Below, piece after piece: positions 1 to 56,883 of a stretch of DNA of 56,883 bases. The DNA is from a virus. The DNA lies in the IMG/VR virus record IMGVR_UViG_3300033156_001123, positions 1 through 56,883 of that record; one strand, given 5' to 3'. Every line of letters starts with the position of its first letter. The first letter of the stretch is position 1. The notes under the pieces were generated by a model. That model was not told the DNA's origin and did no database searches. It saw only the letters and a program-made list of their open reading frames with translations. The translations under genes and the position numbers were made by a program.

Positions 1-202
1 TCTCTCTTATTTTTTCCTGTATCTTTCTCTCCTTCTCTATATCTACTTTATCCCAATCAATGCTCTGTATCTTAATCAGCTTCTTGACCTTCTCCAAATC
101 TACTCCTTCGCTTTCTTCATACGGTGGATAATCAGGAAAAGGAAGCCCATCTACCACAAGCTCTATTTTTTTCTTCTTTACATCAATTTTATAGCCCTTC
201 AT
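1..202 (-). CDS. Partial hypothetical protein (3' end beyond window)
   Basis: The ATG is at 200-202 and the frame stays open to the window edge, giving 67 visible codons. The peptide begins MKGYKIDVKKKKIELVVDG and is highly charged, rich in Lys, Glu and Asp, with no recognisable motif. It follows the fibre-like gene with one base between that gene's stop and this start, so it belongs to the distal tail operon. Function unknown; it could be a small tail or host-interaction protein, but nothing seen decides this. Confidence 0.6.
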   Translation of the reverse strand, partial: MKGYKIDVKKKKIELVVDGLPFPDYPPYEESEGVDLEKVKKLIKIQSIDWDKVDIEKERKIQEKIRE

Positions 203-203
203 T

Positions 204-752
204 TTAACTCCTCGGTCTTGCTAAAATAAATCTTGAGCCTGCTCCTATGCCTCCAGAGACAGATGCGCTAATACGAAGAGAAGTGATATTTGATACAGGA
301 GCAGTTTTTGAGCCAGCTCGAATATTAAGTCGCTGGTCTGAACCTGTACGATAGTTGATAACTGAGAGCCATCTAAAATACCCGTCAGGGTCTCTTGTCA
401 ATCTTACATTAAAGAAAGTCCTTTCTCCAGTTGGTATACTAATTATAGTTGGAGTATTTGATCTGACTGGACTCGTACTTGTACCAGAGACTGTAACATA
501 CTGCGTATAGTAATTTCCGAGCGTATAATCACCTTCCACAAATATATAATAAACACTGGTTTCCTCACTCGGATTCTTGAGCGTTACATCCAAATAATAC
601 TCCCAATCTTTATTTATATCCAGCCCCGTAAAATCCACATAATCGCAGTCTGAGGAAACTTCGACTTCAGCGAGGACTTGCCAACCACCTGCACCTGGAA
701 CGTGATGAGCATTCGGGTCTCTGATGTGTGCTTGTAAATCTATTAGTGCCAT
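204..752 (-). CDS. Virion/tail fibre-like beta-rich protein
   Basis: This 182-residue protein starts at an ATG preceded by a clear GAGAGGTG ribosome site. The sequence is Gly/Ser/Thr rich with alternating hydrophobic residues and no signal peptide or catalytic motif, as expected for a beta-sandwich virion protein. The N-terminus (MALIDLQAHIRDPNAHH) could be a short attachment segment. Its position just after the tail hub gene is where small fibre or receptor-contact proteins sit in siphoviruses. Assignment as a tail-tip or fibre protein rests on position and composition, not on a recognised family. Confidence 0.5.
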   Translation of the reverse strand: MALIDLQAHIRDPNAHHVPGAGGWQVLAEVEVSSDCDYVDFTGLDINKDWEYYLDVTLKNPSEETSVYYIFVEGDYTLGNYYTQYVTVSGTSTSPVRSNTPTIISIPTGERTFFNVRLTRDPDGYFRWLSVINYRTGSDQRLNIRAGSKTAPVSNITSLRISASVSGGIGAGSRFILARPRS

Positions 753-762
753 TTTTCACCTC

Positions 763-2400
763 TCAATAAAGTGGATTATGTGTACCATCTAATAAACCCC
801 AATACGGATCATCCAACCAAAAAGCAGCCAAAGCCTCATCACTAATTTCTCTTGCTTTGAATTTAACCAGACCTGTTCTCAAATCTATCGATTCAATTTC
901 TTCAACTCTTGCTGGATTTGAATTTAAATCCTTCAGCTCTTCAGTTATAGTAATATCATCACCCAGCTGAAGCAAATATCCTATCATTGTTGCCGTAATA
1001 CTCAATACTTCTAAGGGTTGTTTGTTTTTATCAACTATCCTATCAGCGTAACTTTTAGCACTCCCTGAAGTACTATGCCAGACTACTTTATTTTCAATTA
1101 CTTTTTCTTTTACTCCATAATTTGATTGACTTGTAACATCTTCTGCAGTATAGCTACCAGTAAAATCATCTGAATCTGGATCATAGCCATAATAACACAC
1201 GGTCTTGTTTATCAAGTTACCCTTATCTAAAGAAGCATCAATTTGGGTGCAATTGCTTCTATTAAAATCGATTAACTCTCCTGGTGCGTAAGGAGGTATT
1301 GGTCTCTTAAAATGAAACTTACCATCCCCATCCACCCAAATATAACTATTAGTTAATTCTGCAATCATAGACAAAGCAGTTTTAATTGTGTGTCCGGTAA
1401 ACCTGGCCTTCAATCTAAAACTCAAAGTGTCACAATCATCTTTCCACTGAGACCAAGAATCGTAGTCCATGTCCTCATTGTCAGAGCTTGCTATTGAATC
1501 CAATCCACCATAATTGGTCAGAATATCCCAGACCAAATCAGCTGGATTGTAATCAGTGCTGTAATAATTTAAAGGATTTTGTCCATACCCAAGCTCTTTT
1601 TCGAGCATAGGGAGCATTTTGTCACGAATTCTCAAGGTTACTTCAGCTTCCTTGAAAGAAGCTTCTTCCACAGTCCCTGTGAACAAAGATATATGTTCCA
1701 ATGCTTTACCTGCCCCCAGTCCCTTCTGTCCTACTAACAGATAACTGCCTCGAAGCTCCAATGTCCTTATAACTGAGCCAGTTGCTCCCACTGCTTCTAA
1801 CGCTGCAATTAAATCATCGTTATCATAAACATTTGTCCGAGGTTCATCATAAGTATTAATTATAACATTAGTCCCATTGGGTAAGCTATTTAAATAATCT
1901 TTCATAGCAGTCGCTTCATTTATATCACTATAGCAATCAAATTGTTGCGTCTCTACCCAGTTCCAATTTGCATCACACTTGGTCACTGCCCAACTTCTTT
2001 CCGTCGTATGTCGTAAGACCCCTCCTACATAGACATACCTATCCCGTGGGTTATCATCTTTGCCACTCGAAGCTACTTTAATACCTTTTTCTTCATCGAT
2101 ATAATAAATTGACGACCCATATCGTGGTCCTTTTGCTTCATAATATCCATAAAAGTAAAGCTTTAGCTGAGCGCTCTTTCCTAAATTAGTTCTATCAGCT
2201 AAAAATATATTCCAAGTTTTCTCTCTAATATTTGAGAGCTCAATTGAAGCAAATCCCAAAGTTATATCTGAACTCCGAGAAATCTGGGACACATTAAGTA
2301 AAAACTTATCATAATCATGGCCATCGAAAATAAATCTAATACGAGGATGACTAACCTTAGATTCAAGTTTATTTCTAAATTCCTCAGAGACACTCAGCAT
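763..2400 (-). CDS. Tail hub/baseplate protein with ILEI/PANDER-like domain
   Basis: This 545-residue protein follows the tape measure gene and a small minor tail gene, the usual place for the tail hub that closes the tube. Residues about 1-95 and 235-545 read as a hub-type fold (N-terminal MLSVSEEFRNKLES; C-terminal LGDDITITEEL segment). Between them, about residues 120-230, is a segment with GTNVIINTYDE, then LIAALEAVGATG, then RGSYLLVGQKGLG. That order matches the ILEI/PANDER (FAM3-like) domain, known from eukaryotic secreted proteins and from some phage tail proteins, where a glycan-binding role has been proposed. The hub role is moderately sure; the inserted domain is a pattern match from memory. 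Confidence 0.6.
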   Translation of the reverse strand: MLSVSEEFRNKLESKVSHPRIRFIFDGHDYDKFLLNVSQISRSSDITLGFASIELSNIREKTWNIFLADRTNLGKSAQLKLYFYGYYEAKGPRYGSSIYYIDEEKGIKVASSGKDDNPRDRYVYVGGVLRHTTERSWAVTKCDANWNWVETQQFDCYSDINEATAMKDYLNSLPNGTNVIINTYDEPRTNVYDNDDLIAALEAVGATGSVIRTLELRGSYLLVGQKGLGAGKALEHISLFTGTVEEASFKEAEVTLRIRDKMLPMLEKELGYGQNPLNYYSTDYNPADLVWDILTNYGGLDSIASSDNEDMDYDSWSQWKDDCDTLSFRLKARFTGHTIKTALSMIAELTNSYIWVDGDGKFHFKRPIPPYAPGELIDFNRSNCTQIDASLDKGNLINKTVCYYGYDPDSDDFTGSYTAEDVTSQSNYGVKEKVIENKVVWHSTSGSAKSYADRIVDKNKQPLEVLSITATMIGYLLQLGDDITITEELKDLNSNPARVEEIESIDLRTGLVKFKAREISDEALAAFWLDDPYWGLLDGTHNPLY

Positions 2401-2768
2401 TAAATAACCTCCCTTAATATCAGTTCACCTTCGAAATAAGTTTCCCAGCCAGGGTCAAACATTGCTTGTAATGGTCTTTCTTCATTGATAATTCTAACAC
2501 TGATGCTATCTGTAGGATCATATTTTAAATCTGGATAAAAAGTTAACTTCGTTAAATTCTGCCACCAGTCTACAAATGTATCTCTATCAGTTCTGCTTAT
2601 TTTTGTTACAGGTACAATATACTTCCTTTTATTGCCCCATTCGTAAATATAGAGCTCACCATCTAAAGTTTTGTGAGCAGTTCTTGGTCTATCTTCAGGT
2701 ACTTCAAAACCTTTAGCAGGAGAAAATTCTATTGAAATAACTCCATCAGTTAATTTCATTACTCTCAT
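2400..2768 (-). CDS. Minor tail protein
   Basis: A 122-residue protein lying between tape measure and tail hub and overlapping both by a few bases, which implies translational coupling. It contains WWQNLTKLTFYPD and a C-terminal GWETYFEGELILRE, a pattern of small phage minor tail proteins that join the tape measure/tube end to the hub. There is no transmembrane segment or enzyme motif. The ATG fourth codon (2757-2759) is an alternative start. Role inferred mainly from synteny. Confidence 0.55.
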   Translation of the reverse strand: MRVMKLTDGVISIEFSPAKGFEVPEDRPRTAHKTLDGELYIYEWGNKRKYIVPVTKISRTDRDTFVDWWQNLTKLTFYPDLKYDPTDSISVRIINEERPLQAMFDPGWETYFEGELILREVI

Positions 2769-5700
2769 TTTGCCACCAGCTCCCCAACTAAGTCTGAGGA
2801 TAAAATACCAGATCTTGCAGCATCTTTAATGGCAGGAATAAATTTTAGCCTGAATATGCGATTTATCTTGCTCTGGTCCAAATTCTCTAAATCAACATTT
2901 GGCAATTCTATAGTTACATTAATATCGCCAAATCTTATAATGTTACCAGCTCTCCCTCCAATCAATTTGACTGGCACTGCTCCTCCTTCTAAAGGAATAA
3001 TTGCTTCTGGTCTTCCTCCTTCTCCAACCAACCCTAAAGTCGGTTTAGTTACTACTGCTCCTCCTTGTGCTTCTAATGGTTCAAACCCACCTTTTGCTAT
3101 TCCTCCTTTTTCAAAACCAATAATCCCTGCTACGAGCCTGCCAATTCCTGCAACCACTGCTCCAGCAGCTGCCAGACCTAAAATCGGACCTACAAAAGGA
3201 ATTCCTGCAAAAGCTGCATACGCTGCAGCTGCTGCTTTTGCTGTGAACAAAGCTATCTCTTTCATAACAGTGAAAACAGTTTTAGCCAGCATAACTCCCA
3301 TAGCCCACACGTGTTTAGCTACAATTGCTAAAATAGATTTCTCTTCTACTTTCTGTCTGGTCTTTGCACCTGCAATTGTAGCAAGAGTCATCATTACTTG
3401 TTTAGCTATCCATTCACTTGCCATTTCAGCAACACTGCGGTAAAAAGATGTTTTAATTTCTTCCCAAATGCCATTCCAAAAATTCTCCCAGGTAGTCATA
3501 CCTCTCATCCATTCTTCAACTACAGGCACAAATCTACCTTTCATATCCTCATAGAATCCTGCAAACATTTCTCTCCAAGTAATAGTACTTTCGAGAATTT
3601 CGTCCGTAACTTCTCCAAGAGCAGTCTTTACCGGTGCAGTAATTTTCTCCCACTCATAGAATTTTTCGTAAAATTTACTTACACTACCTCTGGCTCTGTC
3701 CATTGCTCCAATTAAAGAATCTGTTGCTACAATCGTCGTACTAATTCCATATGCAGGTGCCTCTGGAAATTTACGAGACATCAAATCGTACATCTCACCC
3801 CAAGATTGTCTCGCTCCTTCCATCCAGTAAATAAACTCAGAGCCTTTTTCACTGACATCGGATAAGCCATAAGCTGGTGCTTCAGGAAACTTTCGGAAGA
3901 AAAGATTATAAAACTCCTGCCACGCTAATCGTGATTTTTCAATATAAGTAGCAAAATCTTTAGCCAATTCAATAAGCGTTGAAATTCCATACGCAGGAGC
4001 TTCTGGGAATTTGCGGGATAAAACATCGTAAAATTCTTTCCAAGCCATTCTTGCCTTCTCAATATGGACAGCGAAATCCTTAGATTTCTCTGTAATATCT
4101 GGAATACCGTATGCAGGAGGCTCAGGAAACTTTCTGGACATAAGATTATACATCTCCTGATATTCTTGCCTTGCTCCTTCGATATATACAGCAAAGTCTT
4201 TGGATAATTCTATGATGTTTGAAATACCATATGCTGGAGGTTCAGGAAACTTACGAGATAGAATATTATAGAACTCTTGCCAGCCTAATCTCGCACTTTC
4301 TACCCAAATAGCAAAATCTTTAAGTTTTTCTGTAACATCTGAGATACCATAAGCTGGAGATTCGGGAAACTTTCTGGACATAAGGTCGTACATTTCTTGA
4401 TATTTTCCTCTTGCTTCTTCAATATATATAGCAAAGTCCTTAGCCAAAGCCATAGTTGTGCTAAAACCATAAGCTGGAGCATCAGGGAATTTACGAGACA
4501 TTAGGTCATACATTTCTTGATATGCCAGCCTTGCTTCCTCAATATAATCAGCGAAGTCTTTAGACAGAAGTATAAGTCCAGCAAGCCCATAAGCTGGAGT
4601 TTCTGGAAATTTACGAAGTAATAGTTCATAGAACATCTGCCATTCTACTCTCGATTCTTCCACCCATTCAGCAAGTTCTAATCCTATTATTGACTCTATA
4701 TTCTCGTCTAATTTCACAAGTTCTTTATTCAAATTGCTCAATTCTCTCTTAAATTTTCCAGATTCTTCTGCTCCTTGACCAAATTCATCAGCAAGCTGGC
4801 TTGTGCTATTGGCAGCATCTAAAGCTGATTTTGAAGTTTCATTTATATTTTTTTCAACTTCTTCTAAGCGATTTTCAAGAATTGTAAAAGCTTTATCAAC
4901 ACTTACTCCCACCATTTTAGGTAACTTTTCAGTTACTGGCTTGAAGCCCTCTAATAAAGGAGTCCAATCAGGAGGTTCAATCTTCTTAAACCAGTTTTTA
5001 GGATTTAATTTCTTTATTACCCAGCCGACCCAAGATGTAATATTTTTGCCTAAATTAGTAAAAACAGTTAGCACTGCCTTACCAGCATCAATGAATATAT
5101 TTGGGAAATTACTTATAAACCAATCAATAAAATTCCCAATATTGATACCAACTGATTTAAAACTTTCAATTATTATTCTACCAAACCATTCAATATATGC
5201 ACCTGCTTTCTGAACAGACTTTCTAAAAGTTTCACTCCTCTGATATAACAGATACAAACCAGCAGCTGCTGCTGTAAGTCCTAATATAATCCACCCGCCA
5301 GGTCCCATTCCAGCAAAAGCTGTCATCAATGCTGGACCTAACTTTGATAAAACTGAAATAAAGAAACCTATTGCCCCTACAGTTTTCATTATTGTAGGAG
5401 CCATCATTAATAAAGACCCACCAACTGCTAATAACCCTCCCAGTACTATAGCAAATTTAATAAGCGCTGAAGTAAGCTTAGGATGAGCTTTTGTCCACTC
5501 TCCAATGCTTCTAACTATGTCCTTTATATCTGCAATCATAGGAGTCAAAGTAGGTAATAATACATCACCAAGGACTAATTGCACTTCTTCAACTGCTGAT
5601 TTTAACAATTTTAAGGTGCCTTGCCATGTATTAATTTGTCTTTCTGCCATCTCAGCAGCTTTATTCGTCCCTGTAATTCTATCCTCAAGTTCTTTAAGAG

Positions 5701-6631
5701 CTTCAGAGCCAGTAGCTAACATCCTTACCATTGCAGGTCCAGCTCTTAATCCAAACAATTTCATCGTTTGTTCAGTAGTAATACCAGCTTTGTTTAATGT
5801 TTCAATTATTTCAGTAAATTTGTGTGTAGTTGGTGACACATCTTCGATAGTAAGATTTAATTCAGCTAAAGTATCTCTCATTTCTTTGGTAGGATCCATT
5901 AATCTACTTAAAGCTCCTCTGAGAGCAGTACCTGCCATACTGGCATCTATACCAGCATTATATAATACACCTAATGCAGCTGCTGTTTCTTCCAAAGTAT
6001 AACCTAAACCAGCTGCCACAGGGCCGACATACTGCATAGAAATTCCTAATCTGTCCATTGTAGCTTGTGAAGAGCCTATTATTGCTGCAAAAGTATTGGC
6101 TACCTTAGTAGCATCTTCCGCTTGCATTTCAAATTGATTTAAAGTAGAAACTACTATTCTTGTTGTTTCAGCTAAATCATATTGTGTAGCAGCAGCGAGA
6201 TCCAAAGTTCCTGGTAAAGCCTTCATCATTTTATTAACATCATACCCAGCACTGGCCAAGTAATACATAGCATCAGCTGCTTCAGAAGCAGAGAATACAG
6301 TATCAGCTCCCATTTTCCTGGCAAATTCGCTCAATTCTTTCATTTGTTCAGAAGTAGCTCCAGCGACAGCACCAACATTTGCCATAGAATATTCAAATTT
6401 CCCAGCAGTATGTAAAGCAAATCCTAAACCAGCGACAATTGCTCCACCAGCTACAGTAGCTGCAAGCCCCATACTTCTGAAGTGCTGCTCGTTCTTTTTA
6501 ACGAAATCCCTTAGTCCTTTAGATTTTATTTCAGCTTGTTCGACTTTACTGCTATAATCTCTTAAAGGTTTACTGTAAGCATCAATAATTGCTAACTTGA
6601 GACCAAAACCTTCTCCAATATTAACAGGCAA
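2765..6631 (-). CDS. Tail tape measure protein
   Basis: The 1288-residue length, an N-terminal TP901-type core (about residues 50-260, e.g. FARKMGADTVFSASEAADAM and GYTLEETAAALGVLYNAGID), hydrophobic stretches near residues 385-470 and 1155-1210, and position directly after the tail chaperones identify the tape measure. It starts at TTG, preceded by GGGGGAGG whose bases lie in the end of the upstream frame. By the usual ratio of about 0.15 nm per residue, the tail would be near 190 nm (inference). The central region carries eight 40-residue tandem repeats. No peptidase or muralytic domain was recognised. Confidence 0.95.
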   Translation of the reverse strand: MPVNIGEGFGLKLAIIDAYSKPLRDYSSKVEQAEIKSKGLRDFVKKNEQHFRSMGLAATVAGGAIVAGLGFALHTAGKFEYSMANVGAVAGATSEQMKELSEFARKMGADTVFSASEAADAMYYLASAGYDVNKMMKALPGTLDLAAATQYDLAETTRIVVSTLNQFEMQAEDATKVANTFAAIIGSSQATMDRLGISMQYVGPVAAGLGYTLEETAAALGVLYNAGIDASMAGTALRGALSRLMDPTKEMRDTLAELNLTIEDVSPTTHKFTEIIETLNKAGITTEQTMKLFGLRAGPAMVRMLATGSEALKELEDRITGTNKAAEMAERQINTWQGTLKLLKSAVEEVQLVLGDVLLPTLTPMIADIKDIVRSIGEWTKAHPKLTSALIKFAIVLGGLLAVGGSLLMMAPTIMKTVGAIGFFISVLSKLGPALMTAFAGMGPGGWIILGLTAAAAGLYLLYQRSETFRKSVQKAGAYIEWFGRIIIESFKSVGINIGNFIDWFISNFPNIFIDAGKAVLTVFTNLGKNITSWVGWVIKKLNPKNWFKKIEPPDWTPLLEGFKPVTEKLPKMVGVSVDKAFTILENRLEEVEKNINETSKSALDAANSTSQLADEFGQGAEESGKFKRELSNLNKELVKLDENIESIIGLELAEWVEESRVEWQMFYELLLRKFPETPAYGLAGLILLSKDFADYIEEARLAYQEMYDLMSRKFPDAPAYGFSTTMALAKDFAIYIEEARGKYQEMYDLMSRKFPESPAYGISDVTEKLKDFAIWVESARLGWQEFYNILSRKFPEPPAYGISNIIELSKDFAVYIEGARQEYQEMYNLMSRKFPEPPAYGIPDITEKSKDFAVHIEKARMAWKEFYDVLSRKFPEAPAYGISTLIELAKDFATYIEKSRLAWQEFYNLFFRKFPEAPAYGLSDVSEKGSEFIYWMEGARQSWGEMYDLMSRKFPEAPAYGISTTIVATDSLIGAMDRARGSVSKFYEKFYEWEKITAPVKTALGEVTDEILESTITWREMFAGFYEDMKGRFVPVVEEWMRGMTTWENFWNGIWEEIKTSFYRSVAEMASEWIAKQVMMTLATIAGAKTRQKVEEKSILAIVAKHVWAMGVMLAKTVFTVMKEIALFTAKAAAAAYAAFAGIPFVGPILGLAAAGAVVAGIGRLVAGIIGFEKGGIAKGGFEPLEAQGGAVVTKPTLGLVGEGGRPEAIIPLEGGAVPVKLIGGRAGNIIRFGDINVTIELPNVDLENLDQSKINRIFRLKFIPAIKDAARSGILSSDLVGELVAK
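3721..4680 (-). repeat. Eight 120-bp in-frame tandem repeats in the tape measure gene
   Basis: The CCATA-GC-GG element encoding PAYG recurs with a 120-base period near 3748, 3868, 3988, 4108, 4228, 4348, 4468 and 4588. Each unit encodes 40 residues of the form KDFA-YIE-AR--YQEMYDLM followed by SRKFPE-PAYG. A ninth, strongly degraded unit may follow (ARGSVSKFYEKFYEWEK). Units differ at many codons, so the array is old enough to have diverged, yet period and reading frame are exact. Confidence 0.95.
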
Positions 6632-6871
6632 CTAAAACCTCCCCCTCCTATATAATCCTTTGCTCCTTTCCTCAGCTTCTCTTAACTTCTGTTCTAACCT
6701 CATTTCTTTTTCTCTTTTCTTTCTTTCTTCTTCTAACTTTTCATTTCTCCACTTGTCATAATATTTCCATTCTACAAATTCCTTGGCACTCATTCGCATC
6801 CCTAATTCAGCTCGGGTCATGCCTAATCTTTCAGCTAATACAAAAGAGTAAATAAAATCTTCATCTGTCTC
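6632..6871 (-). CDS. Tail assembly chaperone GT extension, read by +1 frameshift
   Basis: This frame runs open from the end of the upstream chaperone to 6632 and encodes ETDEDFIYSFVLAERLGM then TRAELGMRMSAKEFVEWKYY, a typical T domain of tail assembly chaperones, followed by a charged helical tail. An internal ATG at 6818-6820 would give only 62 residues and would cut the conserved domain, and no good ribosome site precedes it. I therefore read it as the downstream half of a G-GT fusion of about 205 residues made by recoding at 6869-6878. GT proteins bind the tape measure during tail assembly. Confidence 0.75.
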   Translation of the reverse strand, partial: ETDEDFIYSFVLAERLGMTRAELGMRMSAKEFVEWKYYDKWRNEKLEEERKKREKEMRLEQKLREAEERSKGLYRRGRF

Positions 6872-6878
6872 AAAACCT
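6869..6878 (-). promoter_or_regulatory. Putative +1 programmed frameshift site (AGG TTT TGA G)
   Basis: The upstream chaperone ends AGG TTT TGA. A tRNA-Phe on TTT can move one base forward to another perfect TTT in the TTTT run, so the next codon becomes GAG in the T-domain frame. A slow stop codon in the A site is the known trigger of bacterial +1 frameshifting (RF2, some phage structural genes). Position and consequence fit a G/GT switch. Confidence 0.65.
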
Positions 6879-7250
6879 ACTCCTTAAAGCTTCCTCCATT
6901 TCAGCTCCAAAACCAGAGAGCTCAGTTATTTTTCTTGTGATTCTATCCAGCACTGAAGCATTCTTTTCTCTCAATTTTTTAATGTCAGCTTTAGTGAATA
7001 CTTGGTTACCATCTTTATCCCTAATACCAACTATCAATACGGCCATTTGAAAATTTTCTCCTCTTTTTAGCTCATCTTCATCTCCAGTTCTGGCTGCTTC
7101 TAATGCTTCGCTTCTTTCTTGCTGAGTGAGTGATTTAATCCAAATAGTCACTCCCCATTCCTCAATTTTCATTGGCTCAAATTTAATGTCTTTTGCTGTG
7201 AAAATTTTCTCTCTAAGTTCCTCAGCTGTTAAATCTTTTTTTGCTGTCAT
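6870..7250 (-). CDS. Tail assembly chaperone, G-like
   Basis: A 126-residue soluble protein between the tail tube genes and the tape measure gene, the fixed place of lambda G-like chaperones. It begins MTAKKDLTAEELREKIF after an AGGAGAGA ribosome site. The middle (MKIEEWGVTIWIKSLTQQER) is a pattern seen in tail chaperones of Gram-positive siphoviruses. The last codons are AGG TTT TGA, and the next ORF continues in the +1 frame with a T-like domain, so a fraction of product should be the longer GT form. Confidence 0.8.
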   Translation of the reverse strand: MTAKKDLTAEELREKIFTAKDIKFEPMKIEEWGVTIWIKSLTQQERSEALEAARTGDEDELKRGENFQMAVLIVGIRDKDGNQVFTKADIKKLREKNASVLDRITRKITELSGFGAEMEEALRSRF

Positions 7251-7261
7251 TATTCTCTCCT

Positions 7262-7564
7262 TTAATAATTTATAAATCGTGGAGGCTCAGTAGCAACAAA
7301 AATCAATCTTGATTTTAATGTTTTACCAACTTGTGGCTGACCTCTGGGTTTACATTTAATTAATATCTTGCTGGGTCCAGCCAATAGAGATAACTCATAT
7401 TCACAGTCAGGCTCATACCAATATTCATTAAAATAGTATGAATCTACTTGAACTTCTATAGGATTTCCAGTCATTGAAAACTCCCATCCACCAACATTGC
7501 CTACTACCAAGCCTCCACGTAATATATGACCAATTTTTCCTTTAATTATAGACTCACCTAACAC
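7262..7564 (-). CDS. Tail tube-like or tail-associated protein
   Basis: A protein of about 100 residues between the presumed tail tube gene and the chaperones. A GTG at 7570 is possible, but the GTG at 7562-7564 sits five bases after AGGAGG and is preferred. The sequence is beta-rich (GGWEFSMTGNPIEVQVDSYY) with no enzyme motif. Its place suggests a second tube-like subunit, tube-terminator or tail accessory protein. The exact role cannot be told from sequence. Confidence 0.5.
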   Translation of the reverse strand: MLGESIIKGKIGHILRGGLVVGNVGGWEFSMTGNPIEVQVDSYYFNEYWYEPDCEYELSLLAGPSKILIKCKPRGQPQVGKTLKSRLIFVATEPPRFINY

Positions 7565-7578
7565 ATTCACCTCCTAAA

Positions 7579-7977
7579 CTAAAAACCAGATTCGTGTAAC
7601 TGTCCAACTCCAGTCAAAGTCCCCGAAATATCAATAGCACCATCCACAGGCACATCAAGATCAAAATCACACCAAGCATCACCATAAAAATATTTGGTCA
7701 AATCACTTTTTTCTGGATACAGATACACATCTTTTTCAGTAGTAGAATTCACCACATCATAAAACTTACCCACATTAGCTCTATCATAATAAGCAGAGAA
7801 ACTACCAGACCAGCTACCCTGACCTCTCACTGAATCTTTATATTCTTCTCCCTGCTGTGGTGTATCAACTATATCTCTGGAAAAACTTAGGCTCCAACCA
7901 TGTAGCTGATCTACCACTCCTATCCCTTCAATAATCAAATACCCACCTTTTCCGTGAACTTTAGAAATTTTAACCAC
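7579..7977 (-). CDS. Major tail tube protein (likely)
   Basis: A 132-residue beta-rich protein placed before the tail chaperones and tape measure, where the major tail protein is expected. The segment QLHGWSLSFSRDIVDTPQQG followed by SWSGSFSAYYD resembles the small tail tube proteins of siphoviruses, in which a chosen beta hairpin lines the tube. The GTG start at 7977 directly follows AAGGGGG, which is closer than normal, so the exact start is uncertain. In this genome the gene is separated from the head-tail connectors by the whole glycan cassette. Confidence 0.65.
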   Translation of the reverse strand: MVKISKVHGKGGYLIIEGIGVVDQLHGWSLSFSRDIVDTPQQGEEYKDSVRGQGSWSGSFSAYYDRANVGKFYDVVNSTTEKDVYLYPEKSDLTKYFYGDAWCDFDLDVPVDGAIDISGTLTGVGQLHESGF

Positions 7978-8008
7978 CCCCTTTTAATTTTTGAAACATT
8001 TTATTCTT

Positions 8009-9097
8009 CTATAATTTAACAAGTTGTAAAAGCTTTTCAGCTCTATTTAAATATGTGTGTTTCTTAATTTTTCTGTTACCATTTTGAGCAATTTTTTTTC
8101 TTTCTTCTTCATGCTCCAAATAATAAAATATCTTTTCAGCTGCATCTTTAGCGTCTTTATAAATCACAAGATCCTCACCAGGAACAAACAAGTCATCAAT
8201 TTCTTTCCTATAATCAGTCATTAAGAAACCACCAGCAGCCAATATTTCATATACTCTGGGATTTAAGCTGTAAGGCTCTATCTCTTCAACTCGGCTTTCT
8301 CCAGTTTTAATATTCCTTACTATTTTTTTGGACTCATTAACTCTAAAATGATTCAATACTATTTTTGAATTAGCATAGTACCGAATAACTTCATACTTGC
8401 TCAATGTAATTGGAATATAAAAAGGTTCCAACTGTGGACACAGTCCCTTATCCATAGAAGGGAACACTCCAAAAATTTTAAAAGCTACTTTCCCTTTAAT
8501 ATAAGAGACCAAGTCTGTCAAGAATTCAATTCTTCCAGGTACCTCAGATCCTACAAAAAACAAATCTGGGGTATATACAATTTGTTCCCATCTTTTCAGC
8601 TCAGTTTTCCATTCATAGTGTGAATTATAACCTACTGGCAAATAATAACTATTCGGATTGAATCTACGATATATTTTTTCACAAGCTTTATCACAAGTAA
8701 ACACATAATCATATAATGGTGCTCTTTGAATTTCATGGGCAATATTATAAGGTGATTCTGTAAACCAGATAACCTGTTTCATATGAGGAAATCTCTCCTT
8801 AATCAAAGCTGGCACCCAAGCTGGTATATATTGACCTGTGATATAAATTATCAACTTTGGCCAAAGATGAACAACTGTAGTTATTAATCCTTGGCAAGCT
8901 GCCGAGTAAACATCCTTCCAAGCAACCCTATCATCAGTGCCTTTTAAAAAATATTGCACTGCTTGACGATAAAACTTCAGTCTATCCTTTAGCTCAAAAG
9001 GATATACTTCCTGTCCCATCATTTTAAGAGCATCTCCCAATCCATAATAAACATCCACAGTACTAATACCATGGCCTTTTTCAGCCAGGCTCAACAA
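8009..9097 (-). CDS. CgeB-like glycosyltransferase, N-terminus frame-broken
   Basis: A 362-residue GT-B type protein resembling the CgeB/DUF3880 glycosyltransferases: GHGISTVDVYYGLGDAL near the N-terminus and a C-terminal nucleotide-sugar region with NPRVYEILAAGGFLMTDYR and a DLFVPGEDLVIYKD segment. Only a TTG at 9095-9097 opens this frame. An overlapping upstream frame (9081-9170) encodes KKFKILLVEPG and then stops. KILLVEP followed by KGHGIS is the normal start of this family, so the real N-terminus probably lies in that other frame, one base out of register. It is the last gene of the glycan cassette. Sugar donor and acceptor unknown. Confidence 0.75.
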   Translation of the reverse strand: MLSLAEKGHGISTVDVYYGLGDALKMMGQEVYPFELKDRLKFYRQAVQYFLKGTDDRVAWKDVYSAACQGLITTVVHLWPKLIIYITGQYIPAWVPALIKERFPHMKQVIWFTESPYNIAHEIQRAPLYDYVFTCDKACEKIYRRFNPNSYYLPVGYNSHYEWKTELKRWEQIVYTPDLFFVGSEVPGRIEFLTDLVSYIKGKVAFKIFGVFPSMDKGLCPQLEPFYIPITLSKYEVIRYYANSKIVLNHFRVNESKKIVRNIKTGESRVEEIEPYSLNPRVYEILAAGGFLMTDYRKEIDDLFVPGEDLVIYKDAKDAAEKIFYYLEHEEERKKIAQNGNRKIKKHTYLNRAEKLLQLVKL

Positions 9098-9170
9098 GCA
9101 AGATTTTAAATTTCTTGCTGGCTGAGCCTGGTTTGAACGCCTCCTTTTTGCTATTTTTTATCATTGACAT
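9081..9170 (-). pseudogene. Displaced N-terminal fragment of the CgeB-like gene
   Basis: This frame (ATG at 9168-9170, 29 codons, stop TGA 9081-9083) ends in KKFKILLVEPG, the first beta strand and loop expected for the downstream glycosyltransferase. Removing one base near 9084-9086 would join it to the main frame as KILLVEPAEKGHGIS. It is either a real disabling indel or a sequencing error. The strong AAGGAGGCG site near 9141-9149 lies inside this fragment. Confidence 0.5.
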
Positions 9171-9849
9171 AATTCTTACTCCTTTGTCTTGCAATATTAG
9201 ACAAAACCATTCTCCAAAATTCTCTATCTCTTCTTATGCTTAAATGGCATTGTGTGCACAAACTGATAAGATTTTCAGGTGAATTATTCTCAGGTTGCTC
9301 ATCTATATGATGAACTTCTAATTGTCTTATACATTCTCTCTCTGGTACTCCACAAATCTGGCACTTATAATCATCCCGCTGTCGAATAATAGCTCTCAAT
9401 TGCTTAAATTCTGGTGGATAAGGCTTATAACTCCTGCCATCTATCCAAGATGGATTTAGTTCTCCACAAAATCTACCTTTTAAGGATTCAGAGATTTTCT
9501 TCCTTACTTCTTCTCGACAAGCTGGATTATATTTTTTCATCCATTCTGCTTGTAAAGCAATTCTTCTATCAGTCTCCTTATTTTTCCCTTTATTCCAAGG
9601 AGCTTTAATCTTCCGACGATCAATTTTAGGCTTTTTAATTTTATATCCTGATTTTCCTTTATTCCAAGGGATATGACCTTTCTGAAAACCATTCTTATTT
9701 CCCAATAAAGCTTTACTCATCTTCTCTCTGGTCTCTGCTGTAGGTCTTTTTCCTCTATGTGATTCACTTAACTTTTGTCTAATTTCAGCTGCTCTCTCTT
9801 TGCCATATTCTTGTTCTAAGCTAATTCCTTTCCGATGAGACTTTCTCAT
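9151..9849 (-). CDS. HNH homing endonuclease-like protein with NUMOD3 motifs
   Basis: The 232-residue protein has NUMOD3-type DNA-binding repeats in its N-terminal half (IRQKLSESHRGKRPTAETR, FQKGHIPWNKGKSG, VRKKISESLKGR) and a C-terminal HNH nuclease with two Cys pairs (CQICG, CTQC), the HH pair in LEVHHIDEQPENN and a final CTQCH. This is the layout of free-standing phage homing endonucleases. It lies between a glycosyltransferase and a methyltransferase in the cassette and could mobilise it. A role in the glycan pathway itself is unlikely. Confidence 0.85.
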   Translation of the reverse strand: MRKSHRKGISLEQEYGKERAAEIRQKLSESHRGKRPTAETREKMSKALLGNKNGFQKGHIPWNKGKSGYKIKKPKIDRRKIKAPWNKGKNKETDRRIALQAEWMKKYNPACREEVRKKISESLKGRFCGELNPSWIDGRSYKPYPPEFKQLRAIIRQRDDYKCQICGVPERECIRQLEVHHIDEQPENNSPENLISLCTQCHLSIRRDREFWRMVLSNIARQRSKNYVNDKK

Positions 9850-9860
9850 TTTATCCTCCT

Positions 9861-10484
9861 TTAATATCCATCAACCTTTCTACCCATATAAGCGAATGCT
9901 AATTGGCCCACCTTATTTCTCCATCTCCTCCAACCGTACCTCACAAGTCTGGACACAATACATTCAAAATGTTTATCAACTATATCTCTAAACCAGCTGT
10001 ATGTTAAACTGTGTTTGTGTGCTGGATGTGGGTTAATTATACTATTATTTATACAACAATGAACAGCTAAAAAACCCCCTGGTCTCAATATTCTCCACAT
10101 TTCTTTGATAGCTTTAGCTGGATTTTCAAAATGGTCTAAAGCGTTCATACACAGAACCAAATGAGCAAAATTATTCTCCAGTGGCAAATTCTCTGCTACC
10201 CCTTGAATCCAAACTATAGATGTATCTCTGGGAATCACTTTAACATATTCATCAATTAAAGGGTCAACAGCAACTTTCATAATAGCTTCTGGTATATATA
10301 CTAAAGCTGAAATCGGTCCGCTACCTACATCAATGATTATTTTATTGTCCAATCTCAACAAGTTAACCCCCATTTCTTCCAGCATTTTTGGATACCTAAC
10401 TTTTTCTCTTTCAAGTTTTTCCCATCTTTTTTCTTCGTCTGATAATAGCCAAGTTGATAATTCAGCTTTCAATACTTCATTCAT
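9861..10484 (-). CDS. SAM-dependent methyltransferase (class I)
   Basis: A 207-residue Rossmann-fold methyltransferase: SAM-binding IIIDVGSGP, acidic VAVDP at the end of strand 2, and the post-II motif WRILRPGGFLAVHCC. The ATG at 10482-10484 is chosen because GGGAG lies eight bases upstream; the GTG at 10499 would be too close to it. It overlaps the preceding glycosyltransferase. In a glycan cassette its most likely substrate is a sugar or glycan end, as in capping or O-methylation, but no residue seen fixes the substrate. Confidence 0.75.
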   Translation of the reverse strand: MNEVLKAELSTWLLSDEEKRWEKLEREKVRYPKMLEEMGVNLLRLDNKIIIDVGSGPISALVYIPEAIMKVAVDPLIDEYVKVIPRDTSIVWIQGVAENLPLENNFAHLVLCMNALDHFENPAKAIKEMWRILRPGGFLAVHCCINNSIINPHPAHKHSLTYSWFRDIVDKHFECIVSRLVRYGWRRWRNKVGQLAFAYMGRKVDGY

Positions 10485-11244
10485 TTGGCACACTCCCAAA
10501 AATTAAAGGCTTTCTGCTAACCCCTACTTCTTTACCTTTCCACCTCATGCTTGTAAAAGGTTCACCAAACCCAAAATTGGTCACTAAGTCTATTTTTGGT
10601 AAAGCTATCCAATATCCTTCTTTTTTCAAGTGCATCTTATATTCATAGTCTTCTCCAAATGCCCACGAGCCTTCAATAAAATCTCCATATTTTTCATATA
10701 TCTCTCTCCTAAAAGCCATTGCTGAGCCAACCTGATCTTCATGAATTTCAATAGTCAAACCATCTCTGGTAACTTCTTTAATCAACATTTTTCTCCAATC
10801 ACAAGGGTCATACCAATATTTGAACAATCCCAAAACTCCAATCTCTGGAAATGTTTCAAGAATTGCCACAGCTTTTTCAAGCCACAAGGGTTTAAATTCC
10901 AAATCAGAATCCAACTTGAACAAATATTTTCCGTGAGCACAGTGAAATCCTTTATTAATTGATGCTCCTACCCCTTGATTCTTGCCTGCATTTAGAATTA
11001 AACAGCTTAATTCTTTAGCTTTATATAACCTTAAAAGAAATTCCACATTCTCCTCTTCCATCGAACCATCATCTACTATTATGAGTTCGTACGGATATTT
11101 GGTATTTTTCTTCAATGAAGCAATTGTAGTATGAAGAAATTGTGGCCTGTTAAAAGAAAGAACTACCAAACTTGCTAATGGTTTACCTCCTACTGTAATG
11201 TATGGAATCCTATTTTCTTTATCATCTAAAAATTTCTTTTGCAT
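10477..11244 (-). CDS. Family 2 glycosyltransferase
   Basis: A 255-residue GT-A enzyme: ASLVVLSFNRPQFLHTTIASL at the N-terminus, IIVDDGS, then LFKLDSDLEFKP providing the metal-binding DXD (DSD), and WAFGEDYEYKMHLKKEGY as the acceptor-side ED motif. It has no membrane segment, so it should act in the cytoplasm. It touches its upstream methyltransferase gene (A shared in stop and start). It is related to but distinct from the two tandem GT pairs further upstream. Donor sugar unknown. Confidence 0.85.
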   Translation of the reverse strand: MQKKFLDDKENRIPYITVGGKPLASLVVLSFNRPQFLHTTIASLKKNTKYPYELIIVDDGSMEEENVEFLLRLYKAKELSCLILNAGKNQGVGASINKGFHCAHGKYLFKLDSDLEFKPLWLEKAVAILETFPEIGVLGLFKYWYDPCDWRKMLIKEVTRDGLTIEIHEDQVGSAMAFRREIYEKYGDFIEGSWAFGEDYEYKMHLKKEGYWIALPKIDLVTNFGFGEPFTSMRWKGKEVGVSRKPLIFGSVPNE

Positions 11245-11765
11245 TACTTAACTGCCATCAAAGTTGTAAACAAACCTTCGCCTTGAACAAAATTCTTTAA
11301 TACTTCAAATCTGGCTCTAACTCCGTAAGCTTCTCTGTCTCTGTTATCAGCTGAAGGCAGCCACCATGACCATAAATCTGGATGAATTAATCTTTTGTGG
11401 TCAGGATGTGCATATGCATATTTAGATGTCCACAGAGGATTAATCATTTCTAATATGCCTTTTCTTTTCAACACTCTCCAAATTTCTTCCATAACAAAAA
11501 TCAAATTGTTCACATGCTCCATAAAATGCGAAGCATAAATAAAATCTATAGTGCAATCTCCAAAAGGCAAACCATGTTTATCCACATCCCTAACAATATC
11601 AACTCCAGGACATTTATAATTATCAATTCCTATAAAACCAGGAGGAATTTGCCTTTTTCTATCTCCACAGCCAAGATCAACTTTTACGCAATTTGGATTC
11701 GTTAATGGTAAAGCTATTGAATCACTACTTGTTAATCTCAACTTAACTTGAATACTTTCAATCAT
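11244..11765 (-). CDS. SAM-dependent methyltransferase (class I)
   Basis: A 173-residue methyltransferase with the SAM loop VDLGCGDRKRQIPPGFIGID and the segment SHFMEHVNNLIFVMEEIWRV followed by LKRKG. The same order (LGCGDNK, GFVNID, HSLEHL, MSEIWRVLKPGG) occurs in the methyltransferase domain of the 938-residue fusion protein at 32877-35693, so the two are probably paralogues. It overlaps the epimerase gene upstream by four bases. A sugar or glycan substrate is inferred from the neighbours. Confidence 0.75.
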   Translation of the reverse strand: MIESIQVKLRLTSSDSIALPLTNPNCVKVDLGCGDRKRQIPPGFIGIDNYKCPGVDIVRDVDKHGLPFGDCTIDFIYASHFMEHVNNLIFVMEEIWRVLKRKGILEMINPLWTSKYAYAHPDHKRLIHPDLWSWWLPSADNRDREAYGVRARFEVLKNFVQGEGLFTTLMAVK

Positions 11766-12793
11766 AGTATGCTACAAACCCTTTTTCTATTTTTGTGCGC
11801 CCAATCCCAAATTATGTCTATTACTTGTTTTGGATTGAGTTTTGGCTGCCAATACTTCGAGACTTTCCTGATATCACTTACATATACCAAGTGGTCAGCT
11901 GGCCTCCAATTTTGATACACTACTCTATATGGCCGTTGGTCTAAATTAGATAGATATTCTAATACTTCAATCAGTGATACAGTATTATTAGGTCCACCAC
12001 CAACATTATACACTTGGCCTTTGTGTACATCTATATCTTCAATCTCTTTCAAAAACAAATCAGCCAAATCTCCAACATATAACACATCCCTAACTTGCTT
12101 ACCATCACCATAAATATTTATCACAGCATCAACCATTTTAGCATAAACAAACCAAGATACCCACCCTTGTTCTTCTTTACCAAGCTGCCTTTCCCCAGCT
12201 ATACAGCTCATCCTATTCACAACAGTAGGAACACCATAAGTATGATAATATTCTTGGCAATATCTATCTCCTATATATTTAGAACAACCATATGGGCTAT
12301 AAGCGGCTCTACCTCCAGAGTCAACTGGAAAACCTTCAGGGATACCTAAAATAAATTTTTTGTCTATCCATTTTCTCTTATTGTCAAAGATCTTAGATTG
12401 AATTTCATTTACTTCACAAGAATAAACTTTATTAGTGCTACAATAAATTACTGGCATTTTACCATTATTCTTGGCCAATTCAAGCACATTTAAAGTACCT
12501 AAAGCATTTACTTCAAAGTCATAAATGGGATCTTCAATTGAAGCTGGAACTCCTGGCTGTGCTGCTGTGTGAATAATGGCATCAACATTTTTAATTCTGG
12601 ACAGCTGGTCATAATTCCTTACATCTCCCTTTATAAAAACAAAATTCTGATTTTTGCTCAATTCCTCTAAGTTGCTTTCTGAGCCTTTTCTGCACAAATT
12701 ATCAAAAGCAACCACATTGTACCCTCTACTTAAAGCTCTCAATGCCACATTTGTACCAATAAAACCACAGCCACCAGTAATTAATATTAGCAT
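11762..12793 (-). CDS. NAD-dependent sugar epimerase, CDP-paratose 2-epimerase-like
   Basis: An extended SDR of 343 residues: nucleotide loop TGGCGFIGTN, CSTNKVY at the catalytic Ser/Thr strand, and YGCSKYIGDRY with the YxxxK pair. The stretch NRMSCIAGERQLGKEEQGWV closely follows the pattern of CDP-paratose/tyvelose 2-epimerases (RfbE), which invert C2 of a nucleotide sugar. The cassette shows no CDP-sugar enzyme, so the substrate may instead be the GDP- or dTDP-sugar made by the neighbours. The next gene begins directly upstream at 12794. Confidence 0.75.
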   Translation of the reverse strand: MLILITGGCGFIGTNVALRALSRGYNVVAFDNLCRKGSESNLEELSKNQNFVFIKGDVRNYDQLSRIKNVDAIIHTAAQPGVPASIEDPIYDFEVNALGTLNVLELAKNNGKMPVIYCSTNKVYSCEVNEIQSKIFDNKRKWIDKKFILGIPEGFPVDSGGRAAYSPYGCSKYIGDRYCQEYYHTYGVPTVVNRMSCIAGERQLGKEEQGWVSWFVYAKMVDAVINIYGDGKQVRDVLYVGDLADLFLKEIEDIDVHKGQVYNVGGGPNNTVSLIEVLEYLSNLDQRPYRVVYQNWRPADHLVYVSDIRKVSKYWQPKLNPKQVIDIIWDWAHKNRKRVCSIL

Positions 12794-13621
12794 CTATGCT
12801 CTCCTTTCATTCTTAACATATTCTCCAATACATTCTGGAATCACTTCCTCAATATTTCTTACTTTAAAGCCCGATTGTTCAAGTTTTTGAGTGGACAAAA
12901 TCAGATTAGTCCTATTAAGTCCCAATTCCTCAAAGTCAATAACTTTATATTCAAACTCTGGGTGTGCTTTTTTGTAATATTCCATTAATTGTGGGTATCT
13001 TAGCCCACCTTTATTAACAACATTATATACTCCTCTTGCATCAATTGAAATCAAATGTTCTACAGCTTTTATAAAGTCAGGGATATATGTAATAGAATTT
13101 GGAATATCTATAACTTTTTTATATTTGATTAGCTTAGTCAGAAGATTATGTGAGTGAACCTTTACGTCCAGAGGAATTCTAATCCTGACGATTAAAATTG
13201 GGTAACTTTCAGCTAAAACTGATAATGCCCTTTCTGCATAGATTTTGGATCTTGAATAAAAAAGCTTGAAATAATCTGGCGGTAAATTCTCTGTGATGAT
13301 CTCAGACCCATGATAATGATAAATACAACCACTGCTAATATGAATCATTTTAATTCCTTTCCTAATAGCAATTTCAGCTAAAATAATAGGAATTGCCACA
13401 TTAGCAAATATTGTTTTATCTTTATCTGTTTCACAATCATCAACATTATTAACTCCTGTATAACCTATACAATTGATTATAATTGATGGTGAATACTTTT
13501 GGATCTCATTCTCAGCATCCTCAAAAGTATAAATCTTACGATCTGATATTTCACATTGTAACCCCTCCAAAAGCCTACCGCCTATAAATCCCTTACCGAT
13601 TATTAGAATTTTTTGTTTCAT
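12794..13621 (-). CDS. RmlD-like SDR, nucleotide-sugar reductase/epimerase
   Basis: A 275-residue SDR with N-terminal ILIIGKGFIGGRLLEGL, INCIGYTG, ISSGCIYHY and YSRSKIYAE (YxxxK). It resembles RmlD and the reductase half of bifunctional 3,5-epimerase/4-reductase enzymes, which reduce 4-keto-6-deoxy sugars. With RmlA and RmlB in the same cassette, a dTDP-4-keto sugar is one plausible substrate; a 4-keto GDP-heptose is another. The first 29 bases overlap the GmhB gene, so the two are likely coupled in translation. Confidence 0.7.
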   Translation of the reverse strand: MKQKILIIGKGFIGGRLLEGLQCEISDRKIYTFEDAENEIQKYSPSIIINCIGYTGVNNVDDCETDKDKTIFANVAIPIILAEIAIRKGIKMIHISSGCIYHYHGSEIITENLPPDYFKLFYSRSKIYAERALSVLAESYPILIVRIRIPLDVKVHSHNLLTKLIKYKKVIDIPNSITYIPDFIKAVEHLISIDARGVYNVVNKGGLRYPQLMEYYKKAHPEFEYKVIDFEELGLNRTNLILSTQKLEQSGFKVRNIEEVIPECIGEYVKNERRA

Positions 13622-14108
13622 TTTCTATAACCTTTGATGCCTCCAATAAATTTGCAGCAATTGTTGGACTTAAAGGACTCTTAACCAAAATGCTCCTGCA
13701 GCCCAAAGTATCAGCAGCTACTAAATCAGACAGACTATCTCCTATTACATATGATTCCTTAACATCTATATTCCAATCTCTAATAGCTTTCACAAACATA
13801 CCCAATTTCGGCTTTCTGTCACTACTATAATCTGGACAAACATAAATTGCATCTATAGTTATTCCAAATTTTTCAAATTCTTTTTTCATGTGTTCATGAA
13901 TAGCATTTACATCTTGTTCTGTTGCTTTACCTAAATAAATACCAAATTGATTCGTGATAATAATTATCAAATATCCCAATCTTTTAAATCTCTTCAAAGC
14001 ACCAATGACTCCAGGAAGAATCTTAAAATCCTCAACTTTAGTAACATATTTTCCTGGCTCAACATGATTAATTACCCCATCTCTGTCTAAAAATACTGCT
14101 TTATTCAT
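13593..14108 (-). CDS. gmhB: D-glycero-D-manno-heptose 1,7-bisphosphate phosphatase-like
   Basis: A 171-residue HAD phosphatase: motif I FLDRDGVIN, motif II IIIITNQFGI, the basic motif RKPKLGM and motif IV GDSLSDLVAA. The HAD layout and neighbours (GmhA, HddA, HddC) give the 1,7-bisphosphate phosphatase of heptose activation. Standard GmhB has a Zn loop with three Cys and one His just before RKP; here that place reads CPDYSSDRKP, with only one Cys, so zinc is probably not bound. The start shares one base with the gmhA stop. Confidence 0.85.
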   Translation of the reverse strand: MNKAVFLDRDGVINHVEPGKYVTKVEDFKILPGVIGALKRFKRLGYLIIIITNQFGIYLGKATEQDVNAIHEHMKKEFEKFGITIDAIYVCPDYSSDRKPKLGMFVKAIRDWNIDVKESYVIGDSLSDLVAADTLGCRSILVKSPLSPTIAANLLEASKVIENETKNSNNR

Positions 14109-14644
14109 TACCTCCTACCCTTCAAATAACTTGAAATTGAGTGTGCTATCGCAAGATGTATATCCTCTACCATCTCATAGTTCTTTAGTCCAACTCCTAT
14201 ATATTTATCGCAACATTCAGCTACCTGTCCACTACCCGAAAAGCCTAACAAAGCAAATACAATCATCCCAATCCTTTTAGCAACTTTTGCTGCCTCAACT
14301 AAATTCTTCGAATTACCAGAAACTGAGATTATCATTAATATATCCTGGTCAGTACCAAACAATTTCAATTGCTCTGAGTAACTTTTTGAAAAATCTATAT
14401 CATTCGACAAAGCTGTCACCAAGCCCGAATTGTCAACCAGCGAGATAGCTCTAATACCACAATTCTTCACTAAGTCAGTAGCAAAATGGCTCGCAGTTTC
14501 AGCAGATCCACCATTCCCAACAATATATATTTTACCTTCACATATTTTTATATACTCAGCCATATAGCCAATATCATCTATATAATCAGCAATTGACTCC
14601 AAGAAATAAGCTGTCAAATGAGCAAAATAATCATCAATTTTCAT
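14108..14644 (-). CDS. gmhA: Sedoheptulose 7-phosphate isomerase
   Basis: A 178-residue SIS-domain protein with GNGGSAETASHFATDLVKN, ALSNDIDFSKSYSEQL and SVSGNSKNLVEAAKVAK, the defining segments of GmhA, plus the C-terminal EDIHLAIAHSI helix that carries active-site Glu and His. It turns sedoheptulose 7-phosphate into D-glycero-D-manno-heptose 7-phosphate, the first step of heptose activation. The start overlaps the SDR upstream by four bases. Length is normal for the family. Confidence 0.93.
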   Translation of the reverse strand: MKIDDYFAHLTAYFLESIADYIDDIGYMAEYIKICEGKIYIVGNGGSAETASHFATDLVKNCGIRAISLVDNSGLVTALSNDIDFSKSYSEQLKLFGTDQDILMIISVSGNSKNLVEAAKVAKRIGMIVFALLGFSGSGQVAECCDKYIGVGLKNYEMVEDIHLAIAHSISSYLKGRR

Positions 14645-15570
14645 TTTATTCCCAAAACCTCCTTCTTAATCCATTCAGCTGTCAGCCTAATTGCCTCCTC
14701 TGGTGGAACTTTTGGATTATAACCCAGTACCTTCCTTGCTTTTTCATTGGAGAATAGCTCTCTTTGTCCAAACTCACCAGGTCTATATGGTTTTTCAATA
14801 ATCGGCACTCTTTTTCCACAAGCTTTCATACACAATTCAGCTATATCTCTCACTTTTAATTCTTTACCATAACTGACCTGAAATTTTTCTCCGACCACTT
14901 TCTCCCTTGGTGCTTGAATAGCTAATTCCCAAGCATCTAAAACATCATCAACATAAGTAGTATCTCTTGTTTGGTCGCCTCCTTCCAGAATTATTGGTTT
15001 ATTTCTCAAAATATTATAAATCCATTTGAATACAAAAATTTCTCTCCTCATACCAGGACCACAAATATATCCATTACTCATTACTACAATTGGAACCTTA
15101 TAACTTCTATACCACGCCCAGCAAGCCAATTCCTGTGCACATTTACTCCAAGAATAAGGATTGTGTGGCATCAAAGGATGATCTTCATCTATAGGTAAAT
15201 ACAATGGCCTGCCCCATTCATTACCTGAACCAGCATATATCAATTTCTCAATTTTGACTTTTCTGGCTGCTTCCAATAATGCCACTGTGCCCATAGCATT
15301 TTCCCAAGCAGTCCAAACTGGAGAAGGAAAACCCATTGGCACATCCGCTTGTGCACAGAAGTGAACAACAATATCATGGCCTTCAATATCTTCAGGTTGA
15401 ATATCATGAACAGCTTTCCATAAATAATTTAGTTTTGGATTATCAATATCTAAACCTGAATGCAGAGGAGCCACAATATCCAGAGCTGTTACTTCATAAC
15501 CTTTTTTCAGCAGCCTTTTAGTCAACCCAGATCCACCAAAACCAGCTGCTCCAGTAATTAGTACTTTCAA
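14641..15570 (-). CDS. NAD-dependent sugar epimerase/dehydratase (extended SDR)
   Basis: A 309-residue extended SDR: TGAAGFGGSG at the N-terminus, AGSGNEWGRPLYLPIDED around the catalytic Ser, and NPYSWSKCAQE with YxxxK. The loop reads GFGG where most relatives have GFIG. It lies between hddA and gmhA, so the GDP-heptose made by this gene set is the most likely substrate, perhaps as a 4,6-dehydratase or 3/5-epimerase of GDP-heptose as in 6-deoxy-heptose pathways. I cannot choose between dehydratase and epimerase from the residues seen. Confidence 0.75.
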   Translation of the reverse strand: MKVLITGAAGFGGSGLTKRLLKKGYEVTALDIVAPLHSGLDIDNPKLNYLWKAVHDIQPEDIEGHDIVVHFCAQADVPMGFPSPVWTAWENAMGTVALLEAARKVKIEKLIYAGSGNEWGRPLYLPIDEDHPLMPHNPYSWSKCAQELACWAWYRSYKVPIVVMSNGYICGPGMRREIFVFKWIYNILRNKPIILEGGDQTRDTTYVDDVLDAWELAIQAPREKVVGEKFQVSYGKELKVRDIAELCMKACGKRVPIIEKPYRPGEFGQRELFSNEKARKVLGYNPKVPPEEAIRLTAEWIKKEVLGIK

Positions 15571-15581
15571 GGTATACCTCC

Positions 15582-16556
15582 TTAATTAACATAAATTATC
15601 CTTGAACCCTCGAAATCAAATCTGAAAGGCACTTCTATTAACGGCCAAAGTGATTCTCTAACTTTTTGACGATTATATTTCTCAACAAATAAAAGAAGAA
15701 AACCTCTACCTCCAGCTCCGCACAGCTTACCACCTAATGCACCTGCCATTTTCGCTGTTTCATAAATTGTATCAATATCTTCATTCGTGATTAATTTAGA
15801 TAATTTCTTCTTCAGCTTCCATTCTTCATCCAACAGTAAACCAAAATCTGTAAGTTCTTTACCTTCTTCCAAACAATCTTTCATTTCATATGCCAATTCT
15901 CTCATCTCTTTCAAGACCAAATAGTTCTCTTTAAAGTTATAAGTAGAAATTACATCAGAAGCTCTCTTCCGCTTACTTATACCAGTATAAATTAACATCA
16001 GACTTTGATTTAATTCATCTTTAATCTCAGGTTCACAAAGTATAGGCTTGATATTTACCGCATCATTAGATTCAAACTCTATAAGGTTCAAACCTCCATA
16101 TGCTGCAGCATATTGGTCTTGTTTGCCTATATGCTCTTTAAGAATATCTATCTCTATTGCACAGGCTAACTCTGCCAATTCTGTTCTTGACAAATATTTA
16201 CTTTTCAGTGCACACAGAGCATTTAACAAGCCAACAGTAAAACTTGAAGAAGACCCTAAACCTGTCGCTTGAGGAATATCTGCAATTGAGGCTATATCAA
16301 CACCACTCACATTGATTAATTTTAAACATTCTCGAATAATAGGGTGTTTAATTTGATTAACTTTTTCAGCTTCCTCTACTTCAGAGTAGCACGCCCTTAT
16401 TCCACCGTCAAATCTTCTATTTAGAAAAATATACATATAGCGATTGATAGTTGTAGAAATTACTGCTCCAGTTTCTAAACCATAAAAATCCTTAATATCA
16501 GTACCGCCACCAGCAAAGCTAATTCTAAATGGTGTTCTTGAGATTATCATTGGCAA
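15582..16556 (-). CDS. hddA: D-glycero-D-manno-heptose 7-phosphate kinase
   Basis: A 324-residue GHMP kinase. N-terminal SRTPFRISFAGGGTDIKDFY, the ATP-binding PQATGLGSSSSFTVGLLNAL and the C-terminal GALGGKLCGAGGRGFLLLF are the three GHMP motifs in the version seen in HddA/HldA-type heptose kinases. It adds phosphate to C1 of D-glycero-D-manno-heptose 7-phosphate. Flanked by the matching guanylyltransferase upstream and by gmhA and gmhB downstream. Confidence 0.9.
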   Translation of the reverse strand: MPMIISRTPFRISFAGGGTDIKDFYGLETGAVISTTINRYMYIFLNRRFDGGIRACYSEVEEAEKVNQIKHPIIRECLKLINVSGVDIASIADIPQATGLGSSSSFTVGLLNALCALKSKYLSRTELAELACAIEIDILKEHIGKQDQYAAAYGGLNLIEFESNDAVNIKPILCEPEIKDELNQSLMLIYTGISKRKRASDVISTYNFKENYLVLKEMRELAYEMKDCLEEGKELTDFGLLLDEEWKLKKKLSKLITNEDIDTIYETAKMAGALGGKLCGAGGRGFLLLFVEKYNRQKVRESLWPLIEVPFRFDFEGSRIIYVN

Positions 16557-16583
16557 ATCTCCTAAATTTTTAATAACACATTT

Positions 16584-17261
16584 TTAAATCCCAACCATTT
16601 CTTTTTTAAATTTCTGCAGTCCAGAAAAAGTTCCAATATCATAAAACTTATTCTTACTTATATATGTTTTTACTTGTCTTTCAGAAATTAACTTCGGTAA
16701 TACTTCCTTTTCAAATGAAATAAAATATTTATCAGGAAATAAATTGAATATACCTTTATTCATTACCGAAACTCCTGCATCAATATAAACTGGGTCAAAA
16801 CCTGATTTGCTATATTCAATTAAATCACCATGCTGACCAATTTTACAATTTGCTTTTTCAGCTTCGCACACAACCATCATCATTAACCTATTGGATCTTT
16901 TAAATAACTTATATAACTCCAAATAATCAATATCTAAATAAGTATCTCCATTAACTACAAAAAAATCTTCTCCCAATAGATTTTTAGCTAATTTCAGTGA
17001 ACCTCCAGTGCCTGCTGGAATAACTTCATGGCTATATTCAATATTAACACCAAAAGCAGCTCCATCTCCAAAATATTTTTTTATCTGCCCACCTAAATAG
17101 CCAGTACAAATAACTAAATTAGCGATCTTATTCTTTTTCAACAGCCTAATCACATATTCCAAAAATGGGTATATACCTATCCTAATCATGGGCTTTGGCT
17201 CCAAATATGTCAAAGGTCTTAATCTTGTACCTTGTCCACCCGCCAAAATAACTGCTTGCAT
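16584..17261 (-). CDS. hddC: D-glycero-D-manno-heptose 1-phosphate guanylyltransferase
   Basis: A 225-residue nucleotidyltransferase: ILAGGQGTRLRPLTYLEPKP (nucleotide-binding signature), AGTGGSLKLA, FFVVNGDTYLDID (metal-binding D) and a C-terminal FYDIGTFSGL. These match HddC-type GDP-heptose synthases more than RmlA, and the adjacent hddA, gmhA and gmhB complete that pathway. It makes GDP-D-glycero-D-manno-heptose from the 1-phosphate. GDP specificity is inferred from the gene neighbourhood. Confidence 0.85.
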   Translation of the reverse strand: MQAVILAGGQGTRLRPLTYLEPKPMIRIGIYPFLEYVIRLLKKNKIANLVICTGYLGGQIKKYFGDGAAFGVNIEYSHEVIPAGTGGSLKLAKNLLGEDFFVVNGDTYLDIDYLELYKLFKRSNRLMMMVVCEAEKANCKIGQHGDLIEYSKSGFDPVYIDAGVSVMNKGIFNLFPDKYFISFEKEVLPKLISERQVKTYISKNKFYDIGTFSGLQKFKKEMVGI

Positions 17262-18089
17262 TCATCGCTCCTTTAACACTCCCCAATCTTTCCCAACATT
17301 AACTTTCCATTCATTAGGTTTCCTTGATTGCAATCTTAAATAATTTTTCTTAACTAACTCTGGCTGCCAAGTATACGGAGGTGGAGGTTCATGATATAAA
17401 TGTATAGCAATCATTTTATTTGTTCTAACTTCTTTAATTCCATAATATCTCAGTCGAGTTAATAGATCAATATCATCATAGCCTCCAGCTCCTCCGTCCA
17501 GAAATTCCTCATCATAACCACCAATCGCCAATAAGTGCTCCTTAAATGTTACTGCTATGTGATGAGTACCTCCATTTGGGAAATAAGTAATTGTGTCTGG
17601 CGGTGAACAATAGCCTACATAATAATCATGCACATTTGGTAATTTAGTTATTAAAATAGGATTTAATAGTTGTTTTTCACTTAATTGTCTCAAAGCTATT
17701 TCATAAACATCATACAAGGGGTTCGCAATCAATATTTTGTCTTCATTTTCAGGTTCAGAAAAAAATTCTTTAGCAATCTTAACATCTGGTGTTGGGTGAA
17801 GGACCTCTGGTTCTGTTAGCATAATTAAATCTCCAGTAGCCTTCTTAATACCACAATTCATTCCATGAACACAAATAGTCCAACCTGGATTGTTATTATA
17901 ATAATATTTCAAATTTACTTTAGGATACTCTTTCATAAAATTCTCAATAATTCTACCAGTACCATCTACAGAGCCATCATCAATAAAAATAATCTCATCA
18001 GGTGGCACTTGTTGGTTTATTAAACTCAATAAACTCCACCTAATAAGACCACCTCTGTTATAAGAAGACGTTACAGCCGATAATTTCAT
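17262..18089 (-). CDS. Family 2 glycosyltransferase (pair A, member 2)
   Basis: About 275 residues from the ATG at 18087-18089, which overlaps the upstream stop as ATGA; an in-frame ATG 18 bases earlier is possible. GT-A motifs: TSSYNRGGLIRWSLLSLI, IIFIDDGSVDGTGRI, the DXD position reading MLTEPEVLHP, and DEEFLDGGAGGYDDIDLLTR at the acceptor side. Its tandem neighbour has the same YNNNPG and TEPEVLH segments, so they arose by duplication. The usual aspartates of the DXD are replaced by EPE. Confidence 0.85.
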   Translation of the reverse strand: MKLSAVTSSYNRGGLIRWSLLSLINQQVPPDEIIFIDDGSVDGTGRIIENFMKEYPKVNLKYYYNNNPGWTICVHGMNCGIKKATGDLIMLTEPEVLHPTPDVKIAKEFFSEPENEDKILIANPLYDVYEIALRQLSEKQLLNPILITKLPNVHDYYVGYCSPPDTITYFPNGGTHHIAVTFKEHLLAIGGYDEEFLDGGAGGYDDIDLLTRLRYYGIKEVRTNKMIAIHLYHEPPPPYTWQPELVKKNYLRLQSRKPNEWKVNVGKDWGVLKER

Positions 18090-18883
18090 GTCCTTATTAC
18101 TCCCCATTCTTTATCTTTATTTGCTATTATTGGCTTGTTAGGATCTTCGTGTAAGGTCTTATTGTAATTCCAGTTCTCAAGACATCCTGTATAACCATGA
18201 GCTAAATGAACCACTTTTATACTTTCATCAGAAATACATCTGACACCAAATCTGCTCAATCTTGATTGCAAATCAATATCATCCCACCCCCAATGAGGTA
18301 AAAACCTTTCATCAAAACCACCAATTGCCATCAGCCACTCTTTTCTCACTGATGCACAATAGCAAGCTGAAACTCTTCTTGATACAGCAATATCTTCATA
18401 CTGAGGGATATAACCTTCTCTCCATTCAACCACTTCTTTTATTTTTGTAATTAATTCGGGATTTCTAAAATGTTCAAGACTTAAAATCCTAATAATCCCA
18501 GCAAACACAAAATAAACCGTCCCTGCTGACACAAATAATTTAAGTTCTCTTTTGTGCCAATCCACATGCTGTTTAATAGTATTGCCTATATGTAACACTT
18601 CTGGCTCTGTAAAAATAATCAGCTCTCCTTTAGCTTGTTTAATCCCGATGTTTTTTGCCAAACAGCAATTTGTATATCCTGGATTATTGTTATAAATATA
18701 TCTAATATTATGATTAGGATATTCACTCTGAAATGTTTTTATTAAGTCAGCCGTATAATCCTGACTACCATCATCAACTATAATTACCTCATCAGGTTTA
18801 TAATCTTGATTCAACAATGTATATAAACCCCTATTTAGATGTCCTGCTCTATTATAAGTTGTTATTATTACTGATACTTTCAC
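18086..18883 (-). CDS. Family 2 glycosyltransferase (pair A, member 1)
   Basis: A 265-residue GT-A enzyme starting at GTG (18881-18883) inside the stop of a 35-residue coiled-coil ORF. Motifs: VIITTYNRAGHLNRGLYTLL, VIIVDDGSQDYTADLI, IIFTEPEVLH in place of the DXD, and GGFDERFLPHWGWDDIDLQS. Shares YIYNNNPGYTNC and TEPEVLH with the next gene. A cytoplasmic protein with no membrane segment. Donor and acceptor unknown. Confidence 0.85.
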   Translation of the reverse strand: MKVSVIITTYNRAGHLNRGLYTLLNQDYKPDEVIIVDDGSQDYTADLIKTFQSEYPNHNIRYIYNNNPGYTNCCLAKNIGIKQAKGELIIFTEPEVLHIGNTIKQHVDWHKRELKLFVSAGTVYFVFAGIIRILSLEHFRNPELITKIKEVVEWREGYIPQYEDIAVSRRVSACYCASVRKEWLMAIGGFDERFLPHWGWDDIDLQSRLSRFGVRCISDESIKVVHLAHGYTGCLENWNYNKTLHEDPNKPIIANKDKEWGVIRT

Positions 18884-18987
18884 CTTTTCTTTTCCTGATG
18901 TTTCTGAAATTTAACAAATTCTTCTGCAAGAGTTGCCAGTTTATCTAATTTTTCACTAATAGTGGCAAGTTTAGAATTTATATTCAA
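18880..18987 (-). CDS. Small coiled-coil protein, 35 residues
   Basis: TTG start at 18985-18987 overlapping the stop of the upstream gene, stop at 18880-18882 overlapping the GTG of the glycosyltransferase below. The peptide (NSKLATISEKLDKLATLAEE, then a Lys-rich end) has heptad spacing of Ile/Leu and is predicted helical. Overlap at both ends argues for a real coupled gene. Function unknown; it may be an accessory of the adjacent glycosyltransferases. Confidence 0.45.
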   Translation of the reverse strand: MNINSKLATISEKLDKLATLAEEFVKFQKHQEKKR

Positions 18988-19172
18988 CGATCTATCTTCC
19001 TTTGGTTTTGGCCAAACAAATAATACGGATTCCAAAACATAATCCTCTTTTTTTCTACAATCTTCTTTAACTCTTCTACTGCTGTATCAAAGTCCTTGAT
19101 ATAATATTCTTCTGATTTATTCCATCCTTTAATAACTACCTTTATCATCTTTGCTGGGTCAATTAATGCCAT
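18984..19172 (-). CDS. Small hypothetical protein, 62 residues
   Basis: ATG start after AAAGGAGGC, beginning MALIDPAKMIKVVIKGWNKS. It has an acidic/basic helical middle (DFDTAVEELKKIVEKKR) and an aromatic C-terminus (MFWNPYYLFGQNQRK). No family recognised. It sits between two glycosyltransferase pairs. The aromatic-rich segment might bind a partner or a glycan, but nothing shows this. Confidence 0.55.
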   Translation of the reverse strand: MALIDPAKMIKVVIKGWNKSEEYYIKDFDTAVEELKKIVEKKRIMFWNPYYLFGQNQRKIDR

Positions 19173-19988
19173 TTAATGCCTCCTTTTATGTTTGTTATCT
19201 ATATATTTTATATTTTTCTTCAAACTTTCTATGTTTGCTTCTTGATTTCTTTCATGATAAATATGCCAGCCCATCACTTCATCTGTAAAGATGAACTTAT
19301 ACCCAAATTCATCAATCATTTGACCTAAATCACAATCCTCTCCTCCATGCCCAACGATGTTTTCATCAAAACCTCCAACCTCTAAAAAAATCTTTTTAGG
19401 CATTAAAACATTACCACCAAATAAAGCGCCACCAGACCCTGAAACTGGCCTCCTTGATGAATTGTCTCTATACCTTTTATCTCTTTCAAATAATGACTGT
19501 CTTATATCAGCACCAATTAATTCACCCTTAGGAATATATTGAACATTTACCCTATTGCTTACCACCAAATCAAACCTAAATAATACATCCTCCAGTGTCA
19601 GCTTCATTGGCAATAGGAAATCGTACCTGCCACAAATTACACAATCAGGGAATTGGCTATGCAGACTGTGATAAGTGGCCAGCCAATCATTCTTGACAAT
19701 AATATCAGAATCTATAAATATTATTGTATCAGAATTTTCATTCATCAGCTCAACTCCCCTGTTGCGAGCTTGACCTGCTCTAAACCCTCTATCTGGCTGC
19801 CAAAAATACTTAATATTAAAGTCAGCAAACTTCCTGACAACTGACAAAATGTCTTTCTGAGAACCGTCATCACAAACAACCACTTCAAACTTATCAAAAT
19901 CAAACTCCTGTTTAAACAAGCAAGTCAAACAGCACTCCAATTCGAATGGTCTATTATACACCGGTATCACAATAGAATATTCAATCAT
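19173..19988 (-). CDS. Family 2 glycosyltransferase (pair B, member 2)
   Basis: About 271 residues from the ATG at 19986-19988; TTG/GTG codons up to 15 bases earlier are possible. Motifs: YSIVIPVYNRPFELECCLTC, VVCDDGS, IIFIDSDIIVKND (DXD) and VGGFDENIVGHGGEDCDLG, the galactosyltransferase C-terminal-type acceptor motif. The gene above has the same order with IFVDSDVILNPD and AGGFDTNIRGHGGEDCCLG. Both end in a lysine-rich KKNIxYIxNK segment, so they are tandem duplicates. Confidence 0.88.
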   Translation of the reverse strand: MIEYSIVIPVYNRPFELECCLTCLFKQEFDFDKFEVVVCDDGSQKDILSVVRKFADFNIKYFWQPDRGFRAGQARNRGVELMNENSDTIIFIDSDIIVKNDWLATYHSLHSQFPDCVICGRYDFLLPMKLTLEDVLFRFDLVVSNRVNVQYIPKGELIGADIRQSLFERDKRYRDNSSRRPVSGSGGALFGGNVLMPKKIFLEVGGFDENIVGHGGEDCDLGQMIDEFGYKFIFTDEVMGWHIYHERNQEANIESLKKNIKYIDNKHKRRH

Positions 19989-19992
19989 AGCC

Positions 19993-20904
19993 TTAGACAC
20001 CAAGTTCTTTTCTTTTCTCTAAAGGAAGAAACATCCCATCATCACTGTAAATCATATTCTTCTCTGGCTCTGCAATAATTCCATACTTAATGTGTAAATC
20101 CCGATATTTATTTTCTATGTACCTAATATTCTTTTTAACATCCTGTTCATTTTGAGCTTGATTTCTCGGATGCCAGATATGCCAGCCAATTACTTCCTCT
20201 GAAAATAACGCTTTTGCTCCTCTCCTAAACAGTTCCCATCCTAAACAACAGTCTTCCCCTCCATGTCCTCTTATATTCGTATCAAAACCACCTGCTTCCA
20301 AAAAAAGCTTTTTAGGGATTAGCAAATTACCTCCAAACATTCCTAAAGCAAAAGGTTTACCTGTAACTGGCGATAAACTACTCGGCTCTTTCCAAAATTT
20401 TGTCCTTTCATCCTTCCACCTTGGATCTACTCCTGGTAGAGGACCAGCAGAAATAGGAGCTACTTGTGGAAATTGATTACTTACTACTTTATCAAATTGA
20501 TTTGCCACCAATTCTTCAGTTATATTCATAGGCATCAGCCAATCATATCTGCCACAAATTATTGTCTCAGGATATAAACTATGTAACTTATCATAGGCTT
20601 TCAAAGCATCAGGATTAAGAATTACATCTGAATCCACGAATATCAGAGCTTCTCCAATAGCAATTTTACTTGCCAGATTTTTTGCTGGACCTGGATTACC
20701 TGTCTTGCCTATTCTCCATAGATACTTTATATTCATTATAGCTGAATACTTCTGAGCTATCTTCACAGCAGGGTCTGTACCTTCATCGCTAATAATGACT
20801 TCCCAAAATTCTGTAGGGAAGGTTTGTTTTGCTAAAGCCATCAAACAACATGATAAATTCTGGTGTCTATTATAGGTAGGAATTATAATAGAAAATTTAA
20901 TCAC
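19993..20904 (-). CDS. Family 2 glycosyltransferase (pair B, member 1)
   Basis: A 303-residue GT-A enzyme with SIIIPTYNRHQNLSCCLMAL, ALIFVDSDVILNPD and GGFDTNIRGHGGEDCCLG. It shares more than motif-level likeness with its downstream neighbour, including CGRYDWLMPM versus CGRYDFLLPM and GWHIWHPRNQA versus GWHIYHERNQE, and has an extra C-terminal tail. It overlaps the homing-endonuclease-like gene by eight bases. Confidence 0.88.
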   Translation of the reverse strand: MIKFSIIIPTYNRHQNLSCCLMALAKQTFPTEFWEVIISDEGTDPAVKIAQKYSAIMNIKYLWRIGKTGNPGPAKNLASKIAIGEALIFVDSDVILNPDALKAYDKLHSLYPETIICGRYDWLMPMNITEELVANQFDKVVSNQFPQVAPISAGPLPGVDPRWKDERTKFWKEPSSLSPVTGKPFALGMFGGNLLIPKKLFLEAGGFDTNIRGHGGEDCCLGWELFRRGAKALFSEEVIGWHIWHPRNQAQNEQDVKKNIRYIENKYRDLHIKYGIIAEPEKNMIYSDDGMFLPLEKRKELGV

Positions 20905-21790
20905 AATTTCCTCCTAAAAATTGTAAAGTTTTTAAAACTATCTTATCTGTTATTTGAGTCTCATCAAAATATGCTACCTTCCAACCATATTTGCCAAATA
21001 TTTTAGAACGCTTCTCCTTCCATTCTTCTATACTCCTACCACCTCTGCTCTTATAATATCTGGCAAAAACTTCCACTGCAATTTTCTTGCCATTAGTATT
21101 AATAAAGTCAGGATTACAATTTTCAAGAATAAATGAGCCATCACCCACATATTTATAAGGTAAGCCATATTTATCAACAATTCTCTGAAACTTAATTTCC
21201 AAACTGGTGGGAATCCTTCGTCTCATAACATTCTTAATTGCTTGTGCAGACCGTTTTTTGCCTCTTAAAGCATGAGACCTTTTTAGTTTAGTCCACTTTG
21301 ATTGCTTAACTCCTAAATGAGATTCTCTGAGATCTCTCGGAGTAAAACCAAACTGTTTAAATAACCACTTGAAATTAGTTGGGGAAAAGCCAAGAATTTT
21401 TGAACACTGATACAATGATTTTCTTTGATAAAAATACCAATACCAGAATAGCCATTTAGGATGCATATGATATTTCTGCTTTAAAATATGGAATTTTCTC
21501 AATCTTCTCTTTAATAAGTTTGGTGGATTGTTTCTTAGGGCTTCTTTAATTTTTTCTATAGTTATAGGTGAGAGCTTTTTACCTTTATTCCAGGAGATCT
21601 TTCCTTTCATAGCATTGCTTATTTTTTTTCTCCGCTCTTCAGTAAATACCTTCCCTTTTAATGCATTGCTTATCTTCTTGCGAGTCTCTTCAGTATGATG
21701 CCTACCTTTAATCCAAGGAATTTTTCCTTTATTAGCAATGCCTATTTTCCGTTTATGCTCTTCAGATAATCGTTTCTTCATTTTCTCCAT
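20897..21790 (-). CDS. Homing endonuclease-like protein: NUMOD3 repeats plus Vsr-like nuclease
   Basis: The 297-residue protein starts with at least three NUMOD3-type units (RKIGIANKGKIPWIKGR, TRKKISNALKGKVFTEERR, RKKISNAMKGKISWNKGK). The C-terminal half has TSLEIKFQRIVDKYGLPY, CNPDFINTNGKKIAVEVF and KYGWKVAYFDE, the order of Glu, Asp and Glu found in Vsr-like/PD-(D/E)XK homing nucleases. It shares one base with the upstream fusion gene. Together with the HNH gene at 9151 it brackets the central part of the glycan cassette. Confidence 0.8.
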   Translation of the reverse strand: MEKMKKRLSEEHKRKIGIANKGKIPWIKGRHHTEETRKKISNALKGKVFTEERRKKISNAMKGKISWNKGKKLSPITIEKIKEALRNNPPNLLKRRLRKFHILKQKYHMHPKWLFWYWYFYQRKSLYQCSKILGFSPTNFKWLFKQFGFTPRDLRESHLGVKQSKWTKLKRSHALRGKKRSAQAIKNVMRRRIPTSLEIKFQRIVDKYGLPYKYVGDGSFILENCNPDFINTNGKKIAVEVFARYYKSRGGRSIEEWKEKRSKIFGKYGWKVAYFDETQITDKIVLKTLQFLGGNCD

Positions 21791-23454
21791 TAATCTGCAA
21801 TATAACAGGTGCTATAAGGGCCGTCTATATGACAACTCGGCCTAAAACACTTATCAGTTAAACAATTGACGCCCAGCTGACACCATTCAGCTGTACGACC
21901 CCATACATTAGGAAGATCTTTCAAGTGGCAAAGAGGCTTCAATTCGTGGCAGATAGAAACACTAAGATCTGTATCAACTACCAAACTCTTTCTAAAAGCC
22001 TCACATTTTTTATGTTCACCTGTTCTCAAGAATTGAGTAATCTTTTTTGCAAATCTGTCATGAGCAAATAGTCTATTCGGTGTTTGATTAATAATCCTAT
22101 CTAAAAGACCTATCTTCTCAGGAGTCCATTTTTCTTTTACTTTCCCTACAAAATAACTTCCAGAAACTCCTGTTCTAATACAGAAAGTTATTCCCAATTT
22201 CTCTATGAATTCAATTAAATAAGGTAACTCCTCAACTGTGTCAGGATAAACAGTAATACTTATCCCTCCTTTATGTGGCCACAGGGAATTTAAAAATTTT
22301 GCAGTTTCAATTGCTTGATTAAAAACTCCAGAGACACCTCTAAGTCTATCATGGACTTCCTCTCTGCCATCTATACTAACCCTAATAACAAAATTACCTT
22401 TTAGATTATTTGCAACAGTCTGCCAAATTTTTTTCTGGAGAGGAAAATTTGTGCCATTAGTAACAACTCCTATCTCCTGACCTGGCCACCGATTATTGCA
22501 AATCGCAAGTAATTCAACAAGATTAGGGTGTAGAGTAGGCTCCCCTCCAAAAATACATACATTTGTAATATTAGAGAAAAAGTTATGAGCAATAAATTTC
22601 TGTAACTCAAACACATCCAAATCATTTGAAGATCGCTTTTTCCAGATATTACAATGAACACATCTTAAATTACATCTCCAAGTGGCAGCAATAGCTATCC
22701 AAAAAGGAGCAATAACATCTAATTTCCTGTGATGAAGCCATTTTTCTCTGAATAAAGACTTATTTTCAGTCTCATGTAAAAATCTACCCTCAGAGCCAAA
22801 ACGATGATGCAATATTACAGCATCTGCACAATAGTAAATCCCATAGCCATATTCTTTTGCCCTTAAACAAAAATCTACATCTTCCCATCCATTAATAAAC
22901 TCTTCACAAAAACCACCCAACCTGTCAAATACTTCTTTCTCTACCAATATACAAGCTGCAGTTACAGCCTCAGCTTCTCTGCTTTTATTACAACTATAAT
23001 CATCTGCTGGCCTACCTTGGCCATATTCATAAGGATACCCAGAAGCTGCCATAAACCTAATTCCTGCATGCTGTATAAATCTACCATCAATTGTCAACAA
23101 TTTTGCACCCACTATTGGAAATTTGGGGTAATTATCCTCAGCAATTTTCAGCATATACTCTAAAAAGCCTTTTTGTGGCTCTGTGTCATTATTTAGAAAC
23201 AATATATACTCAGCTTCTAAACTCTTAGCACCTCTATTACAGCTTTTAGCAAAACCAACATTTGCTTCATTCTTAATATAGTTAATCTCTGGATATTTTT
23301 CTGCCCATCTATCAGTACCATCTATTGAACCATCATCTACCAAAGTTAATTTCCAATTTATTTTATCAGATATATTCTCCCTTAAACACTTCCACAAAGG
23401 ATCTAAAAACTTCTTGCCATTATAAGTTGGCACAACGATATTTACTTTAACCAT
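21790..23454 (-). CDS. Glycosyltransferase 2 - radical SAM fusion protein
   Basis: A 554-residue protein with two enzymes. Residues 1-245 are a family 2 glycosyltransferase (NIVVPTYNGKKFLDPLWKCL, LTLVDDGSIDGT, FLNNDTEP as the metal site, INGWEDVDFCLRAKEYGY). Residues 250-554 are a radical SAM domain: the [4Fe-4S] motif CNLRCVHC at 261-268, GGEPT at 303-307, and IRVSIDGREEVHDRLRG. The C-terminus holds about seven Cys (CEAFRK, CHELKPLC, CQLGVNCLTDKC, CHIDGPYSTC), as in SPASM/twitch-type auxiliary cluster regions. Fusion suggests that the sugar or acceptor is both transferred and radical-modified. Start and end codons are clean, so the fusion is not an assembly artefact of one base. Confidence 0.9.
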   Translation of the reverse strand: MVKVNIVVPTYNGKKFLDPLWKCLRENISDKINWKLTLVDDGSIDGTDRWAEKYPEINYIKNEANVGFAKSCNRGAKSLEAEYILFLNNDTEPQKGFLEYMLKIAEDNYPKFPIVGAKLLTIDGRFIQHAGIRFMAASGYPYEYGQGRPADDYSCNKSREAEAVTAACILVEKEVFDRLGGFCEEFINGWEDVDFCLRAKEYGYGIYYCADAVILHHRFGSEGRFLHETENKSLFREKWLHHRKLDVIAPFWIAIAATWRCNLRCVHCNIWKKRSSNDLDVFELQKFIAHNFFSNITNVCIFGGEPTLHPNLVELLAICNNRWPGQEIGVVTNGTNFPLQKKIWQTVANNLKGNFVIRVSIDGREEVHDRLRGVSGVFNQAIETAKFLNSLWPHKGGISITVYPDTVEELPYLIEFIEKLGITFCIRTGVSGSYFVGKVKEKWTPEKIGLLDRIINQTPNRLFAHDRFAKKITQFLRTGEHKKCEAFRKSLVVDTDLSVSICHELKPLCHLKDLPNVWGRTAEWCQLGVNCLTDKCFRPSCHIDGPYSTCYIAD

Positions 23455-23467
23455 TTAAACTCGTCCT

Positions 23468-24007
23468 TTAAGAATCACTGTTTATAAACTTTTTAGTCTT
23501 ATCTTTTAAAACTTCCCAATATCCATCAATCATGCTTCTAAACTTCCTTACTACATCCTCTTCTGTTTCTCCCCCCAGAGGTGTAATACTACCTAATTCA
23601 ATATCAGCAACAACTAATTCAGAACCTGCATCAGGATTGCCACTATTATCAAAACCTTTATAGATCTGAATTCCATGTTTATTACCAACCTTAGAAGACA
23701 GAATCACTCTCCTTACAAGTTCTGGCAATTCTCTTTGCTGAGAATAAGCCCGACAATAAACTCCAATAGTAAAATTAAACCTCGCCAGCCTTGACTCTGT
23801 GCCTTCATAGTCAGGCTGAACATTCACATCATGTTCTTCTAAATAAGGATGAATAAGAATGAAAGGTAATGTTAAATCTGAAAGATTTAAATCAGGATGA
23901 CTAATATAAACTCTATCATCAAAATCATTTTCCAAATCTGCTGAGCTTCTTAAGAAGTATACCAAACTATTGTAAAAAGCTTCCCCGAGATTATTGACTA
24001 AAGACAT
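23468..24007 (-). CDS. Tail terminator / tail completion-like protein
   Basis: A 179-residue soluble protein with LGEAFYNSLVYFL, TLPFILIHPYLEEHDV and RFNFTIGVYCRAYSQQRELP, an alpha/beta pattern with a central beta segment seen in tail terminator (gpU/gp17-like) proteins. In gene order it follows the gp10-like and connector genes and precedes the tail tube, once the glycan genes are ignored, which is the expected place. It is the only structural-type gene within the cassette. Function by synteny and general pattern. Confidence 0.55.
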   Translation of the reverse strand: MSLVNNLGEAFYNSLVYFLRSSADLENDFDDRVYISHPDLNLSDLTLPFILIHPYLEEHDVNVQPDYEGTESRLARFNFTIGVYCRAYSQQRELPELVRRVILSSKVGNKHGIQIYKGFDNSGNPDAGSELVVADIELGSITPLGGETEEDVVRKFRSMIDGYWEVLKDKTKKFINSDS

Positions 24008-24027
24008 CTTTAACTCCCTGTTTTTTA

Positions 24028-24744
24028 CTATTGTTCAATCTTATTTCTTTCATAAAAATACTGACTACTCTTAAAAAGAGAGGTAAAGGTCCCCGCATCG
24101 CTCCAGAATCCATCAAGTATTCTATATGTCAAACGATGATGAACGAGGTAATATCGATTAGTATCAGTAATTTCTAATTCTCCTCTATTTGAATATTCTT
24201 GGCTTCTAATTACATCAAAAACTTCACAATCATATAAATAAAAACCTGTTATTGCTAAGTCACTGATAAATTTCTTAGGTTTCTCAATAATCCTCATTAC
24301 TTTGCTATCTCTAATTTCAGCTACCCCAAATCTCTGGGGATCGCTAACTTTCTTCAGAAAAATCTTAGCCCCTCCAGTAAAATCAAGGATATCAGATTTG
24401 AAATCCTCTTCAAAAATGTTATCACCCAAAATCACTGCAACATTATCATCCTGAACAAAATCCTCAGCTAACAATAATGCTTCAGCAATTCCTCCTGCTT
24501 GGTCTTGGACTTTGTAAGTAAACTCTACTCCAAAGTCTTTTCCACTTCCCAAAGTCTGAATAACTGCTCCCATATGTTCCCTGCCAGTGACAATCAGAAT
24601 TTCTTTAATCCCTGAGTTAATTAAAGTTTTCAGAGGATAGAATATCATCGGTTTATTGAACACTGGTAGAAGATGTTTATTCGTCACTTTAGTACAAGGA
24701 TAAAGCCTCGTTCCCTTACCGCCCGCAAGTAATACTCCTTTCAT
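24028..24744 (-). CDS. rmlA: Glucose-1-phosphate thymidylyltransferase
   Basis: A 238-residue nucleotidyltransferase: VLLAGGKGTRLYPCTKVTNK, the substrate loop QDQAGGIAEALLLAEDF, and VILGDNIFEEDF with the metal-binding Asp. It lacks the C-terminal extension of classical RmlA and matches the short form of the family. It makes dTDP-glucose for the adjacent RmlB. The start overlaps the rmlB stop as ATGA, so the two are translated as a pair. Confidence 0.92.
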   Translation of the reverse strand: MKGVLLAGGKGTRLYPCTKVTNKHLLPVFNKPMIFYPLKTLINSGIKEILIVTGREHMGAVIQTLGSGKDFGVEFTYKVQDQAGGIAEALLLAEDFVQDDNVAVILGDNIFEEDFKSDILDFTGGAKIFLKKVSDPQRFGVAEIRDSKVMRIIEKPKKFISDLAITGFYLYDCEVFDVIRSQEYSNRGELEITDTNRYYLVHHRLTYRILDGFWSDAGTFTSLFKSSQYFYERNKIEQ

Positions 24745-25715
24745 TTATCATCCTCTTTAAGTTTTAATTTCTTCCACCACCACTCATTATTAATATACCA
24801 ATTAATGGTTTTATTCAAATTTGTTTCTAAATTATCTTTTATTTCAAAAACTAATTCAGTAATTTTTTTACAATCAACTGCATATCTCCTATCGTGCCCA
24901 GGTCTATCAGGAACAAATTCTATAAAGTATTCATAGTCAAGCGCCATATTCTCAATTATAAACTTGATTAATTCATAGTTAGTCACATCATCATATAAAG
25001 AGCCTATATTATATATCTCTCCAAATTTCCCTTTGTGAAGAAGAAGGTCTATAGCTCTACAATTATCCTCTACAAATATCCAGTTTCGTATTTGGTCTCC
25101 TTTTCCATAGATAGGCACTTTTTTATTTTCAAGTAAATTTGTTATTGCAAGAGGGATTAGTTTTTCAGGATACTGATAAGGACCAAAGTTATTAGTACTC
25201 CTGCTGATAATGTATTTAAGTCCGTAAGTTCTTCCGTAAGCTTGTACTAACAAATCTGCTCCTGCTTTACTTGCTGAATAAGGAGAAGAAGGCTTCAAAA
25301 GAGAATCTTCATCTGCAAATCCATCAAGCACTTCTCCATATACTTCATCTGTGCTAATTTGAAAAAATTTACAGTCATATCGAACCGCATAATCAAGAAG
25401 TCTCTGCACTCCTAAATAATTGCTTTTTATAAAAGGCAAGGAGTCTCTTATACTTCTATCAACATGGCTCTCAGCAGCAAAGTTGACTATCCAATCAGGA
25501 GGATCAAAAGGGAAATTCTGGATATCACAAATATCCATTTTAACAAAAATATAATTAGGATTATTTTCAATATCCTTCAAATTATCAGGATTGCCTGAGT
25601 AGGTGAGTTTATCTAAATTGTAAACTTTATAAGTAGGATAGCTTCTAAGAATATAATGGATGAAATTAGAACCAATGAACCCACATCCTCCAGTAATTAA
25701 TAGTCTTACACTCAA
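24741..25715 (-). CDS. rmlB: dTDP-glucose 4,6-dehydratase
   Basis: A 324-residue extended SDR with TGGCGFIGSNFIHYIL, ISTDEVYGEV, the catalytic YSASKAGADLLV and SNNFGPYQYPEKLIPL, all diagnostic of RmlB. It makes dTDP-4-keto-6-deoxyglucose. TTG start, preceded by GGAGGTAG. No rmlC was seen in the window, so the product must be used by other enzymes (the RmlD-like or epimerase genes here) or by host enzymes. Confidence 0.93.
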   Translation of the reverse strand: MSVRLLITGGCGFIGSNFIHYILRSYPTYKVYNLDKLTYSGNPDNLKDIENNPNYIFVKMDICDIQNFPFDPPDWIVNFAAESHVDRSIRDSLPFIKSNYLGVQRLLDYAVRYDCKFFQISTDEVYGEVLDGFADEDSLLKPSSPYSASKAGADLLVQAYGRTYGLKYIISRSTNNFGPYQYPEKLIPLAITNLLENKKVPIYGKGDQIRNWIFVEDNCRAIDLLLHKGKFGEIYNIGSLYDDVTNYELIKFIIENMALDYEYFIEFVPDRPGHDRRYAVDCKKITELVFEIKDNLETNLNKTINWYINNEWWWKKLKLKEDDK

Positions 25716-25731
25716 ATCTACCTCCTTTCAA

Positions 25732-25995
25732 TTACCACTTAATCATTACTAAAGCTGAAACTAAAGCACCAATCACAGTAATCAATAAAGAGAAAAATAT
25801 CCTCCTTGAAAACCTTTTGTATTCATCAATACATCTTGCCAGCCTATCAATCTTGTCATTAGCTACTTCCAGCTGTTCATATATATGCTTAGTTTCATTA
25901 CTTATCAGCTTCTCAACCATTTCCTTAAAACTCAATAAAATAGCTCTCGTTTCCCTACCATAAGAACAACCATTTTTTATATTCTGTCGAGTCAA
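25732..25995 (-). CDS. XhlA-like membrane-anchored coiled-coil protein
   Basis: An 87-residue protein with a predicted amphipathic coil (EQLEVANDKIDRLARCIDEY) and one C-terminal membrane segment (FFSLLITVIGALVSALVMI). This is the architecture of the XhlA/hemolysin family, which accompany holins in Gram-positive phages. TTG start with GGGGTGATG upstream. It lies between head-tail connectors and rmlB rather than in a lysis module, so a tail-membrane role is also possible. Confidence 0.6.
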   Translation of the reverse strand: MTRQNIKNGCSYGRETRAILLSFKEMVEKLISNETKHIYEQLEVANDKIDRLARCIDEYKRFSRRIFFSLLITVIGALVSALVMIKW

Positions 25996-25996
25996 A

Positions 25997-26401
25997 TTAC
26001 ATCACCCCTTTTTTCCAAAAATCTCCCAATATTTTGGTCAATAAATTGGCTGCTTCTTTTTTCATTGGCTCTTTCACACTTTTAATACCTTTGTGAATAA
26101 AATGGCTCTTAGTTTTGTGCTCAAATTCTTGTTTAGCAGTATATGGTAGAGCTGAGCCAACTAAATATGTCAATTTGTCTATTTTTTGTCCAGTCACAGC
26201 GGGATAAACTCTATTCTTATAATCCACAGAAGCTGTCAGACTTTTTTGCAAAGTGCCCGTCAATACAGGGCAGTGCAGCTTAGCATTTTCCGCAGCTTCA
26301 ACTGCATATCTCTTAACAACCCTATCTAAAGCTTCTGTTATAGCATCATCACTCCTACCAACATTTTCAGCCTTGTCCCAATTAAACATTTCTGCTGGCA
26401 T
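25997..26401 (-). CDS. HK97 gp10-like head-tail/tail completion protein
   Basis: About 134 residues from the ATG at 26399-26401; the GTG at 26410 lies inside the AGGTGGG ribosome site and is less likely. The segment AENAKLHCPVLTGTLQKSL is the conserved core of the gp10 family (CPVDTGRLRNS in typical members), and LVGSALPYTAKQEFEHKTK is its second block. These proteins take part in tail completion and joining. Position after the connectors fits. Confidence 0.82.
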   Translation of the reverse strand: MPAEMFNWDKAENVGRSDDAITEALDRVVKRYAVEAAENAKLHCPVLTGTLQKSLTASVDYKNRVYPAVTGQKIDKLTYLVGSALPYTAKQEFEHKTKSHFIHKGIKSVKEPMKKEAANLLTKILGDFWKKGVM

Positions 26402-26402
26402 T

Positions 26403-26834
26403 TTACCCACCTGTTTTCTTACCCAAATAAATTATTTGCCTCGTTATTTCAGAGCCTAAACCAGTCTTGTGCACTTGTCTAATAACATAAGTTTCATCTT
26501 TGTAAACAGCTTCATAATATTGAGTACCTCCCACAGTAGTTGGTTCAGAAGTGTTTATCTCTTCCTTTCTCCAATCTATTGTAGCAATTATGTCTCCCCG
26601 CTCAAGGAAGCCTGGTGCTGCCACGATTTCTCTCTCTTCACCTTTCAATATCTGAATTACAGGCTCGCAATATTCCTCTGCATAAGTCCAACTTTTTTCA
26701 TTTGTAAATGGATCGATACTATCCAAAGTTCTTTTCTTAAAATAAAATTCTCCTGGGCTACATCTCCTTCCTCCATAAATACCAAGCTCATTCAGCTTTG
26801 TCCATTTTATATCTTCTTTAGTTAACATTTTCAA
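26403..26834 (-). CDS. Head closure-like (head-tail connector) protein
   Basis: A 143-residue beta-rich protein between the gp6/gp15-like connector and the gp10-like gene, where SPP1 gp16-like head-closure (stopper) proteins sit. It has a RGDIIATIDWR loop and a C-terminal TYVIRQVHKTGLGSEITRQI strand pair. No enzyme motif or membrane segment. It overlaps the upstream gene by four bases. Assignment rests on size and order. Confidence 0.6.
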   Translation of the reverse strand: MKMLTKEDIKWTKLNELGIYGGRRCSPGEFYFKKRTLDSIDPFTNEKSWTYAEEYCEPVIQILKGEEREIVAAPGFLERGDIIATIDWRKEEINTSEPTTVGGTQYYEAVYKDETYVIRQVHKTGLGSEITRQIIYLGKKTGG

Positions 26835-27391
26835 TCCTGATAAATTCCTGTATAATCACCTTCATCCTCTGAATATATCTCAGCTCTTAATACACCCACT
26901 GCTAAGCTTGCTGCCTGTTCTTCTTTAGCTTTCTGTTCAAATGCTTCTGCCATTCTCAAGAAATTCTGACACTCTTTGGTTTTATCCACTTTCTCGTCGC
27001 CTGACCAATAAACAAAGAATTTAGCAGCATTTGTTGCTAAAGCTCTGCAGCAGTGAGCAGCAGCCATATTTATATCATTGCCATAATCCGACAATATCTG
27101 GTCAAGCTCATCATCGCTAAAAGCATTATATTCATACTTCTGAGCTTTTAATATAGCACCATTACTCGGAGCTGAGGTCATTGTGATTAAACCAGTATCG
27201 TTGTCAATTGTGTAGTCAGTATTCCTTGTCTGTGAATTGTTGTTTAAAATAATAACTTCAGTAGTTGCTCTAACTGGATACATACTCAATTGAAAGTACT
27301 TATTACTCCCATCACCAACACCAAATTGGTCGTTGACCATTATTTTATTTTTATCACCAATTAAAAGTCTCAATTTTTCTCTATTAGTCAA
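26831..27391 (-). CDS. Head-tail connector (gp6/gp15-like) protein
   Basis: A 186-residue protein with MTNREKLRLLIGDK at its start and DDELDQILSDYGNDINMAAA then HCCRALATNAAKFF, the helical bundle typical of head-tail adaptors that dock on the portal. Unusually, about 65 residues of beta-rich sequence (ELSMYPVRATTEVIILNN region) lie between the N-terminal strand and the helices. TTG start with GGAGTGATG upstream. Followed by the head-closure candidate. Confidence 0.7.
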   Translation of the reverse strand: MTNREKLRLLIGDKNKIMVNDQFGVGDGSNKYFQLSMYPVRATTEVIILNNNSQTRNTDYTIDNDTGLITMTSAPSNGAILKAQKYEYNAFSDDELDQILSDYGNDINMAAAHCCRALATNAAKFFVYWSGDEKVDKTKECQNFLRMAEAFEQKAKEEQAASLAVGVLRAEIYSEDEGDYTGIYQD

Positions 27392-27700
27392 TTACATCAC
27401 TCCTATTTGTAAATGAAAATGGTCTCTAACTTTGAAATGACTAATATCAATATTTTTAATCTTGTTAATTTTTCTTTCTTGAATAAGTTTGTTCGCTACA
27501 TCTATCCCTTTTTGGAGCATATATTCAACAGTTTCAGCTCTGTAACTTTCGTACGGTTTGTGATAAGACTGTCCACTAAAGACAATTAAAATTCTCATTT
27601 TGAAGTTCTTACTATCTAAATCTTCACAGACCACCAAATCTTTTTCTTTTAGAAACCACTCGGTCTTTTTCTCTATTGGACAGAAAGGACAGTTATCCAT
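27392..27700 (-). CDS. HIT-like (histidine triad) nucleotide-binding protein
   Basis: A 102-residue protein with N-terminal CPFCPIEKK, matching the zinc-type CxxC start of HIT proteins, a central MRILIVFSGQSYHKP in the place of the PxxPxHxLVxPKxH strand, and C-terminal DHFHLQIGVM. The triad reads H94-x-H96-x-Q98, as in the GalT/Ap4A phosphorylase branch, where the last His is replaced by Gln. HIT enzymes cleave or transfer nucleotides from dinucleotides or nucleotide sugars. It lies between a signal-peptide protein and a connector gene. Family call is moderate; the protein is short. Confidence 0.55.
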   Translation of the reverse strand: MDNCPFCPIEKKTEWFLKEKDLVVCEDLDSKNFKMRILIVFSGQSYHKPYESYRAETVEYMLQKGIDVANKLIQERKINKIKNIDISHFKVRDHFHLQIGVM

Positions 27701-27718
27701 TAATTCAATTAATCTTTC

Positions 27719-28042
27719 TTATTTGTTCCCTTTTATTTCTTTGATTATCTCTTGTCTCGCATAGTTATTTATAACTTGTAGAGCGGCTTTCAATTCACCA
27801 GGTAATTTGCTTATCTTCACTCCCCATCTCGTAAAATTTCTTGTTCCAAGCTCCTCAATTCTATTACCATTATCATCCACAAAATAGTAATTAGCTGAGA
27901 AATCAATTGAGCCGTCACGGTTCGCTATTGTAACATTCATAACTTTTATATCCTTGACCGTTATCGTTTTTAATGCTTGCCCAAAAGCTATCCCTGTTAA
28001 AAATGTTCCTAAAGCCAAAGCAATTATAAGCTTTTTAGTCAT
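27719..28042 (-). CDS. Secreted/periplasmic-type small protein with signal peptide
   Basis: About 107 residues from the ATG at 28040-28042, which has GGAGG six bases upstream; an earlier ATG overlaps that site. The N-terminus MTKKLIIALALGTFLTGIAF with a following GQA is a clear signal peptide. The mature part (ITVKDIKVMNVTIANRDGSI) looks like one beta domain plus a basic C-terminal helix. Second of two consecutive genes with signal peptides downstream of the capsid genes. Function unknown. Confidence 0.7.
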   Translation of the reverse strand: MTKKLIIALALGTFLTGIAFGQALKTITVKDIKVMNVTIANRDGSIDFSANYYFVDDNGNRIEELGTRNFTRWGVKISKLPGELKAALQVINNYARQEIIKEIKGNK

Positions 28043-28063
28043 ATTAACCTCCATTATTCAATT

Positions 28064-29101
28064 TCAAGGAGATGCCACACCATTCCTATCAACTTGGAAA
28101 TAGAGCCCTAAATGAACTAAAGCAGCATCTACTCCATAGTCATCTGCATCAGCATCTCTGTAAATCCTCATTGAGACAGTATCCTTAGCTTGAACCCCTG
28201 TCCCTGATATCGTTATGAAATCTGTTAATAAAAGTTCATTTGCAAGACCTTCTGCTGAATCAGTTACAGTTGCGGTAGTAGTTGCAACTGTTAGAACCTC
28301 ATCGTTATCTGGAGTTACAATCGTATATTCCGTTGCCCAAACAACATCACCCGTTGATGCATCAGTTGGTGCCCAAGCAAATCTTAACTTTATATCAGAG
28401 CCTGGATCATAATTATCAGGCACTGCCCACTCATAATATATCTCTTCATCATTGGTAGCATCAAAGAGAAGAACTGGAGTAACGCCAATTTCACCCTCAG
28501 CTGGATAATTAGTTCCAGGTTTGTAAAACTGTGTAATATGCGCCCTTTGCTCTTCCCACACAGGTGTCCACTGAAGCTCTCCTGATGCATTTTCAAAGCC
28601 TACTTTATACTGCGTGTCATCTCTATCCCAAATAAACCACCACCGGTTATCATCTGTGTCCTCCCAGAGGGCTACTCGGCCAGTGGTTATATTAGGTTCT
28701 GTAGTTTGGGAGTAAAAATCAACTTCCGTTATCTTAGCTCGGAAAAGGACACTAGCAGTATGTAGCGCAAACTTTTCCTCCCATACAATAGCTCCCGTTC
28801 CAGCTCCAGCAGAGTAAAATCTCGCAAAATCTCCTGTAGAAAGATTTATCCTCCAGCACGTTTTACTCTCATCAATCCTATACCAGTTACCGCTTGCCTC
28901 ATCGTAGTAGGCATTGACCACAAGGTTTAACTCATCTTTACTCCTTATCCGCTCAACATTGAATAATTCGTGGTCATTAGCGTCTACATCTCTCATCCAA
29001 TAATAGATATTCGGAGAATAACCCATATAACGAGCATTACAAATTGATGCTATATTCAATAATAAAACTGTTATTAGCCCAATAAATTCAAGTTTTTTCA
29101 T
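28064..29101 (-). CDS. Signal-peptide-bearing virion-surface-like protein
   Basis: A 345-residue protein with Lys-Lys, a hydrophobic core (FIGLITVLLLNIASI) and a CNARY cut-site region: a signal peptide or membrane anchor. The rest is beta-rich with many Trp, Asp and Thr, and ends DAALVHLGLYFQVDRNG, a motif I associate with phage structural fibre/jelly-roll proteins. No enzyme motif seen. A head-adjacent gene whose product is exported would be unusual; it may act on the host surface, or the signal may serve membrane retention until lysis. Confidence 0.65.
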   Translation of the reverse strand: MKKLEFIGLITVLLLNIASICNARYMGYSPNIYYWMRDVDANDHELFNVERIRSKDELNLVVNAYYDEASGNWYRIDESKTCWRINLSTGDFARFYSAGAGTGAIVWEEKFALHTASVLFRAKITEVDFYSQTTEPNITTGRVALWEDTDDNRWWFIWDRDDTQYKVGFENASGELQWTPVWEEQRAHITQFYKPGTNYPAEGEIGVTPVLLFDATNDEEIYYEWAVPDNYDPGSDIKLRFAWAPTDASTGDVVWATEYTIVTPDNDEVLTVATTTATVTDSAEGLANELLLTDFITISGTGVQAKDTVSMRIYRDADADDYGVDAALVHLGLYFQVDRNGVASP

Positions 29102-29103
29102 CT

Positions 29104-29409
29104 TTAACTCCCTTCAAGTATTCTCACATCTTCGGTCCCTGAAGCTACTATACCATATAGAACCACACCAACATCCAATTTAAAACTATATGAACCTCCT
29201 GGGGGCATCGGCAAGCCATTTCCCACAGTAACATTTGCATCTCCGAGGTAAACAGTATTTGAGCCGTTGTTATATACGATTATGCTTCTTCGGTGATTTA
29301 GTGCTGTGGTGGGTAACGGAGTAGGAGTAGTTCCTACATTAACCTGGTTCGGTTTAATAGCTCCTGTTAACCAGTCTCCTACTGGTAGTCTATTCTTAGT
29401 TAATGCCAT
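29104..29409 (-). CDS. Small beta-rich virion protein (head fibre/decoration-like)
   Basis: A 101-residue protein with RRSIIVYNNGSNTVYLGDAN followed by PMPPGGSYSFKL, a pattern of small phage surface proteins made of one beta sandwich. It lies two bases upstream of the signal-peptide gene and just after the capsid block, so a capsid-surface or fibre role is likely. No signal peptide. Confidence 0.55.
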   Translation of the reverse strand: MALTKNRLPVGDWLTGAIKPNQVNVGTTPTPLPTTALNHRRSIIVYNNGSNTVYLGDANVTVGNGLPMPPGGSYSFKLDVGVVLYGIVASGTEDVRILEGS

Positions 29410-29415
29410 TAGTTA

Positions 29416-29604
29416 TCACCTGCTTTTTGGTCTTCTTTTAATCTTTTCTTTTTTCAGCTTCTCCTGTCTCAATTTTGCTTCTTGTTTTTTCTTCCTCTTA
29501 ATTTCGTCCAACTCCTGCCACTGCTTCAATATCTCCTTATTGGCTGGTCTCTTAATAGGTTTAATCACCACAGGTATACCACTATACCCTGAAGAAATAC
29601 TCAT
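29416..29604 (-). CDS. Small very basic protein, 62 residues
   Basis: Starts MSISSGYSGIPVVIKPIKRP after TTAAAGGAGG. The C-terminal half is almost all Lys/Arg/Glu/Gln in a long predicted helix. Its leader directly follows the terminator hairpin behind the capsid gene. It may bind nucleic acid or a capsid partner; no family recognised. Confidence 0.6.
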   Translation of the reverse strand: MSISSGYSGIPVVIKPIKRPANKEILKQWQELDEIKRKKKQEAKLRQEKLKKEKIKRRPKSR

Positions 29605-29619
29605 TTAATTAACCTCCTT

Positions 29620-29658
29620 TAAAAAATGGGTAGGAGCCAACACAAGCTACCTACCCAT
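29620..29658 (-). terminator. Rho-independent terminator/attenuator after the capsid gene
   Basis: On the minus strand ATGGGTAGG (29658-29650) pairs with CCTACCCAT (29634-29626), with further AGC/GGCT pairs inside, followed at once by a run of six T (29625-29620). The stem begins about 47 bases after the capsid stop. Since the next gene's ribosome site follows directly, it probably gives partial termination, keeping capsid mRNA high over the genes below. Confidence 0.85.
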
Positions 29659-29664
29659 ATTTGA

Positions 29665-29690
29665 AGAGGAGCGACAACATACCAGCTCCT
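29665..29690 (-). terminator. Second small hairpin after the capsid gene
   Basis: AGGAGC at 29667-29672 and GCTCCT at 29685-29690 form a six-pair stem with a 12-base loop, between the capsid stop and the terminator. There is no T run, so it may rather protect the capsid mRNA 3' end. Confidence 0.45.
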
Positions 29691-29704
29691 TTATCTCAAT
29701 ATTT

Positions 29705-30658
29705 TTAATATTCTGTCCTGACCCATTTATCTGGTTCCAAAATATCAGCATCAAATCTTGCCTTAGCTCTGGCATTTTCTGTGTCTCGTAATAAATCTTG
29801 CCATTGCTTAATCTGTAGCATTAATCTCCTTAAAAATACACAGCCTCCTCCAGTCTTCGCTTTTCCGATGTAATAATAATCAGAATCCACATACGGAGAG
29901 CATATAATATTCAGCACATTCTGAAATACATTAGTTCCACCAGCTGCTACAGTCCCACCAATATTAGCAGTTACAGTTAGAGAAGTATTAATTAATTCCC
30001 TGGCCTGATACAAATGAGTAGGATCAACAATTATCACATCAGGAGCAATAGGATCTCTCTCAGCTCTTCCTCCTGCTGTTACAGTTCTGTTCATCAAGGT
30101 TGCAATAGCCGATTCGAGAGCCGCTGCATTCAATCCAGTATTAGTATTCTGATTCATCGAAGCTCCCCGAGTAGTAAAAGCCCCAAAAGCTATTTCATCT
30201 TCTTTCTGTTTAAACCTGTGACCAACTACCCTTAAACACCACCCCATAACATCAACTTCTGCATCTTCCAGCATCTCCTCAGTGAAACCCAGCAAACACT
30301 CAAATTTCCTTGGTTTCATAGTCGCTTCACCAGACACAGGTCCTGTAAAGTGCTTCTCCTGTCCGCTAATCGCCTCATAAACATGAATACCTTTCAGTCC
30401 TGGGAAATCAATCTCCTTACCTTTAGTCATTGTGACCAAGTCGAATACTTGTGGCCACAATGCCACATGTTCCATATAACCATCCAGCAATTTGGTATTA
30501 AAAGCTGTTCTTAACAGCTCTGGCATCTCTGAAGTCGTACGAGCTTCCTTCAGCAGTTTTCTAATCACTCTTTGCTGAGCTTCTGTCCAGCCTGAAGTCT
30601 GAACCGCTGTCTCTCTTAAGTCTTGCACACTAATCAATTCTGTATCGTTATTTTTCAT
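29705..30658 (-). CDS. Major capsid protein (HK97 fold)
   Basis: A 317-residue protein following protease/scaffold and decoration genes. It has VALWPQVFDLVTMTKGKEID (N-arm/E-loop region), RKFECLLGFTEEMLEDAEVD, PDVIIVDPTHLYQARELINT in the P domain and a C-terminal KARFDADILEPDKWVRTEY. These fit HK97-fold capsid subunits of this phage type. It has a full-length GGAGGTGAT ribosome site and is followed by a terminator, both fitting very high expression. Confidence 0.9.
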   Translation of the reverse strand: MKNNDTELISVQDLRETAVQTSGWTEAQQRVIRKLLKEARTTSEMPELLRTAFNTKLLDGYMEHVALWPQVFDLVTMTKGKEIDFPGLKGIHVYEAISGQEKHFTGPVSGEATMKPRKFECLLGFTEEMLEDAEVDVMGWCLRVVGHRFKQKEDEIAFGAFTTRGASMNQNTNTGLNAAALESAIATLMNRTVTAGGRAERDPIAPDVIIVDPTHLYQARELINTSLTVTANIGGTVAAGGTNVFQNVLNIICSPYVDSDYYYIGKAKTGGGCVFLRRLMLQIKQWQDLLRDTENARAKARFDADILEPDKWVRTEY

Positions 30659-30675
30659 TTTATTAAATCACCTCC
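30659..30675 (-). promoter_or_regulatory. Extended ribosome-binding leader of the capsid gene
   Basis: GGAGGTGATTTAATAAA directly precedes the ATG. Nine bases (GGAGGTGAT) match the 16S rRNA 3' end without a break. Nearly the same leader precedes the decoration gene. Confidence 0.8.
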
Positions 30676-30693
30676 ATCGCTTTCAAGCTTAAA

Positions 30694-31161
30694 TTATAAG
30701 TACGGATTAGCCTGGTTATAACAATATGGTGAACGCTTCTGAACTGGAGTAATAAATACCTCCACAATTTCACCACTCGCAGATCCTGGTGTTGAAGATT
30801 CTGCTACTCCTACTGAAATTTCTTGGTCTCTACCACCACCCAAATCAACTGTATTGCTCCCAGTAGCATACACATAATTTCCAGGTTTTATTGCCTGAGC
30901 AACAGAAGTTGTAAATTCAAATACACCAGTCTGCCAAAGCAAAACTTCTTCTCCTTCAGCAGCTTTAGTCTCAGCCACACCTGCTATCCCTCCTCTACCA
31001 AACAGTAACATAGGGTCAGCTGCAGGTCTTGCTTTACCTGCTCCATCTAAATAGCACATGTCTCCAGCTTCAATGTTTGCTCCAGCTGTAAACTTACTCA
31101 ATATTCCCGCTCTCACATAGTTCTCTAATGAAGAATTATATGTCATTATTTTCCTGCTCAT
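30694..31161 (-). CDS. Capsid decoration (cement) protein, DUF2190-like
   Basis: A 155-residue protein with KFTAGANIEAGDMCYLDGAG, FGRGGIAGVAETKAAEGEEV and VAQAIKPGNYVYATGSNT, a pattern of DUF2190-type head decoration proteins that bind the outer capsid. It lies between the protease/scaffold gene and the capsid gene, as usual. Strong AGGAGGTGATTTAAT leader. C-terminal extension (RSPYCYNQANPYL) is not part of the core. Confidence 0.8.
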   Translation of the reverse strand: MSRKIMTYNSSLENYVRAGILSKFTAGANIEAGDMCYLDGAGKARPAADPMLLFGRGGIAGVAETKAAEGEEVLLWQTGVFEFTTSVAQAIKPGNYVYATGSNTVDLGGGRDQEISVGVAESSTPGSASGEIVEVFITPVQKRSPYCYNQANPYL

Positions 31162-31179
31162 TTAATTAAATCACCTCCT
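31162..31179 (-). promoter_or_regulatory. Extended ribosome-binding leader of the decoration gene
   Basis: AGGAGGTGATTTAATTAA before the ATG, nearly identical to the capsid leader. A GGTGGTGATTTAA leader also precedes the TTG of the portal gene (43834-43847). Confidence 0.75.
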
Positions 31180-31195
31180 AATAACTCTCTGTAAC

Positions 31196-31747
31196 TTAAT
31201 CCTCGTCCTCTTCGTCATAAATTCTCTGTATATTCTCAGCCAAATTCCACAGTTTCTCATTACCTTCTTTTAAAATATCTGCTTCAGTTTTAGATGTTGT
31301 TTTTGTTGCTCCTACTGGAGGTTTACCATACACCAAAGTCTTCTTCTCTCTGGTAAGTGGAACCAATTCCTTAATATAGTCAAGCTCTGCTTTAAGAGAT
31401 TCTTCTACTTCCTTTTCGTTACTACCAACCACTCTCTTCCTCAATAACTCCTTAACCTTATCATCAACATCCAGCTCTTCAATTTTCTTATTAATAAACT
31501 CTTCTAACTTTTTCTGCTCTATTTCTGCTTTTAGTTTATCCCGTTCCTGTTCAGCAGCCACTAATTTAGTCTCCAGCTCTTTAATCTTCTCTTGTAATTT
31601 ATCAAATTCTTCTTGTAGCTTTTCTTTTTCAGTACTCAATTCCTCAACTTCAGTACTCAATTCCTCAACTTGTGCAGCTAAAGTCTCCTTAGCATCCTCA
31701 ATCAGATCCTGAACTTCGCTCATCTGGAGTAATTCCTCCTTTGTCAT
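31196..31747 (-). CDS. Scaffold protein made from a nested in-frame start
   Basis: Inside the protease gene an ATG at 31745-31747 is preceded eight bases earlier by GGGAGGTG (31756-31763), a ribosome site as strong as those of separate genes. The product would be 183 residues: an N-terminal MTKEELLQMSEVQDLIEDA, a long coiled coil with repeated VEELSTE and KLQEE heptads, and an acidic C-terminus. This is exactly a scaffold domain. The layout copies lambda C/Nu3, in which scaffold is also made from a start within the protease gene. Confidence 0.7.
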   Translation of the reverse strand: MTKEELLQMSEVQDLIEDAKETLAAQVEELSTEVEELSTEKEKLQEEFDKLQEKIKELETKLVAAEQERDKLKAEIEQKKLEEFINKKIEELDVDDKVKELLRKRVVGSNEKEVEESLKAELDYIKELVPLTREKKTLVYGKPPVGATKTTSKTEADILKEGNEKLWNLAENIQRIYDEEDED

Positions 31748-32836
31748 ATTTTCAACACCTCCCTTGTTTTCATACACTTCTTTAACTTTTGCTCCTGGTA
31801 TTGCTCCCTCTAATACGAGATCAATACCTTTCAAATGCATTTCTAATACTCTTTCTCTTTTGTGACCATTGACTTTTTCAGTCATTAAATTACCTTCCGC
31901 CCTTATGGACAGCTCCTGTGAACCGGCTGGTCTGAATTTCAGTAATTCTTGCGCATCCTTACCCAAAGACGTATTATTTAACTCAGCAACAAAAGTAACT
32001 TCTCCATTGTCATTTAAATCTATCTCGACAGGTCTGCCAACAATCCTACTGGGGTCATCACCTGTCGGATGGCCCATCATAATTGTTAATTTTTCAATAT
32101 TCTCTTTAGCCTCTTTAACTGCTGATTCTACTACTTCTCTCGGATAAAATCTACCATTGGCACTTTCTGCATTTGCTTTTAAAGCTACCCCACTGAATCT
32201 GAACGGTTTTTCTTTATCTTCTTCTATCCAGTCCAAACTAATAACATTCTCTGTGATTTCTTGATTCTTGCGAATTGTGCCTTCTGATAACTTTGGAGTT
32301 CTCTTTGGAGGTTTACTTTCTTTAATCAATTCAGCTATTTTATTCAGCTCACTAATATTCATACTTTTCAGTTTAGCTATTGCTTCAGTAGTATTCTGGA
32401 TTGCCAATTCTTTAGAAGCATAATAACCATATTTGGGTGCTAATAGATTCCTAATCTGGGTTAACTTGGTTTGTGTCGCTTTGTCTTTTATTGTCTTAAT
32501 TAATTTATCTAACAGACTGAGTGCTTTCTTAAACTGTTTGTTATATTTACCATAATAACCATAACCATAATAACCATAGCCATACTTGCCATAATCACCA
32601 TATTTTCCATATTTACCATACTTCTTAGTTACTTTTTTAGCTTCATCAGAGCCTCTCATCATATTGCCACATTTTGGGCATTTTATTTGGGTACAAGGAA
32701 TCGATTTGCCCAACCCAATCTTTTTGTGAACAACTTTATAACCACATACTGGACAGACACAATATTTAGCTCCCCCATCTGCTTGAGGGTAACCTCCTAC
32801 ACCTTTACCATAGCCTCTTGCTTCTATAATGCCCAA
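31196..32836 (-). CDS. Prohead protease with zinc-ribbon N-terminus and C-terminal scaffold
   Basis: A 546-residue protein. Residues about 25-60 form a zinc ribbon (CVCPVCGYK ... CPKCGN); 70-98 is a Tyr-Gly-Lys tract; 190-350 is a gp21/XkdF-like prohead protease with GRFYPREVVESAVKEA, IMMGHPTG (catalytic His) and SQELSIRAEG (catalytic Ser); 364-546 is a coiled-coil scaffold. It should process scaffold and capsid during head maturation. TTG start behind AGGAGGTG. Zinc ribbon and YG tract are not part of usual phage proteases. Confidence 0.85.
   Translation of the reverse strand: MGIIEARGYGKGVGGYPQADGGAKYCVCPVCGYKVVHKKIGLGKSIPCTQIKCPKCGNMMRGSDEAKKVTKKYGKYGKYGDYGKYGYGYYGYGYYGKYNKQFKKALSLLDKLIKTIKDKATQTKLTQIRNLLAPKYGYYASKELAIQNTTEAIAKLKSMNISELNKIAELIKESKPPKRTPKLSEGTIRKNQEITENVISLDWIEEDKEKPFRFSGVALKANAESANGRFYPREVVESAVKEAKENIEKLTIMMGHPTGDDPSRIVGRPVEIDLNDNGEVTFVAELNNTSLGKDAQELLKFRPAGSQELSIRAEGNLMTEKVNGHKRERVLEMHLKGIDLVLEGAIPGAKVKEVYENKGGVENMTKEELLQMSEVQDLIEDAKETLAAQVEELSTEVEELSTEKEKLQEEFDKLQEKIKELETKLVAAEQERDKLKAEIEQKKLEEFINKKIEELDVDDKVKELLRKRVVGSNEKEVEESLKAELDYIKELVPLTREKKTLVYGKPPVGATKTTSKTEADILKEGNEKLWNLAENIQRIYDEEDED
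32541..32625 (-). repeat. Tyr-Gly-rich low-complexity repeat in protease N-terminus
   Basis: The DNA repeats a TATGGTNAATATGG-type unit and encodes KYGKYGDYGKYGYGYYGYGY and flanks. It separates the zinc ribbon from the helical/protease part. Such aromatic-glycine tracts are disordered and can self-associate. Small-unit repeats are prone to length change. Confidence 0.8.
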
Positions 32837-32876
32837 AATTTTTCACCTCCTCTTATAATAATTAAAATATGATTTT

Positions 32877-35693
32877 TTATTCATCCTTGAAAAAAGTTTG
32901 ATCCTTAGGTCTTTTGGCTATCCAAATTCGCTTGCCGTCAGCAATTGGAGCATACATGAATAACCATCTACCTGACAAATTTTTGTTCCTTGTGAAATTG
33001 AACTCAAATTCTTTAATATGTTCTTCTTGTTTGTGAGCTTTCCAATCTATGAAATCTATTATTATCATTACTGCATATGACTTACTGAATGCACCCACTT
33101 CTCCTGGCTCAAATATGGCTGGGCTCTTTTTACCAAAATCCAGCCATGACAAAGGTCCTCTAATTACCTCAGCCTCACCTTCACCTTTTCTGGGCTGTTT
33201 CCACATAAACCGTAAGCTGTCTCCAGGTTTATAATCTGCCAACTTATCAAGCCCTTTAATATTGCCAATTAGTATTTCTCCACCTTCCCAATAATTCTTA
33301 CCTGAAGGATGTAATCTTAAGTCTATGTGACAACCCGCTGAAATTAACGATTGCATTATATCTCTAAAAGGTTTAAGACCTTTTCTAACGGCTGCCATGA
33401 TTCTTAATGAATTCCTCATGATTTTCTTCACCCCATCCTCAGTTAAACCCATTATGTGTAGTTGAAGAACCCCATCACCTTTCATTCTTTTAGTAATAGT
33501 AATATTCCCTCTCTCTCCTGCTTCACCTTCCTTTTTTGCTTCAATGATAACAAAACTTTCACTTGATGATATCAATTTACTCTTTTTCAACTCATCTCTC
33601 ACATCAGGGCTAATCTGCAATATACCTGCAGCATAAGCTCTCTTAATTATTTCTTCAGCTGTCTCTGGATTCTTTCTGGCTAATTCTATGTCTCGAACTG
33701 CTGGTACAACTGCACCAATTAGCCAACGACCATCTTTGAATTTTGGTATAATTTCTTGTGCGGTTATGGTCAGTATATCGCCAGGGTTCGCTTTCACAGT
33801 TGTGTTAAAAGTTTTACCCAAAGTCTCCAACTTACCTTTAGACAAATACCCAACAGTATAATTGAACACATTAGTAGTACCTTTAACAGAATTCCTTTTT
33901 ATTACTTGAACCTTGAATTCAACTATTGTTTTAATTTTAGCCCAGGCAGGGGTCTGTCCAGTTAAAGGATATGTAGAATCAGTTACTTTACACACAGCCC
34001 CTTCTGAACCCTCAACTTTACTAACCTTCTGAATATCTTTTATCAAGTCTGCTTTACTGCCAGAAATGTTTTTAGGAGATAGCTTGAAAATTTTAAAGTC
34101 ATACTTAGCAAAAATATTCTCTAATTGCTCTCTACGGACAGTCCAAGGTTCATTGTGTAAATCTTTATCATCATAATACAGACAGTCAAACACATGGCAC
34201 ACTAAAGTTCCTTTTACTCCTGCTGGCGTTTCAAACTTGCGATAAACTTTATCTTTAGTAGTGCCCCAGTAAGCTAAGTCTTTCCTGGCTATAACTTTAC
34301 CACCTGGACCAATAGCTCCCAATTCAGCGTCCAATATAACTGGCTTGTCTATAACTTTCAAGTCCGCTACCAAGTCTGGAAACTGATTGCTTCTATCTCT
34401 TTTAGAATCCTCAAAGTAAATTAAAGTGTTACCATTGTCTTTTTGCAAAACAGTTCTCCAACCGTTGTATTTAATCTCTGTGTCTATTTTCTTACCTCTC
34501 TTCAAATAAGCATCAGCCCACTTATCCACAAAAGTTTTAATATCATAATATTCCTGCATAGTATATCCACTTGAGGTCTTGAGTGGAGTAAAAATCTGGA
34601 GTGGCTTGAGATTTTTACTTTCAAGTACTTCATCTATCCCAGAATTTTTAACACACTTCAATTTGCCAACCAAATACACAGCATCCCACTCAGGATCGTC
34701 ATATTCTTCCAACTTTTCTATTTCAAACTTGGGATATATGAAATGGCTTTTGCGCAAATTGTCTTCACAAAAAAATTGTATAGTAACCGCATTCCACATA
34801 CTCTTGTGGGTAGGATTGCCGAATGCTCCTTGTCCTTTAGTACTGGGAAATTCAAATTCAAAGATGCCTCCAGGTTTCAATACCCTCCAAATCTCTGACA
34901 TAATGAAGAAATGGTTGCTCAGATGTTCAAGTGAATGTTTAGCCAACACATAATCCACAGAATCATTGGGAAATGGTATGCCATGTTCTAAGTTCCAATA
35001 TAAGTCGGGATGCCCAGTAATATCAATATTAACAAAACCAGGTAGCTTATTATCACCACAGCCTAAATTCAGCTTGATAACTTTTTTATTCTCTGTACTT
35101 TTACCCTCATTAACCTTAACAATACCTTTGTCCTTAGCTCTTAACACCAAATCGAACAAAGGCACATAGTCATCATGAGGACCTTCTGGGTTATATACCC
35201 AATGATATTCTTTATTCTGCCTGCCGAGAGTCTTAGCAACCAGCACTTCTAAACTTGGATCTCTGGGTGGTCTTCTGAACAATATGTCTATGTCTTCATA
35301 ATTGTCTTTCTTGACACTGCTACCTATCTGGCACACAAAGTCAGGAATATATACTACATCTTTTTCGTTCTTTAACTTCAAGCTCTCTGTCACATCTGAC
35401 AATTCCTTGCCAATTCTGCTCAATATTTTCTTTAATAGCTCTAAACTACTTTTCTTCATCTTGTCTGGGTGGAAAACTATTATCTTTCTCTTCAGCATTT
35501 CTCTCACTATTTTTTCTGCAAATTCAATCAAATCCTCAATTTTAGCAAATTCAGTCTTCCCACCCTTCTTCATTACACTATACTTAGCACACAATAACCT
35601 CCAATCATCCCTCAATTGGTCATCCCTTACTTTACTCGCATCATAGCCCTTAACTTTAAATTCATTTATTTTTATTTTTATCACCCCTCCCAA
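32877..35693 (-). CDS. Four-part fusion: nucleotidyltransferase, methyltransferase, ATP-dependent ligase, phosphoesterase-like
   Basis: 938 residues. About 115-190: polymerase-beta-type nucleotidyltransferase, GSSVKKDNYEDIDILFR (GS 124-125, D134, D136). About 205-345: class I methyltransferase, LNLGCGDN at 208-215 and HSLEHL. About 365-660: ATP-dependent DNA ligase, K408-YNGW (motif I KxDG has Asn for Asp), HVFDCLYYDD (III), EGAVCK (IV) and WAKIK (V), then an OB-type region. About 780-930: HIDLRLHPSG at 789-798 and YWEGGEI, as in LigD 3'-phosphoesterase domains. It lies between a DNA methyltransferase and the prohead protease. TTG start at 35691-35693 is uncertain (GTG nine bases in is possible). 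Could repair DNA ends inside or on entry from the capsid. Confidence 0.8.
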   Translation of the reverse strand: MGGVIKIKINEFKVKGYDASKVRDDQLRDDWRLLCAKYSVMKKGGKTEFAKIEDLIEFAEKIVREMLKRKIIVFHPDKMKKSSLELLKKILSRIGKELSDVTESLKLKNEKDVVYIPDFVCQIGSSVKKDNYEDIDILFRRPPRDPSLEVLVAKTLGRQNKEYHWVYNPEGPHDDYVPLFDLVLRAKDKGIVKVNEGKSTENKKVIKLNLGCGDNKLPGFVNIDITGHPDLYWNLEHGIPFPNDSVDYVLAKHSLEHLSNHFFIMSEIWRVLKPGGIFEFEFPSTKGQGAFGNPTHKSMWNAVTIQFFCEDNLRKSHFIYPKFEIEKLEEYDDPEWDAVYLVGKLKCVKNSGIDEVLESKNLKPLQIFTPLKTSSGYTMQEYYDIKTFVDKWADAYLKRGKKIDTEIKYNGWRTVLQKDNGNTLIYFEDSKRDRSNQFPDLVADLKVIDKPVILDAELGAIGPGGKVIARKDLAYWGTTKDKVYRKFETPAGVKGTLVCHVFDCLYYDDKDLHNEPWTVRREQLENIFAKYDFKIFKLSPKNISGSKADLIKDIQKVSKVEGSEGAVCKVTDSTYPLTGQTPAWAKIKTIVEFKVQVIKRNSVKGTTNVFNYTVGYLSKGKLETLGKTFNTTVKANPGDILTITAQEIIPKFKDGRWLIGAVVPAVRDIELARKNPETAEEIIKRAYAAGILQISPDVRDELKKSKLISSSESFVIIEAKKEGEAGERGNITITKRMKGDGVLQLHIMGLTEDGVKKIMRNSLRIMAAVRKGLKPFRDIMQSLISAGCHIDLRLHPSGKNYWEGGEILIGNIKGLDKLADYKPGDSLRFMWKQPRKGEGEAEVIRGPLSWLDFGKKSPAIFEPGEVGAFSKSYAVMIIIDFIDWKAHKQEEHIKEFEFNFTRNKNLSGRWLFMYAPIADGKRIWIAKRPKDQTFFKDE

Positions 35694-35823
35694 TAAACAA
35701 TTTTAATTCTTCCAATTCTAAACAGAGCTTCTCCACTAAATCACTAAAAGCCACACTCTCCTTTTTTAACCATTCCTTCAATTCATCAATTTTGTATTCA
35801 ATTTCTTCCCTCAATCTGACCAT
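35662..35823 (-). CDS. Small coiled-coil protein, 53 residues
   Basis: ATG at 35821-35823 within the end of the upstream gene; ends overlapping the start of the fusion protein. Sequence starts MVRLREEIEYKIDELKEWLK, is fully helical in appearance with Leu/Ile heptads, and ends in a KNKNK tail. Overlap at both ends supports a coupled real gene. Its 3' end supplies the GGGAGG near the fusion start. Function unknown. Confidence 0.6.
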   Translation of the reverse strand: MVRLREEIEYKIDELKEWLKKESVAFSDLVEKLCLELEELKLFIGRGDKNKNK

Positions 35824-36020
35824 CTCACTGGTGTGCTTTTCTTTGGTTTCAAGTCATATTCTCTCTCCAATTTGTCAATTACTATATCAGCCACAACTTC
35901 ACCAACTTCATCAATGTTCAAATAGTTGACAGCTCTCACTCTATCTTTCATCAAGCCTCTATAGTCCATCATTGTCTTGACTATTAACTGTTTTACCTCA
36001 TTTTTCTCTTCCTGTGTCAT
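35811..36020 (-). CDS. Small hypothetical protein, 69 residues
   Basis: Starts MTQEEKNEVKQLIVKTMMDY after TTAAGGAGG. Predicted mostly helical with a basic C-terminal tail (DLKPKKSTPVRWSD). No family recognised. Lies between the DNA methyltransferase and the 53-residue coil gene, all in one tight run. Confidence 0.6.
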   Translation of the reverse strand: MTQEEKNEVKQLIVKTMMDYRGLMKDRVRAVNYLNIDEVGEVVADIVIDKLEREYDLKPKKSTPVRWSD

Positions 36021-36030
36021 TTTAACCTCC

Positions 36031-37371
36031 TTAAAAAAGAAACTTAAGTTGCCTCAATTCGTTTCTTATCCTCCTCCTCGCCATTTCACAGTATTTGGGG
36101 GATATATCTATGCCTATGAATCTTCTCCCAAGCTGGAGGGCAATAAGAGCAGTAGTACCAGACCCAATAAAGGGGTCTAATACTATACCGCTTTCCCATT
36201 CAGCATTGCAACCGCAATCTGTCCAGCCTTCTGTTTTAGTTATATTTCTCATAGCTGGCTTACCTGGCGTTCCCAAAACTCTTGCTTTTCTATCTACTCC
36301 CCAACTTACTCGCTCTTTCCCAATTACTTTCCCTATTCTCACCCTTGCCTTCCCACATTTCTTACAAATCCATTGAGGGCACCCTGCTTTTATCATTGGC
36401 TCAACCAGTTTTTCAGGAAAAGTAGCAAAGTGGGCTTCGGGAAAGGGTTGAGTAGGGATTTGCCAAACATCGCCTGGATTTTTGCCGAGAGGATGGAGTA
36501 GATTAGGATAATTGGGATTATTATAAGTTCTACATTCTTGAGAAAATCCAAATTTTTTCCCATCTCCTTTTCCTTTACCTCCGCTTTTTGAATGTTTATA
36601 TTTTACTCTTTCAATGCTACTTTCTTTTTGTGGTATCCTTATCGCATCTAAATCGAACCAATATTTCCTTTTCTTTGTGAGCATAAATACTGGCTCATAC
36701 TTGTTAGCCATTCTATCTTTCACGGAAGAGGGCATCCCATTGGGCTTATTCCAAATTATAATATTGCGGAGTATCCAACCTTGTTCATCAATCATACGGA
36801 GGATTAAGCGATAGTTCTGGAGACATATACATTTTGGAGTTAATTTTAACTGAGGATTGGGTTTATCAGAATAGAGATTAGGATTGGATAAACTTACCTC
36901 ATTATTGTTCCTATAGTCTCCTTTACCACAGCCAGAGCCTCCATAACAATCTCCATGGTTCCAAAACATTACCCCAGTGGGCTTTAAAATTCTTTTTAAT
37001 TCAGCGGTAATTTGTAATAAATGCTCAATATACATATCAAGAGTGGGTTCTAATCCCAATTGTCCATACCAAGCTCCACATTTTTGGCATAATAACCCTC
37101 CGGGAAGATGAGCAGAAGGTATACTTTCTTTCCAATTTCCATCATTTGTTCCTCTTAGTTTTTTACCTGCTGTGTTAACCCACTTATGCTTGCACTCAGG
37201 GTCTCCTCCCCACATAGTTTTTGTTTCTTCTCCGTAATCTCGGAGGCCCCAGTAGGGAGGAGAGGTAATAATAGTATCCACACACTCATCAGGCATTTCT
37301 TTCAAAACATCAAGAACATGCCCACAGATAATCTGATTCACAAAATCAGAAGGCCAAATTAACTTTTGCAT
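36031..37371 (-). CDS. DNA methyltransferase, beta class, probable N4-cytosine
   Basis: A 446-residue enzyme with the catalytic motif first: DTIITSPPYWGLRDYG (TSPPYWGLRDY is typical of N4-cytosine enzymes) and SAM-binding VLDPFIGSGTTALIALQLGRR near the C-terminus, an order of beta-class enzymes. Between are two Cys-rich zinc-like parts (CQKCGAW, and CPQWICKKCG with a later CGC). GAGGAG ribosome site. No restriction endonuclease partner is seen, so protection of phage DNA against host restriction is the likely role. Confidence 0.88.
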   Translation of the reverse strand: MQKLIWPSDFVNQIICGHVLDVLKEMPDECVDTIITSPPYWGLRDYGEETKTMWGGDPECKHKWVNTAGKKLRGTNDGNWKESIPSAHLPGGLLCQKCGAWYGQLGLEPTLDMYIEHLLQITAELKRILKPTGVMFWNHGDCYGGSGCGKGDYRNNNEVSLSNPNLYSDKPNPQLKLTPKCICLQNYRLILRMIDEQGWILRNIIIWNKPNGMPSSVKDRMANKYEPVFMLTKKRKYWFDLDAIRIPQKESSIERVKYKHSKSGGKGKGDGKKFGFSQECRTYNNPNYPNLLHPLGKNPGDVWQIPTQPFPEAHFATFPEKLVEPMIKAGCPQWICKKCGKARVRIGKVIGKERVSWGVDRKARVLGTPGKPAMRNITKTEGWTDCGCNAEWESGIVLDPFIGSGTTALIALQLGRRFIGIDISPKYCEMARRRIRNELRQLKFLF

Positions 37372-37992
37372 TTTCTCCTCAAGAAAGTTATTTTTTGCAC
37401 TTGTTTCACCCTCTTCTTCAACTTGAAAATATTTTTTACCACTAAAAAATTGCAGCGGGAAATCAATTTTTGGTCAATTTTCTATCGTATTTCAAACATT
37501 CAAATTTGTCAAATGGTGTCAGGGATGGCAGGTTGGGGCTTTAGTGAAATACTGAAAAATAAAAATTTATGTGTAACTCCCCAACCTCCCAACCAGCCAT
37601 CCAGCGAATCAATTAGGGTTTCAAAAATCCAGCCATCATGAAAAATTATTCACCAGCTACTGGACAGCCAGCAAATAAATATGATACTAATCGTCCTTTG
37701 CAATTTTCTTCCCTATTTTCCAGCAAGCTCCCAATATTGCGAAGACTATTACACTTTCCATTTTATTCTCTCTCTCTTGAAACTTTTCTGCAAATTTCTC
37801 TTTATTTTTTAAACTGCAAAAGAAGTTTTCACAGATAGATATTACATTTGAACATTTTCACAGAATTTACTCTCGGAGATCCTCAAAAATCGGATTACCA
37901 CATCCAGATCGTGTCAAATAGCGAATTTGAAAAAATTGATGTTTTTTCTATTTATGAAAACAATGAATTTTTGTTCAAAGTCAATAGCCAAG
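37372..37992. other. Largest non-coding stretch (about 620 bases)
   Basis: No minus-strand frame here has a start, ribosome site and normal codon content. Two plus-strand frames (37366-37641 and 37638-37838) lack ribosome sites and look random. The stretch holds a long imperfect inverted repeat (37523-37602), one copy of CATCCAGCGA (37599-37608), and a minus-strand TTGACA (37912-37917) without a good -10 partner. It directly precedes the methyltransferase and head genes, so it could hold a promoter or regulatory RNA for that block. Confidence 0.6.
37523..37602. repeat. Long imperfect inverted repeat
   Basis: GGATGGCAGGTTGGGG (37523-37538) is answered by CCCCAACCT (37579-37587) and GCCATCC (37596-37602), which pair all 16 bases, leaving an eight-base CCCAACCA bulge and a 40-base AT-rich loop. 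The bulge itself could pair with GGTTGGG in a second register. No T run follows, so it is not a simple terminator. Confidence 0.8.
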
Positions 37993-38352
37993 CTATTCAT
38001 CCACATTTCTCAAGTCCTTCACATCCATAATGATATCATTTTTCTTAATTACAACTGGCGCTCTCATTCTCTTCAATCCATCATTCCAATATTTCTTAAT
38101 TTCACTCCAAGGAATAGCAAATCTGCAATTCTGTGTCACCCTGCGAGAATGCAGAGACGTGGGAGATTTAGCAAATTGAAACAATAACTTAGATCCTTCT
38201 CTATATACATTCACATATTTATATTGTGCAAAGTTATATATCTTTTCTCTAACATAAACTGGCAAGTAAACTTCAAGTCTACGACCAATTCTACAAAAAG
38301 TGATTAATTCCTCACTTATACTCACTTTCTTTTTTACTAATTGCCAGGTCAT
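37993..38352 (-). CDS. Hypothetical protein, possible DNA-binding
   Basis: 119 residues from the ATG at 38350-38352, with GGGAG eight bases upstream; a GTG 15 bases earlier is also in frame. The sequence is basic, with CRIGRRLEVYLPVYVREKIY and VNVYREGSKLLFQF, a short beta pattern slightly like AbrB or archaeal-type small DNA-binding proteins, but I do not recognise a family. It stands alone between two non-coding stretches that share a repeated motif, so a regulatory role is conceivable. Confidence 0.55.
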   Translation of the reverse strand: MTWQLVKKKVSISEELITFCRIGRRLEVYLPVYVREKIYNFAQYKYVNVYREGSKLLFQFAKSPTSLHSRRVTQNCRFAIPWSEIKKYWNDGLKRMRAPVVIKKNDIIMDVKDLRNVDE

Positions 38353-38602
38353 TTTTATTTCTCCCACAATCTCCTTTTTTATTTATCAACATTTCCAAGA
38401 CATCCAGCGATTGCCAAGATGCCCATAGGATCACAATTTGAGCGAGCGATGGGCTATATTCCACCCCTGACATCCAGCGAATCATGCCCAAATTTCACAT
38501 TATCCAAAAAGTGATACAGTAAAACTGAAGTAAAATTGCAATTGATGAAAATTGATATTTTATTGTATATTCTTTTCCTATATAATTGATGATATTTTCC
38601 TT
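38353..38602. other. Non-coding stretch with direct repeats
   Basis: About 250 bases without a convincing gene. On the minus strand GGGCAT-GATT-CGCTGGATGTC is followed about 70 bases later by GGGCAT-CTTGGCAAT-CGCTGGATGTC. A 52-codon minus frame starting MIRWMSGVEYSPSL crosses both and runs into the next gene, but it has no ribosome site and its codon content is poor. The upstream half is very AT rich. Confidence 0.5.
38398..38487 (-). repeat. Paired direct repeats with CGCTGGATGTC core
   Basis: GACATCCAGCGA occurs at 38399-38410 and 38469-38480, each followed at slightly different spacing by ATGCCC. A third CATCCAGCGA lies at 37599-37608, again outside genes. The three copies lie in two non-coding stretches on either side of the gene at 37993-38352. 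Confidence 0.75.
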
Positions 38603-38905
38603 TCATTTCTTCATAAATTTCTCAGTTTTTTCAGCATTTTTTTCAGCTAATTCTTCAACTGTTATTTCGTCTATTTCATCTATTATCACATCACCTTTAA
38701 TATTTTCACCGATCCAGCCAAGAAAAGTAAAATCCTTTGACTTCAATATGAGATTTATCAGCTAAAGCTAAGAAGCACTCTAAACACAAAATTTTATCTG
38801 TATTTGGATAAATTACTTTACTCCAAAGTGAATCTTTAACTGATAAGCGATTCTCTGGATCCTACCACATTGATCACATATTTCATACTTCCATTTTTCT
38901 TTCAT
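38603..38905 (-). pseudogene. Frameshifted small zinc-finger protein
   Basis: Three consecutive frames encode parts of one recognisable small phage protein: MKEKWKYEICDQCGRIQRIA, then KDSLWSKVIYPNTDKILCLE and CFLALADKSHIEVKGFYF, then LGWIGENIKGDVIIDEIDE and an acidic end to the TGA at 38603-38605. CxxC ... CLECF forms a zinc finger. Adding one A at 38834-38836 and removing one T-equivalent at 38723-38726 (both homopolymers) restores a single frame of about 100 residues. ATG at 38903-38905 with GAAGGA upstream. Confidence 0.75.
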
Positions 38906-38951
38906 TTCTTTTTCCTTCTTTTTTCATAACTTCAGAATTCAAAATAAACAA

Positions 38952-39392
38952 TTAATCTAAGAAAAACCTCCTGCTAAACTTTTGTTCACCGAACTCCCAT
39001 ACTATCCAAAAAGAAGAAGAACTCTTCACAAAGTCCACTGAAAACAATTGACTCAATGTGACTGTGCTTTTCTTATCAATTTTATAATTCAGCCAATGAG
39101 GCCATTGCACACTATAAATTGTAGAATTGTTATTGATATCCTTAATTTTAAAAGTGACATTCTGTTGCCAATCTTTATTAACAGTATTTTTGACTACAAT
39201 GATCGAGCTGATAGTATCTTCTTTAAACCAATAACAATAAAACTTTTCAACCGTTAATTGTGGTAAATTCTTATCAATCTTTTTTTCACCTCCAAAAAAT
39301 ACCAGCAAAACAATACACATCACACCAATAGCCACCAAAACCAATATATTAGACAATTCATAATCTACAAAAATATCTTTTAAATTTTTCAT
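38952..39392 (-). CDS. Membrane-anchored extracytoplasmic protein
   Basis: A 146-residue protein with one N-terminal membrane segment (ILVLVAIGVMCIVLLVFF) and a beta-rich outer domain of about 100 residues (VEKFYCYWFKEDTISSIIVV, VTFKIKDINNNSTIYSVQW). There is no cut site, so it should stay anchored. It lies below the MuF gene. It might act in lysis, superinfection exclusion or surface modification; no family recognised. Confidence 0.65.
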   Translation of the reverse strand: MKNLKDIFVDYELSNILVLVAIGVMCIVLLVFFGGEKKIDKNLPQLTVEKFYCYWFKEDTISSIIVVKNTVNKDWQQNVTFKIKDINNNSTIYSVQWPHWLNYKIDKKSTVTLSQLFSVDFVKSSSSFWIVWEFGEQKFSRRFFLD

Positions 39393-39406
39393 GATGATAC
39401 TCCAAT

Positions 39407-39544
39407 TTATTTTTGTGTTTTTTTCTTTTTTAGCTTATCAATTTCTTGCTGAAGTCTCTTTTTAAATTCTTCTGGAGATAACTCATATGCGTCATAGCCA
39501 ATGCCAGCTTCCGTATCGTCAATTATAATTTTCTTATTGTTCAT
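39407..39544 (-). CDS. Small hypothetical protein, 45 residues
   Basis: ATG at 39542-39544, two bases after the MuF gene. Sequence starts MNNKKIIIDDTEAGIGYDAY and continues with a Lys-rich helix (ELSPEEFKKRLQQEIDKLKK). Start placement, gap size and codon content fit a real gene. Function unknown. Confidence 0.55.
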   Translation of the reverse strand: MNNKKIIIDDTEAGIGYDAYELSPEEFKKRLQQEIDKLKKKKTQK

Positions 39545-39546
39545 AA

Positions 39547-40950
39547 TTACCTCACTTTTGTTCTCTTATAAACTAAATCAAATCTTTTTGATAAATTTTT
39601 CATAATTTCATGTGAATGCTGTTGCCAAGCTTCTCTTGGACCTAACAGACCTGAATGCACTTTATTATAATATTTATAATATGTTTTTGATTTTTCTTCA
39701 AGATATTTCATTCTTACTGCCATGGCATCTGGCCAATCACCCAATTTTTTTGGATATATTTCATATCTGTATTTATCACTAATAACCCTCAGCCTCTTCA
39801 ATCGGACTCGTTTAGCAAATATCAAATCACTATCACTAAAACTTGAGCTATTAGGGTGATTATGAATCATAGTTAATGAATGAATTTTCTGACGACGAAG
39901 TATTCCTGATTCTGATGGCGATAAAGTTATTTGATTTTTAGTACCTGTTTTGGTAAAAATAATATTACCCTTTTCATCTAAAATAGCAGTATGTTCAAGA
40001 CCATCTTTCTTAAACTCATTCATTATAGATTCTTCAGCTCTGAGAAATCGAGTTTCTAAAGGAGGTTCATAAACTCCTTTGACTTCCATTTTCAATCTTT
40101 CCAATTCTTCTTTTGTGAACAAGTCTTTCCTATAGAGATATGTGGTAAAACAACGACAGAGCGGGTGGAGCGGGATTTCAGCCCTTTCTCCTTTAGCATA
40201 ATAATATTCTCTACCTTCTCTTTCGGCACACTCTGGACAAGGCCAAGGCCCTATACTATTAACCATCCATCTTTCACCAATAATCCAATCAGTAGATTGC
40301 CCAAAAGAATAGTGTCCCATTTGAAACGCCCTGGCCATCTCTGTCCTGGCAATTCTTTGTGCTTTATAAGTCAAACCTTTTGCTGGCTTGCCAAACTCCG
40401 CTCCGATCATTTGCCTAATATCAGTGGTCAATTTTTGTATCGTATCTGCTTGAATTAGTCCTTGTTGCAGTCTATTTTGAATCTGACGAGTGGCTGCTAC
40501 TGTGTCAGCATCAACTAATTGTAAAGCGTAATTAGCATAAACTTCTATAGCTGCTCTATTTATAACTGTGAAAGCCGGTCTGAGAGTTGTCTCTATATTG
40601 TCAAGCAATGCTGCCATCTGAGCCTGACCAAATTGTATACCTTTTTCTCCAGCTCCTCTGACTGCCTGTGGTACTTGTCTGCGCAGTTTAGCATTTAAAA
40701 CTTCCATTTCAGCAGCAATAGCATCCTGTAATTCTCTCAATCTACCAATAGCAGTAGGAGAAGCTACATCTTTAGTCCAATCTGCCCATTTTAAAGCAAT
40801 TTGTCTCTCAATTTCTTTCCTGGCTTCATAATATAATCTCCATAATCTTTTCAGCTGATTCTCACTATATTTCTCAAAAGAATTTATAGCTCTTTCTGTA
40901 GCTTTCTGAATAGCCAGAGATATGTCTTTGCTTTCTGTTATTGTTTTCAT
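39547..40950 (-). CDS. MuF-type head protein with C-terminal JAB/MPN-like domain
   Basis: 467 residues. Residues about 1-275 are a MuF/SPP1 gp7-like head morphogenesis protein: AQRIARTEMARAFQMGH, WPCPECAEREG and IPLHPLCRCFTTYLY, with Cys/His pattern as in the family. Residues about 315-410 add TAILDEKGNIIFTKTG, SLTMIHNHPNSSSFSDSDL and LRVISDKYRYEIYP: the H363-x-H365-P ... S372-x2-D375 arrangement of JAB/MPN (JAMM) metal proteases. MuF proteins with extra C-terminal toxin-like domains are known; these may enter the cell with DNA. Starts as ATGA overlap with the 3D gene. Confidence 0.85.
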   Translation of the reverse strand: MKTITESKDISLAIQKATERAINSFEKYSENQLKRLWRLYYEARKEIERQIALKWADWTKDVASPTAIGRLRELQDAIAAEMEVLNAKLRRQVPQAVRGAGEKGIQFGQAQMAALLDNIETTLRPAFTVINRAAIEVYANYALQLVDADTVAATRQIQNRLQQGLIQADTIQKLTTDIRQMIGAEFGKPAKGLTYKAQRIARTEMARAFQMGHYSFGQSTDWIIGERWMVNSIGPWPCPECAEREGREYYYAKGERAEIPLHPLCRCFTTYLYRKDLFTKEELERLKMEVKGVYEPPLETRFLRAEESIMNEFKKDGLEHTAILDEKGNIIFTKTGTKNQITLSPSESGILRRQKIHSLTMIHNHPNSSSFSDSDLIFAKRVRLKRLRVISDKYRYEIYPKKLGDWPDAMAVRMKYLEEKSKTYYKYYNKVHSGLLGPREAWQQHSHEIMKNLSKRFDLVYKRTKVR

Positions 40951-41443
40951 GGTTTCTTCACAATGATAATATTCCTCTTCTGTCTACCGAAATTCTTAGC
41001 AATTTTTCTACTTCTTAAAAATAGATCAACAGTATTCACTACCCTTTTACCACCAGCAAACTCTCCCATTAGATCCTGAACCTCAAATCCTATATATATT
41101 ACATCTCCCCACTTTAGATTATATTTCTTTTTCAAGTCTCTACTCACAGCCACATACTTCATTTGCCACAGATCCAAAGGAGTTACTTTCAAATTACTCG
41201 CAGTTCTAAAAACATCTCCAAAAGTTTGAGCTTTGTCTGGGGAATAAGCTGTTACATCAGCTTCAAAAATTGAATAGTCTTTTTTATCTTTATAATCAGC
41301 CAGCTGGACAAATTGCATACTTAATTCATTCAGCTTATCTCTGCGTTCATTAGCCAATTTGTATCCATGGCAAAACCCAACAAATAACATATCAAGCACA
41401 GGATAATTACAATCAGAACCCAATACAGGACTTTATATCTCAT
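40947..41443 (-). CDS. Membrane-anchored 3D-domain cell-wall protein, joined by -1 frameshift
   Basis: From the ATG at 41441-41443 (GGAAGG five bases upstream) one frame encodes a membrane segment, MRYKVLYWVLIVIILCLICY then LLGF, and stops at 41330. The -1 frame encodes CHGYKLANERRDKLNELSMQ, a coil, and then a 3D domain (FEADVTAYSPDKAQTFGDVF, WGDVIYIGF, NTVDLFLRSRKIAKNFG). The switch is at GGGTTTT, 41372-41378. The joined product is 165 residues: anchor, coil, 3D domain. 3D domains belong to lytic transglycosylase-like cell-wall enzymes of Gram-positive bacteria. If not recoded, translation would have to start at a TTG (41423) without a ribosome site. Confidence 0.7.
41372..41378 (-). promoter_or_regulatory. 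Putative -1 slippery heptamer G GGT TTT
   Basis: In the anchor frame the codons are TTG GGT TTT GCC, so the heptamer is G GGT TTT, of the X XXY YYZ form. Slipping back one base gives TGC CAT GGA in the 3D-domain frame. A missed T in a five-T run would produce the same picture. Confidence 0.45.
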
Positions 41444-41455
41444 TTGTCCTTCCTT

Positions 41456-41686
41456 TCATCCACACTCACTATACCCACAAGATCTGCAGACTGAACAGCC
41501 ACCCTCATATTCAATATTACTGCTTCCACACTCAGGACAGCAAGCAACCTTTCTTTTACTATTATATCTTACAATACCGCATTCACCATATCCACCAGCT
41601 TTCAATGCTTCAGACAATTCTTGTTCATTTAAAACATGCCATCTGATTGCTAATAACGCTGCTCTTTTTAATTGTTCCAATTCCAT
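41456..41686 (-). CDS. Zinc-ribbon protein resembling the C-terminal tail of class II ribonucleotide reductase
   Basis: A 76-residue protein. The N-terminal half is helical (ELEQLKRAALLAIRWHVLNE). The C-terminal half has CCPECGSSNIEYEGGCSVC then RSCGYSECG, closely matching the Cys-rich tail of B12-dependent (NrdJ) reductases, which shuttles electrons to the active site. Here it stands alone, with no reductase in the window. It could be a redox or DNA-binding zinc protein, or supply such a tail in trans. Confidence 0.65.
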   Translation of the reverse strand: MELEQLKRAALLAIRWHVLNEQELSEALKAGGYGECGIVRYNSKRKVACCPECGSSNIEYEGGCSVCRSCGYSECG

Positions 41687-41776
41687 CTATTTACTCCTCT
41701 ATCAAGAATTGCAATCCATAAAAGGACAAAATCCAAAACATCAAAAAGCATCATTCATCTCTCGCAAAACAATCAA

Positions 41777-42382
41777 TTAAAACAAAAACCCCTGGGCTAA
41801 TCTTCTCTCTGCAATCCTACAATATTCTTCATTAATCTCAAAGCCAATATAATGTCGGCCAAGCTCCTTACAAGCTACAGCAGTAGTTCCCGAACCCATA
41901 AATGGATCAAGGACAACATCTCCTTCATCAGTAAATCTCTCAATCAACTTTATCATAAAATCAATAGGTTTAGGTGAAGGATGCTTAGGTTTCTTGCCTT
42001 TTATAACAAACTCAAAATAATCTTGACCTCTCTTTATCTTTCCTCCTAAAACAATAGGTATCCAATTTCCAAATCCCACCTTATTAGAAGTCATCCCATT
42101 CTTATTCCTCGCAGCAAGAATTCCTTTGTATTCATTTCCTAATGCCAAAATACATTGGGCTATATTCTCTTGACCTGGTGTTATAGCAACTCCTTTGCGA
42201 GAAAGTCGCAATAACTCTTTTTCAAACCCTGTTATATAACTTGTGTCCCAGTCTGCTTTTAAAATCCCATAAGGAGGGTCTGCAAAACAAAAATCCACAC
42301 TTTTACTGGGCAGCTTTTTCATTCCCTCAAAACAATCCTCGTTATAAATCACATCAAGCTCCACCTTACTTCTCCTTCTCAT
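41777..42382 (-). CDS. DNA methyltransferase, beta class
   Basis: A 201-residue enzyme: CFADPPYGILKADWD (DPPY catalytic motif) near the start and DVVLDPFMGSGTTAVACKEL near the end, in the beta-class order. DPPY suits N6-adenine or N4-cytosine methylation. The ATG at 42382 is possible, but GTG at 42362-42364 lies seven bases after AAGGAG and may be the true start, giving 195 residues. Lies just after the portal gene without a restriction partner. Compact, with almost no target recognition region beyond the core. Confidence 0.88.
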   Translation of the reverse strand: MRRRSKVELDVIYNEDCFEGMKKLPSKSVDFCFADPPYGILKADWDTSYITGFEKELLRLSRKGVAITPGQENIAQCILALGNEYKGILAARNKNGMTSNKVGFGNWIPIVLGGKIKRGQDYFEFVIKGKKPKHPSPKPIDFMIKLIERFTDEGDVVLDPFMGSGTTAVACKELGRHYIGFEINEEYCRIAERRLAQGFLF

Positions 42383-42393
42383 TTCTTATACTT

Positions 42394-43833
42394 TTAATCA
42401 TTCTTCACCCTATTAAGAATTTTTGTAATCAATTTTGTGGCAGCTTCTTTCTCTATTTCTCCTTTAGCAACAGCATTGCCAATTTCTGCAATCGCCAAAT
42501 CAACTTTACTAAAACTTTCTTCTGTTTCTTTAACAGACTCTTCCTGCTCCTTTGACAGCTTCTCCTCTTCCTTCTCAACATCCAAGCCAAAATACTGGCA
42601 AATTAAATCCAAAGCTGTTTTAGCGCTAATGATACCTGCTGCCCTAACTGACAATATTGACCTGCTGATTTTTTCAATTTCCGATAATTCATAATCCTGA
42701 ATTGGTGGAAATACAACTTTCAAGTCAAACTTACCTTCTTTATTTTCAGCAGTCTTCCAAGGCCAAATATTTTTTCCTCCACTTTTTTCCAAAGATATTT
42801 TATAAATCTTATAAAACAATTCTTCAAACTTCCTGGCAAATATAGATTGTCTCCTTTGAATTTTTTTCATAAAAGGAAATAACATTTCTCTTGCTGTAGC
42901 TCTGTTTACCATTTCTCCTAAATTTAGCCAGTGGGTCGGTGTTTCTGATGCCATAGCAATAACTTTAGCCAATCTATTTATCATCGCTTCTAAATCAAAT
43001 TTACCAGTAGGCTCTACCAATTGATAATCTGCACCTTTGGGCAAATATAATTGCGTTCCTGGTGGGAAACTTCTCCTAATGCCTTTTTTAGTGTCCACAT
43101 CTCTGCTCAATTTAGCCATTCTTTTTTTCAGCAATACTCTATACCTTAAATCAATCCCTATAAACTTACCAATTGGCTGGCTGGCAAATAATCTTCTTTT
43201 ATCAGCTTCCTCAACCAGAGAATCATACATATCCAAGTGATAGAATAAGTGATACAAATCACTATTACCAAATAAACTATCACTTACAGCATTAACCATT
43301 ACATGAACCATTTCCTCTGGTGGAATTTCTTCGCCTTGTGGATTTGTATCATCGGTAATTTGAGGAAATTGCTGGACAAAACTTTTTACTTCATTCACAT
43401 TATCCTCGTCTACGATTTTGCCAATAGTTTTTGGAGGTAATAAAGCTATTTCAAAATGATTTATATCCTTTTTATCGTGGAAAATTCTAATAAAATTGTC
43501 TCCATATATCCCTGATTCAATGCCAACTTGAAATAAATCCAGCTGTTTAATTAATTCTCTTGCAAATTGAACTTGATCATTATCACCAACAAATTGAATA
43601 CCTTTGCCAAAAGTCGCAGAAGCTGTCAAATTGATAATTGGTCTGGCAAATTGATTTTCTAAATAATAACTCCAAGCTTTTTCATAAATAGCGATCCTAT
43701 CTTCAGGAGCTTTCCAATCTTTGCCTTTTTTGTAAATATAACTACCTAAGCTGATGTCGACACTCCCATATTTGGCTCTTCTAAAAGGTAATCTTGCTTC
43801 TAAAATGTTATTAAACCAATCTTTTATTCCCAA
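42394..43833 (-). CDS. Portal protein
   Basis: A 479-residue protein after the terminase genes and before MuF, with IAIYEKAWSYYLENQFARPI, VGIESGIYGDNFIRIFHDKK and GADYQLVEPTGKFDLEAMIN, as in SPP1 gp6/DUF4055-type portals. The C-terminal 80 residues are highly charged and helical (crown). TTG start behind a GGTGGTGATTTAA leader like those of the capsid genes. It forms the ring for packaging and head-tail joining. Confidence 0.88.
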   Translation of the reverse strand: MGIKDWFNNILEARLPFRRAKYGSVDISLGSYIYKKGKDWKAPEDRIAIYEKAWSYYLENQFARPIINLTASATFGKGIQFVGDNDQVQFARELIKQLDLFQVGIESGIYGDNFIRIFHDKKDINHFEIALLPPKTIGKIVDEDNVNEVKSFVQQFPQITDDTNPQGEEIPPEEMVHVMVNAVSDSLFGNSDLYHLFYHLDMYDSLVEEADKRRLFASQPIGKFIGIDLRYRVLLKKRMAKLSRDVDTKKGIRRSFPPGTQLYLPKGADYQLVEPTGKFDLEAMINRLAKVIAMASETPTHWLNLGEMVNRATAREMLFPFMKKIQRRQSIFARKFEELFYKIYKISLEKSGGKNIWPWKTAENKEGKFDLKVVFPPIQDYELSEIEKISRSILSVRAAGIISAKTALDLICQYFGLDVEKEEEKLSKEQEESVKETEESFSKVDLAIAEIGNAVAKGEIEKEAATKLITKILNRVKND

Positions 43834-43845
43834 TTAAATCACCAC

Positions 43846-44535
43846 CTACATTATTATTGGCACACCATCTCCAAAATGTCCATCTTCTGGACTATAAATA
43901 TCTTCATCTTCTTCAACTGCCCATGTGCCTTTTCTATATTGACTTACTTCACCATAATCTATTTCCAAATCTTGACCAATACCAGTGCCACCATTTAACC
44001 ATTCCTGCTCTCCAACCATAGTATAAGCTAAAGCATCCGCATAATCAGGAGATTTGCCTATTCTCTTAATTATCTCTTCTTTACTTTCAAACTTTATCTG
44101 TCCTGAACGAGTATAATAATATTTAATACTACTCAATTCTAATATAATCCTGTTCTTTTGCTCTGGAGTCACATTTTTAAATTTAATCGCTCTTTTTTCA
44201 AATGCTTGTCTCAACCTCCAATATAGCTCAGACCTTAAATCCTTAAATTCTTTGGGTCTAAATGCTTTTGCTCCTCCAATTACTCTAAATAAAGGAATCA
44301 TTCTTTCTTCAAGATTGTCTGCAACCCCAGCACCAATACCAATAGCATCTATGCTTATAAACATAGGATGCCAATTTCTAAAACTCGCTTCTATTATATC
44401 AGTTAATTCATTAGTTTTAGTCTTGCTGTGTTCTTCAAAACCTTCAATTATATATATACCATTTTCATAATTGCGTATACAAAACACAGACTGGTCACTA
44501 CCTAATCTGGCAATATCACAGCCCATGATCCTCAT
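43846..44535 (-). CDS. Large terminase, nuclease half (separate gene)
   Basis: From the ATG at 44533-44535 it encodes 229 residues with the RNase H-fold nuclease motifs of TerL: MGCDIARLGSDQSVFCI (first Asp), MFISIDAIGIGAGVADNL (second Asp) and SPDYADALAYTM (third Asp). AAGGAG in the end of the upstream ATPase gene gives its own ribosome site ten bases before the ATG. A TTG nine bases earlier overlaps the ATPase stop. The nuclease cuts concatemers during packaging. Confidence 0.88.
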   Translation of the reverse strand: MRIMGCDIARLGSDQSVFCIRNYENGIYIIEGFEEHSKTKTNELTDIIEASFRNWHPMFISIDAIGIGAGVADNLEERMIPLFRVIGGAKAFRPKEFKDLRSELYWRLRQAFEKRAIKFKNVTPEQKNRIILELSSIKYYYTRSGQIKFESKEEIIKRIGKSPDYADALAYTMVGEQEWLNGGTGIGQDLEIDYGEVSQYRKGTWAVEEDEDIYSPEDGHFGDGVPIIM

Positions 44536-44540
44536 TTTAA

Positions 44541-45293
44541 TCAAGCTCCTTCAAAAGCTAATTCTATCCAGTTTAAAGGTATACCATATTCAACATCCTC
44601 TTCTGGAAATTCTCCCAGCACTTTAGCTCTCCACAAAATAGAATCCTCTCCCCATTCTAATTTTCTACCTTCTATCCATCCTTTTTCAACCAAACCAGGA
44701 ATAGCTGGTTCTTTACCACTTACATTTGGACTATCAAAGCAACTGATGTGGATTTTATAATATTTAGGATCCTGAAAAGCCTTATAAAAATGATCGCCTT
44801 TACCAACTGGATTGCCTAATTGTAAAAAATACGCATTAGTAGTTAGCAGACTCTGACTCGCATCATATAATGTTTTACTGACTCCAGGAGATTCATCTAA
44901 TATTACCAAAATATTTGGTGAATGATATCCCTGGAAACTTTCTGGCTTTGTTTCATCTGGGTGCAAACCCACAGCAAAATGATTATTAGAAAGTTCATAT
45001 CTCATTGCCAGCATTCTACCTCCAATTACTTGTGGCATCAAAGATTTTTCATATATATCCCTTATGTGCTTCCAGAGTATCATCTCAACCTGCTTATATG
45101 TGGGAGCTGTTGTAATAGCAATACTGGGGTGACGAGTAGCAATAAAAGTCAATACAATTGCAGCACTAACCAATGTTTTGCCAACTCCGTGACCAGATCT
45201 TACAGCTACATAATGATGTTCGAATAAAGCATTGACAATTTCTACTTGTTTACTCCAGAGATTAATTCTGAGTATGTCGTTGATGAATCGCAT
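44541..45293 (-). CDS. Large terminase, ATPase half (separate gene)
   Basis: About 250 residues from the ATG at 45291-45293, beginning MRFINDILRINLWSKQ like other TerL; an ATG at 45366-45368 would add 25 unlike residues and deepen the overlap with the small subunit gene. Motifs: VRSGHGVGKT (Walker A), NILVILDESPG (Walker B and Glu), FLQLGNPVGKGDHFY (coupling motif region). The frame ends exactly where the linker to the nuclease would lie, with stops in both relevant frames within a dozen bases. Confidence 0.88.
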   Translation of the reverse strand: MRFINDILRINLWSKQVEIVNALFEHHYVAVRSGHGVGKTLVSAAIVLTFIATRHPSIAITTAPTYKQVEMILWKHIRDIYEKSLMPQVIGGRMLAMRYELSNNHFAVGLHPDETKPESFQGYHSPNILVILDESPGVSKTLYDASQSLLTTNAYFLQLGNPVGKGDHFYKAFQDPKYYKIHISCFDSPNVSGKEPAIPGLVEKGWIEGRKLEWGEDSILWRAKVLGEFPEEDVEYGIPLNWIELAFEGA

Positions 45294-45804
45294 CTCTGGA
45301 GTATTTTTTGAGAAAATCGTCGAGGAGTTGCTGCTCCTGGCTCGAGGCTTTCTTACTACTGACATCATTTAGCACCTGCTGTAATGTAATTTTTTGTTCA
45401 GTTCTTTCAGTTGGCTCTCCTAACAAATAAAATAAAGTCCTGATTAGCCTTTCCTGACTATCAACTAATTGCCTAACCTCATGAATAGCATTTACATTCA
45501 GTTCTCCACTCTTAAACTTCTTTTTAGCATTCTTAATTAGTTTCTCTACCAACCTTAGAGAGCTTTTAATTTCTTTAACTGCTTTGTCCCTCTGTTTAAT
45601 AATATAATTATCAGTTCGCTCAGCTAACTTATTAGCAATTCTGGCATTTCTCTTCTCTATTTTTTCTCTCCATCTATATCGTTGGCTCCAGCCACACACT
45701 TTTTTGTAAGGCACACCAAATTTCTTTGCTACTTTTTCCAGACTACGGTCTTGTCCTAAAGCAAAATAATACTCAAATGCTTCAATGTGTTCCAAATCTT
45801 CCAT
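45262..45804 (-). CDS. Terminase small subunit
   Basis: 180 residues from the ATG at 45802-45804, eight bases after GGAGGA; a TTG six bases earlier is too close to that site. The N-terminal part has a helix-turn-helix (LEKVAKKFGVPYKKVCGWSQ then RYRWREKI), as in DNA-recognising small terminases, followed by a long helical, basic region and a C-terminal tail. Directly upstream of the ATPase gene. It should bind the packaging start site. Confidence 0.85.
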   Translation of the reverse strand: MEDLEHIEAFEYYFALGQDRSLEKVAKKFGVPYKKVCGWSQRYRWREKIEKRNARIANKLAERTDNYIIKQRDKAVKEIKSSLRLVEKLIKNAKKKFKSGELNVNAIHEVRQLVDSQERLIRTLFYLLGEPTERTEQKITLQQVLNDVSSKKASSQEQQLLDDFLKKYSRDAIHQRHTQN

Positions 45805-46180
45805 TCTCAAATTCCTCCCATAACTTCTGACATTCTGGATTCTCTTTTATTACAGATTTAATAGCCTTTAACCTTGTAAATACATAATACTGGCTACAAC
45901 CAAGGAATTTAGCAATTTTAAATTGTGACAGTTCTTTAAAATACCTTAAATAAATAATTAGACCATCTAATCCTCTTAATTGATCTCTAATCTTAAATAA
46001 TAAATTAAGTTCAGCAGAATCCCACTCTGGCTCTTCTAACTCTTCAGTAACTATCTCGTCAATTGTTTTAGTTTTACCATCAACATCAACAATACTCAGC
46101 TCAGAAAAATTTTTAACAATGATTGTGCGTAACTTTTTATGCTTCTTGTCGTAGAATTGTATCTTCTCTATTTTCAGCAC
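45782..46180 (-). CDS. HTH/sigma-region-4-like regulator
   Basis: A 132-residue protein: the last 70 residues have LDGLIIYLRYFKELSQFKIA then KFLGCSQYYVFTRLKAIKSV, a sigma-70 region-4-type helix-turn-helix. The N-terminal half is beta-rich and unlike sigma factors. Such genes just before terminase (ArpU-like) often control late transcription in Gram-positive phages. GTG start; overlaps terS by about 20 bases. Confidence 0.65.
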   Translation of the reverse strand: MLKIEKIQFYDKKHKKLRTIIVKNFSELSIVDVDGKTKTIDEIVTEELEEPEWDSAELNLLFKIRDQLRGLDGLIIYLRYFKELSQFKIAKFLGCSQYYVFTRLKAIKSVIKENPECQKLWEEFENGRFGTH

Positions 46181-46233
46181 CTGCCTCTATTTTAATAAAA
46201 AAATAATTTCAGACTAATCAGTTAAATAACTTG

Positions 46234-46332
46234 CTAATCAATGATAGCCAGGTTTCTCAAAAATTCAATTATGGCACTCTCGTTACTTTTCTTTAATTCA
46301 AATTGTTTCTTTATCTTCCTTTTCATCCTCAT
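46234..46332 (-). CDS. Small basic protein, 32 residues
   Basis: ATG at 46330-46332 directly behind the upstream stop (TAG ATG), with a second ATG two codons later. Sequence MRMKRKIKKQFELKKSNESA then IIEFLRNLAIID: basic start, amphipathic end. Coupled position supports reality. About 50 untranslated bases follow before the regulator gene. Function unknown. Confidence 0.45.
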   Translation of the reverse strand: MRMKRKIKKQFELKKSNESAIIEFLRNLAIID

Positions 46333-46593
46333 CTATTTTACGAGATAAGACTTGAGAAAATTTCGAACATATGGGCGTCTTAATGCAGCTTCTTTAACTC
46401 TTTCATCTCGTAAGACTAAATCAATTAACTTTGGTATCTCATACTCATTTAGCTCAACGATATACTGTTCATTAGCTGACACATCCATTGCAAGCCAGAC
46501 TTTATCGTTTTTGTTTGGTCTAAAATCGATTCTCATATCTCCCTTCTTAATAGTATATGCTGGAATCCCTTTGCTTCTTGTTATTATCTTCAT
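46333..46593 (-). CDS. Hypothetical protein, 86 residues
   Basis: ATG after AAAGGAGATAGG. The protein has a beta-rich N-terminal half (MRIDFRPNKNDKVWLAMDVS) and a helical C-terminal half with VLRDERVKEAALRRPYVRNF. No known motif. Member of the small early/middle gene block. Confidence 0.6.
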   Translation of the reverse strand: MKIITRSKGIPAYTIKKGDMRIDFRPNKNDKVWLAMDVSANEQYIVELNEYEIPKLIDLVLRDERVKEAALRRPYVRNFLKSYLVK

Positions 46594-46613
46594 TTCCCTA
46601 TCTCCTTTTTTAA

Positions 46614-46652
46614 TTAATTTTTTCTCTTCTCATATATATCTATCCTTCTCAT
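46614..46652 (-). CDS. Micro-ORF MRRIDIYEKRKN, copy of a neighbouring gene end
   Basis: A 12-codon frame overlapping the zinc-protein stop as ATGA and ending before the AAAGGAGATAGG of the next gene. Its 33 bases (46620-46652) match the 3' end of the gene at 47031-47180 (bases 47031-47063) at about 28 positions. It is a leftover of a local duplication or a coupling peptide. Confidence 0.35.
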   Translation of the reverse strand: MRRIDIYEKRKN

Positions 46653-46888
46653 TTTTTCCTACTTAGATAAGATGTTATATCCTTCCCATTTACTCCAACT
46701 AAATAAACTTCATTTCTACATCGCACATAAGCTAATGTCTTATCCTCTATCTTTGTATTATTACTCAAAACTTTTTTACCATACTCAACTTTATGTTTTT
46801 TTCCACAATGCGGACAAACAATTTCTTCTCCCAAATCAGGCATCTTTTTTAATTCATCATTACCAAAAGCAATAAATGGGACATTCAT
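46649..46888 (-). CDS. Zinc-finger protein, 79 residues
   Basis: Starts MNVPFIAFGNDELKKMPDLG and then EEIVCPHCGKKHKVEYGKKV; a later single Cys (AYVRCRNEVYLVGVNGKDIT) may complete the site poorly. One CxxC pair is clear; zinc binding may need dimerisation. AGGAGATAGGAAG upstream of ATG. Function unknown. Confidence 0.6.
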   Translation of the reverse strand: MNVPFIAFGNDELKKMPDLGEEIVCPHCGKKHKVEYGKKVLSNNTKIEDKTLAYVRCRNEVYLVGVNGKDITSYLSRKK

Positions 46889-46895
46889 ATTCTTC

Positions 46896-47030
46896 CTATC
46901 TCCTTTCTACTTTAAAATTATCCTCACATTTTTCGCAATAACATATACAAAAAACTTTACCATCTGCCTCTTGTAGAGTACCTACCAGCTCGGCTTTTCC
47001 TCCACATTTTGGGCATTTAAGATGGCTCAT
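46896..47030 (-). CDS. Zinc-ribbon protein, 44 residues
   Basis: ATG at 47028-47030 directly behind the preceding stop. It has two clear CxxC-type pairs: LKCPKCGGKAELVGTL and FCICYCEKCEDNF, forming a complete four-Cys ribbon. Its end carries the AGGAGATAG ribosome site of the next gene. Too short for routine gene finders, but the motif is unmistakable. Confidence 0.7.
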   Translation of the reverse strand: MSHLKCPKCGGKAELVGTLQEADGKVFCICYCEKCEDNFKVERR

Positions 47031-47180
47031 TTATCTCTCCTCATAGATATCTATCCTCCTCATTGTCCCCTTTGCACCTAATCTATGAACGGTAAATTTC
47101 AGTGGCTCAGGCTTCTTGAGCATAAATGAGTTATCAAAAGAAATAGAGACTGATTTGCCATTTGGGGTTGTGTTATTCAT
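47031..47180 (-). CDS. Small hypothetical protein, 49 residues
   Basis: ATG at 47178-47180, overlapping the upstream stop. Sequence starts MNNTTPNGKSVSISFDNSFM and continues through LKFTVHRLGAKG to MRRIDIYEER. Probably a small beta fold. Its last 33 bases recur, diverged, at 46620-46652. Confidence 0.55.
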   Translation of the reverse strand: MNNTTPNGKSVSISFDNSFMLKKPEPLKFTVHRLGAKGTMRRIDIYEER

Positions 47181-47392
47181 TTTTTAGCCTTATACTTTCC
47201 TTCTCCTCGTTCAATTATCCGCAGACCCGTAAGGTATCCTCGCTTGGTTACAAGAAGCTCAACAAGATACTTTTCTGTCTGCCCGATAGAAGGTGCATAG
47301 TAAGGTCTGGTTTTAGTAAGAGTAATCTCCAAGCAAGCTTCGTGTGCATCTCCTTTCACCTTTATTGGTTTCATTTTCCATACGTGCTTCAT
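47177..47392 (-). CDS. Hypothetical protein, 71 residues
   Basis: ATG with AGGAGATAGGGC upstream. Basic, beta-rich: MKHVWKMKPIKVKGDAHEAC then LEITLTKTRPYYAP and a KRGYLTGLRIIERGEG end. No family recognised. Overlaps both neighbours by four bases, as in a coupled operon. Confidence 0.6.
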   Translation of the reverse strand: MKHVWKMKPIKVKGDAHEACLEITLTKTRPYYAPSIGQTEKYLVELLVTKRGYLTGLRIIERGEGKYKAKK

Positions 47393-47823
47393 TGCCCTAT
47401 CTCCTCACCCAATCTGATAATTGCTCTCATCACTGCTTCCTGACGAGTCTTGCCTCTTACAGAAGGGAATTTATCCTCCTCGTTTTTAATTATTCGGCAA
47501 TTCCACTGTTTATACCAATTATCCCACCAAAGAATTACATAATACCCCAGTCCCTCCATAATCTTCTCCAGTTTCTCCCAGTGGAGGAGGGGAATAAGAT
47601 TTTTCTTAGATTGCCAAGATAAAGTGTGATTAATTAAAACTTGCACCATCTCTTCAATTTCCTTATCAACTAGAAGGATTAAAGATGTAGATTTTTGATT
47701 ATTAATAATACACCATTCCCCAACTTTTGGCTTCCACTCCCAATCTCTCCCCTTAGCCTTCGCAATTTTTTTAATAGCCTCATAAACCTTTGGGGCAAGT
47801 TCTATTTCGGTTTTGGTGAACAT
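47389..47823 (-). CDS. Hypothetical protein, 144 residues
   Basis: The ATG at 47821-47823 is chosen because AAGGAG lies just upstream; a TTG 39 bases earlier is in frame but lacks a site. Features: WKPKVGEWCIINNQ, a central helix, PLLHWEKLEKIMEGLGYYVI, and a C-terminal SVRGKTRQEAVMRAIIRLGE. The last two blocks recur in hypothetical phage proteins of Gram-positive hosts. Function unknown. Confidence 0.65.
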   Translation of the reverse strand: MFTKTEIELAPKVYEAIKKIAKAKGRDWEWKPKVGEWCIINNQKSTSLILLVDKEIEEMVQVLINHTLSWQSKKNLIPLLHWEKLEKIMEGLGYYVILWWDNWYKQWNCRIIKNEEDKFPSVRGKTRQEAVMRAIIRLGEEIGQ

Positions 47824-47981
47824 TTTTTGCTCCTTATTATTTTTTCTAATCTTTCTTTCCAATCTGTTATCTCGCTTACCAAATCATACTCATCATAATC
47901 TTCTGCTTCCCATCGGCACAAGGCATCTTCCATCTCATCAATTATTTCTTCGAGCTCAGTTTTGCCTATTATGATGAACAT
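47802..47981 (-). CDS. Small acidic hypothetical protein, 59 residues
   Basis: ATG at 47979-47981, overlapping the upstream stop. Sequence MFIIIGKTELEEIIDEMEDA then LCRWEAEDYDEYDLVSEITD, mostly acidic helix with a basic tail (IIRSKKCSPKPK). Overlaps the next start by about 20 bases. Function unknown. Confidence 0.55.
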   Translation of the reverse strand: MFIIIGKTELEEIIDEMEDALCRWEAEDYDEYDLVSEITDWKERLEKIIRSKKCSPKPK

Positions 47982-48136
47982 TTGATTACCTCCTCTAAAT
48001 TCTTTAGTCCTTTCTTCAAACCTCTAAAATCAAAAAACCATTTAACCTTCCATCCTTCCCCGCATATACAAAACCAATCAGGGATATCTTCTACATCTAT
48101 AACCGGGACTTCGCTCCAGTTTAGTTCGGTGGACAT
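47969..48136 (-). CDS. Small hypothetical protein, 55 residues
   Basis: ATG at 48134-48136; ends overlapping the next start. MSTELNWSEVPVIDVEDIPD then WFCICGEGWKVKWFFDFRGL and a basic C-terminal helix. CICG could bind metal, but only two Cys are near. The KNLEEV codons include a GAGGAGGTAATC ribosome site for the next gene, supporting the chain. Confidence 0.55.
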   Translation of the reverse strand: MSTELNWSEVPVIDVEDIPDWFCICGEGWKVKWFFDFRGLKKGLKNLEEVIKCSS

Positions 48137-48255
48137 TTGGTTATCTCCTTAATATCTACATATCTCTCAATTACTGCTCCGTCCCATTTAAATTCCCTAA
48201 TAATAAATCCATTAATTGTCTGTTCAATCTCATCTTCACCGATCTTTATTGACAT
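48121..48255 (-). CDS. Small hypothetical protein, 44 residues
   Basis: ATG at 48253-48255 behind AGGAGGAAAA. Sequence MSIKIGEDEIEQTINGFIIR then EFKWDGAVIERYVDIKEITK. The 3' end overlaps the next start by 16 bases and holds its AAGGAG site. Function unknown. Confidence 0.55.
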   Translation of the reverse strand: MSIKIGEDEIEQTINGFIIREFKWDGAVIERYVDIKEITKCPPN

Positions 48256-48302
48256 TTTTCCTCCTATAAATTATATAAACCACGTAATTACCCAGCCCAT
48301 TA

Positions 48303-48668
48303 TCATTCACGTCCTTTTTTCAATAACTCAGGATTCTGATAAATATTCCCAATCACAATAAGTGGATTATAATTCGCTAATTCATACAAATATTCATCTT
48401 CCCATATTTTTTGAGGATTATGAGCCATCCAAGCCAGTTTTTCTTTTGACCAAATTACATACCAAACAGAACCGCGCAGATAGAAATCAAGAATATCTCC
48501 TTCATAAATTTCTTTTCCATTTTTATCCTTGAGCCCTGTATACTGCATAATCACACCATTAATCTGTCCATCTTCAATAGTATAAAATAATTCACTTAAA
48601 CCAAATTTATCAGAATAAAACATTCGCTTTACTTGTTTATCCCAAGCTCTAAATTTGATTGGTCTCAT
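48303..48668 (-). CDS. YopX-family protein
   Basis: A 121-residue protein with MRPIKFRAWDKQVKRMFYSD, MQYTGLKDKNGKEIYEGDIL and VIGNIYQNPELL, the three diagnostic blocks of the YopX family, widespread in Firmicutes phages and of unknown function. Length and ends are typical. It supports a Gram-positive host. Confidence 0.9.
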   Translation of the reverse strand: MRPIKFRAWDKQVKRMFYSDKFGLSELFYTIEDGQINGVIMQYTGLKDKNGKEIYEGDILDFYLRGSVWYVIWSKEKLAWMAHNPQKIWEDEYLYELANYNPLIVIGNIYQNPELLKKGRE

Positions 48669-48670
48669 TC

Positions 48671-48766
48671 TTATCTCTTCTTCTTTTTATCGCTAAAGCT
48701 GAACAGAAGCAGCGACAATGCTGATTTAAGCCAGAGCATTTCGCTCACAGCATCCTCTGCATACAT
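48671..48766 (-). CDS. Micro-protein, 31 residues, amphipathic with basic tail
   Basis: ATG at 48764-48766, four bases after AAGAGGTG, and a stop two bases before the YopX ATG. MYAEDAVSEMLWLKSALSLL then LFSFSDKKKKR: one short hydrophobic helix and a lysine tail, as in small membrane-active peptides. The strong ribosome site supports expression. Function unknown. Confidence 0.5.
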   Translation of the reverse strand: MYAEDAVSEMLWLKSALSLLLFSFSDKKKKR

Positions 48767-48779
48767 ACTGCACCTCTTA

Positions 48780-49010
48780 TTATTTATTTTCTTTCTTTTT
48801 AATAGCCATCAATATCCTTGCTCTCCCTTCTGCCATTCTAAATTTATCATATAATTCATTATAATTAACGGGATTCACAAGAGAATACAAGCTCTCAGTA
48901 CAATTAACATAATTCAAAAATTCCTCAAGTTCATCCACTGATAAATTATCAATATGTTTAAAAGCTTCATTAATTTTAATTGCTATTTTCAATAATCTTT
49001 GTATATCCAT
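48780..49010 (-). CDS. Hypothetical helical protein, 76 residues
   Basis: Starts MDIQRLLKIAIKINEAFKHI after AGAGGAGT, with a second half VNPVNYNELYDKFRMAEGRA. Entirely helical in appearance. No family recognised. Confidence 0.6.
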   Translation of the reverse strand: MDIQRLLKIAIKINEAFKHIDNLSVDELEEFLNYVNCTESLYSLVNPVNYNELYDKFRMAEGRARILMAIKKKENK

Positions 49011-49045
49011 TAATACTCCTCTCTTATAAATTATCTTCCATAAAG

Positions 49046-49261
49046 TTAAAAAGCTGAATTTAGCTCTTCTAAAATCTCTGCAGCCACTTCAAATTCACCC
49101 TCTCTACACCTTGCACGAGCAAAGAACCATTTTTGCATTTGCTTCTCAAACTCATCCCAATAGGTAGATGCAAGAAAATCTTCTCCTTTATTGAATTCTG
49201 CCCCTGTTAATATTTCTTGAAGAGTCCATTTTAGTTTTTCTAAAACTTGATCTTCTCTCAT
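49046..49261 (-). CDS. Hypothetical protein, 71 residues
   Basis: ATG directly behind the upstream stop. Sequence begins MREDQVLEKLKWTLQEILTG and ends EGEFEVAAEILEELNSAF; acidic and helical. Its coding start is coupled to the gene above. Function unknown. Confidence 0.6.
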   Translation of the reverse strand: MREDQVLEKLKWTLQEILTGAEFNKGEDFLASTYWDEFEKQMQKWFFARARCREGEFEVAAEILEELNSAF

Positions 49262-49450
49262 TTAATATCTCCTAAGATTCCCAAACTTTTCTTCTTTTAT
49301 TATTTCTCTCAGTCTCTCCTTCCAGCCAACCAGTATAGCTAACAGCTCCCAATCGGACTGAGTATGACCATAATCTATTCTCCATTTTTGTATAATACTT
49401 TCCATTTCACCAATTATTTTATTAATTTCATTTAAATAATTAATCTTCAC
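49262..49450 (-). CDS. Hypothetical protein, 62 residues
   Basis: GTG start at 49448-49450 behind TAGGAA. MKINYLNEINKIIGEMESII then VGWKERLREIIKEEKFGNLR; helical. The 3' end CCTAAGATATT on this strand carries no motif. Similar in style to other helical small proteins in the block. Confidence 0.55.
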   Translation of the reverse strand: MKINYLNEINKIIGEMESIIQKWRIDYGHTQSDWELLAILVGWKERLREIIKEEKFGNLRRY

Positions 49451-49453
49451 TTC

Positions 49454-49519
49454 CTACAAAACATCTCCTTCATCCCTAATCTTTATCTCCATTCTTAAAC
49501 TTTCTTCAATAATATTCAT
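49454..49519 (-). CDS. Micro-ORF, 21 residues
   Basis: ATG overlapping the upstream stop as ATGA, giving MNIIEESLRMEIKIRDEGDV plus one Leu, then TAG three bases before the next GTG. It may be a coupling peptide that carries ribosomes across the gap. Low certainty. Confidence 0.3.
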   Translation of the reverse strand: MNIIEESLRMEIKIRDEGDVL

Positions 49520-49725
49520 CCTAATCCTCCAATCAGCTCCCATATGATAGATCCGCAAAAAATGAATATTATAACTGCAAGAAAAAACATAATTCCTATT
49601 ATTACTTTTTCAGCTTTATCGGGTCTATCCTTCAATATAAGTATTCCCAATACCATTGCAAAAATTCCTGGTATCAACAACATCCCCAAACCAAGAATTG
49701 CTTCAGGGATTTCTTTTAATGTCAT
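49516..49725 (-). CDS. Small membrane protein with two transmembrane segments
   Basis: 69 residues: segment one ILGLGMLLIPGIFAMVLGIL, a basic loop (KDRPDKAEK), segment two VIIGIMFFLAVIIFIFCGSI. AAAGGAAAAGA ribosome site. A small two-span protein with an inner charged loop resembles some holins, but it is far from the structural genes and no lysin is adjacent, so I leave function open. Confidence 0.65.
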   Translation of the reverse strand: MTLKEIPEAILGLGMLLIPGIFAMVLGILILKDRPDKAEKVIIGIMFFLAVIIFIFCGSIIWELIGGLG

Positions 49726-49776
49726 TCTTTTCCTTTTTTATAGAGATTAAACTCTCATCCTTTCTTTACACTCGCT

Positions 49777-50076
49777 TTATCCATAAAATCTTGCTATAAA
49801 ATCTTGTAGCTCTTTTTTCATATGTTCCAATAGCTCACTTAGAGTTTTCAATATTTCATCCAAATTCATTCCTTCTAATACTTCCTGAGAAATACAAAAA
49901 TGGACATCAGTATATTCTGAGATAATTTCAATTATCCTCTCTTTAAGACTAAGCTCAGTGGTAGACCACAAAAAATTCGCCTCTTCTGCTTCTTGAACTT
50001 CTTGCTCTTCCAAATCAAACTCTTTGAGACCTATTGGTTCATTCATTAAAGCTTCAAAGCTATCATAATATCTCAT
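49777..50076 (-). CDS. Hypothetical acidic protein, 99 residues
   Basis: Starts MRYYDSFEALMNEPIGLKEF three bases after the RNase HII stop. Very acidic middle (DLEEQEVQEAEEANFLW) and a helical C-terminus. No family recognised. Acidic small phage proteins sometimes act as inhibitors or DNA mimics; nothing here proves it. Confidence 0.6.
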   Translation of the reverse strand: MRYYDSFEALMNEPIGLKEFDLEEQEVQEAEEANFLWSTTELSLKERIIEIISEYTDVHFCISQEVLEGMNLDEILKTLSELLEHMKKELQDFIARFYG

Positions 50077-50079
50077 TTT

Positions 50080-50730
50080 TTATCCTTTACCTAAAATTCT
50101 CTGCCACCAATCTTTAGCGTAGCCTGACCTGTGTACTGGTGATAAACCTCTTGCTCTCAGTGCTAATTTGTGTTCGGTACTGAGACTGCCATGATTATGA
50201 TTTAATCCATAGCCAGGCCAATTTTTGTTCCAGCCTTCAAATAGAGCATCCACATATACCTTAGCCACAATGCTTGCAGCTCCTATTAAGTAAGATTGTT
50301 CGTCTCCATTGACAATAAACATTAACTTACTATCAGGTATATTTGTATGATTAGCGAACTTTTTACCATCAATTAAAAATTTCTCAATTATTACCCCCCT
50401 TGAAATAGCTATTCTATATAACATTTCCATTGCCATCGCTGTTGCCCAAATTCTTGAACTATACAAGCCCATATTATTGATTAGATTCACATTAGCAGGC
50501 ACCACCACTACCAATCCTTTTTTTAATATGCGAGCAAATAGCTGTTTTCTCCTCTCTGGAATTAATTTTTTGCTATCATTAATCCCTCTGATTCTATTTC
50601 CTTTATCCAGAGGGAGCCAAACAGCTGCCACAACACAATCGCCAGCCAAGCTGGTACAATAATTTACCTCATCAACACCAGCTGCAATTTTATATTTAAA
50701 ATCCTCATTAAATTCAATCTTTTTCTTCAT
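50080..50730 (-). CDS. rnhB: RNase HII-like protein with altered GRG motif
   Basis: 216 residues with the RNase HII order: AAGVDEVNYCTSLAGDCVVA (first Asp-Glu pair), KFLIDGKKF (third acid), GAASIVAKVYVDALF (fourth acid) and GYGLNHNHGSLSTEH. All four catalytic acids are in place, but the GRG motif after the DE pair, which reads the RNA-DNA junction, is replaced by NYC plus a two-residue insertion, and the Arg of KVTRD is Val. It may remove RNA primers with changed specificity. Overlaps the SbcC gene by 17 bases. Confidence 0.75.
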   Translation of the reverse strand: MKKKIEFNEDFKYKIAAGVDEVNYCTSLAGDCVVAAVWLPLDKGNRIRGINDSKKLIPERRKQLFARILKKGLVVVVPANVNLINNMGLYSSRIWATAMAMEMLYRIAISRGVIIEKFLIDGKKFANHTNIPDSKLMFIVNGDEQSYLIGAASIVAKVYVDALFEGWNKNWPGYGLNHNHGSLSTEHKLALRARGLSPVHRSGYAKDWWQRILGKG

Positions 50731-52621
50731 TAATCACACTCTCCCCATTTCTTTTCATTACTACCATCACATCATTAAAATATTCTTTCAGACCTTCATC
50801 ATGGCTGATAACAAAAACTCTACAGCCATTTAAAGATTCTTCATACAAAAGTTCCATAGCTCTTTCTATTCCTGATTCATCAAGCACATCAAAAATTTCA
50901 TCACAAAATAAGATTCCAAGATCCTTGTCAGACCTACTTTTAACAAGATCCCTCAATGCCATCAGAATAGATAAATCAACTTTTCTTTTTTCACCACCAC
51001 TCAACTTCTTATAGCTTCTTTCTTCTCCATCATATTCAATCCTTACCTCAAACTTATCTCTCAATTCTCCCGATTTTAATCGGCTCTGAGTACTAAGATA
51101 TACTTGTATCAAGCCATCAGTCAACACTTTGCTATAATAGTTAGTCCTCTCATTCAAAAATGGCACTACACAATCAAATATAAAGCTCTTTAAACCCTTA
51201 TTGCCAAACCCTTCTACCCAAAATTGATAATATTTAAGTTCTTCTCCTAATCTTTCACAATTCTCTTTTAACTCTTTAAGTTCTCTTTTTTCATCAAATA
51301 ACTGACTCTCAGTTTGTTCAATTAACTTAGTATATGGATTAGAAACTCTCTGTTCCCTTAATTCATTAATCTCTTCATTAAGCCTTTCTTTTAACTTCAT
51401 ACACTCACTTATCTCCAAAGAAACCTGATCCATCATAGACATTAATTCTCTATGTTCATCTACCAGTTCAAAACAATACTTCAAATCCTTTTTCTTGCTA
51501 TTTAGCTCCTCATACTTCTCCCTAAGCTCTTTTTCAATCTTTCCAACCATTAATCTATTCTTTTCTATTCTTTCATTGATATCATCATAATCCTTCTTTA
51601 ATCTCTTAATATGATCTTCAAGCTTATCTCCAGTGAGAGACTGTCCACAAAATGGACATTCAGCTCCACCTTTAAAATCCTGAACAGTTTGAATACGATC
51701 ACCCAATTCTCTACGATCACTTTTAAGCAAACCATTTGTTGCCTCAAGCTTAGCTCTCTTCTCTTCATTAGTAGCAATCACAGATTCAAGCTCTTTTATA
51801 GACTTTTCAATTGTTTCTCTTTTAACAATAGCATTTTTAATCACATGAGCCTTTTTCTTAATTGACAACTTCTTTTCTTTTAAAGATTCAACTACAATAT
51901 CTATCTCAGAGATCTTCGCTTTTTTATCTTCAATTTTTCTCCTCTGTTCATTCAACCAATTTCCCTTATCAGCTTTCAATCTCTCTATCCTAACTTCTGA
52001 TTCTTTTACAATACCTTCCAGCACAGCAATCTTACCAGAGAACTCACCAATTTCATTTTTCAGCTTATTAACTTTTTGCTTTGCCAGATTTTGATAAATT
52101 GGAAACTGGTCAAAGCCCAAAGCCTTTTCTATTATCTGTTTCTGTTCTTTATCTGTCAATGAGGCAAAAAATTGGATTGAACCTTGAGGAAAAACAACTG
52201 AGTTAATAAAAATCTGATAATTCATCCCTATAATTTGTTCAATCAGTTTTTCAGTCTCAGCAACTGATGATTTAGAAATATCTTTGCCATTCTGAAAAAC
52301 TGCTAAAGTATTTCCTTCCTTTGTTTTTCTACCTCTAACAATTTTATAGTTAGTTGAACCATCAGTAAGATCTAACACAACTTTACAATTTTTTCCTGCT
52401 TTTTCATTAATCACATCATCATACTCAGCTCCTCTAACTGTCCTACCAAATAGACACCAGCATATAGCTTCAAAAATAGCAGATTTACCAGCACCATTAC
52501 TATCAGCACTTGAAGAATCTTCATTATCACCAATAATTAAACAGAAATTATGTTCATCAATATCTAACTCCTGCTGTTTATAGCTTAGAAAATTCTGAAT
52601 TTGAATCCTATTTACTTGCAT
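50714..52621 (-). CDS. SbcC/gp46-like recombination ATPase
   Basis: A 635-residue SMC-like ATPase: RIQIQNFLSYKQQELDID, Walker A DSNGAGKSAIFEAICWCLFG, coiled coils with a zinc hook CPFCGQ in the middle, the signature KLSGGEKRKVDLSILMALRD and Walker B LGILFCDEIFDVLD. With the nuclease encoded just upstream it forms the Mre11/Rad50-type complex that resects DNA ends in phage recombination. The phosphate loop has a longer lead (GDNEDSSSADSNGAGKS) than bacterial SbcC, as in T4 gp46. Overlaps its partner by 14 bases. Confidence 0.92.
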   Translation of the reverse strand: MQVNRIQIQNFLSYKQQELDIDEHNFCLIIGDNEDSSSADSNGAGKSAIFEAICWCLFGRTVRGAEYDDVINEKAGKNCKVVLDLTDGSTNYKIVRGRKTKEGNTLAVFQNGKDISKSSVAETEKLIEQIIGMNYQIFINSVVFPQGSIQFFASLTDKEQKQIIEKALGFDQFPIYQNLAKQKVNKLKNEIGEFSGKIAVLEGIVKESEVRIERLKADKGNWLNEQRRKIEDKKAKISEIDIVVESLKEKKLSIKKKAHVIKNAIVKRETIEKSIKELESVIATNEEKRAKLEATNGLLKSDRRELGDRIQTVQDFKGGAECPFCGQSLTGDKLEDHIKRLKKDYDDINERIEKNRLMVGKIEKELREKYEELNSKKKDLKYCFELVDEHRELMSMMDQVSLEISECMKLKERLNEEINELREQRVSNPYTKLIEQTESQLFDEKRELKELKENCERLGEELKYYQFWVEGFGNKGLKSFIFDCVVPFLNERTNYYSKVLTDGLIQVYLSTQSRLKSGELRDKFEVRIEYDGEERSYKKLSGGEKRKVDLSILMALRDLVKSRSDKDLGILFCDEIFDVLDESGIERAMELLYEESLNGCRVFVISHDEGLKEYFNDVMVVMKRNGESVINEEKD

Positions 52622-53672
52622 TCGCTAACTCCAGACCTAACTTTATTAGTTTTTCTTTATCAAGATCTGTCTTAACTGCTTTAACATACTCGGCAATCAT
52701 ATCTTCCATTTTCATCTCAAGCTCAATATTAGCTCTTTTCTTTTCTTCAATCTTCGCAGTTTTTTCAATTACAACATACTTAGCTCCAAGTTCATACAAA
52801 GAATCTCTAATTTCCTTAATCTCAGATTCCTTAATCGCTGGAGGTAAAACTACTTTAACATAATTGTTCTCAAAATCTACATCTTTGTCTTCATTGCCAT
52901 CCAGTAATATAAATTTAGGAGTATGAGTTTCTATAAACTGATATTCTACTTTTGTATTCTTATCTCTCAATTCAATATCCCAAAAACCCTTATTATCATT
53001 TCTTTCTCCAAAATTTAACTGAAGAGGAGAACCTACATACAGAACATTTTCTCTCAATTTCTGGCTCTTGTGATAATGTCCAAGAAGAACTAAATCAAAC
53101 AGCTCTGGAAATAAATCCTTTAGCTCAATTTCATCTTTAAGTACATAGTGAGATAAACTACTAACTTCAGCTCCAGCCACTCCAGTATGTGCTATTAAGA
53201 TTCCTTGTTTCTTTTGTTTCTTACCTATCAATTCCAGCATAGCTTTCCTTCTTTCATCAGGGTTATCAATATAAGGTAAAGCATACACAGGAGTGAGTTT
53301 GTCCAGGAAAAACTTTTCAGGCTTATCAATGACATGAGCTATTTCACTGAATGGTTTAACTGAATGATATTCTCCTTTCTTAAGAAACTGGTCATGGTTG
53401 CCCACTAAAATATGAATTTCTACACCAGTTTCTTTAATTTTCTTCAATCTTTCATATACAAGATGATAAACTTCTATAGATACTTTTGTTCTGCTATTAA
53501 ACAAATCACCCAAAAACAAAAATGCTTCAATATCATCATTGCTAACTATATATTCCTCAATTTCATCTAAAACTCTTACACAGTCTAATAATCTGCTATT
53601 TAATCCATCAATAATTCGGGCAAATTGTGTATAGTTATGAACATGTAAATCTGCGGTCGCTATAAACCTCAT
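52608..53672 (-). CDS. SbcD/gp47-like recombination nuclease
   Basis: A 354-residue calcineurin-type phosphoesterase: FIATADLHVHNY (motif I DxH), FLFLGDLFNSR (II), ILVGNHDQFLK (III GNHD), LIAHTGV and LLGHYHKSQ (IV, V). A C-terminal capping domain with EEKKRANIELEMKMED follows. It is the Mre11-like partner of the ATPase below. Its ATG shares a base with the stop of a small membrane protein gene. Confidence 0.92.
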   Translation of the reverse strand: MRFIATADLHVHNYTQFARIIDGLNSRLLDCVRVLDEIEEYIVSNDDIEAFLFLGDLFNSRTKVSIEVYHLVYERLKKIKETGVEIHILVGNHDQFLKKGEYHSVKPFSEIAHVIDKPEKFFLDKLTPVYALPYIDNPDERRKAMLELIGKKQKKQGILIAHTGVAGAEVSSLSHYVLKDEIELKDLFPELFDLVLLGHYHKSQKLRENVLYVGSPLQLNFGERNDNKGFWDIELRDKNTKVEYQFIETHTPKFILLDGNEDKDVDFENNYVKVVLPPAIKESEIKEIRDSLYELGAKYVVIEKTAKIEEKKRANIELEMKMEDMIAEYVKAVKTDLDKEKLIKLGLELANASK

Positions 53673-53854
53673 TAATAGTCTCCATAATAATTTTCCCCAT
53701 CTAAATCATCAATACTAATTTCGTCTTTTTTAATTGCCATATAAACCCAATCATAAATTTTGACCACTTTTCTCCTTCTCAATAATCTAAAGACATTCAA
53801 CACACCTACCACATAACCAATAAACAAAAATAATAAACAAAGAGTTATTACCAA
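53672..53854 (-). CDS. Small membrane protein, 60 residues
   Basis: TTG start (53852-53854) inside the end of the 50-residue gene above. One N-terminal membrane span (VITLCLLFLFIGYVVGVLNV), then RLLRRRKVVKIYDWVYMAI and an acidic end. Positive residues after the span predict the C-terminus inside. Function unknown. Confidence 0.55.
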   Translation of the reverse strand: MVITLCLLFLFIGYVVGVLNVFRLLRRRKVVKIYDWVYMAIKKDEISIDDLDGENYYGDY

Positions 53855-54000
53855 AATTTAGCTCCTTTCAGATCCTCTTTATCAGCTTTAACTACTTTTT
53901 CAAGATCTTCTTCAATCACCAAAATTCCTGTATCTAATTCCTTATAAATAGCTTTACCTGTCTTAGTTTTGCCCACTTGCTTATACCTCTTTTTACTCAT
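53848..54000 (-). CDS. Small basic/acidic protein, 50 residues
   Basis: ATG at 53998-54000 overlapping the nuclease stop as ATGA. Sequence MSKKRYKQVGKTKTGKAIYK then ELDTGILVIEEDLEKVVKAD. Coupling at both ends and normal codon content support a real gene. Function unknown. Confidence 0.6.
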   Translation of the reverse strand: MSKKRYKQVGKTKTGKAIYKELDTGILVIEEDLEKVVKADKEDLKGAKFW

Positions 54001-54527
54001 ATTTCTCTCCTCAATTTAATATATCTTAGCATATCAGCTGACCAGCTTTTAAACAAATCTGATAATAAACCAATAACAAATTTATTCCTTTCACCAAATT
54101 CATTAACCCGCTCAAAATACAATTGCTTTCCTACTAAATGATTACTAAAGTCCTCAATTTTTAATATGTCCTCATATGACATCATATAAAAATCTGGACA
54201 ATAATTCTTCGTGAAAATCAATAAAGGAATTTTACCACTTTCTAAAGCGTCATTTTCACATTGTTTCCAATATTTCATTATTTCATTCTTTTCTCTGAAT
54301 AAATCTTCAAACTTCCAGCTCTGTCTATTTTTGCATTCAAGATGAAAAGGAAAATCTGGATCCACAGTTACACCATCACCTTTCCAATGAGACCCGCCAC
54401 TTATTGGAGTTCTATATATTGGCTTGCCCCACCACTTTGTCAACAACTTACAAATCTTTCGTTCATAATTACCACCCTTAATGCGACTATATTTAGCAAC
54501 TTGTGATTTAGTTCTCTTCTTCTTCAC
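53997..54527 (-). CDS. PD-(D/E)XK nuclease, Holliday-junction-resolvase-like
   Basis: A 176-residue protein with RIKGGNYERKICKLLTKWWG, then GDGVTVDPDFPFHLECKNR. The Glu of GxxxE, Asp of GDG and ExK of ECKN give the PD-(D/E)XK metal site in the spacing of archaeal-type resolvases and related phage nucleases. It sits between RecA and the SbcCD pair, which fits resolving recombination intermediates. Overlaps recA by four bases. Confidence 0.75.
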   Translation of the reverse strand: MKKKRTKSQVAKYSRIKGGNYERKICKLLTKWWGKPIYRTPISGGSHWKGDGVTVDPDFPFHLECKNRQSWKFEDLFREKNEIMKYWKQCENDALESGKIPLLIFTKNYCPDFYMMSYEDILKIEDFSNHLVGKQLYFERVNEFGERNKFVIGLLSDLFKSWSADMLRYIKLRREI

Positions 54528-55510
54528 CTAAGCACCTCTTTTATTAACTCTGAATTCTGCTGAATAAAATTCGGAAAATCTTTTCTCCTAAATTTCTCTT
54601 CTTCTTTATCTTTAAAATACCACCATCCACCTTTATTCTCCACAATTCCCTCTTTAAATAAATGCTCTAATAAACCACTATATTCTGGAATGCCAATATC
54701 GTAGTACATTTCGAACTCCACTTCTCTAAATGGTGGAGCAATTTTATTTTTTACTACTTCCAATTTGCCATATTGGCCGACCACCTTACCTTTTTCATTC
54801 TTAATTTTATTGCCACTTTTTAGCATTACTCTAATACTACTATGGAATTCTGGAGCCTTACCTCCACTGGTTATCCAAGTTTTACCATAAACAACTCCAA
54901 TTTTTTTTCTTAACTGATTAATAAACATTAAAGCTATATTTTTATCAGAGATATTTATCATCAATCTTCTTAACCCTTGACCAATTAATCTGGCTCTTAT
55001 ACCCATTTCCTGAAAACCAACGCCTTTCTTCATTTCTTCTTCGCTGGTTGTAGCTGCTATACTGTCCCAAACTATCCCCACTAAACCTTCAGGAAATTTT
55101 TTCCTAATTTCATTTATAACTGTGTCCAATACTTGAAAAACTTTTTCAATTGTTTGTGGTTTAAAATATAGCAATTTCGTATAATCCAAACCTATATTCT
55201 CTGCCATGTTTTCTGAAAAACTGCTTTCACTATCCAAAAATACTGCAATGCCATCTCTTTTCTGCACTTCTCTCAAAAATTGCATCCCGATAAGAGTTTT
55301 ACCTGTACTGAAATCACCAAAAAATTCACTTAATCGGCCAATTGGTATACCCCCACCTAAAGCCCAATCAATCACCTTAACACCAGTGCTAATGAACTTA
55401 ACTTTTTTCAGTTTCCTAATTGGCTCATTACCAAGTTTTTCTTCTACATCCTTAATTATTGATGTAACTAAATCAGAGTCTAATGACTTTTTAGGTCTTC
55501 TTTTGTGCAT
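54524..55510 (-). CDS. RecA/UvsX-type recombinase
   Basis: 328 residues: Walker A GDFSTGKT at 65-72, IAVFLDSESSF, Walker B LVGIVWDSIAATT, L2 region INQLRKKIGVVYGKTWITSG and GKAPEFHSSIRVML. It drives strand exchange and is encoded with its single-strand-binding and end-processing partners. The C-terminal 70 residues are divergent and basic. Overlaps the SSB gene by 20 bases. Confidence 0.92.
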   Translation of the reverse strand: MHKRRPKKSLDSDLVTSIIKDVEEKLGNEPIRKLKKVKFISTGVKVIDWALGGGIPIGRLSEFFGDFSTGKTLIGMQFLREVQKRDGIAVFLDSESSFSENMAENIGLDYTKLLYFKPQTIEKVFQVLDTVINEIRKKFPEGLVGIVWDSIAATTSEEEMKKGVGFQEMGIRARLIGQGLRRLMINISDKNIALMFINQLRKKIGVVYGKTWITSGGKAPEFHSSIRVMLKSGNKIKNEKGKVVGQYGKLEVVKNKIAPPFREVEFEMYYDIGIPEYSGLLEHLFKEGIVENKGGWWYFKDKEEEKFRRKDFPNFIQQNSELIKEVLR

Positions 55511-56471
55511 TTCTTAATTTCCTCATAATCCTTTCTTTAATATCCTTTGGAGATGCTGTTTCTGTTTTTTCCACAGATTTTTCTGATTGACTTTCAAATT
55601 TACATTTATCCTTCACTGGACAGGCTTGACAAGCTCCATCACTATCGTCAAATGTGCCAAAACATCTGGGTTTTGTTTCAACTTCAGTAGCATCAGTTTC
55701 AATTTTAGATTTTTCCTCAGCTTTCTCAATTTCTGCCTTAGGCTCAGTTTCTTCCGCTTCATCAGCTGGTTCAGCTTTCTCAATTTCATTAATTTCTTCA
55801 TTAGGTTCTTCTTCCAAAGATGCGCCAGACAAAATAGCTGCCAATTCTTCATAACTATATCTCTTAACCAATATATTCAGGTCTACACATTTCTCTTTCC
55901 AGTCTTTAATGCCAATTGGTGTTTTTTTACCAACAGGCATAACCGAATATTTAACATTCCGCTTATTTTTAGGATTCACACGTTTATTAATCACTATATC
56001 AACCCCTTCCTCAGGATCAACAAGCGTTTTAAAGTATTCTGGATATGAAAAAATACCCAGAATATCAAAAAAAACTGTTTGTGGTGCGTTATAAACTTTA
56101 ATTTGGCCATCTGAGCGATCTACAATATTCATAATATACTGAACTTTAGCTCTCATACTATTAGCTAATCTTATATCATCTCGATTTTTAGATTCATACA
56201 GCTCTTTCACCATCTGACAAATTGGACAAACACTATCTGGATCTTTCTTTTGGTCTTGTTTTAAGCAAGTAAACTTTCGTCTGCCTTCTTCAGTATCTAC
56301 CCAATGAACCCAAGCCTCAACATAAAAAGTCATATCATCGCTAATTGGAGGTAAAATACGAATTACATTGTCTCCACTTTCAGGACTATACCAGATAATA
56401 TCTCCAGAACCTGAGCTTTCCAGATCAGCAGCTATCTCATTCCTTTTTTTCTTAATATCTTCAATATTCAT
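55491..56471 (-). CDS. gp32-like single-stranded DNA-binding protein
   Basis: 326 residues. The core has a zinc site H56-x12-C69-x12-C82-x2-C85 (T4 gp32: H-x12-C-x9-C-x2-C) within an OB fold, then FFDILGIFSYPEY. Residues about 225-265 are an acidic Glu-rich linker. Near the C-terminus is a second Cys group, CFGTFDDSDGACQACPVKDKC (shown in part by CFG, CQACP and KDKC), which could bind zinc or iron-sulfur. It coats DNA for the replication and recombination proteins below. Overlaps the upstream partial gene by 11 bases. Confidence 0.85.
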   Translation of the reverse strand: MNIEDIKKKRNEIAADLESSGSGDIIWYSPESGDNVIRILPPISDDMTFYVEAWVHWVDTEEGRRKFTCLKQDQKKDPDSVCPICQMVKELYESKNRDDIRLANSMRAKVQYIMNIVDRSDGQIKVYNAPQTVFFDILGIFSYPEYFKTLVDPEEGVDIVINKRVNPKNKRNVKYSVMPVGKKTPIGIKDWKEKCVDLNILVKRYSYEELAAILSGASLEEEPNEEINEIEKAEPADEAEETEPKAEIEKAEEKSKIETDATEVETKPRCFGTFDDSDGACQACPVKDKCKFESQSEKSVEKTETASPKDIKERIMRKLRNAQKKT

Positions 56472-56883
56472 TTGCCTGCCTCCTTATATTTTTTAACATA
56501 TTGTTTATTTTTTCCTTTTTAATTGATAACTCTGTATCAAATTCTTCTCTTAAATTAGCTGCCAAAGAAATTAACATATCTTTCCTCTGAGCAAACGCTT
56601 CCTTAATTACTCGAGCAATTCTTTCCTGATTTTTTAATTCTCTATATTTTTCATTTACATTGATTAAATTCTTAATTTTGGCTTCTGTTATTTTTTCTCC
56701 AGAAGCTTCTGCTGATTTTCTAATTTCACTATCCAATTTCCCTTCTTCAGTATCGACCAAATCTTTAGCTACTGCATGGACAACTCCCCACCAAGCAAAT
56801 TTTGCAGGCTGTTTAGCCAATTCTTCATTCAGATTTGATAGATCGATCTGTAGCTCTTTAGTAATATCTCCATCATAAGTCTT
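56461..56883 (-). CDS. Partial hypothetical protein (5' end beyond window)
   Basis: The frame is open to the window edge (140 codons visible), starting KTYDGDITKELQIDLSNLNE; an internal TTG at 56818-56820 is not a needed start. The visible part is helical and charged with KFAWWGVVHAVAKDLVDTEE near its start. Such a protein directly before gp32-like SSB could be a replication accessory, but no family is recognised. Confidence 0.7.
   Translation of the reverse strand, partial: KTYDGDITKELQIDLSNLNEELAKQPAKFAWWGVVHAVAKDLVDTEEGKLDSEIRKSAEASGEKITEAKIKNLINVNEKYRELKNQERIARVIKEAFAQRKDMLISLAANLREEFDTELSIKKEKINNMLKNIRRQANEY

What the first reader, a model, noticed from the sequence alone, without database searches (positions are those of the whole stretch)
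21790..23454. Single-chain glycosyltransferase 2 - radical SAM enzyme
Seen: a GT2 domain (NNDTEP) is followed without break by CNLRCVHC, GGEPT and a Cys-rich C-terminus with about seven more Cys. Known: SPASM/twitch-type radical SAM enzymes modify peptides or sugars using auxiliary clusters. Inference: coupling transfer to radical chemistry could give an epimerised, dehydrogenated or cross-linked sugar or glycopeptide. I know of no characterised phage enzyme with this layout.
Basis: partly seen in the sequence, partly recalled or inferred. Interest (0 to 1): 0.8.

Follow-up and report, generated by a model that had tools for sequence, protein, structure and literature searches.

The report
Phage sugar-transferase fused to radical-SAM enzyme
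A sediment phage family encodes one protein that joins a sugar-attaching enzyme to a radical-chemistry enzyme, inside a large sugar-making gene block placed among its particle-building genes, so it probably builds and chemically edits an unusual sugar coat.

Summary
Window 21790-23454 (-) is one unbroken 554-aa ORF with an intact GT2 half (residues 1-245), an intact radical-SAM core (CxxxCxxC 261-268, GGEP) and a C-terminal twitch-like Cys region. The same 554-555 aa layout occurs in two other IMG/VR phage records (74% and 59% identical). All three carry it in a syntenic ~17-kb glycan module lying between neck and tail genes of the late operon.

The predicted structure is a confident two-domain protein. 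Its radical-SAM half matches BlsE (acts on a sugar) and SkfB (acts on a peptide). Cys 484, 502, 536 and 541 fit one auxiliary cluster: twitch-like, not full SPASM. Chemistry and substrate remain inferred.

The layout is rare but not unique: Omnitrophota chromosomes carry other glycosyltransferase-radical-SAM fusions, one an independent GT2-radical-SAM fusion in a polysaccharide locus. Unexpectedly, the window's radical-SAM half looks like a foreign allele: identity drops sharply at codon 264 and the two halves give conflicting trees. It lies beside a homing endonuclease that the close relative lacks.

Verdict: a new variant of known enzyme kinds, most likely glycan-editing; no characterised member was found.

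The parts
21790..23454 (-). GT2-radical-SAM fusion gene, 554 aa
   Evidence: single ORF; Pfam; same length in two relatives
22720..23454 (-). GT2 half, residues 1-245; DDG 40-42, NND 88-90, ED 191-192
   Evidence: PF00535 80 bits; GT-A fold, Z up to 23.9
22165..22719 (-). radical-SAM core, about residues 246-430; GGEP 303-306
   Evidence: PF04055 57 bits; invariant motifs
22651..22674 (-). CxxxCxxC, residues 261-268, ligands of the SAM-binding cluster
   Evidence: 19/19 conserved
21793..22164 (-). C-terminal twitch-like region, about residues 431-554; C484, C502, C536, C541 are the candidate auxiliary-cluster ligands
   Evidence: conserved 19/19, 19/19, 19/19, 17/19; 484 and 502 align with the C-terminal Cys of SkfB
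20897..21790 (-). NUMOD3 homing-endonuclease-like gene between the fusion and the next GT2; absent at this place in both relatives
   Evidence: PF07460 69.7 bits; no match in G002; border sequences
24741..25715 (-). RmlB-like sugar-nucleotide 4,6-dehydratase
   Evidence: PF16363 215 bits; conserved in both relatives
24028..24744 (-). RmlA-like sugar-nucleotidyl transferase
   Evidence: PF00483 184 bits; conserved in both relatives
23468..24007 (-). 179-aa protein, no family match; by position perhaps a tail-completion protein
   Evidence: no Pfam or PHROG match; conserved in both relatives
17262..20904 (-). four further GT2 genes (19993-20904, 19173-20003, 18086-18883, 17262-18107) and a 62-aa ORF
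   Evidence: PF00535 for all four GTs
13593..17261 (-). GDP-heptose-like route: HddC-like transferase, HddA-like kinase, a dehydratase/epimerase, GmhA-like isomerase, GmhB-like phosphatase
   Evidence: all below equivalog cut-offs, so the exact sugar is inferred
8009..13621 (-). rest of the module: RmlD-like reductase, second dehydratase/epimerase, two methyltransferases, one GT2, one GT1-like gene, one HNH homing endonuclease (9151-9849)
   Evidence: synteny

Best explanation
The gene encodes a two-domain glycan-modifying enzyme of a phage late-operon glycan module. The GT2 half transfers a sugar (dTDP- or GDP-activated, made by the neighbouring gene products) to an acceptor. The tethered radical-SAM/twitch half acts on that sugar, before or after transfer, by 5'-deoxyadenosyl-radical hydrogen abstraction (dehydrogenation, epimerisation or decarboxylation). 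The likeliest target is a glycan on the phage particle. Shown: the fusion, intact motifs of both halves, conservation in three phages, a syntenic module among structural genes, and the predicted folds. Inferred: catalysis, reaction type, order of steps, substrate, and the virion as target.
For: Both halves keep their catalytic motifs in three phages under purifying selection. The gene sits in a module of sugar-nucleotide genes, GTs and methyltransferases that is conserved and syntenic down to mostly 40-75% identity and lies on one strand between major capsid/neck genes and tail chaperone/tape-measure genes with near-zero gaps. The radical-SAM half aligns over 285 residues with BlsE, which decarboxylates a sugar acid (Z 23.6; PMC3715490). 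GTs are repeatedly fused to radical-SAM domains in Omnitrophota, and an independent GT2-radical-SAM fusion lies in a locus of polysaccharide-type genes. Radical-SAM genes also stand beside GT and rhamnose genes on a Brachyspira plasmid (PMC4267127).
Against: SkfB, a peptide maturase, is the best sequence match of the radical-SAM half and scores nearly as high as BlsE by fold (22.1 against 23.6). No named equivalog matches above cut-off. No activity data exist. The inter-domain geometry of the model is only moderately confident (pTM 0.69). A glycan on the particle has not been seen.
Confidence: 0.45

Rival explanations
1. Protein-directed chemistry: the radical-SAM half modifies an amino-acid side chain of a virion protein (thioether, epimerisation or oxidation, as in SkfB, SuiB or anSME) at or near the residue that the GT2 half glycosylates.
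For: Best sequence matches are peptide or protein maturases: SkfB 4e-31, CteB-like 5wgg 4e-26, anSME 2e-19. The GT half's highest fold match is a polypeptide GalNAc-transferase (Z 23.9), though many GT-A enzymes are tied with it.
Against: No precursor-peptide-like ORF was recognised beside the gene. BlsE, which acts on a sugar, scores slightly higher by fold. The surrounding genes and the cellular fusions are glycan genes.
Confidence: 0.2
2. Host-directed: the module alters host surface polysaccharide during infection (superinfection exclusion or receptor change), with the same two-step enzyme.
For: This is how GTs and radical-SAM cassettes of pelagimyophages are interpreted (PMC7029224); O-antigen conversion GtrB-like PHROGs match weakly.
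Against: The module is embedded in the late structural operon, and no flippase, polymerase or GtrA-like gene was recognised in the module genes that were scanned.
Confidence: 0.2
3. DNA-directed: the GTs, including the fusion, glycosylate hypermodified phage DNA.
For: Phage GTs can modify DNA (reference cited in PMC12619734).
Against: Only ordinary DNA methylases, no base-hydroxymethylating genes, were seen among the window genes scanned; the module makes several different sugars and lies among structural genes. The window is a fragment, so absence is weak evidence.
Confidence: 0.05
4. The radical-SAM half is catalytically dead and only scaffolds the glycosyltransferase.
For: It is the faster-evolving half (56-64% identity against 64-86%).
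Against: All cluster and SAM motifs are invariant in three phages, dN/dS is about 0.19, and the fold is complete.
Confidence: 0.05

Closest known systems
BlsE, cytosylglucuronate decarboxylase (PDB 7vob; PMC3715490)
   Same: Radical-SAM fold aligned over residues 248-554 (Z 23.6, rmsd 3.1, 285 aligned); probably two iron-sulphur clusters; acts on a sugar.
   Different: Stand-alone enzyme of antibiotic biosynthesis, 16% identical over the aligned residues, no GT domain.
SkfB, sporulation killing factor maturase (PDB 6efn)
   Same: Best sequence match of the radical-SAM half (E 4e-31 for the 19-row profile); the C484 and C502 region aligns with its C-terminal Cys.
   Different: Peptide substrate with its own N-terminal peptide-recognition part; no GT domain; equivalog cut-off not reached here.
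Omnitrophota GT2-radical-SAM protein L037 (668 aa) and GT-radical-SAM-SPASM proteins (L030-L032, L034, L035)
   Same: Glycosyltransferase and radical-SAM domains in one chain; L037 has the direct GT2-radical-SAM order, 26% identical over 316 residues.
   Different: Chromosomal; the L037 GT half groups with cellular GT2s (100/100), so it was fused independently; the larger ones carry extra GT and SPASM domains.
Mycofactocin pair MftC (radical SAM) and MftF (GT2)
   Same: Each half matches one partner family (MftF 69 bits, MftC 50 bits).
   Different: Separate proteins with a peptide substrate; both scores lie far below cut-off (280 and 265).
Phage virion glycosylation (mycobacteriophages; cited in PMC12619734 and PMC12363180)
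   Same: Phage-borne glycosyltransferases that act on capsid and tail-tube proteins.
   Different: No radical-SAM fusion is reported there; the target is not shown for this phage.
Pelagimyophage GT and radical-SAM cassettes (PMC7029224)
   Same: Phage regions that hold both GT genes and radical-SAM genes.
   Different: No fusion of the two is described in the passages read; interpreted there as host-surface modification.

Membership tests
Glycosyltransferase family 2 (GT-A fold) | Pfam Glycos_transf_2 above the gathering score | tested here: met
   80 bits against 23.3
Glycosyltransferase family 2 (GT-A fold) | GT-A fold and DDG / DxD-like / ED motifs | tested here: met
   fold match Z 22.9-23.9; D40-D41-G42, N88-N89-D90 and E191-D192 identical in three phages
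Glycosyltransferase family 2 (GT-A fold) | Transfer of a sugar from a nucleotide donor | not testable with these tools
   needs a biochemical assay
Radical-SAM superfamily | CxxxCxxC and GGEP motifs, Pfam above the gathering score | tested here: met
   57 bits against 29.5; the three Cys and GGE 19/19
Radical-SAM superfamily | TIM-barrel radical-SAM fold | tested here: met
   aligned with BlsE, SkfB, SuiB, Z 21-24
Radical-SAM superfamily | Reductive SAM cleavage | not testable with these tools
   needs anaerobic protein
SPASM domain (PF13186) | Match to the SPASM model (two auxiliary clusters) | tested here: not met
   no SPASM match up to E 0.01, while Omnitrophota fusions do match it
Twitch-type radical-SAM enzymes | C-terminal Cys set for one auxiliary cluster after the core | tested here: met
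   C484, C502, C536 19/19 and C541 17/19; BtrN matched in this region only. Cluster binding itself not testable here
Twitch-type radical-SAM enzymes | NCBIfam twitch subfamily model NF033640 above cut-off | tested here: not met
   43.5 bits against 170; the model is matched only in the core
Named radical-SAM equivalogs (TIGR03961, HxsC, NirJ, MftC and others) | Score above the curated NCBIfam cut-off | tested here: not met
   best is 72-73 bits against 306
Phage virion-glycosylation systems | Glycan demonstrated on capsid or tail protein | not testable with these tools
   only the genomic setting supports it

The most novel reading that the evidence does not exclude
A phage encodes a self-contained transfer-and-edit enzyme that attaches a sugar to its own particle and rewrites it by radical chemistry into a sugar the host does not make. 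The editing half is a replaceable module, exchanged between phages by recombination beside a homing endonuclease, so that particle glycan chemistry is diversified much as tail fibres are.
Probability: 0.2. Interest if true: 0.75.

Novelty: new variant of a known kind. Interest (0 to 1): 0.5.

Why it matters
Radical-SAM enzymes known to act on sugars are few (own knowledge), and no characterised glycosyltransferase fused to one was found in what could be searched. A single polypeptide conserved in phages from different metagenomes gives a tractable test of whether transfer and radical editing are coupled, and of whether phages make chemically unusual particle glycans. The half-gene exchange beside a homing endonuclease is a clear case of domain-level allele replacement in a phage gene.

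Tried and rejected
Acidiphilium plasmid hit spanning the hinge: rejected, because a stop codon follows the GT2 part and an IS element lies behind it. Viral GT2 relatives L041-L056: none has CxxxCxxC in the same frame, so none is a fusion. Five scans of viral contigs with the fusion or its halves gave only the same two relatives as fusions; a scan with the neighbouring GT2 gave the same two phages. The genome-collection scan gave the same Guaymas contig and two GT2-only loci. Hinge profile: one direct fusion among 384 Omnitrophota genomes besides the phage contig itself (both are rows of the profile), and none among 395 genomes of the phylum of G386. The capsid-protein scan found further related records, but the two longer ones end before the position of the module. 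A RiPP reading was given little weight, for want of a precursor-like ORF near the gene. An artefactual fusion by frameshift was rejected by three independent records. Paper searches found no GT2-radical-SAM fusion described; they cover open PMC papers only. The structure search list is dominated by GT rows, so a radical-SAM family that is not listed is not excluded. A search for promoters in the region gave no more than chance.

Full report
Observation. The ORF at 21790-23454 (-) reads 554 aa without a break. Pfam finds Glycos_transf_2 at residues 6-116 and Radical_SAM at 260-417, both above the curated cut-offs. The DDG, NND and ED motifs of GT2 and the CxxxCxxC, GGEP, TNG and SIDG..HD..RG motifs of radical-SAM enzymes are all intact in the sequence. 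The C-terminus holds eight Cys after residue 480, five of them shared by three phages.

Relatives. Two other IMG/VR records carry the same layout. One is IMGVR_UViG_3300014911_000533, which has the same length and the same match position as QNCD01000002.1, a contig titled 'Candidatus Omnitrophota bacterium isolate B70_G16 B70_Guay16'; its copy is 74% identical. The other is IMGVR_UViG_3300017991_004311, 98.9 kb, with a 59% identical copy. No fusion was found in 50,697 phage records or in the plasmid set (the one plasmid candidate failed). In 384 Omnitrophota genomes one direct GT2-radical-SAM fusion was found apart from the phage contig. Several very long ORFs there join GT2, GT1, radical-SAM and SPASM domains, or a GT28-like domain with radical-SAM and SPASM. 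The direct chromosomal fusion (L037, 668 aa) lies in a locus of polysaccharide-type genes, as read from ORF sequences. Its GT half groups with cellular GT2s (100/100), whereas the phage GT half groups with viral GT2s (93/89), so the fusion probably arose at least twice.

Setting. Comparison of the window genes with the two relatives shows that the module, from the RmlB/RmlA-like genes to the GT1-like gene, is syntenic in all three phages, at 86-99% identity in one (the fusion itself 74%) and mostly 40-75% in the other. It is flanked by capsid and neck genes on one side and by tail chaperone and tape measure on the other, all on one strand, with gaps mostly between -29 and +53 bases and two of 100. 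Family matches suggest a dTDP-deoxysugar route and a GDP-heptose-like route; none of the sugar enzymes reaches an equivalog cut-off, so the exact sugars are inferred. The close relative overlaps window 204-38367 only, so the window is a fragment of a larger genome.

Structure. AlphaFold2 with a 36-row alignment gave mean pLDDT 87.8 and pTM 0.69. The GT half matches GT-A enzymes (Z up to 23.9), and the other half matches BlsE (Z 23.6, residues 248-554), SkfB (22.1) and SuiB (21.2). The arrangement of the two domains is less certain than the domains themselves. In 19 radical-SAM halves C261, C265, C268, C484, C502 and C536 are invariant and C541 is 17/19; C425 and C525 occur only in the three phages, and C319 in these and two cellular proteins. 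One auxiliary cluster is the simplest reading. No SPASM match was found for the phage protein.

Half-gene exchange. Between the window and L005 the flanking DNA is 93-94% identical; the fusion gene is 87% identical up to codon 264 and 66% after it. The breakpoint statistic (chi-square 100) exceeds every one of 5,000 permutations (maximum 22); rate differences between domains could also give a significant value, so the trees matter more. The GT half joins the window with L005 (92/90), whereas the radical-SAM half joins L005 with the distant L029 and leaves the window outside (98/86; 97/93 after long branches were left out). The second tree is rooted through a long branch, which tempers it. Identity returns to 93.8% just past the NUMOD3 gene at 20897-21790, which the relatives lack at this place. 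The simplest reading is that the window lineage received the radical-SAM half together with the endonuclease (co-conversion); this is inferred, and a separate exchange is not excluded. Among homologous genes of this phage pair, a tail-protein gene at 763-2400 (56%) is more diverged.

Interpretation. Placement, neighbours and the recurrent GT-radical-SAM fusions favour a glycan substrate. Sequence similarity to peptide maturases keeps a protein substrate open. Particle glycan is preferred over host glycan because of the late structural operon and because no flippase- or polymerase-like gene was recognised in the module. These are inferences. BlsE's sugar chemistry and its probable two clusters are from PMC3715490; virion glycosylation is cited in PMC12619734 and PMC12363180.

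Novelty. Both halves belong to known kinds, their combination in one phage chain was not found described, and the product is unknown: a new variant of a known kind.

Noticed in passing
window 20897-22665: The radical-SAM half of the window copy appears to be a foreign allele (breakpoint at codon 264, conflicting trees) adjoining a NUMOD3 endonuclease gene absent from the relatives.
   Followed up: yes
L005 7273-8013; L029 6554-7300: A methyltransferase gene stands just upstream of the fusion in both relatives; it is missing from the window, and in L005 its start appears frameshifted.
   Followed up: partly
window 32877-35693: A 938-aa ORF matches both a class I methyltransferase domain and an ATP-dependent DNA ligase domain, an odd combination, beside head genes.
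   Followed up: no
window 9151-9849: A second NUMOD3-HNH endonuclease gene; G388 has a 56% identical one at a matching place (L096 12347-12778), and the close relative G002 has none.
   Followed up: partly
window 763-2400: A tail-protein gene with an ILEI domain is only 56% identical to its counterpart in the close relative while neighbours are mostly above 86%.
   Followed up: no
L030 1-5622; L031 145-4677; L032 4605-10100; L034 1470-7967: Omnitrophota ORFs of 1,500-2,170 aa; the three scanned (L030-L032) join GT2, GT1, radical-SAM and SPASM domains, and L034 shows GT2 and radical-SAM matches.
   Followed up: partly
L045 7712-11041; L055 6423-12305: Viral ORFs of 1,110 and 1,961 aa each hold three GT2-like stretches.
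   Followed up: no
L006 (QNCD01000002.1): A GenBank contig filed as an Omnitrophota MAG scaffold has the same length as the phage record and matches at the same coordinates: a mis-binned phage contig, or a weak hint of the host.
   Followed up: no

What the first reader, a model, noticed from the sequence alone, without database searches (positions are those of the whole stretch)
32877..35693. Nucleotidyltransferase-methyltransferase-ligase-phosphoesterase-like fusion next to the prohead protease
Seen: GSSVKKDNYEDID, LNLGCGDN, KYNGW/EGAVCK/WAKIK and HIDLRLHPSG in one 938-residue chain. Known: ligase with 3'-phosphoesterase and a nucleotidyltransferase is the toolkit of bacterial LigD end joining, though here the nucleotidyltransferase is of another fold. 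Inference: a DNA- or RNA-end repair enzyme, possibly packaged in the head to circularise or repair genome ends on entry. The methyltransferase inside is most like the glycan-cassette methyltransferase, so its substrate may not be DNA.
Basis: partly seen in the sequence, partly recalled or inferred. Interest (0 to 1): 0.8.

Follow-up and report, generated by a model that had tools for sequence, protein, structure and literature searches.

The report
Head-module DNA end-repair polyprotein of viruses
A virus from hot sea-floor sediment makes one long protein that joins a DNA-sealing enzyme to a DNA 3'-end-cleaning domain, a nucleotide-adding domain and a methyltransferase; its closest relatives in other viruses end in the enzyme that matures the virus head, so this repair kit is probably carried inside the particle and delivered with the genome.

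Summary
The ORF at 32877-35693(-) encodes a 938-aa protein made of a small N-terminal domain, a Pol-beta-type nucleotidyltransferase (NTase), a class-I methyltransferase, an ATP-dependent DNA ligase with OB fold, and a C-terminal LigD-type 3'-phosphoesterase (PE). The PE model matches all solved LigD PE structures (Z 8.8-12.7) and nothing else well (next 4.0). PE metal ligands, ligase nucleophile and NTase acidic residues are intact; every domain is under purifying selection (dN/dS 0.03-0.06). It is not a one-off: about 45 viral or MAG contigs carry relatives, including ANMV-1, a virus of an archaeal host. Where enough flank is held, the gene lies in the head module beside portal, MuF, prohead protease or capsid genes. 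The closest full-length relatives (42%, 39%) end in an XkdF-type prohead protease, as do about 13 contigs in all. DNA methylases, metallo-beta-lactamase or PAPS-reductase domains are plugged into others. Best reading: a head-packaged polyvalent protein with a self-contained end-healing and sealing toolkit. It works like LigD but is not LigD: no LigD-type polymerase, no Ku found, and PE residues equivalent to LigD His84/Tyr88 are replaced family-wide. Packaging, injection and substrate are inferred, not shown.

The parts
32877..35693 (-). Whole ORF, 938 aa: N-domain, NTase, methyltransferase, ligase, OB, phosphoesterase
35379..35669 (-). N-terminal helical domain (res 9-105), a mobile domain shared with L016, L010, L022, L037, L045, L052, L082 and others
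35124..35360 (-). Pol-beta-type nucleotidyltransferase (res 112-190); G124 S125, D134, D136, D181
34638..35087 (-). Class-I SAM methyltransferase (res 203-352), between NTase and ligase; SAM motif LNLGCGDN at 208
   Evidence: same slot filled by a methyltransferase in L071 and L073
33903..34598 (-). ATP-dependent DNA ligase adenylation domain (res 366-597): motif I K408-YNG, III DAEL, IV EGAVCK, V WAKIK
33624..33902 (-). OB-fold domain of the ligase (res 598-690)
32880..33500 (-). LigD-type 3'-phosphoesterase domain (res 732-938): H746, H789, D791, R793 kept; LigD His84 equivalent is G846, Tyr88 equivalent is W850
31196..32836 (-). Separate head maturation protease gene (S77-like region) with N-terminal zinc ribbon and coiled coil
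36031..37371 (-). N6/N4 DNA methylase gene upstream; DNA methylases are fused into relatives of the ligase protein
39547..40950 (-). MuF-like minor head protein
42394..43833 (-). Portal protein
29705..30658 (-). Major head protein

Best explanation
The gene encodes a head-module polyvalent protein: one polypeptide bearing a DNA end-healing and sealing toolkit (Pol-beta-type NTase, ATP-dependent DNA ligase with OB fold, LigD-type 3'-phosphoesterase) plus a methyltransferase. It is most likely built into the procapsid, with release by the head protease, which is fused to it in the closest relatives and encoded next door here. It is then delivered with the genome, where the PE cleans 3' ends, the NTase adds or fills nucleotides, and the ligase seals nicks or ends, for example to repair or circularise the incoming DNA before host nucleases act. 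Shown here: the ORF, the ligase and PE folds, conserved catalytic residues, head-module location, protease fusion in relatives. Inferred: NTase polymerase activity, packaging, injection, substrate and timing.
For: Ligase: Pfam 2.2e-21; model aligns to human DNA ligase I at Z 24.2 (rmsd 3.8, 314 residues) and to LigD ligase domain 1vs0 at Z 20.2 (rmsd 10.2, 261 residues); K408, E564, G565, K569, K586 and K588 invariant. PE: model pLDDT 85, pTM 0.82; only strong matches are LigD PEs 3p43 Z 12.7 (rmsd 2.4, 120 residues), 3p4h 12.5, 3n9d 10.6, 3n9b 10.3, 5dmp 9.9, 2lj6 8.8, next 4.0; family profile finds only LigD PEs in the PDB (best 2e-4); 13 of 25 members match Pfam LigD_N; H746 23/25, H789, D791, R793 24/25. 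NTase: G and DxD 19/19, third D 15/19. Selection: dN/dS 0.031 (PE) to 0.058. Head location: L016 reads TerL, portal, MuF, ligase protein, MCP; L071 and L073 read TerL, portal, MuF, ligase protein; portal, MuF, MCP or a head protease is in the held flank or fused in well over half of the loci of the first set, and most of the rest are short or end at a contig edge. Protease fusion: XkdF Pfam 2e-26 to 8e-33 in L071, L073, L016, L075, L076 and others. An ASCH-like domain (my name) sits on portal C-termini in some members and on ligase-protein N-termini in others. Iyer et al. 2017 (PMC5512222) describe capsid-type peptidases at the C-termini of polyvalent proteins and infer virion processing.
Against: No biochemistry or virion proteomics. 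In the window the protease is a separate gene of another family (no XkdF), so the fusion argument is by relatives. LigD His84 and Tyr88 equivalents are replaced by E/Q/G and W family-wide, and point mutants of those residues are dead in P. aeruginosa LigD (PMC8656161). Motif I is KYNG rather than KxDG. The NTase assignment rests on motif and weak profile hits (PolX and TdT, E 0.4-1; NTP_transf_2 in 3 of 19), and its part of the model is of middling confidence. No Ku in this record.
Confidence: 0.55

Rival explanations
1. Packaging-coupled repair: the protein is attached to the portal or procapsid and seals nicks and gaps in the replicated DNA while it is packaged, rather than being injected and acting in the next cell.
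For: Same head-module position and protease fusion; in ANMV-1 and in L077 and L037 it is a close neighbour of the portal. It is the only DNA ligase found in this record.
Against: DNA methylases and a PAPS-reductase domain in the same polypeptides suit protection of entering DNA better; a repair enzyme for packaging would not obviously need head-protease processing.
Confidence: 0.22
2. Ordinary DNA replication or repair ligase of the virus that happens to lie in the late operon.
For: No other PF01068 ligase in the 56.9-kb record; the virus also has RecA, SbcCD-like, gp32-like and RNase HII genes.
Against: Those repair genes lie together at 50-56 kb, away from it; the head location recurs across very different viruses and the protein is fused to the prohead protease in relatives.
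Confidence: 0.1
3. Injected effector acting on host RNA or proteins: the NTase modifies a host target and ligase plus PE repair RNA (for example tRNA cut by host defence).
For: Pol-beta NTases in polyvalent proteins have been proposed to modify proteins (PMC5512222). LigD PE acts on 3' ribonucleotides (PMC8656161).
Against: The ligase model matches DNA ligases I, III, IV, T4 and LigD; no RNA-ligase match is among the 50 best listed.
Confidence: 0.1
4. Structural head protein with vestigial enzyme domains.
For: LigD PE residues His84 and Tyr88 lost; motif I altered (KYNG).
Against: Metal ligands, nucleophile lysine and NTase acids nearly invariant over very diverged members; dN/dS 0.03-0.06 in each domain.
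Confidence: 0.03

Closest known systems
ANMV-1 virus (KP703175) 'ATP-dependent DNA ligase' AJP62006
   Same: NTase, ligase, OB and PE in the same order; head module, between the portal (PF06381) and a protein with a MuF-like C-terminus.
   Different: No methyltransferase; an additional C-terminal PE-like repeat; about 26-29% identity; annotated only as ligase.
Viral proteins on L071 (IMGVR 3300034378_000102) and L073 (3300031539_000274)
   Same: 42% and 39% identity over nearly the whole chain; NTase, methyltransferase, ligase, OB, PE in the same order; TerL-portal-MuF upstream.
   Different: Zinc-finger linker and XkdF prohead protease fused at the C-terminus; the methyltransferase is a different class-I one; uncharacterised and unnamed.
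Bacterial LigD (NHEJ ligase)
   Same: ATP-dependent ligase domain and 3'-phosphoesterase domain in one protein.
   Different: Pol-beta-type NTase instead of the AEP polymerase; PE at the C-terminus with altered phosphate-site residues; no Ku found; viral head locus.
Polyvalent proteins (Iyer et al. 2017, PMC5512222)
   Same: Phage polypeptide combining disparate enzyme domains; capsid-type peptidase at the C-terminus in relatives; DNA methylases and Pol-beta NTases among the domains.
   Different: Term searches of that paper showed no ATP-dependent DNA ligase or LigD-type PE architecture: 'ligase' occurs 3 times, in the passages shown about RNA ligases, and XkdF 0 times.

Membership tests
LigD | ATP-dependent DNA ligase domain | tested here: met
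   (1vs0 Z 20.2)
LigD | 3'-phosphoesterase domain fold | tested here: met
LigD | AEP-type polymerase domain | tested here: not met
   No such Pfam or NCBIfam match in the 938 aa; the NTase carries a Pol-beta motif instead
LigD | Ku partner | tested here: inconclusive
   PF02735 not found in this record, but the record may be incomplete and a host Ku could serve
LigD 3'-phosphoesterase superfamily | Mn ligands His42, His48, Asp50 | tested here: met
   H746, H789, D791; 23-24 of 25 members; alignment to 3p43
LigD 3'-phosphoesterase superfamily | Phosphate-binding Arg52, His84, Tyr88 | tested here: not met
   R793 kept; His84 position is G (E/Q in most relatives); Tyr88 position is W
ATP-dependent DNA ligases | Motifs I (KxDG), III, IV, V and OB fold | tested here: met
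   K408 invariant; III, IV, V and OB present; motif I is KYNG here, KFSG in L071 and L073, KxDG in most others
Pol-beta NTase superfamily | G[SG]...DxD...D motif | tested here: met
Pol-beta NTase superfamily | NTase fold by structure | tested here: inconclusive
   NTase part of the model has middling confidence and was not searched alone; PDB profile hits weak
Polyvalent head proteins | Several disparate enzyme domains in one phage polypeptide | tested here: met
Polyvalent head proteins | Head-module gene or fusion to a virion protein or protease | tested here: met
   Location in the window; fusion only in relatives
Polyvalent head proteins | Packaged and injected | not testable with these tools
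   needs virion proteomics

The most novel reading that the evidence does not exclude
A virus-specific, Ku-independent end-joining machine (Pol-beta-type NTase, DNA ligase and LigD-type phosphoesterase) is made as a head polyprotein, freed by the prohead protease and injected to heal, protect and circularise the genome on entry, in viruses of bacteria and of methane-oxidising archaea.
Probability: 0.35. Interest if true: 0.88.

Novelty: new variant of a known kind. Interest (0 to 1): 0.76.

Why it matters
It would be the first virion-delivered DNA end-healing and ligation kit known to me, with a new way of putting repair, modification and capsid-processing enzymes in one polypeptide. It offers a testable answer to how some viruses protect or close their genome in the first minutes after entry, and explains proteins in ANME-virus and other uncultured-virus genomes now labelled only 'ligase' or 'hypothetical'. 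It also gives a LigD-type PE lineage with a changed phosphate site, useful for enzymology.

Tried and rejected
My first by-eye alignment suggested that PE His42 was lost; the family alignment showed it is kept, with an insert of about 36 aa between the two histidines. Direct Pfam search of the C-terminus found no LigD_N; family profiles and structure were needed. The search for related loci with the single protein or two-member alignments found only the near-identical contig; a DNA pattern for the motif IV region found 31 viral stretches, 27 of them relatives by tblastn. The idea that the methyltransferase insert is unique to this virus was rejected: L071 and L073 have one in the same slot. 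tblastn against 72,556 plasmids with the ANMV-1 protein found nothing. Among 50,697 phage records, of the matches listed only ANMV-1 carries the ligase and PE; the others shown are to the methyltransferase or XkdF parts alone. The search for the split terminase in the sister contig gave no match, but that contig ends about 1.6 kb upstream of the ligase gene, so this says nothing. Paper searches for a described ligase-protease fusion found none; the library is open-access only.

Full report
What is there. The minus-strand ORF 32877-35693 is open for 938 codons and contains every motif quoted. The start is uncertain by a few codons: a near-identical relative on a 56.3-kb contig (IMGVR 3300014911_000533, apparently the same contig as QNCD01000002, of equal length, from a Guaymas Basin MAG binned as Omnitrophota) starts at the GTG that is residue 4 here. 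The two genes differ by about 104 synonymous and 26 non-synonymous changes; dN/dS is 0.055 overall and 0.031-0.058 in each domain, PE and methyltransferase included. All parts are under selection as protein.

Domains. Pfam finds the ligase (2.2e-21) and a class-I methyltransferase (5e-9). The AlphaFold model of the whole chain (25-row alignment, pLDDT 72.7) is good in the ligase and OB part, which matches DNA ligases I, III, IV and T4, archaeal ligases and the LigD ligase domain. The C-terminal 207 residues, modelled alone, give pLDDT 85 and pTM 0.82. The only strong structural matches are the six LigD 3'-phosphoesterase entries, Z 8.8 to 12.7, against 4.0 for the next chain. A family profile also finds only LigD PEs in the PDB, and 13 of 25 relatives hit Pfam LigD_N on their own. 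The NTase assignment rests on the GSS...DID...D motif, conserved in relatives, with weak hits to PolX and TdT and NTP_transf_2. Profiles built without the window sequence still find both domains in the window (NTase 4e-20, PE 9e-11), while 3192 shuffled proteins give nothing better than 0.17 with the family profiles.

Active sites. Ligase K408, E564, G565, K569, K586 and K588 are invariant among relatives; motif I reads KYNG here where most have KxDG. PE keeps the LigD Mn ligands (H746, H789, D791) and R793. The LigD His84 position is G here and E or Q in most relatives, and the Tyr88 position is W in 24 of 25. In P. aeruginosa LigD both residues are needed (PMC8656161). The whole viral family therefore has a changed phosphate site with an intact metal site: active on a different substrate or in a different way, or impaired; I cannot tell which.

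Relatives. A DNA pattern for the region around ligase motif IV gave 31 viral stretches, 27 of which encode relatives by tblastn, and 30 genome-collection stretches, 12 of them with a match, one of these weak. The latter include Methanophagales and Methanosarcinales MAGs. A profile search added seven more contigs. In annotated phage records only ANMV-1, a virus from methane-seep sediment with an archaeal host, was seen to carry the ligase-PE part. The domain order is mostly NTase-ligase-OB-PE; L009 and L032 have NTase-PE-ligase. Plug-in domains include D12 adenine methylases (L008, L011, L015, L032, L067, L075), several C5 methylase stretches (L020), metallo-beta-lactamase (L011, L018, L036), an intein (L008), and a PAPS-reductase domain (L082). 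The methyltransferase slot between NTase and ligase is also filled in L071 and L073, by a different class-I methyltransferase.

Head module. The window order on the minus strand is terminase, portal, MuF, DNA methylase, this protein, prohead protease, a small protein, major head protein. L016 reads TerL, portal, MuF, ligase protein, MCP; L071 and L073 read TerL, portal, MuF, ligase protein. ANMV-1 has it between the portal (annotated MutT-like, but Pfam Phage_portal_3 at 3e-22) and a protein with a MuF-like C-terminus read by eye. In L016, L071-L076, L007, L008, L009, L015, L019, L025 and L032 the polypeptide ends in an XkdF-type prohead protease; L072 looks like a copy of L071. In L077 the XkdF-like protease is the next, separate gene (weak match), as the window's protease is. 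XkdF is the protease at this place in ordinary phages such as Lactococcus 28201. A mobile ASCH-like domain (my name, by eye) occurs on portal C-termini (L037, L010, L045, L052, L082) and on ligase-protein N-termini (L016, L023, L047). These fusions are the evidence that the enzyme is made as part of the procapsid.

Mechanism. I infer incorporation into the procapsid, liberation by the head protease, delivery with the DNA, then action on DNA ends or nicks: PE heals 3' ends, NTase adds or fills, ligase seals; methyltransferases in the same chain or next door may protect the DNA. The precedent for capsid-type peptidases at the C-termini of polyvalent proteins is Iyer et al. 2017 (PMC5512222). The precedent for phages using end joining on entry is Omega and Corndog, which express Ku and use host LigD (Pitcher et al. 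2006, as cited in PMC7719229). What is new here is that the ligase and PE themselves belong to the head polypeptide.

Membership. It works like LigD but fails as a member: no AEP polymerase, a Pol-beta-type NTase instead, altered PE site, Ku not found. It fits the polyvalent-protein class by architecture and place, with injection untested. I file it as a new variant of a known kind.

Limits. No function was tested. Family size is a lower bound set by the patterns used. The host is unknown; RecA of bacterial type and phage-type gp32 suggest a bacterium, whereas ANMV-1 and several relatives point to archaea, so the family probably crosses domains.

Noticed in passing
window 43846-45368 (-): Large terminase appears as two overlapping genes (ATPase part 44541-45368; RNase H-like nuclease part 43846-44544) where relative L016 has one ORF.
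   Followed up: partly
window 763-2400 (-): 545-aa protein with an ILEI domain (Pfam PF15711, 1e-12), unusual next to tail genes.
   Followed up: no
window 50080-56471 (-): Repair and recombination cluster: RNase HII, SbcC-like, SbcD-like, PDDEXK nuclease, bacterial-type RecA, gp32-like protein.
   Followed up: no
window 31196-32836 (-): The prohead protease has an N-terminal two-CxxC zinc ribbon and a G/Y-rich stretch (YGKYGKYGDYGKYGYGYYGYGYYGKY) before the protease domain.
   Followed up: no
window 11244-11765 (-): Glycan-cassette methyltransferase 37% identical to the methyltransferase inside the ligase protein, suggesting domain duplication within the virus.
   Followed up: partly
L082 6555-10685 (+): Ligase protein carrying a PAPS-reductase domain (3e-24), linked to sulfur DNA modification only by inference; the portal just upstream carries the ASCH-like domain.
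   Followed up: no
L020 4864-11715 / L074 2166-10700 (+): A 2845-aa polypeptide with several C5 cytosine methylase stretches, NTase, ligase, OB, PE and XkdF protease.
   Followed up: partly
L005 1913-3193 and 5868-9368 (ANMV-1): ANMV-1 'MutT-like phage hydrolase' is a portal protein (PF06381, 3e-22); the next-but-one gene encodes a 1166-aa cysteine-rich protein with a MuF-like C-terminus by eye.
   Followed up: partly
L036, L035, L012, L010 C-termini: ANMV-1-type members carry a second, diverged PE-like copy after the first (for example HHWW...EHWDLRI in L036).
   Followed up: partly
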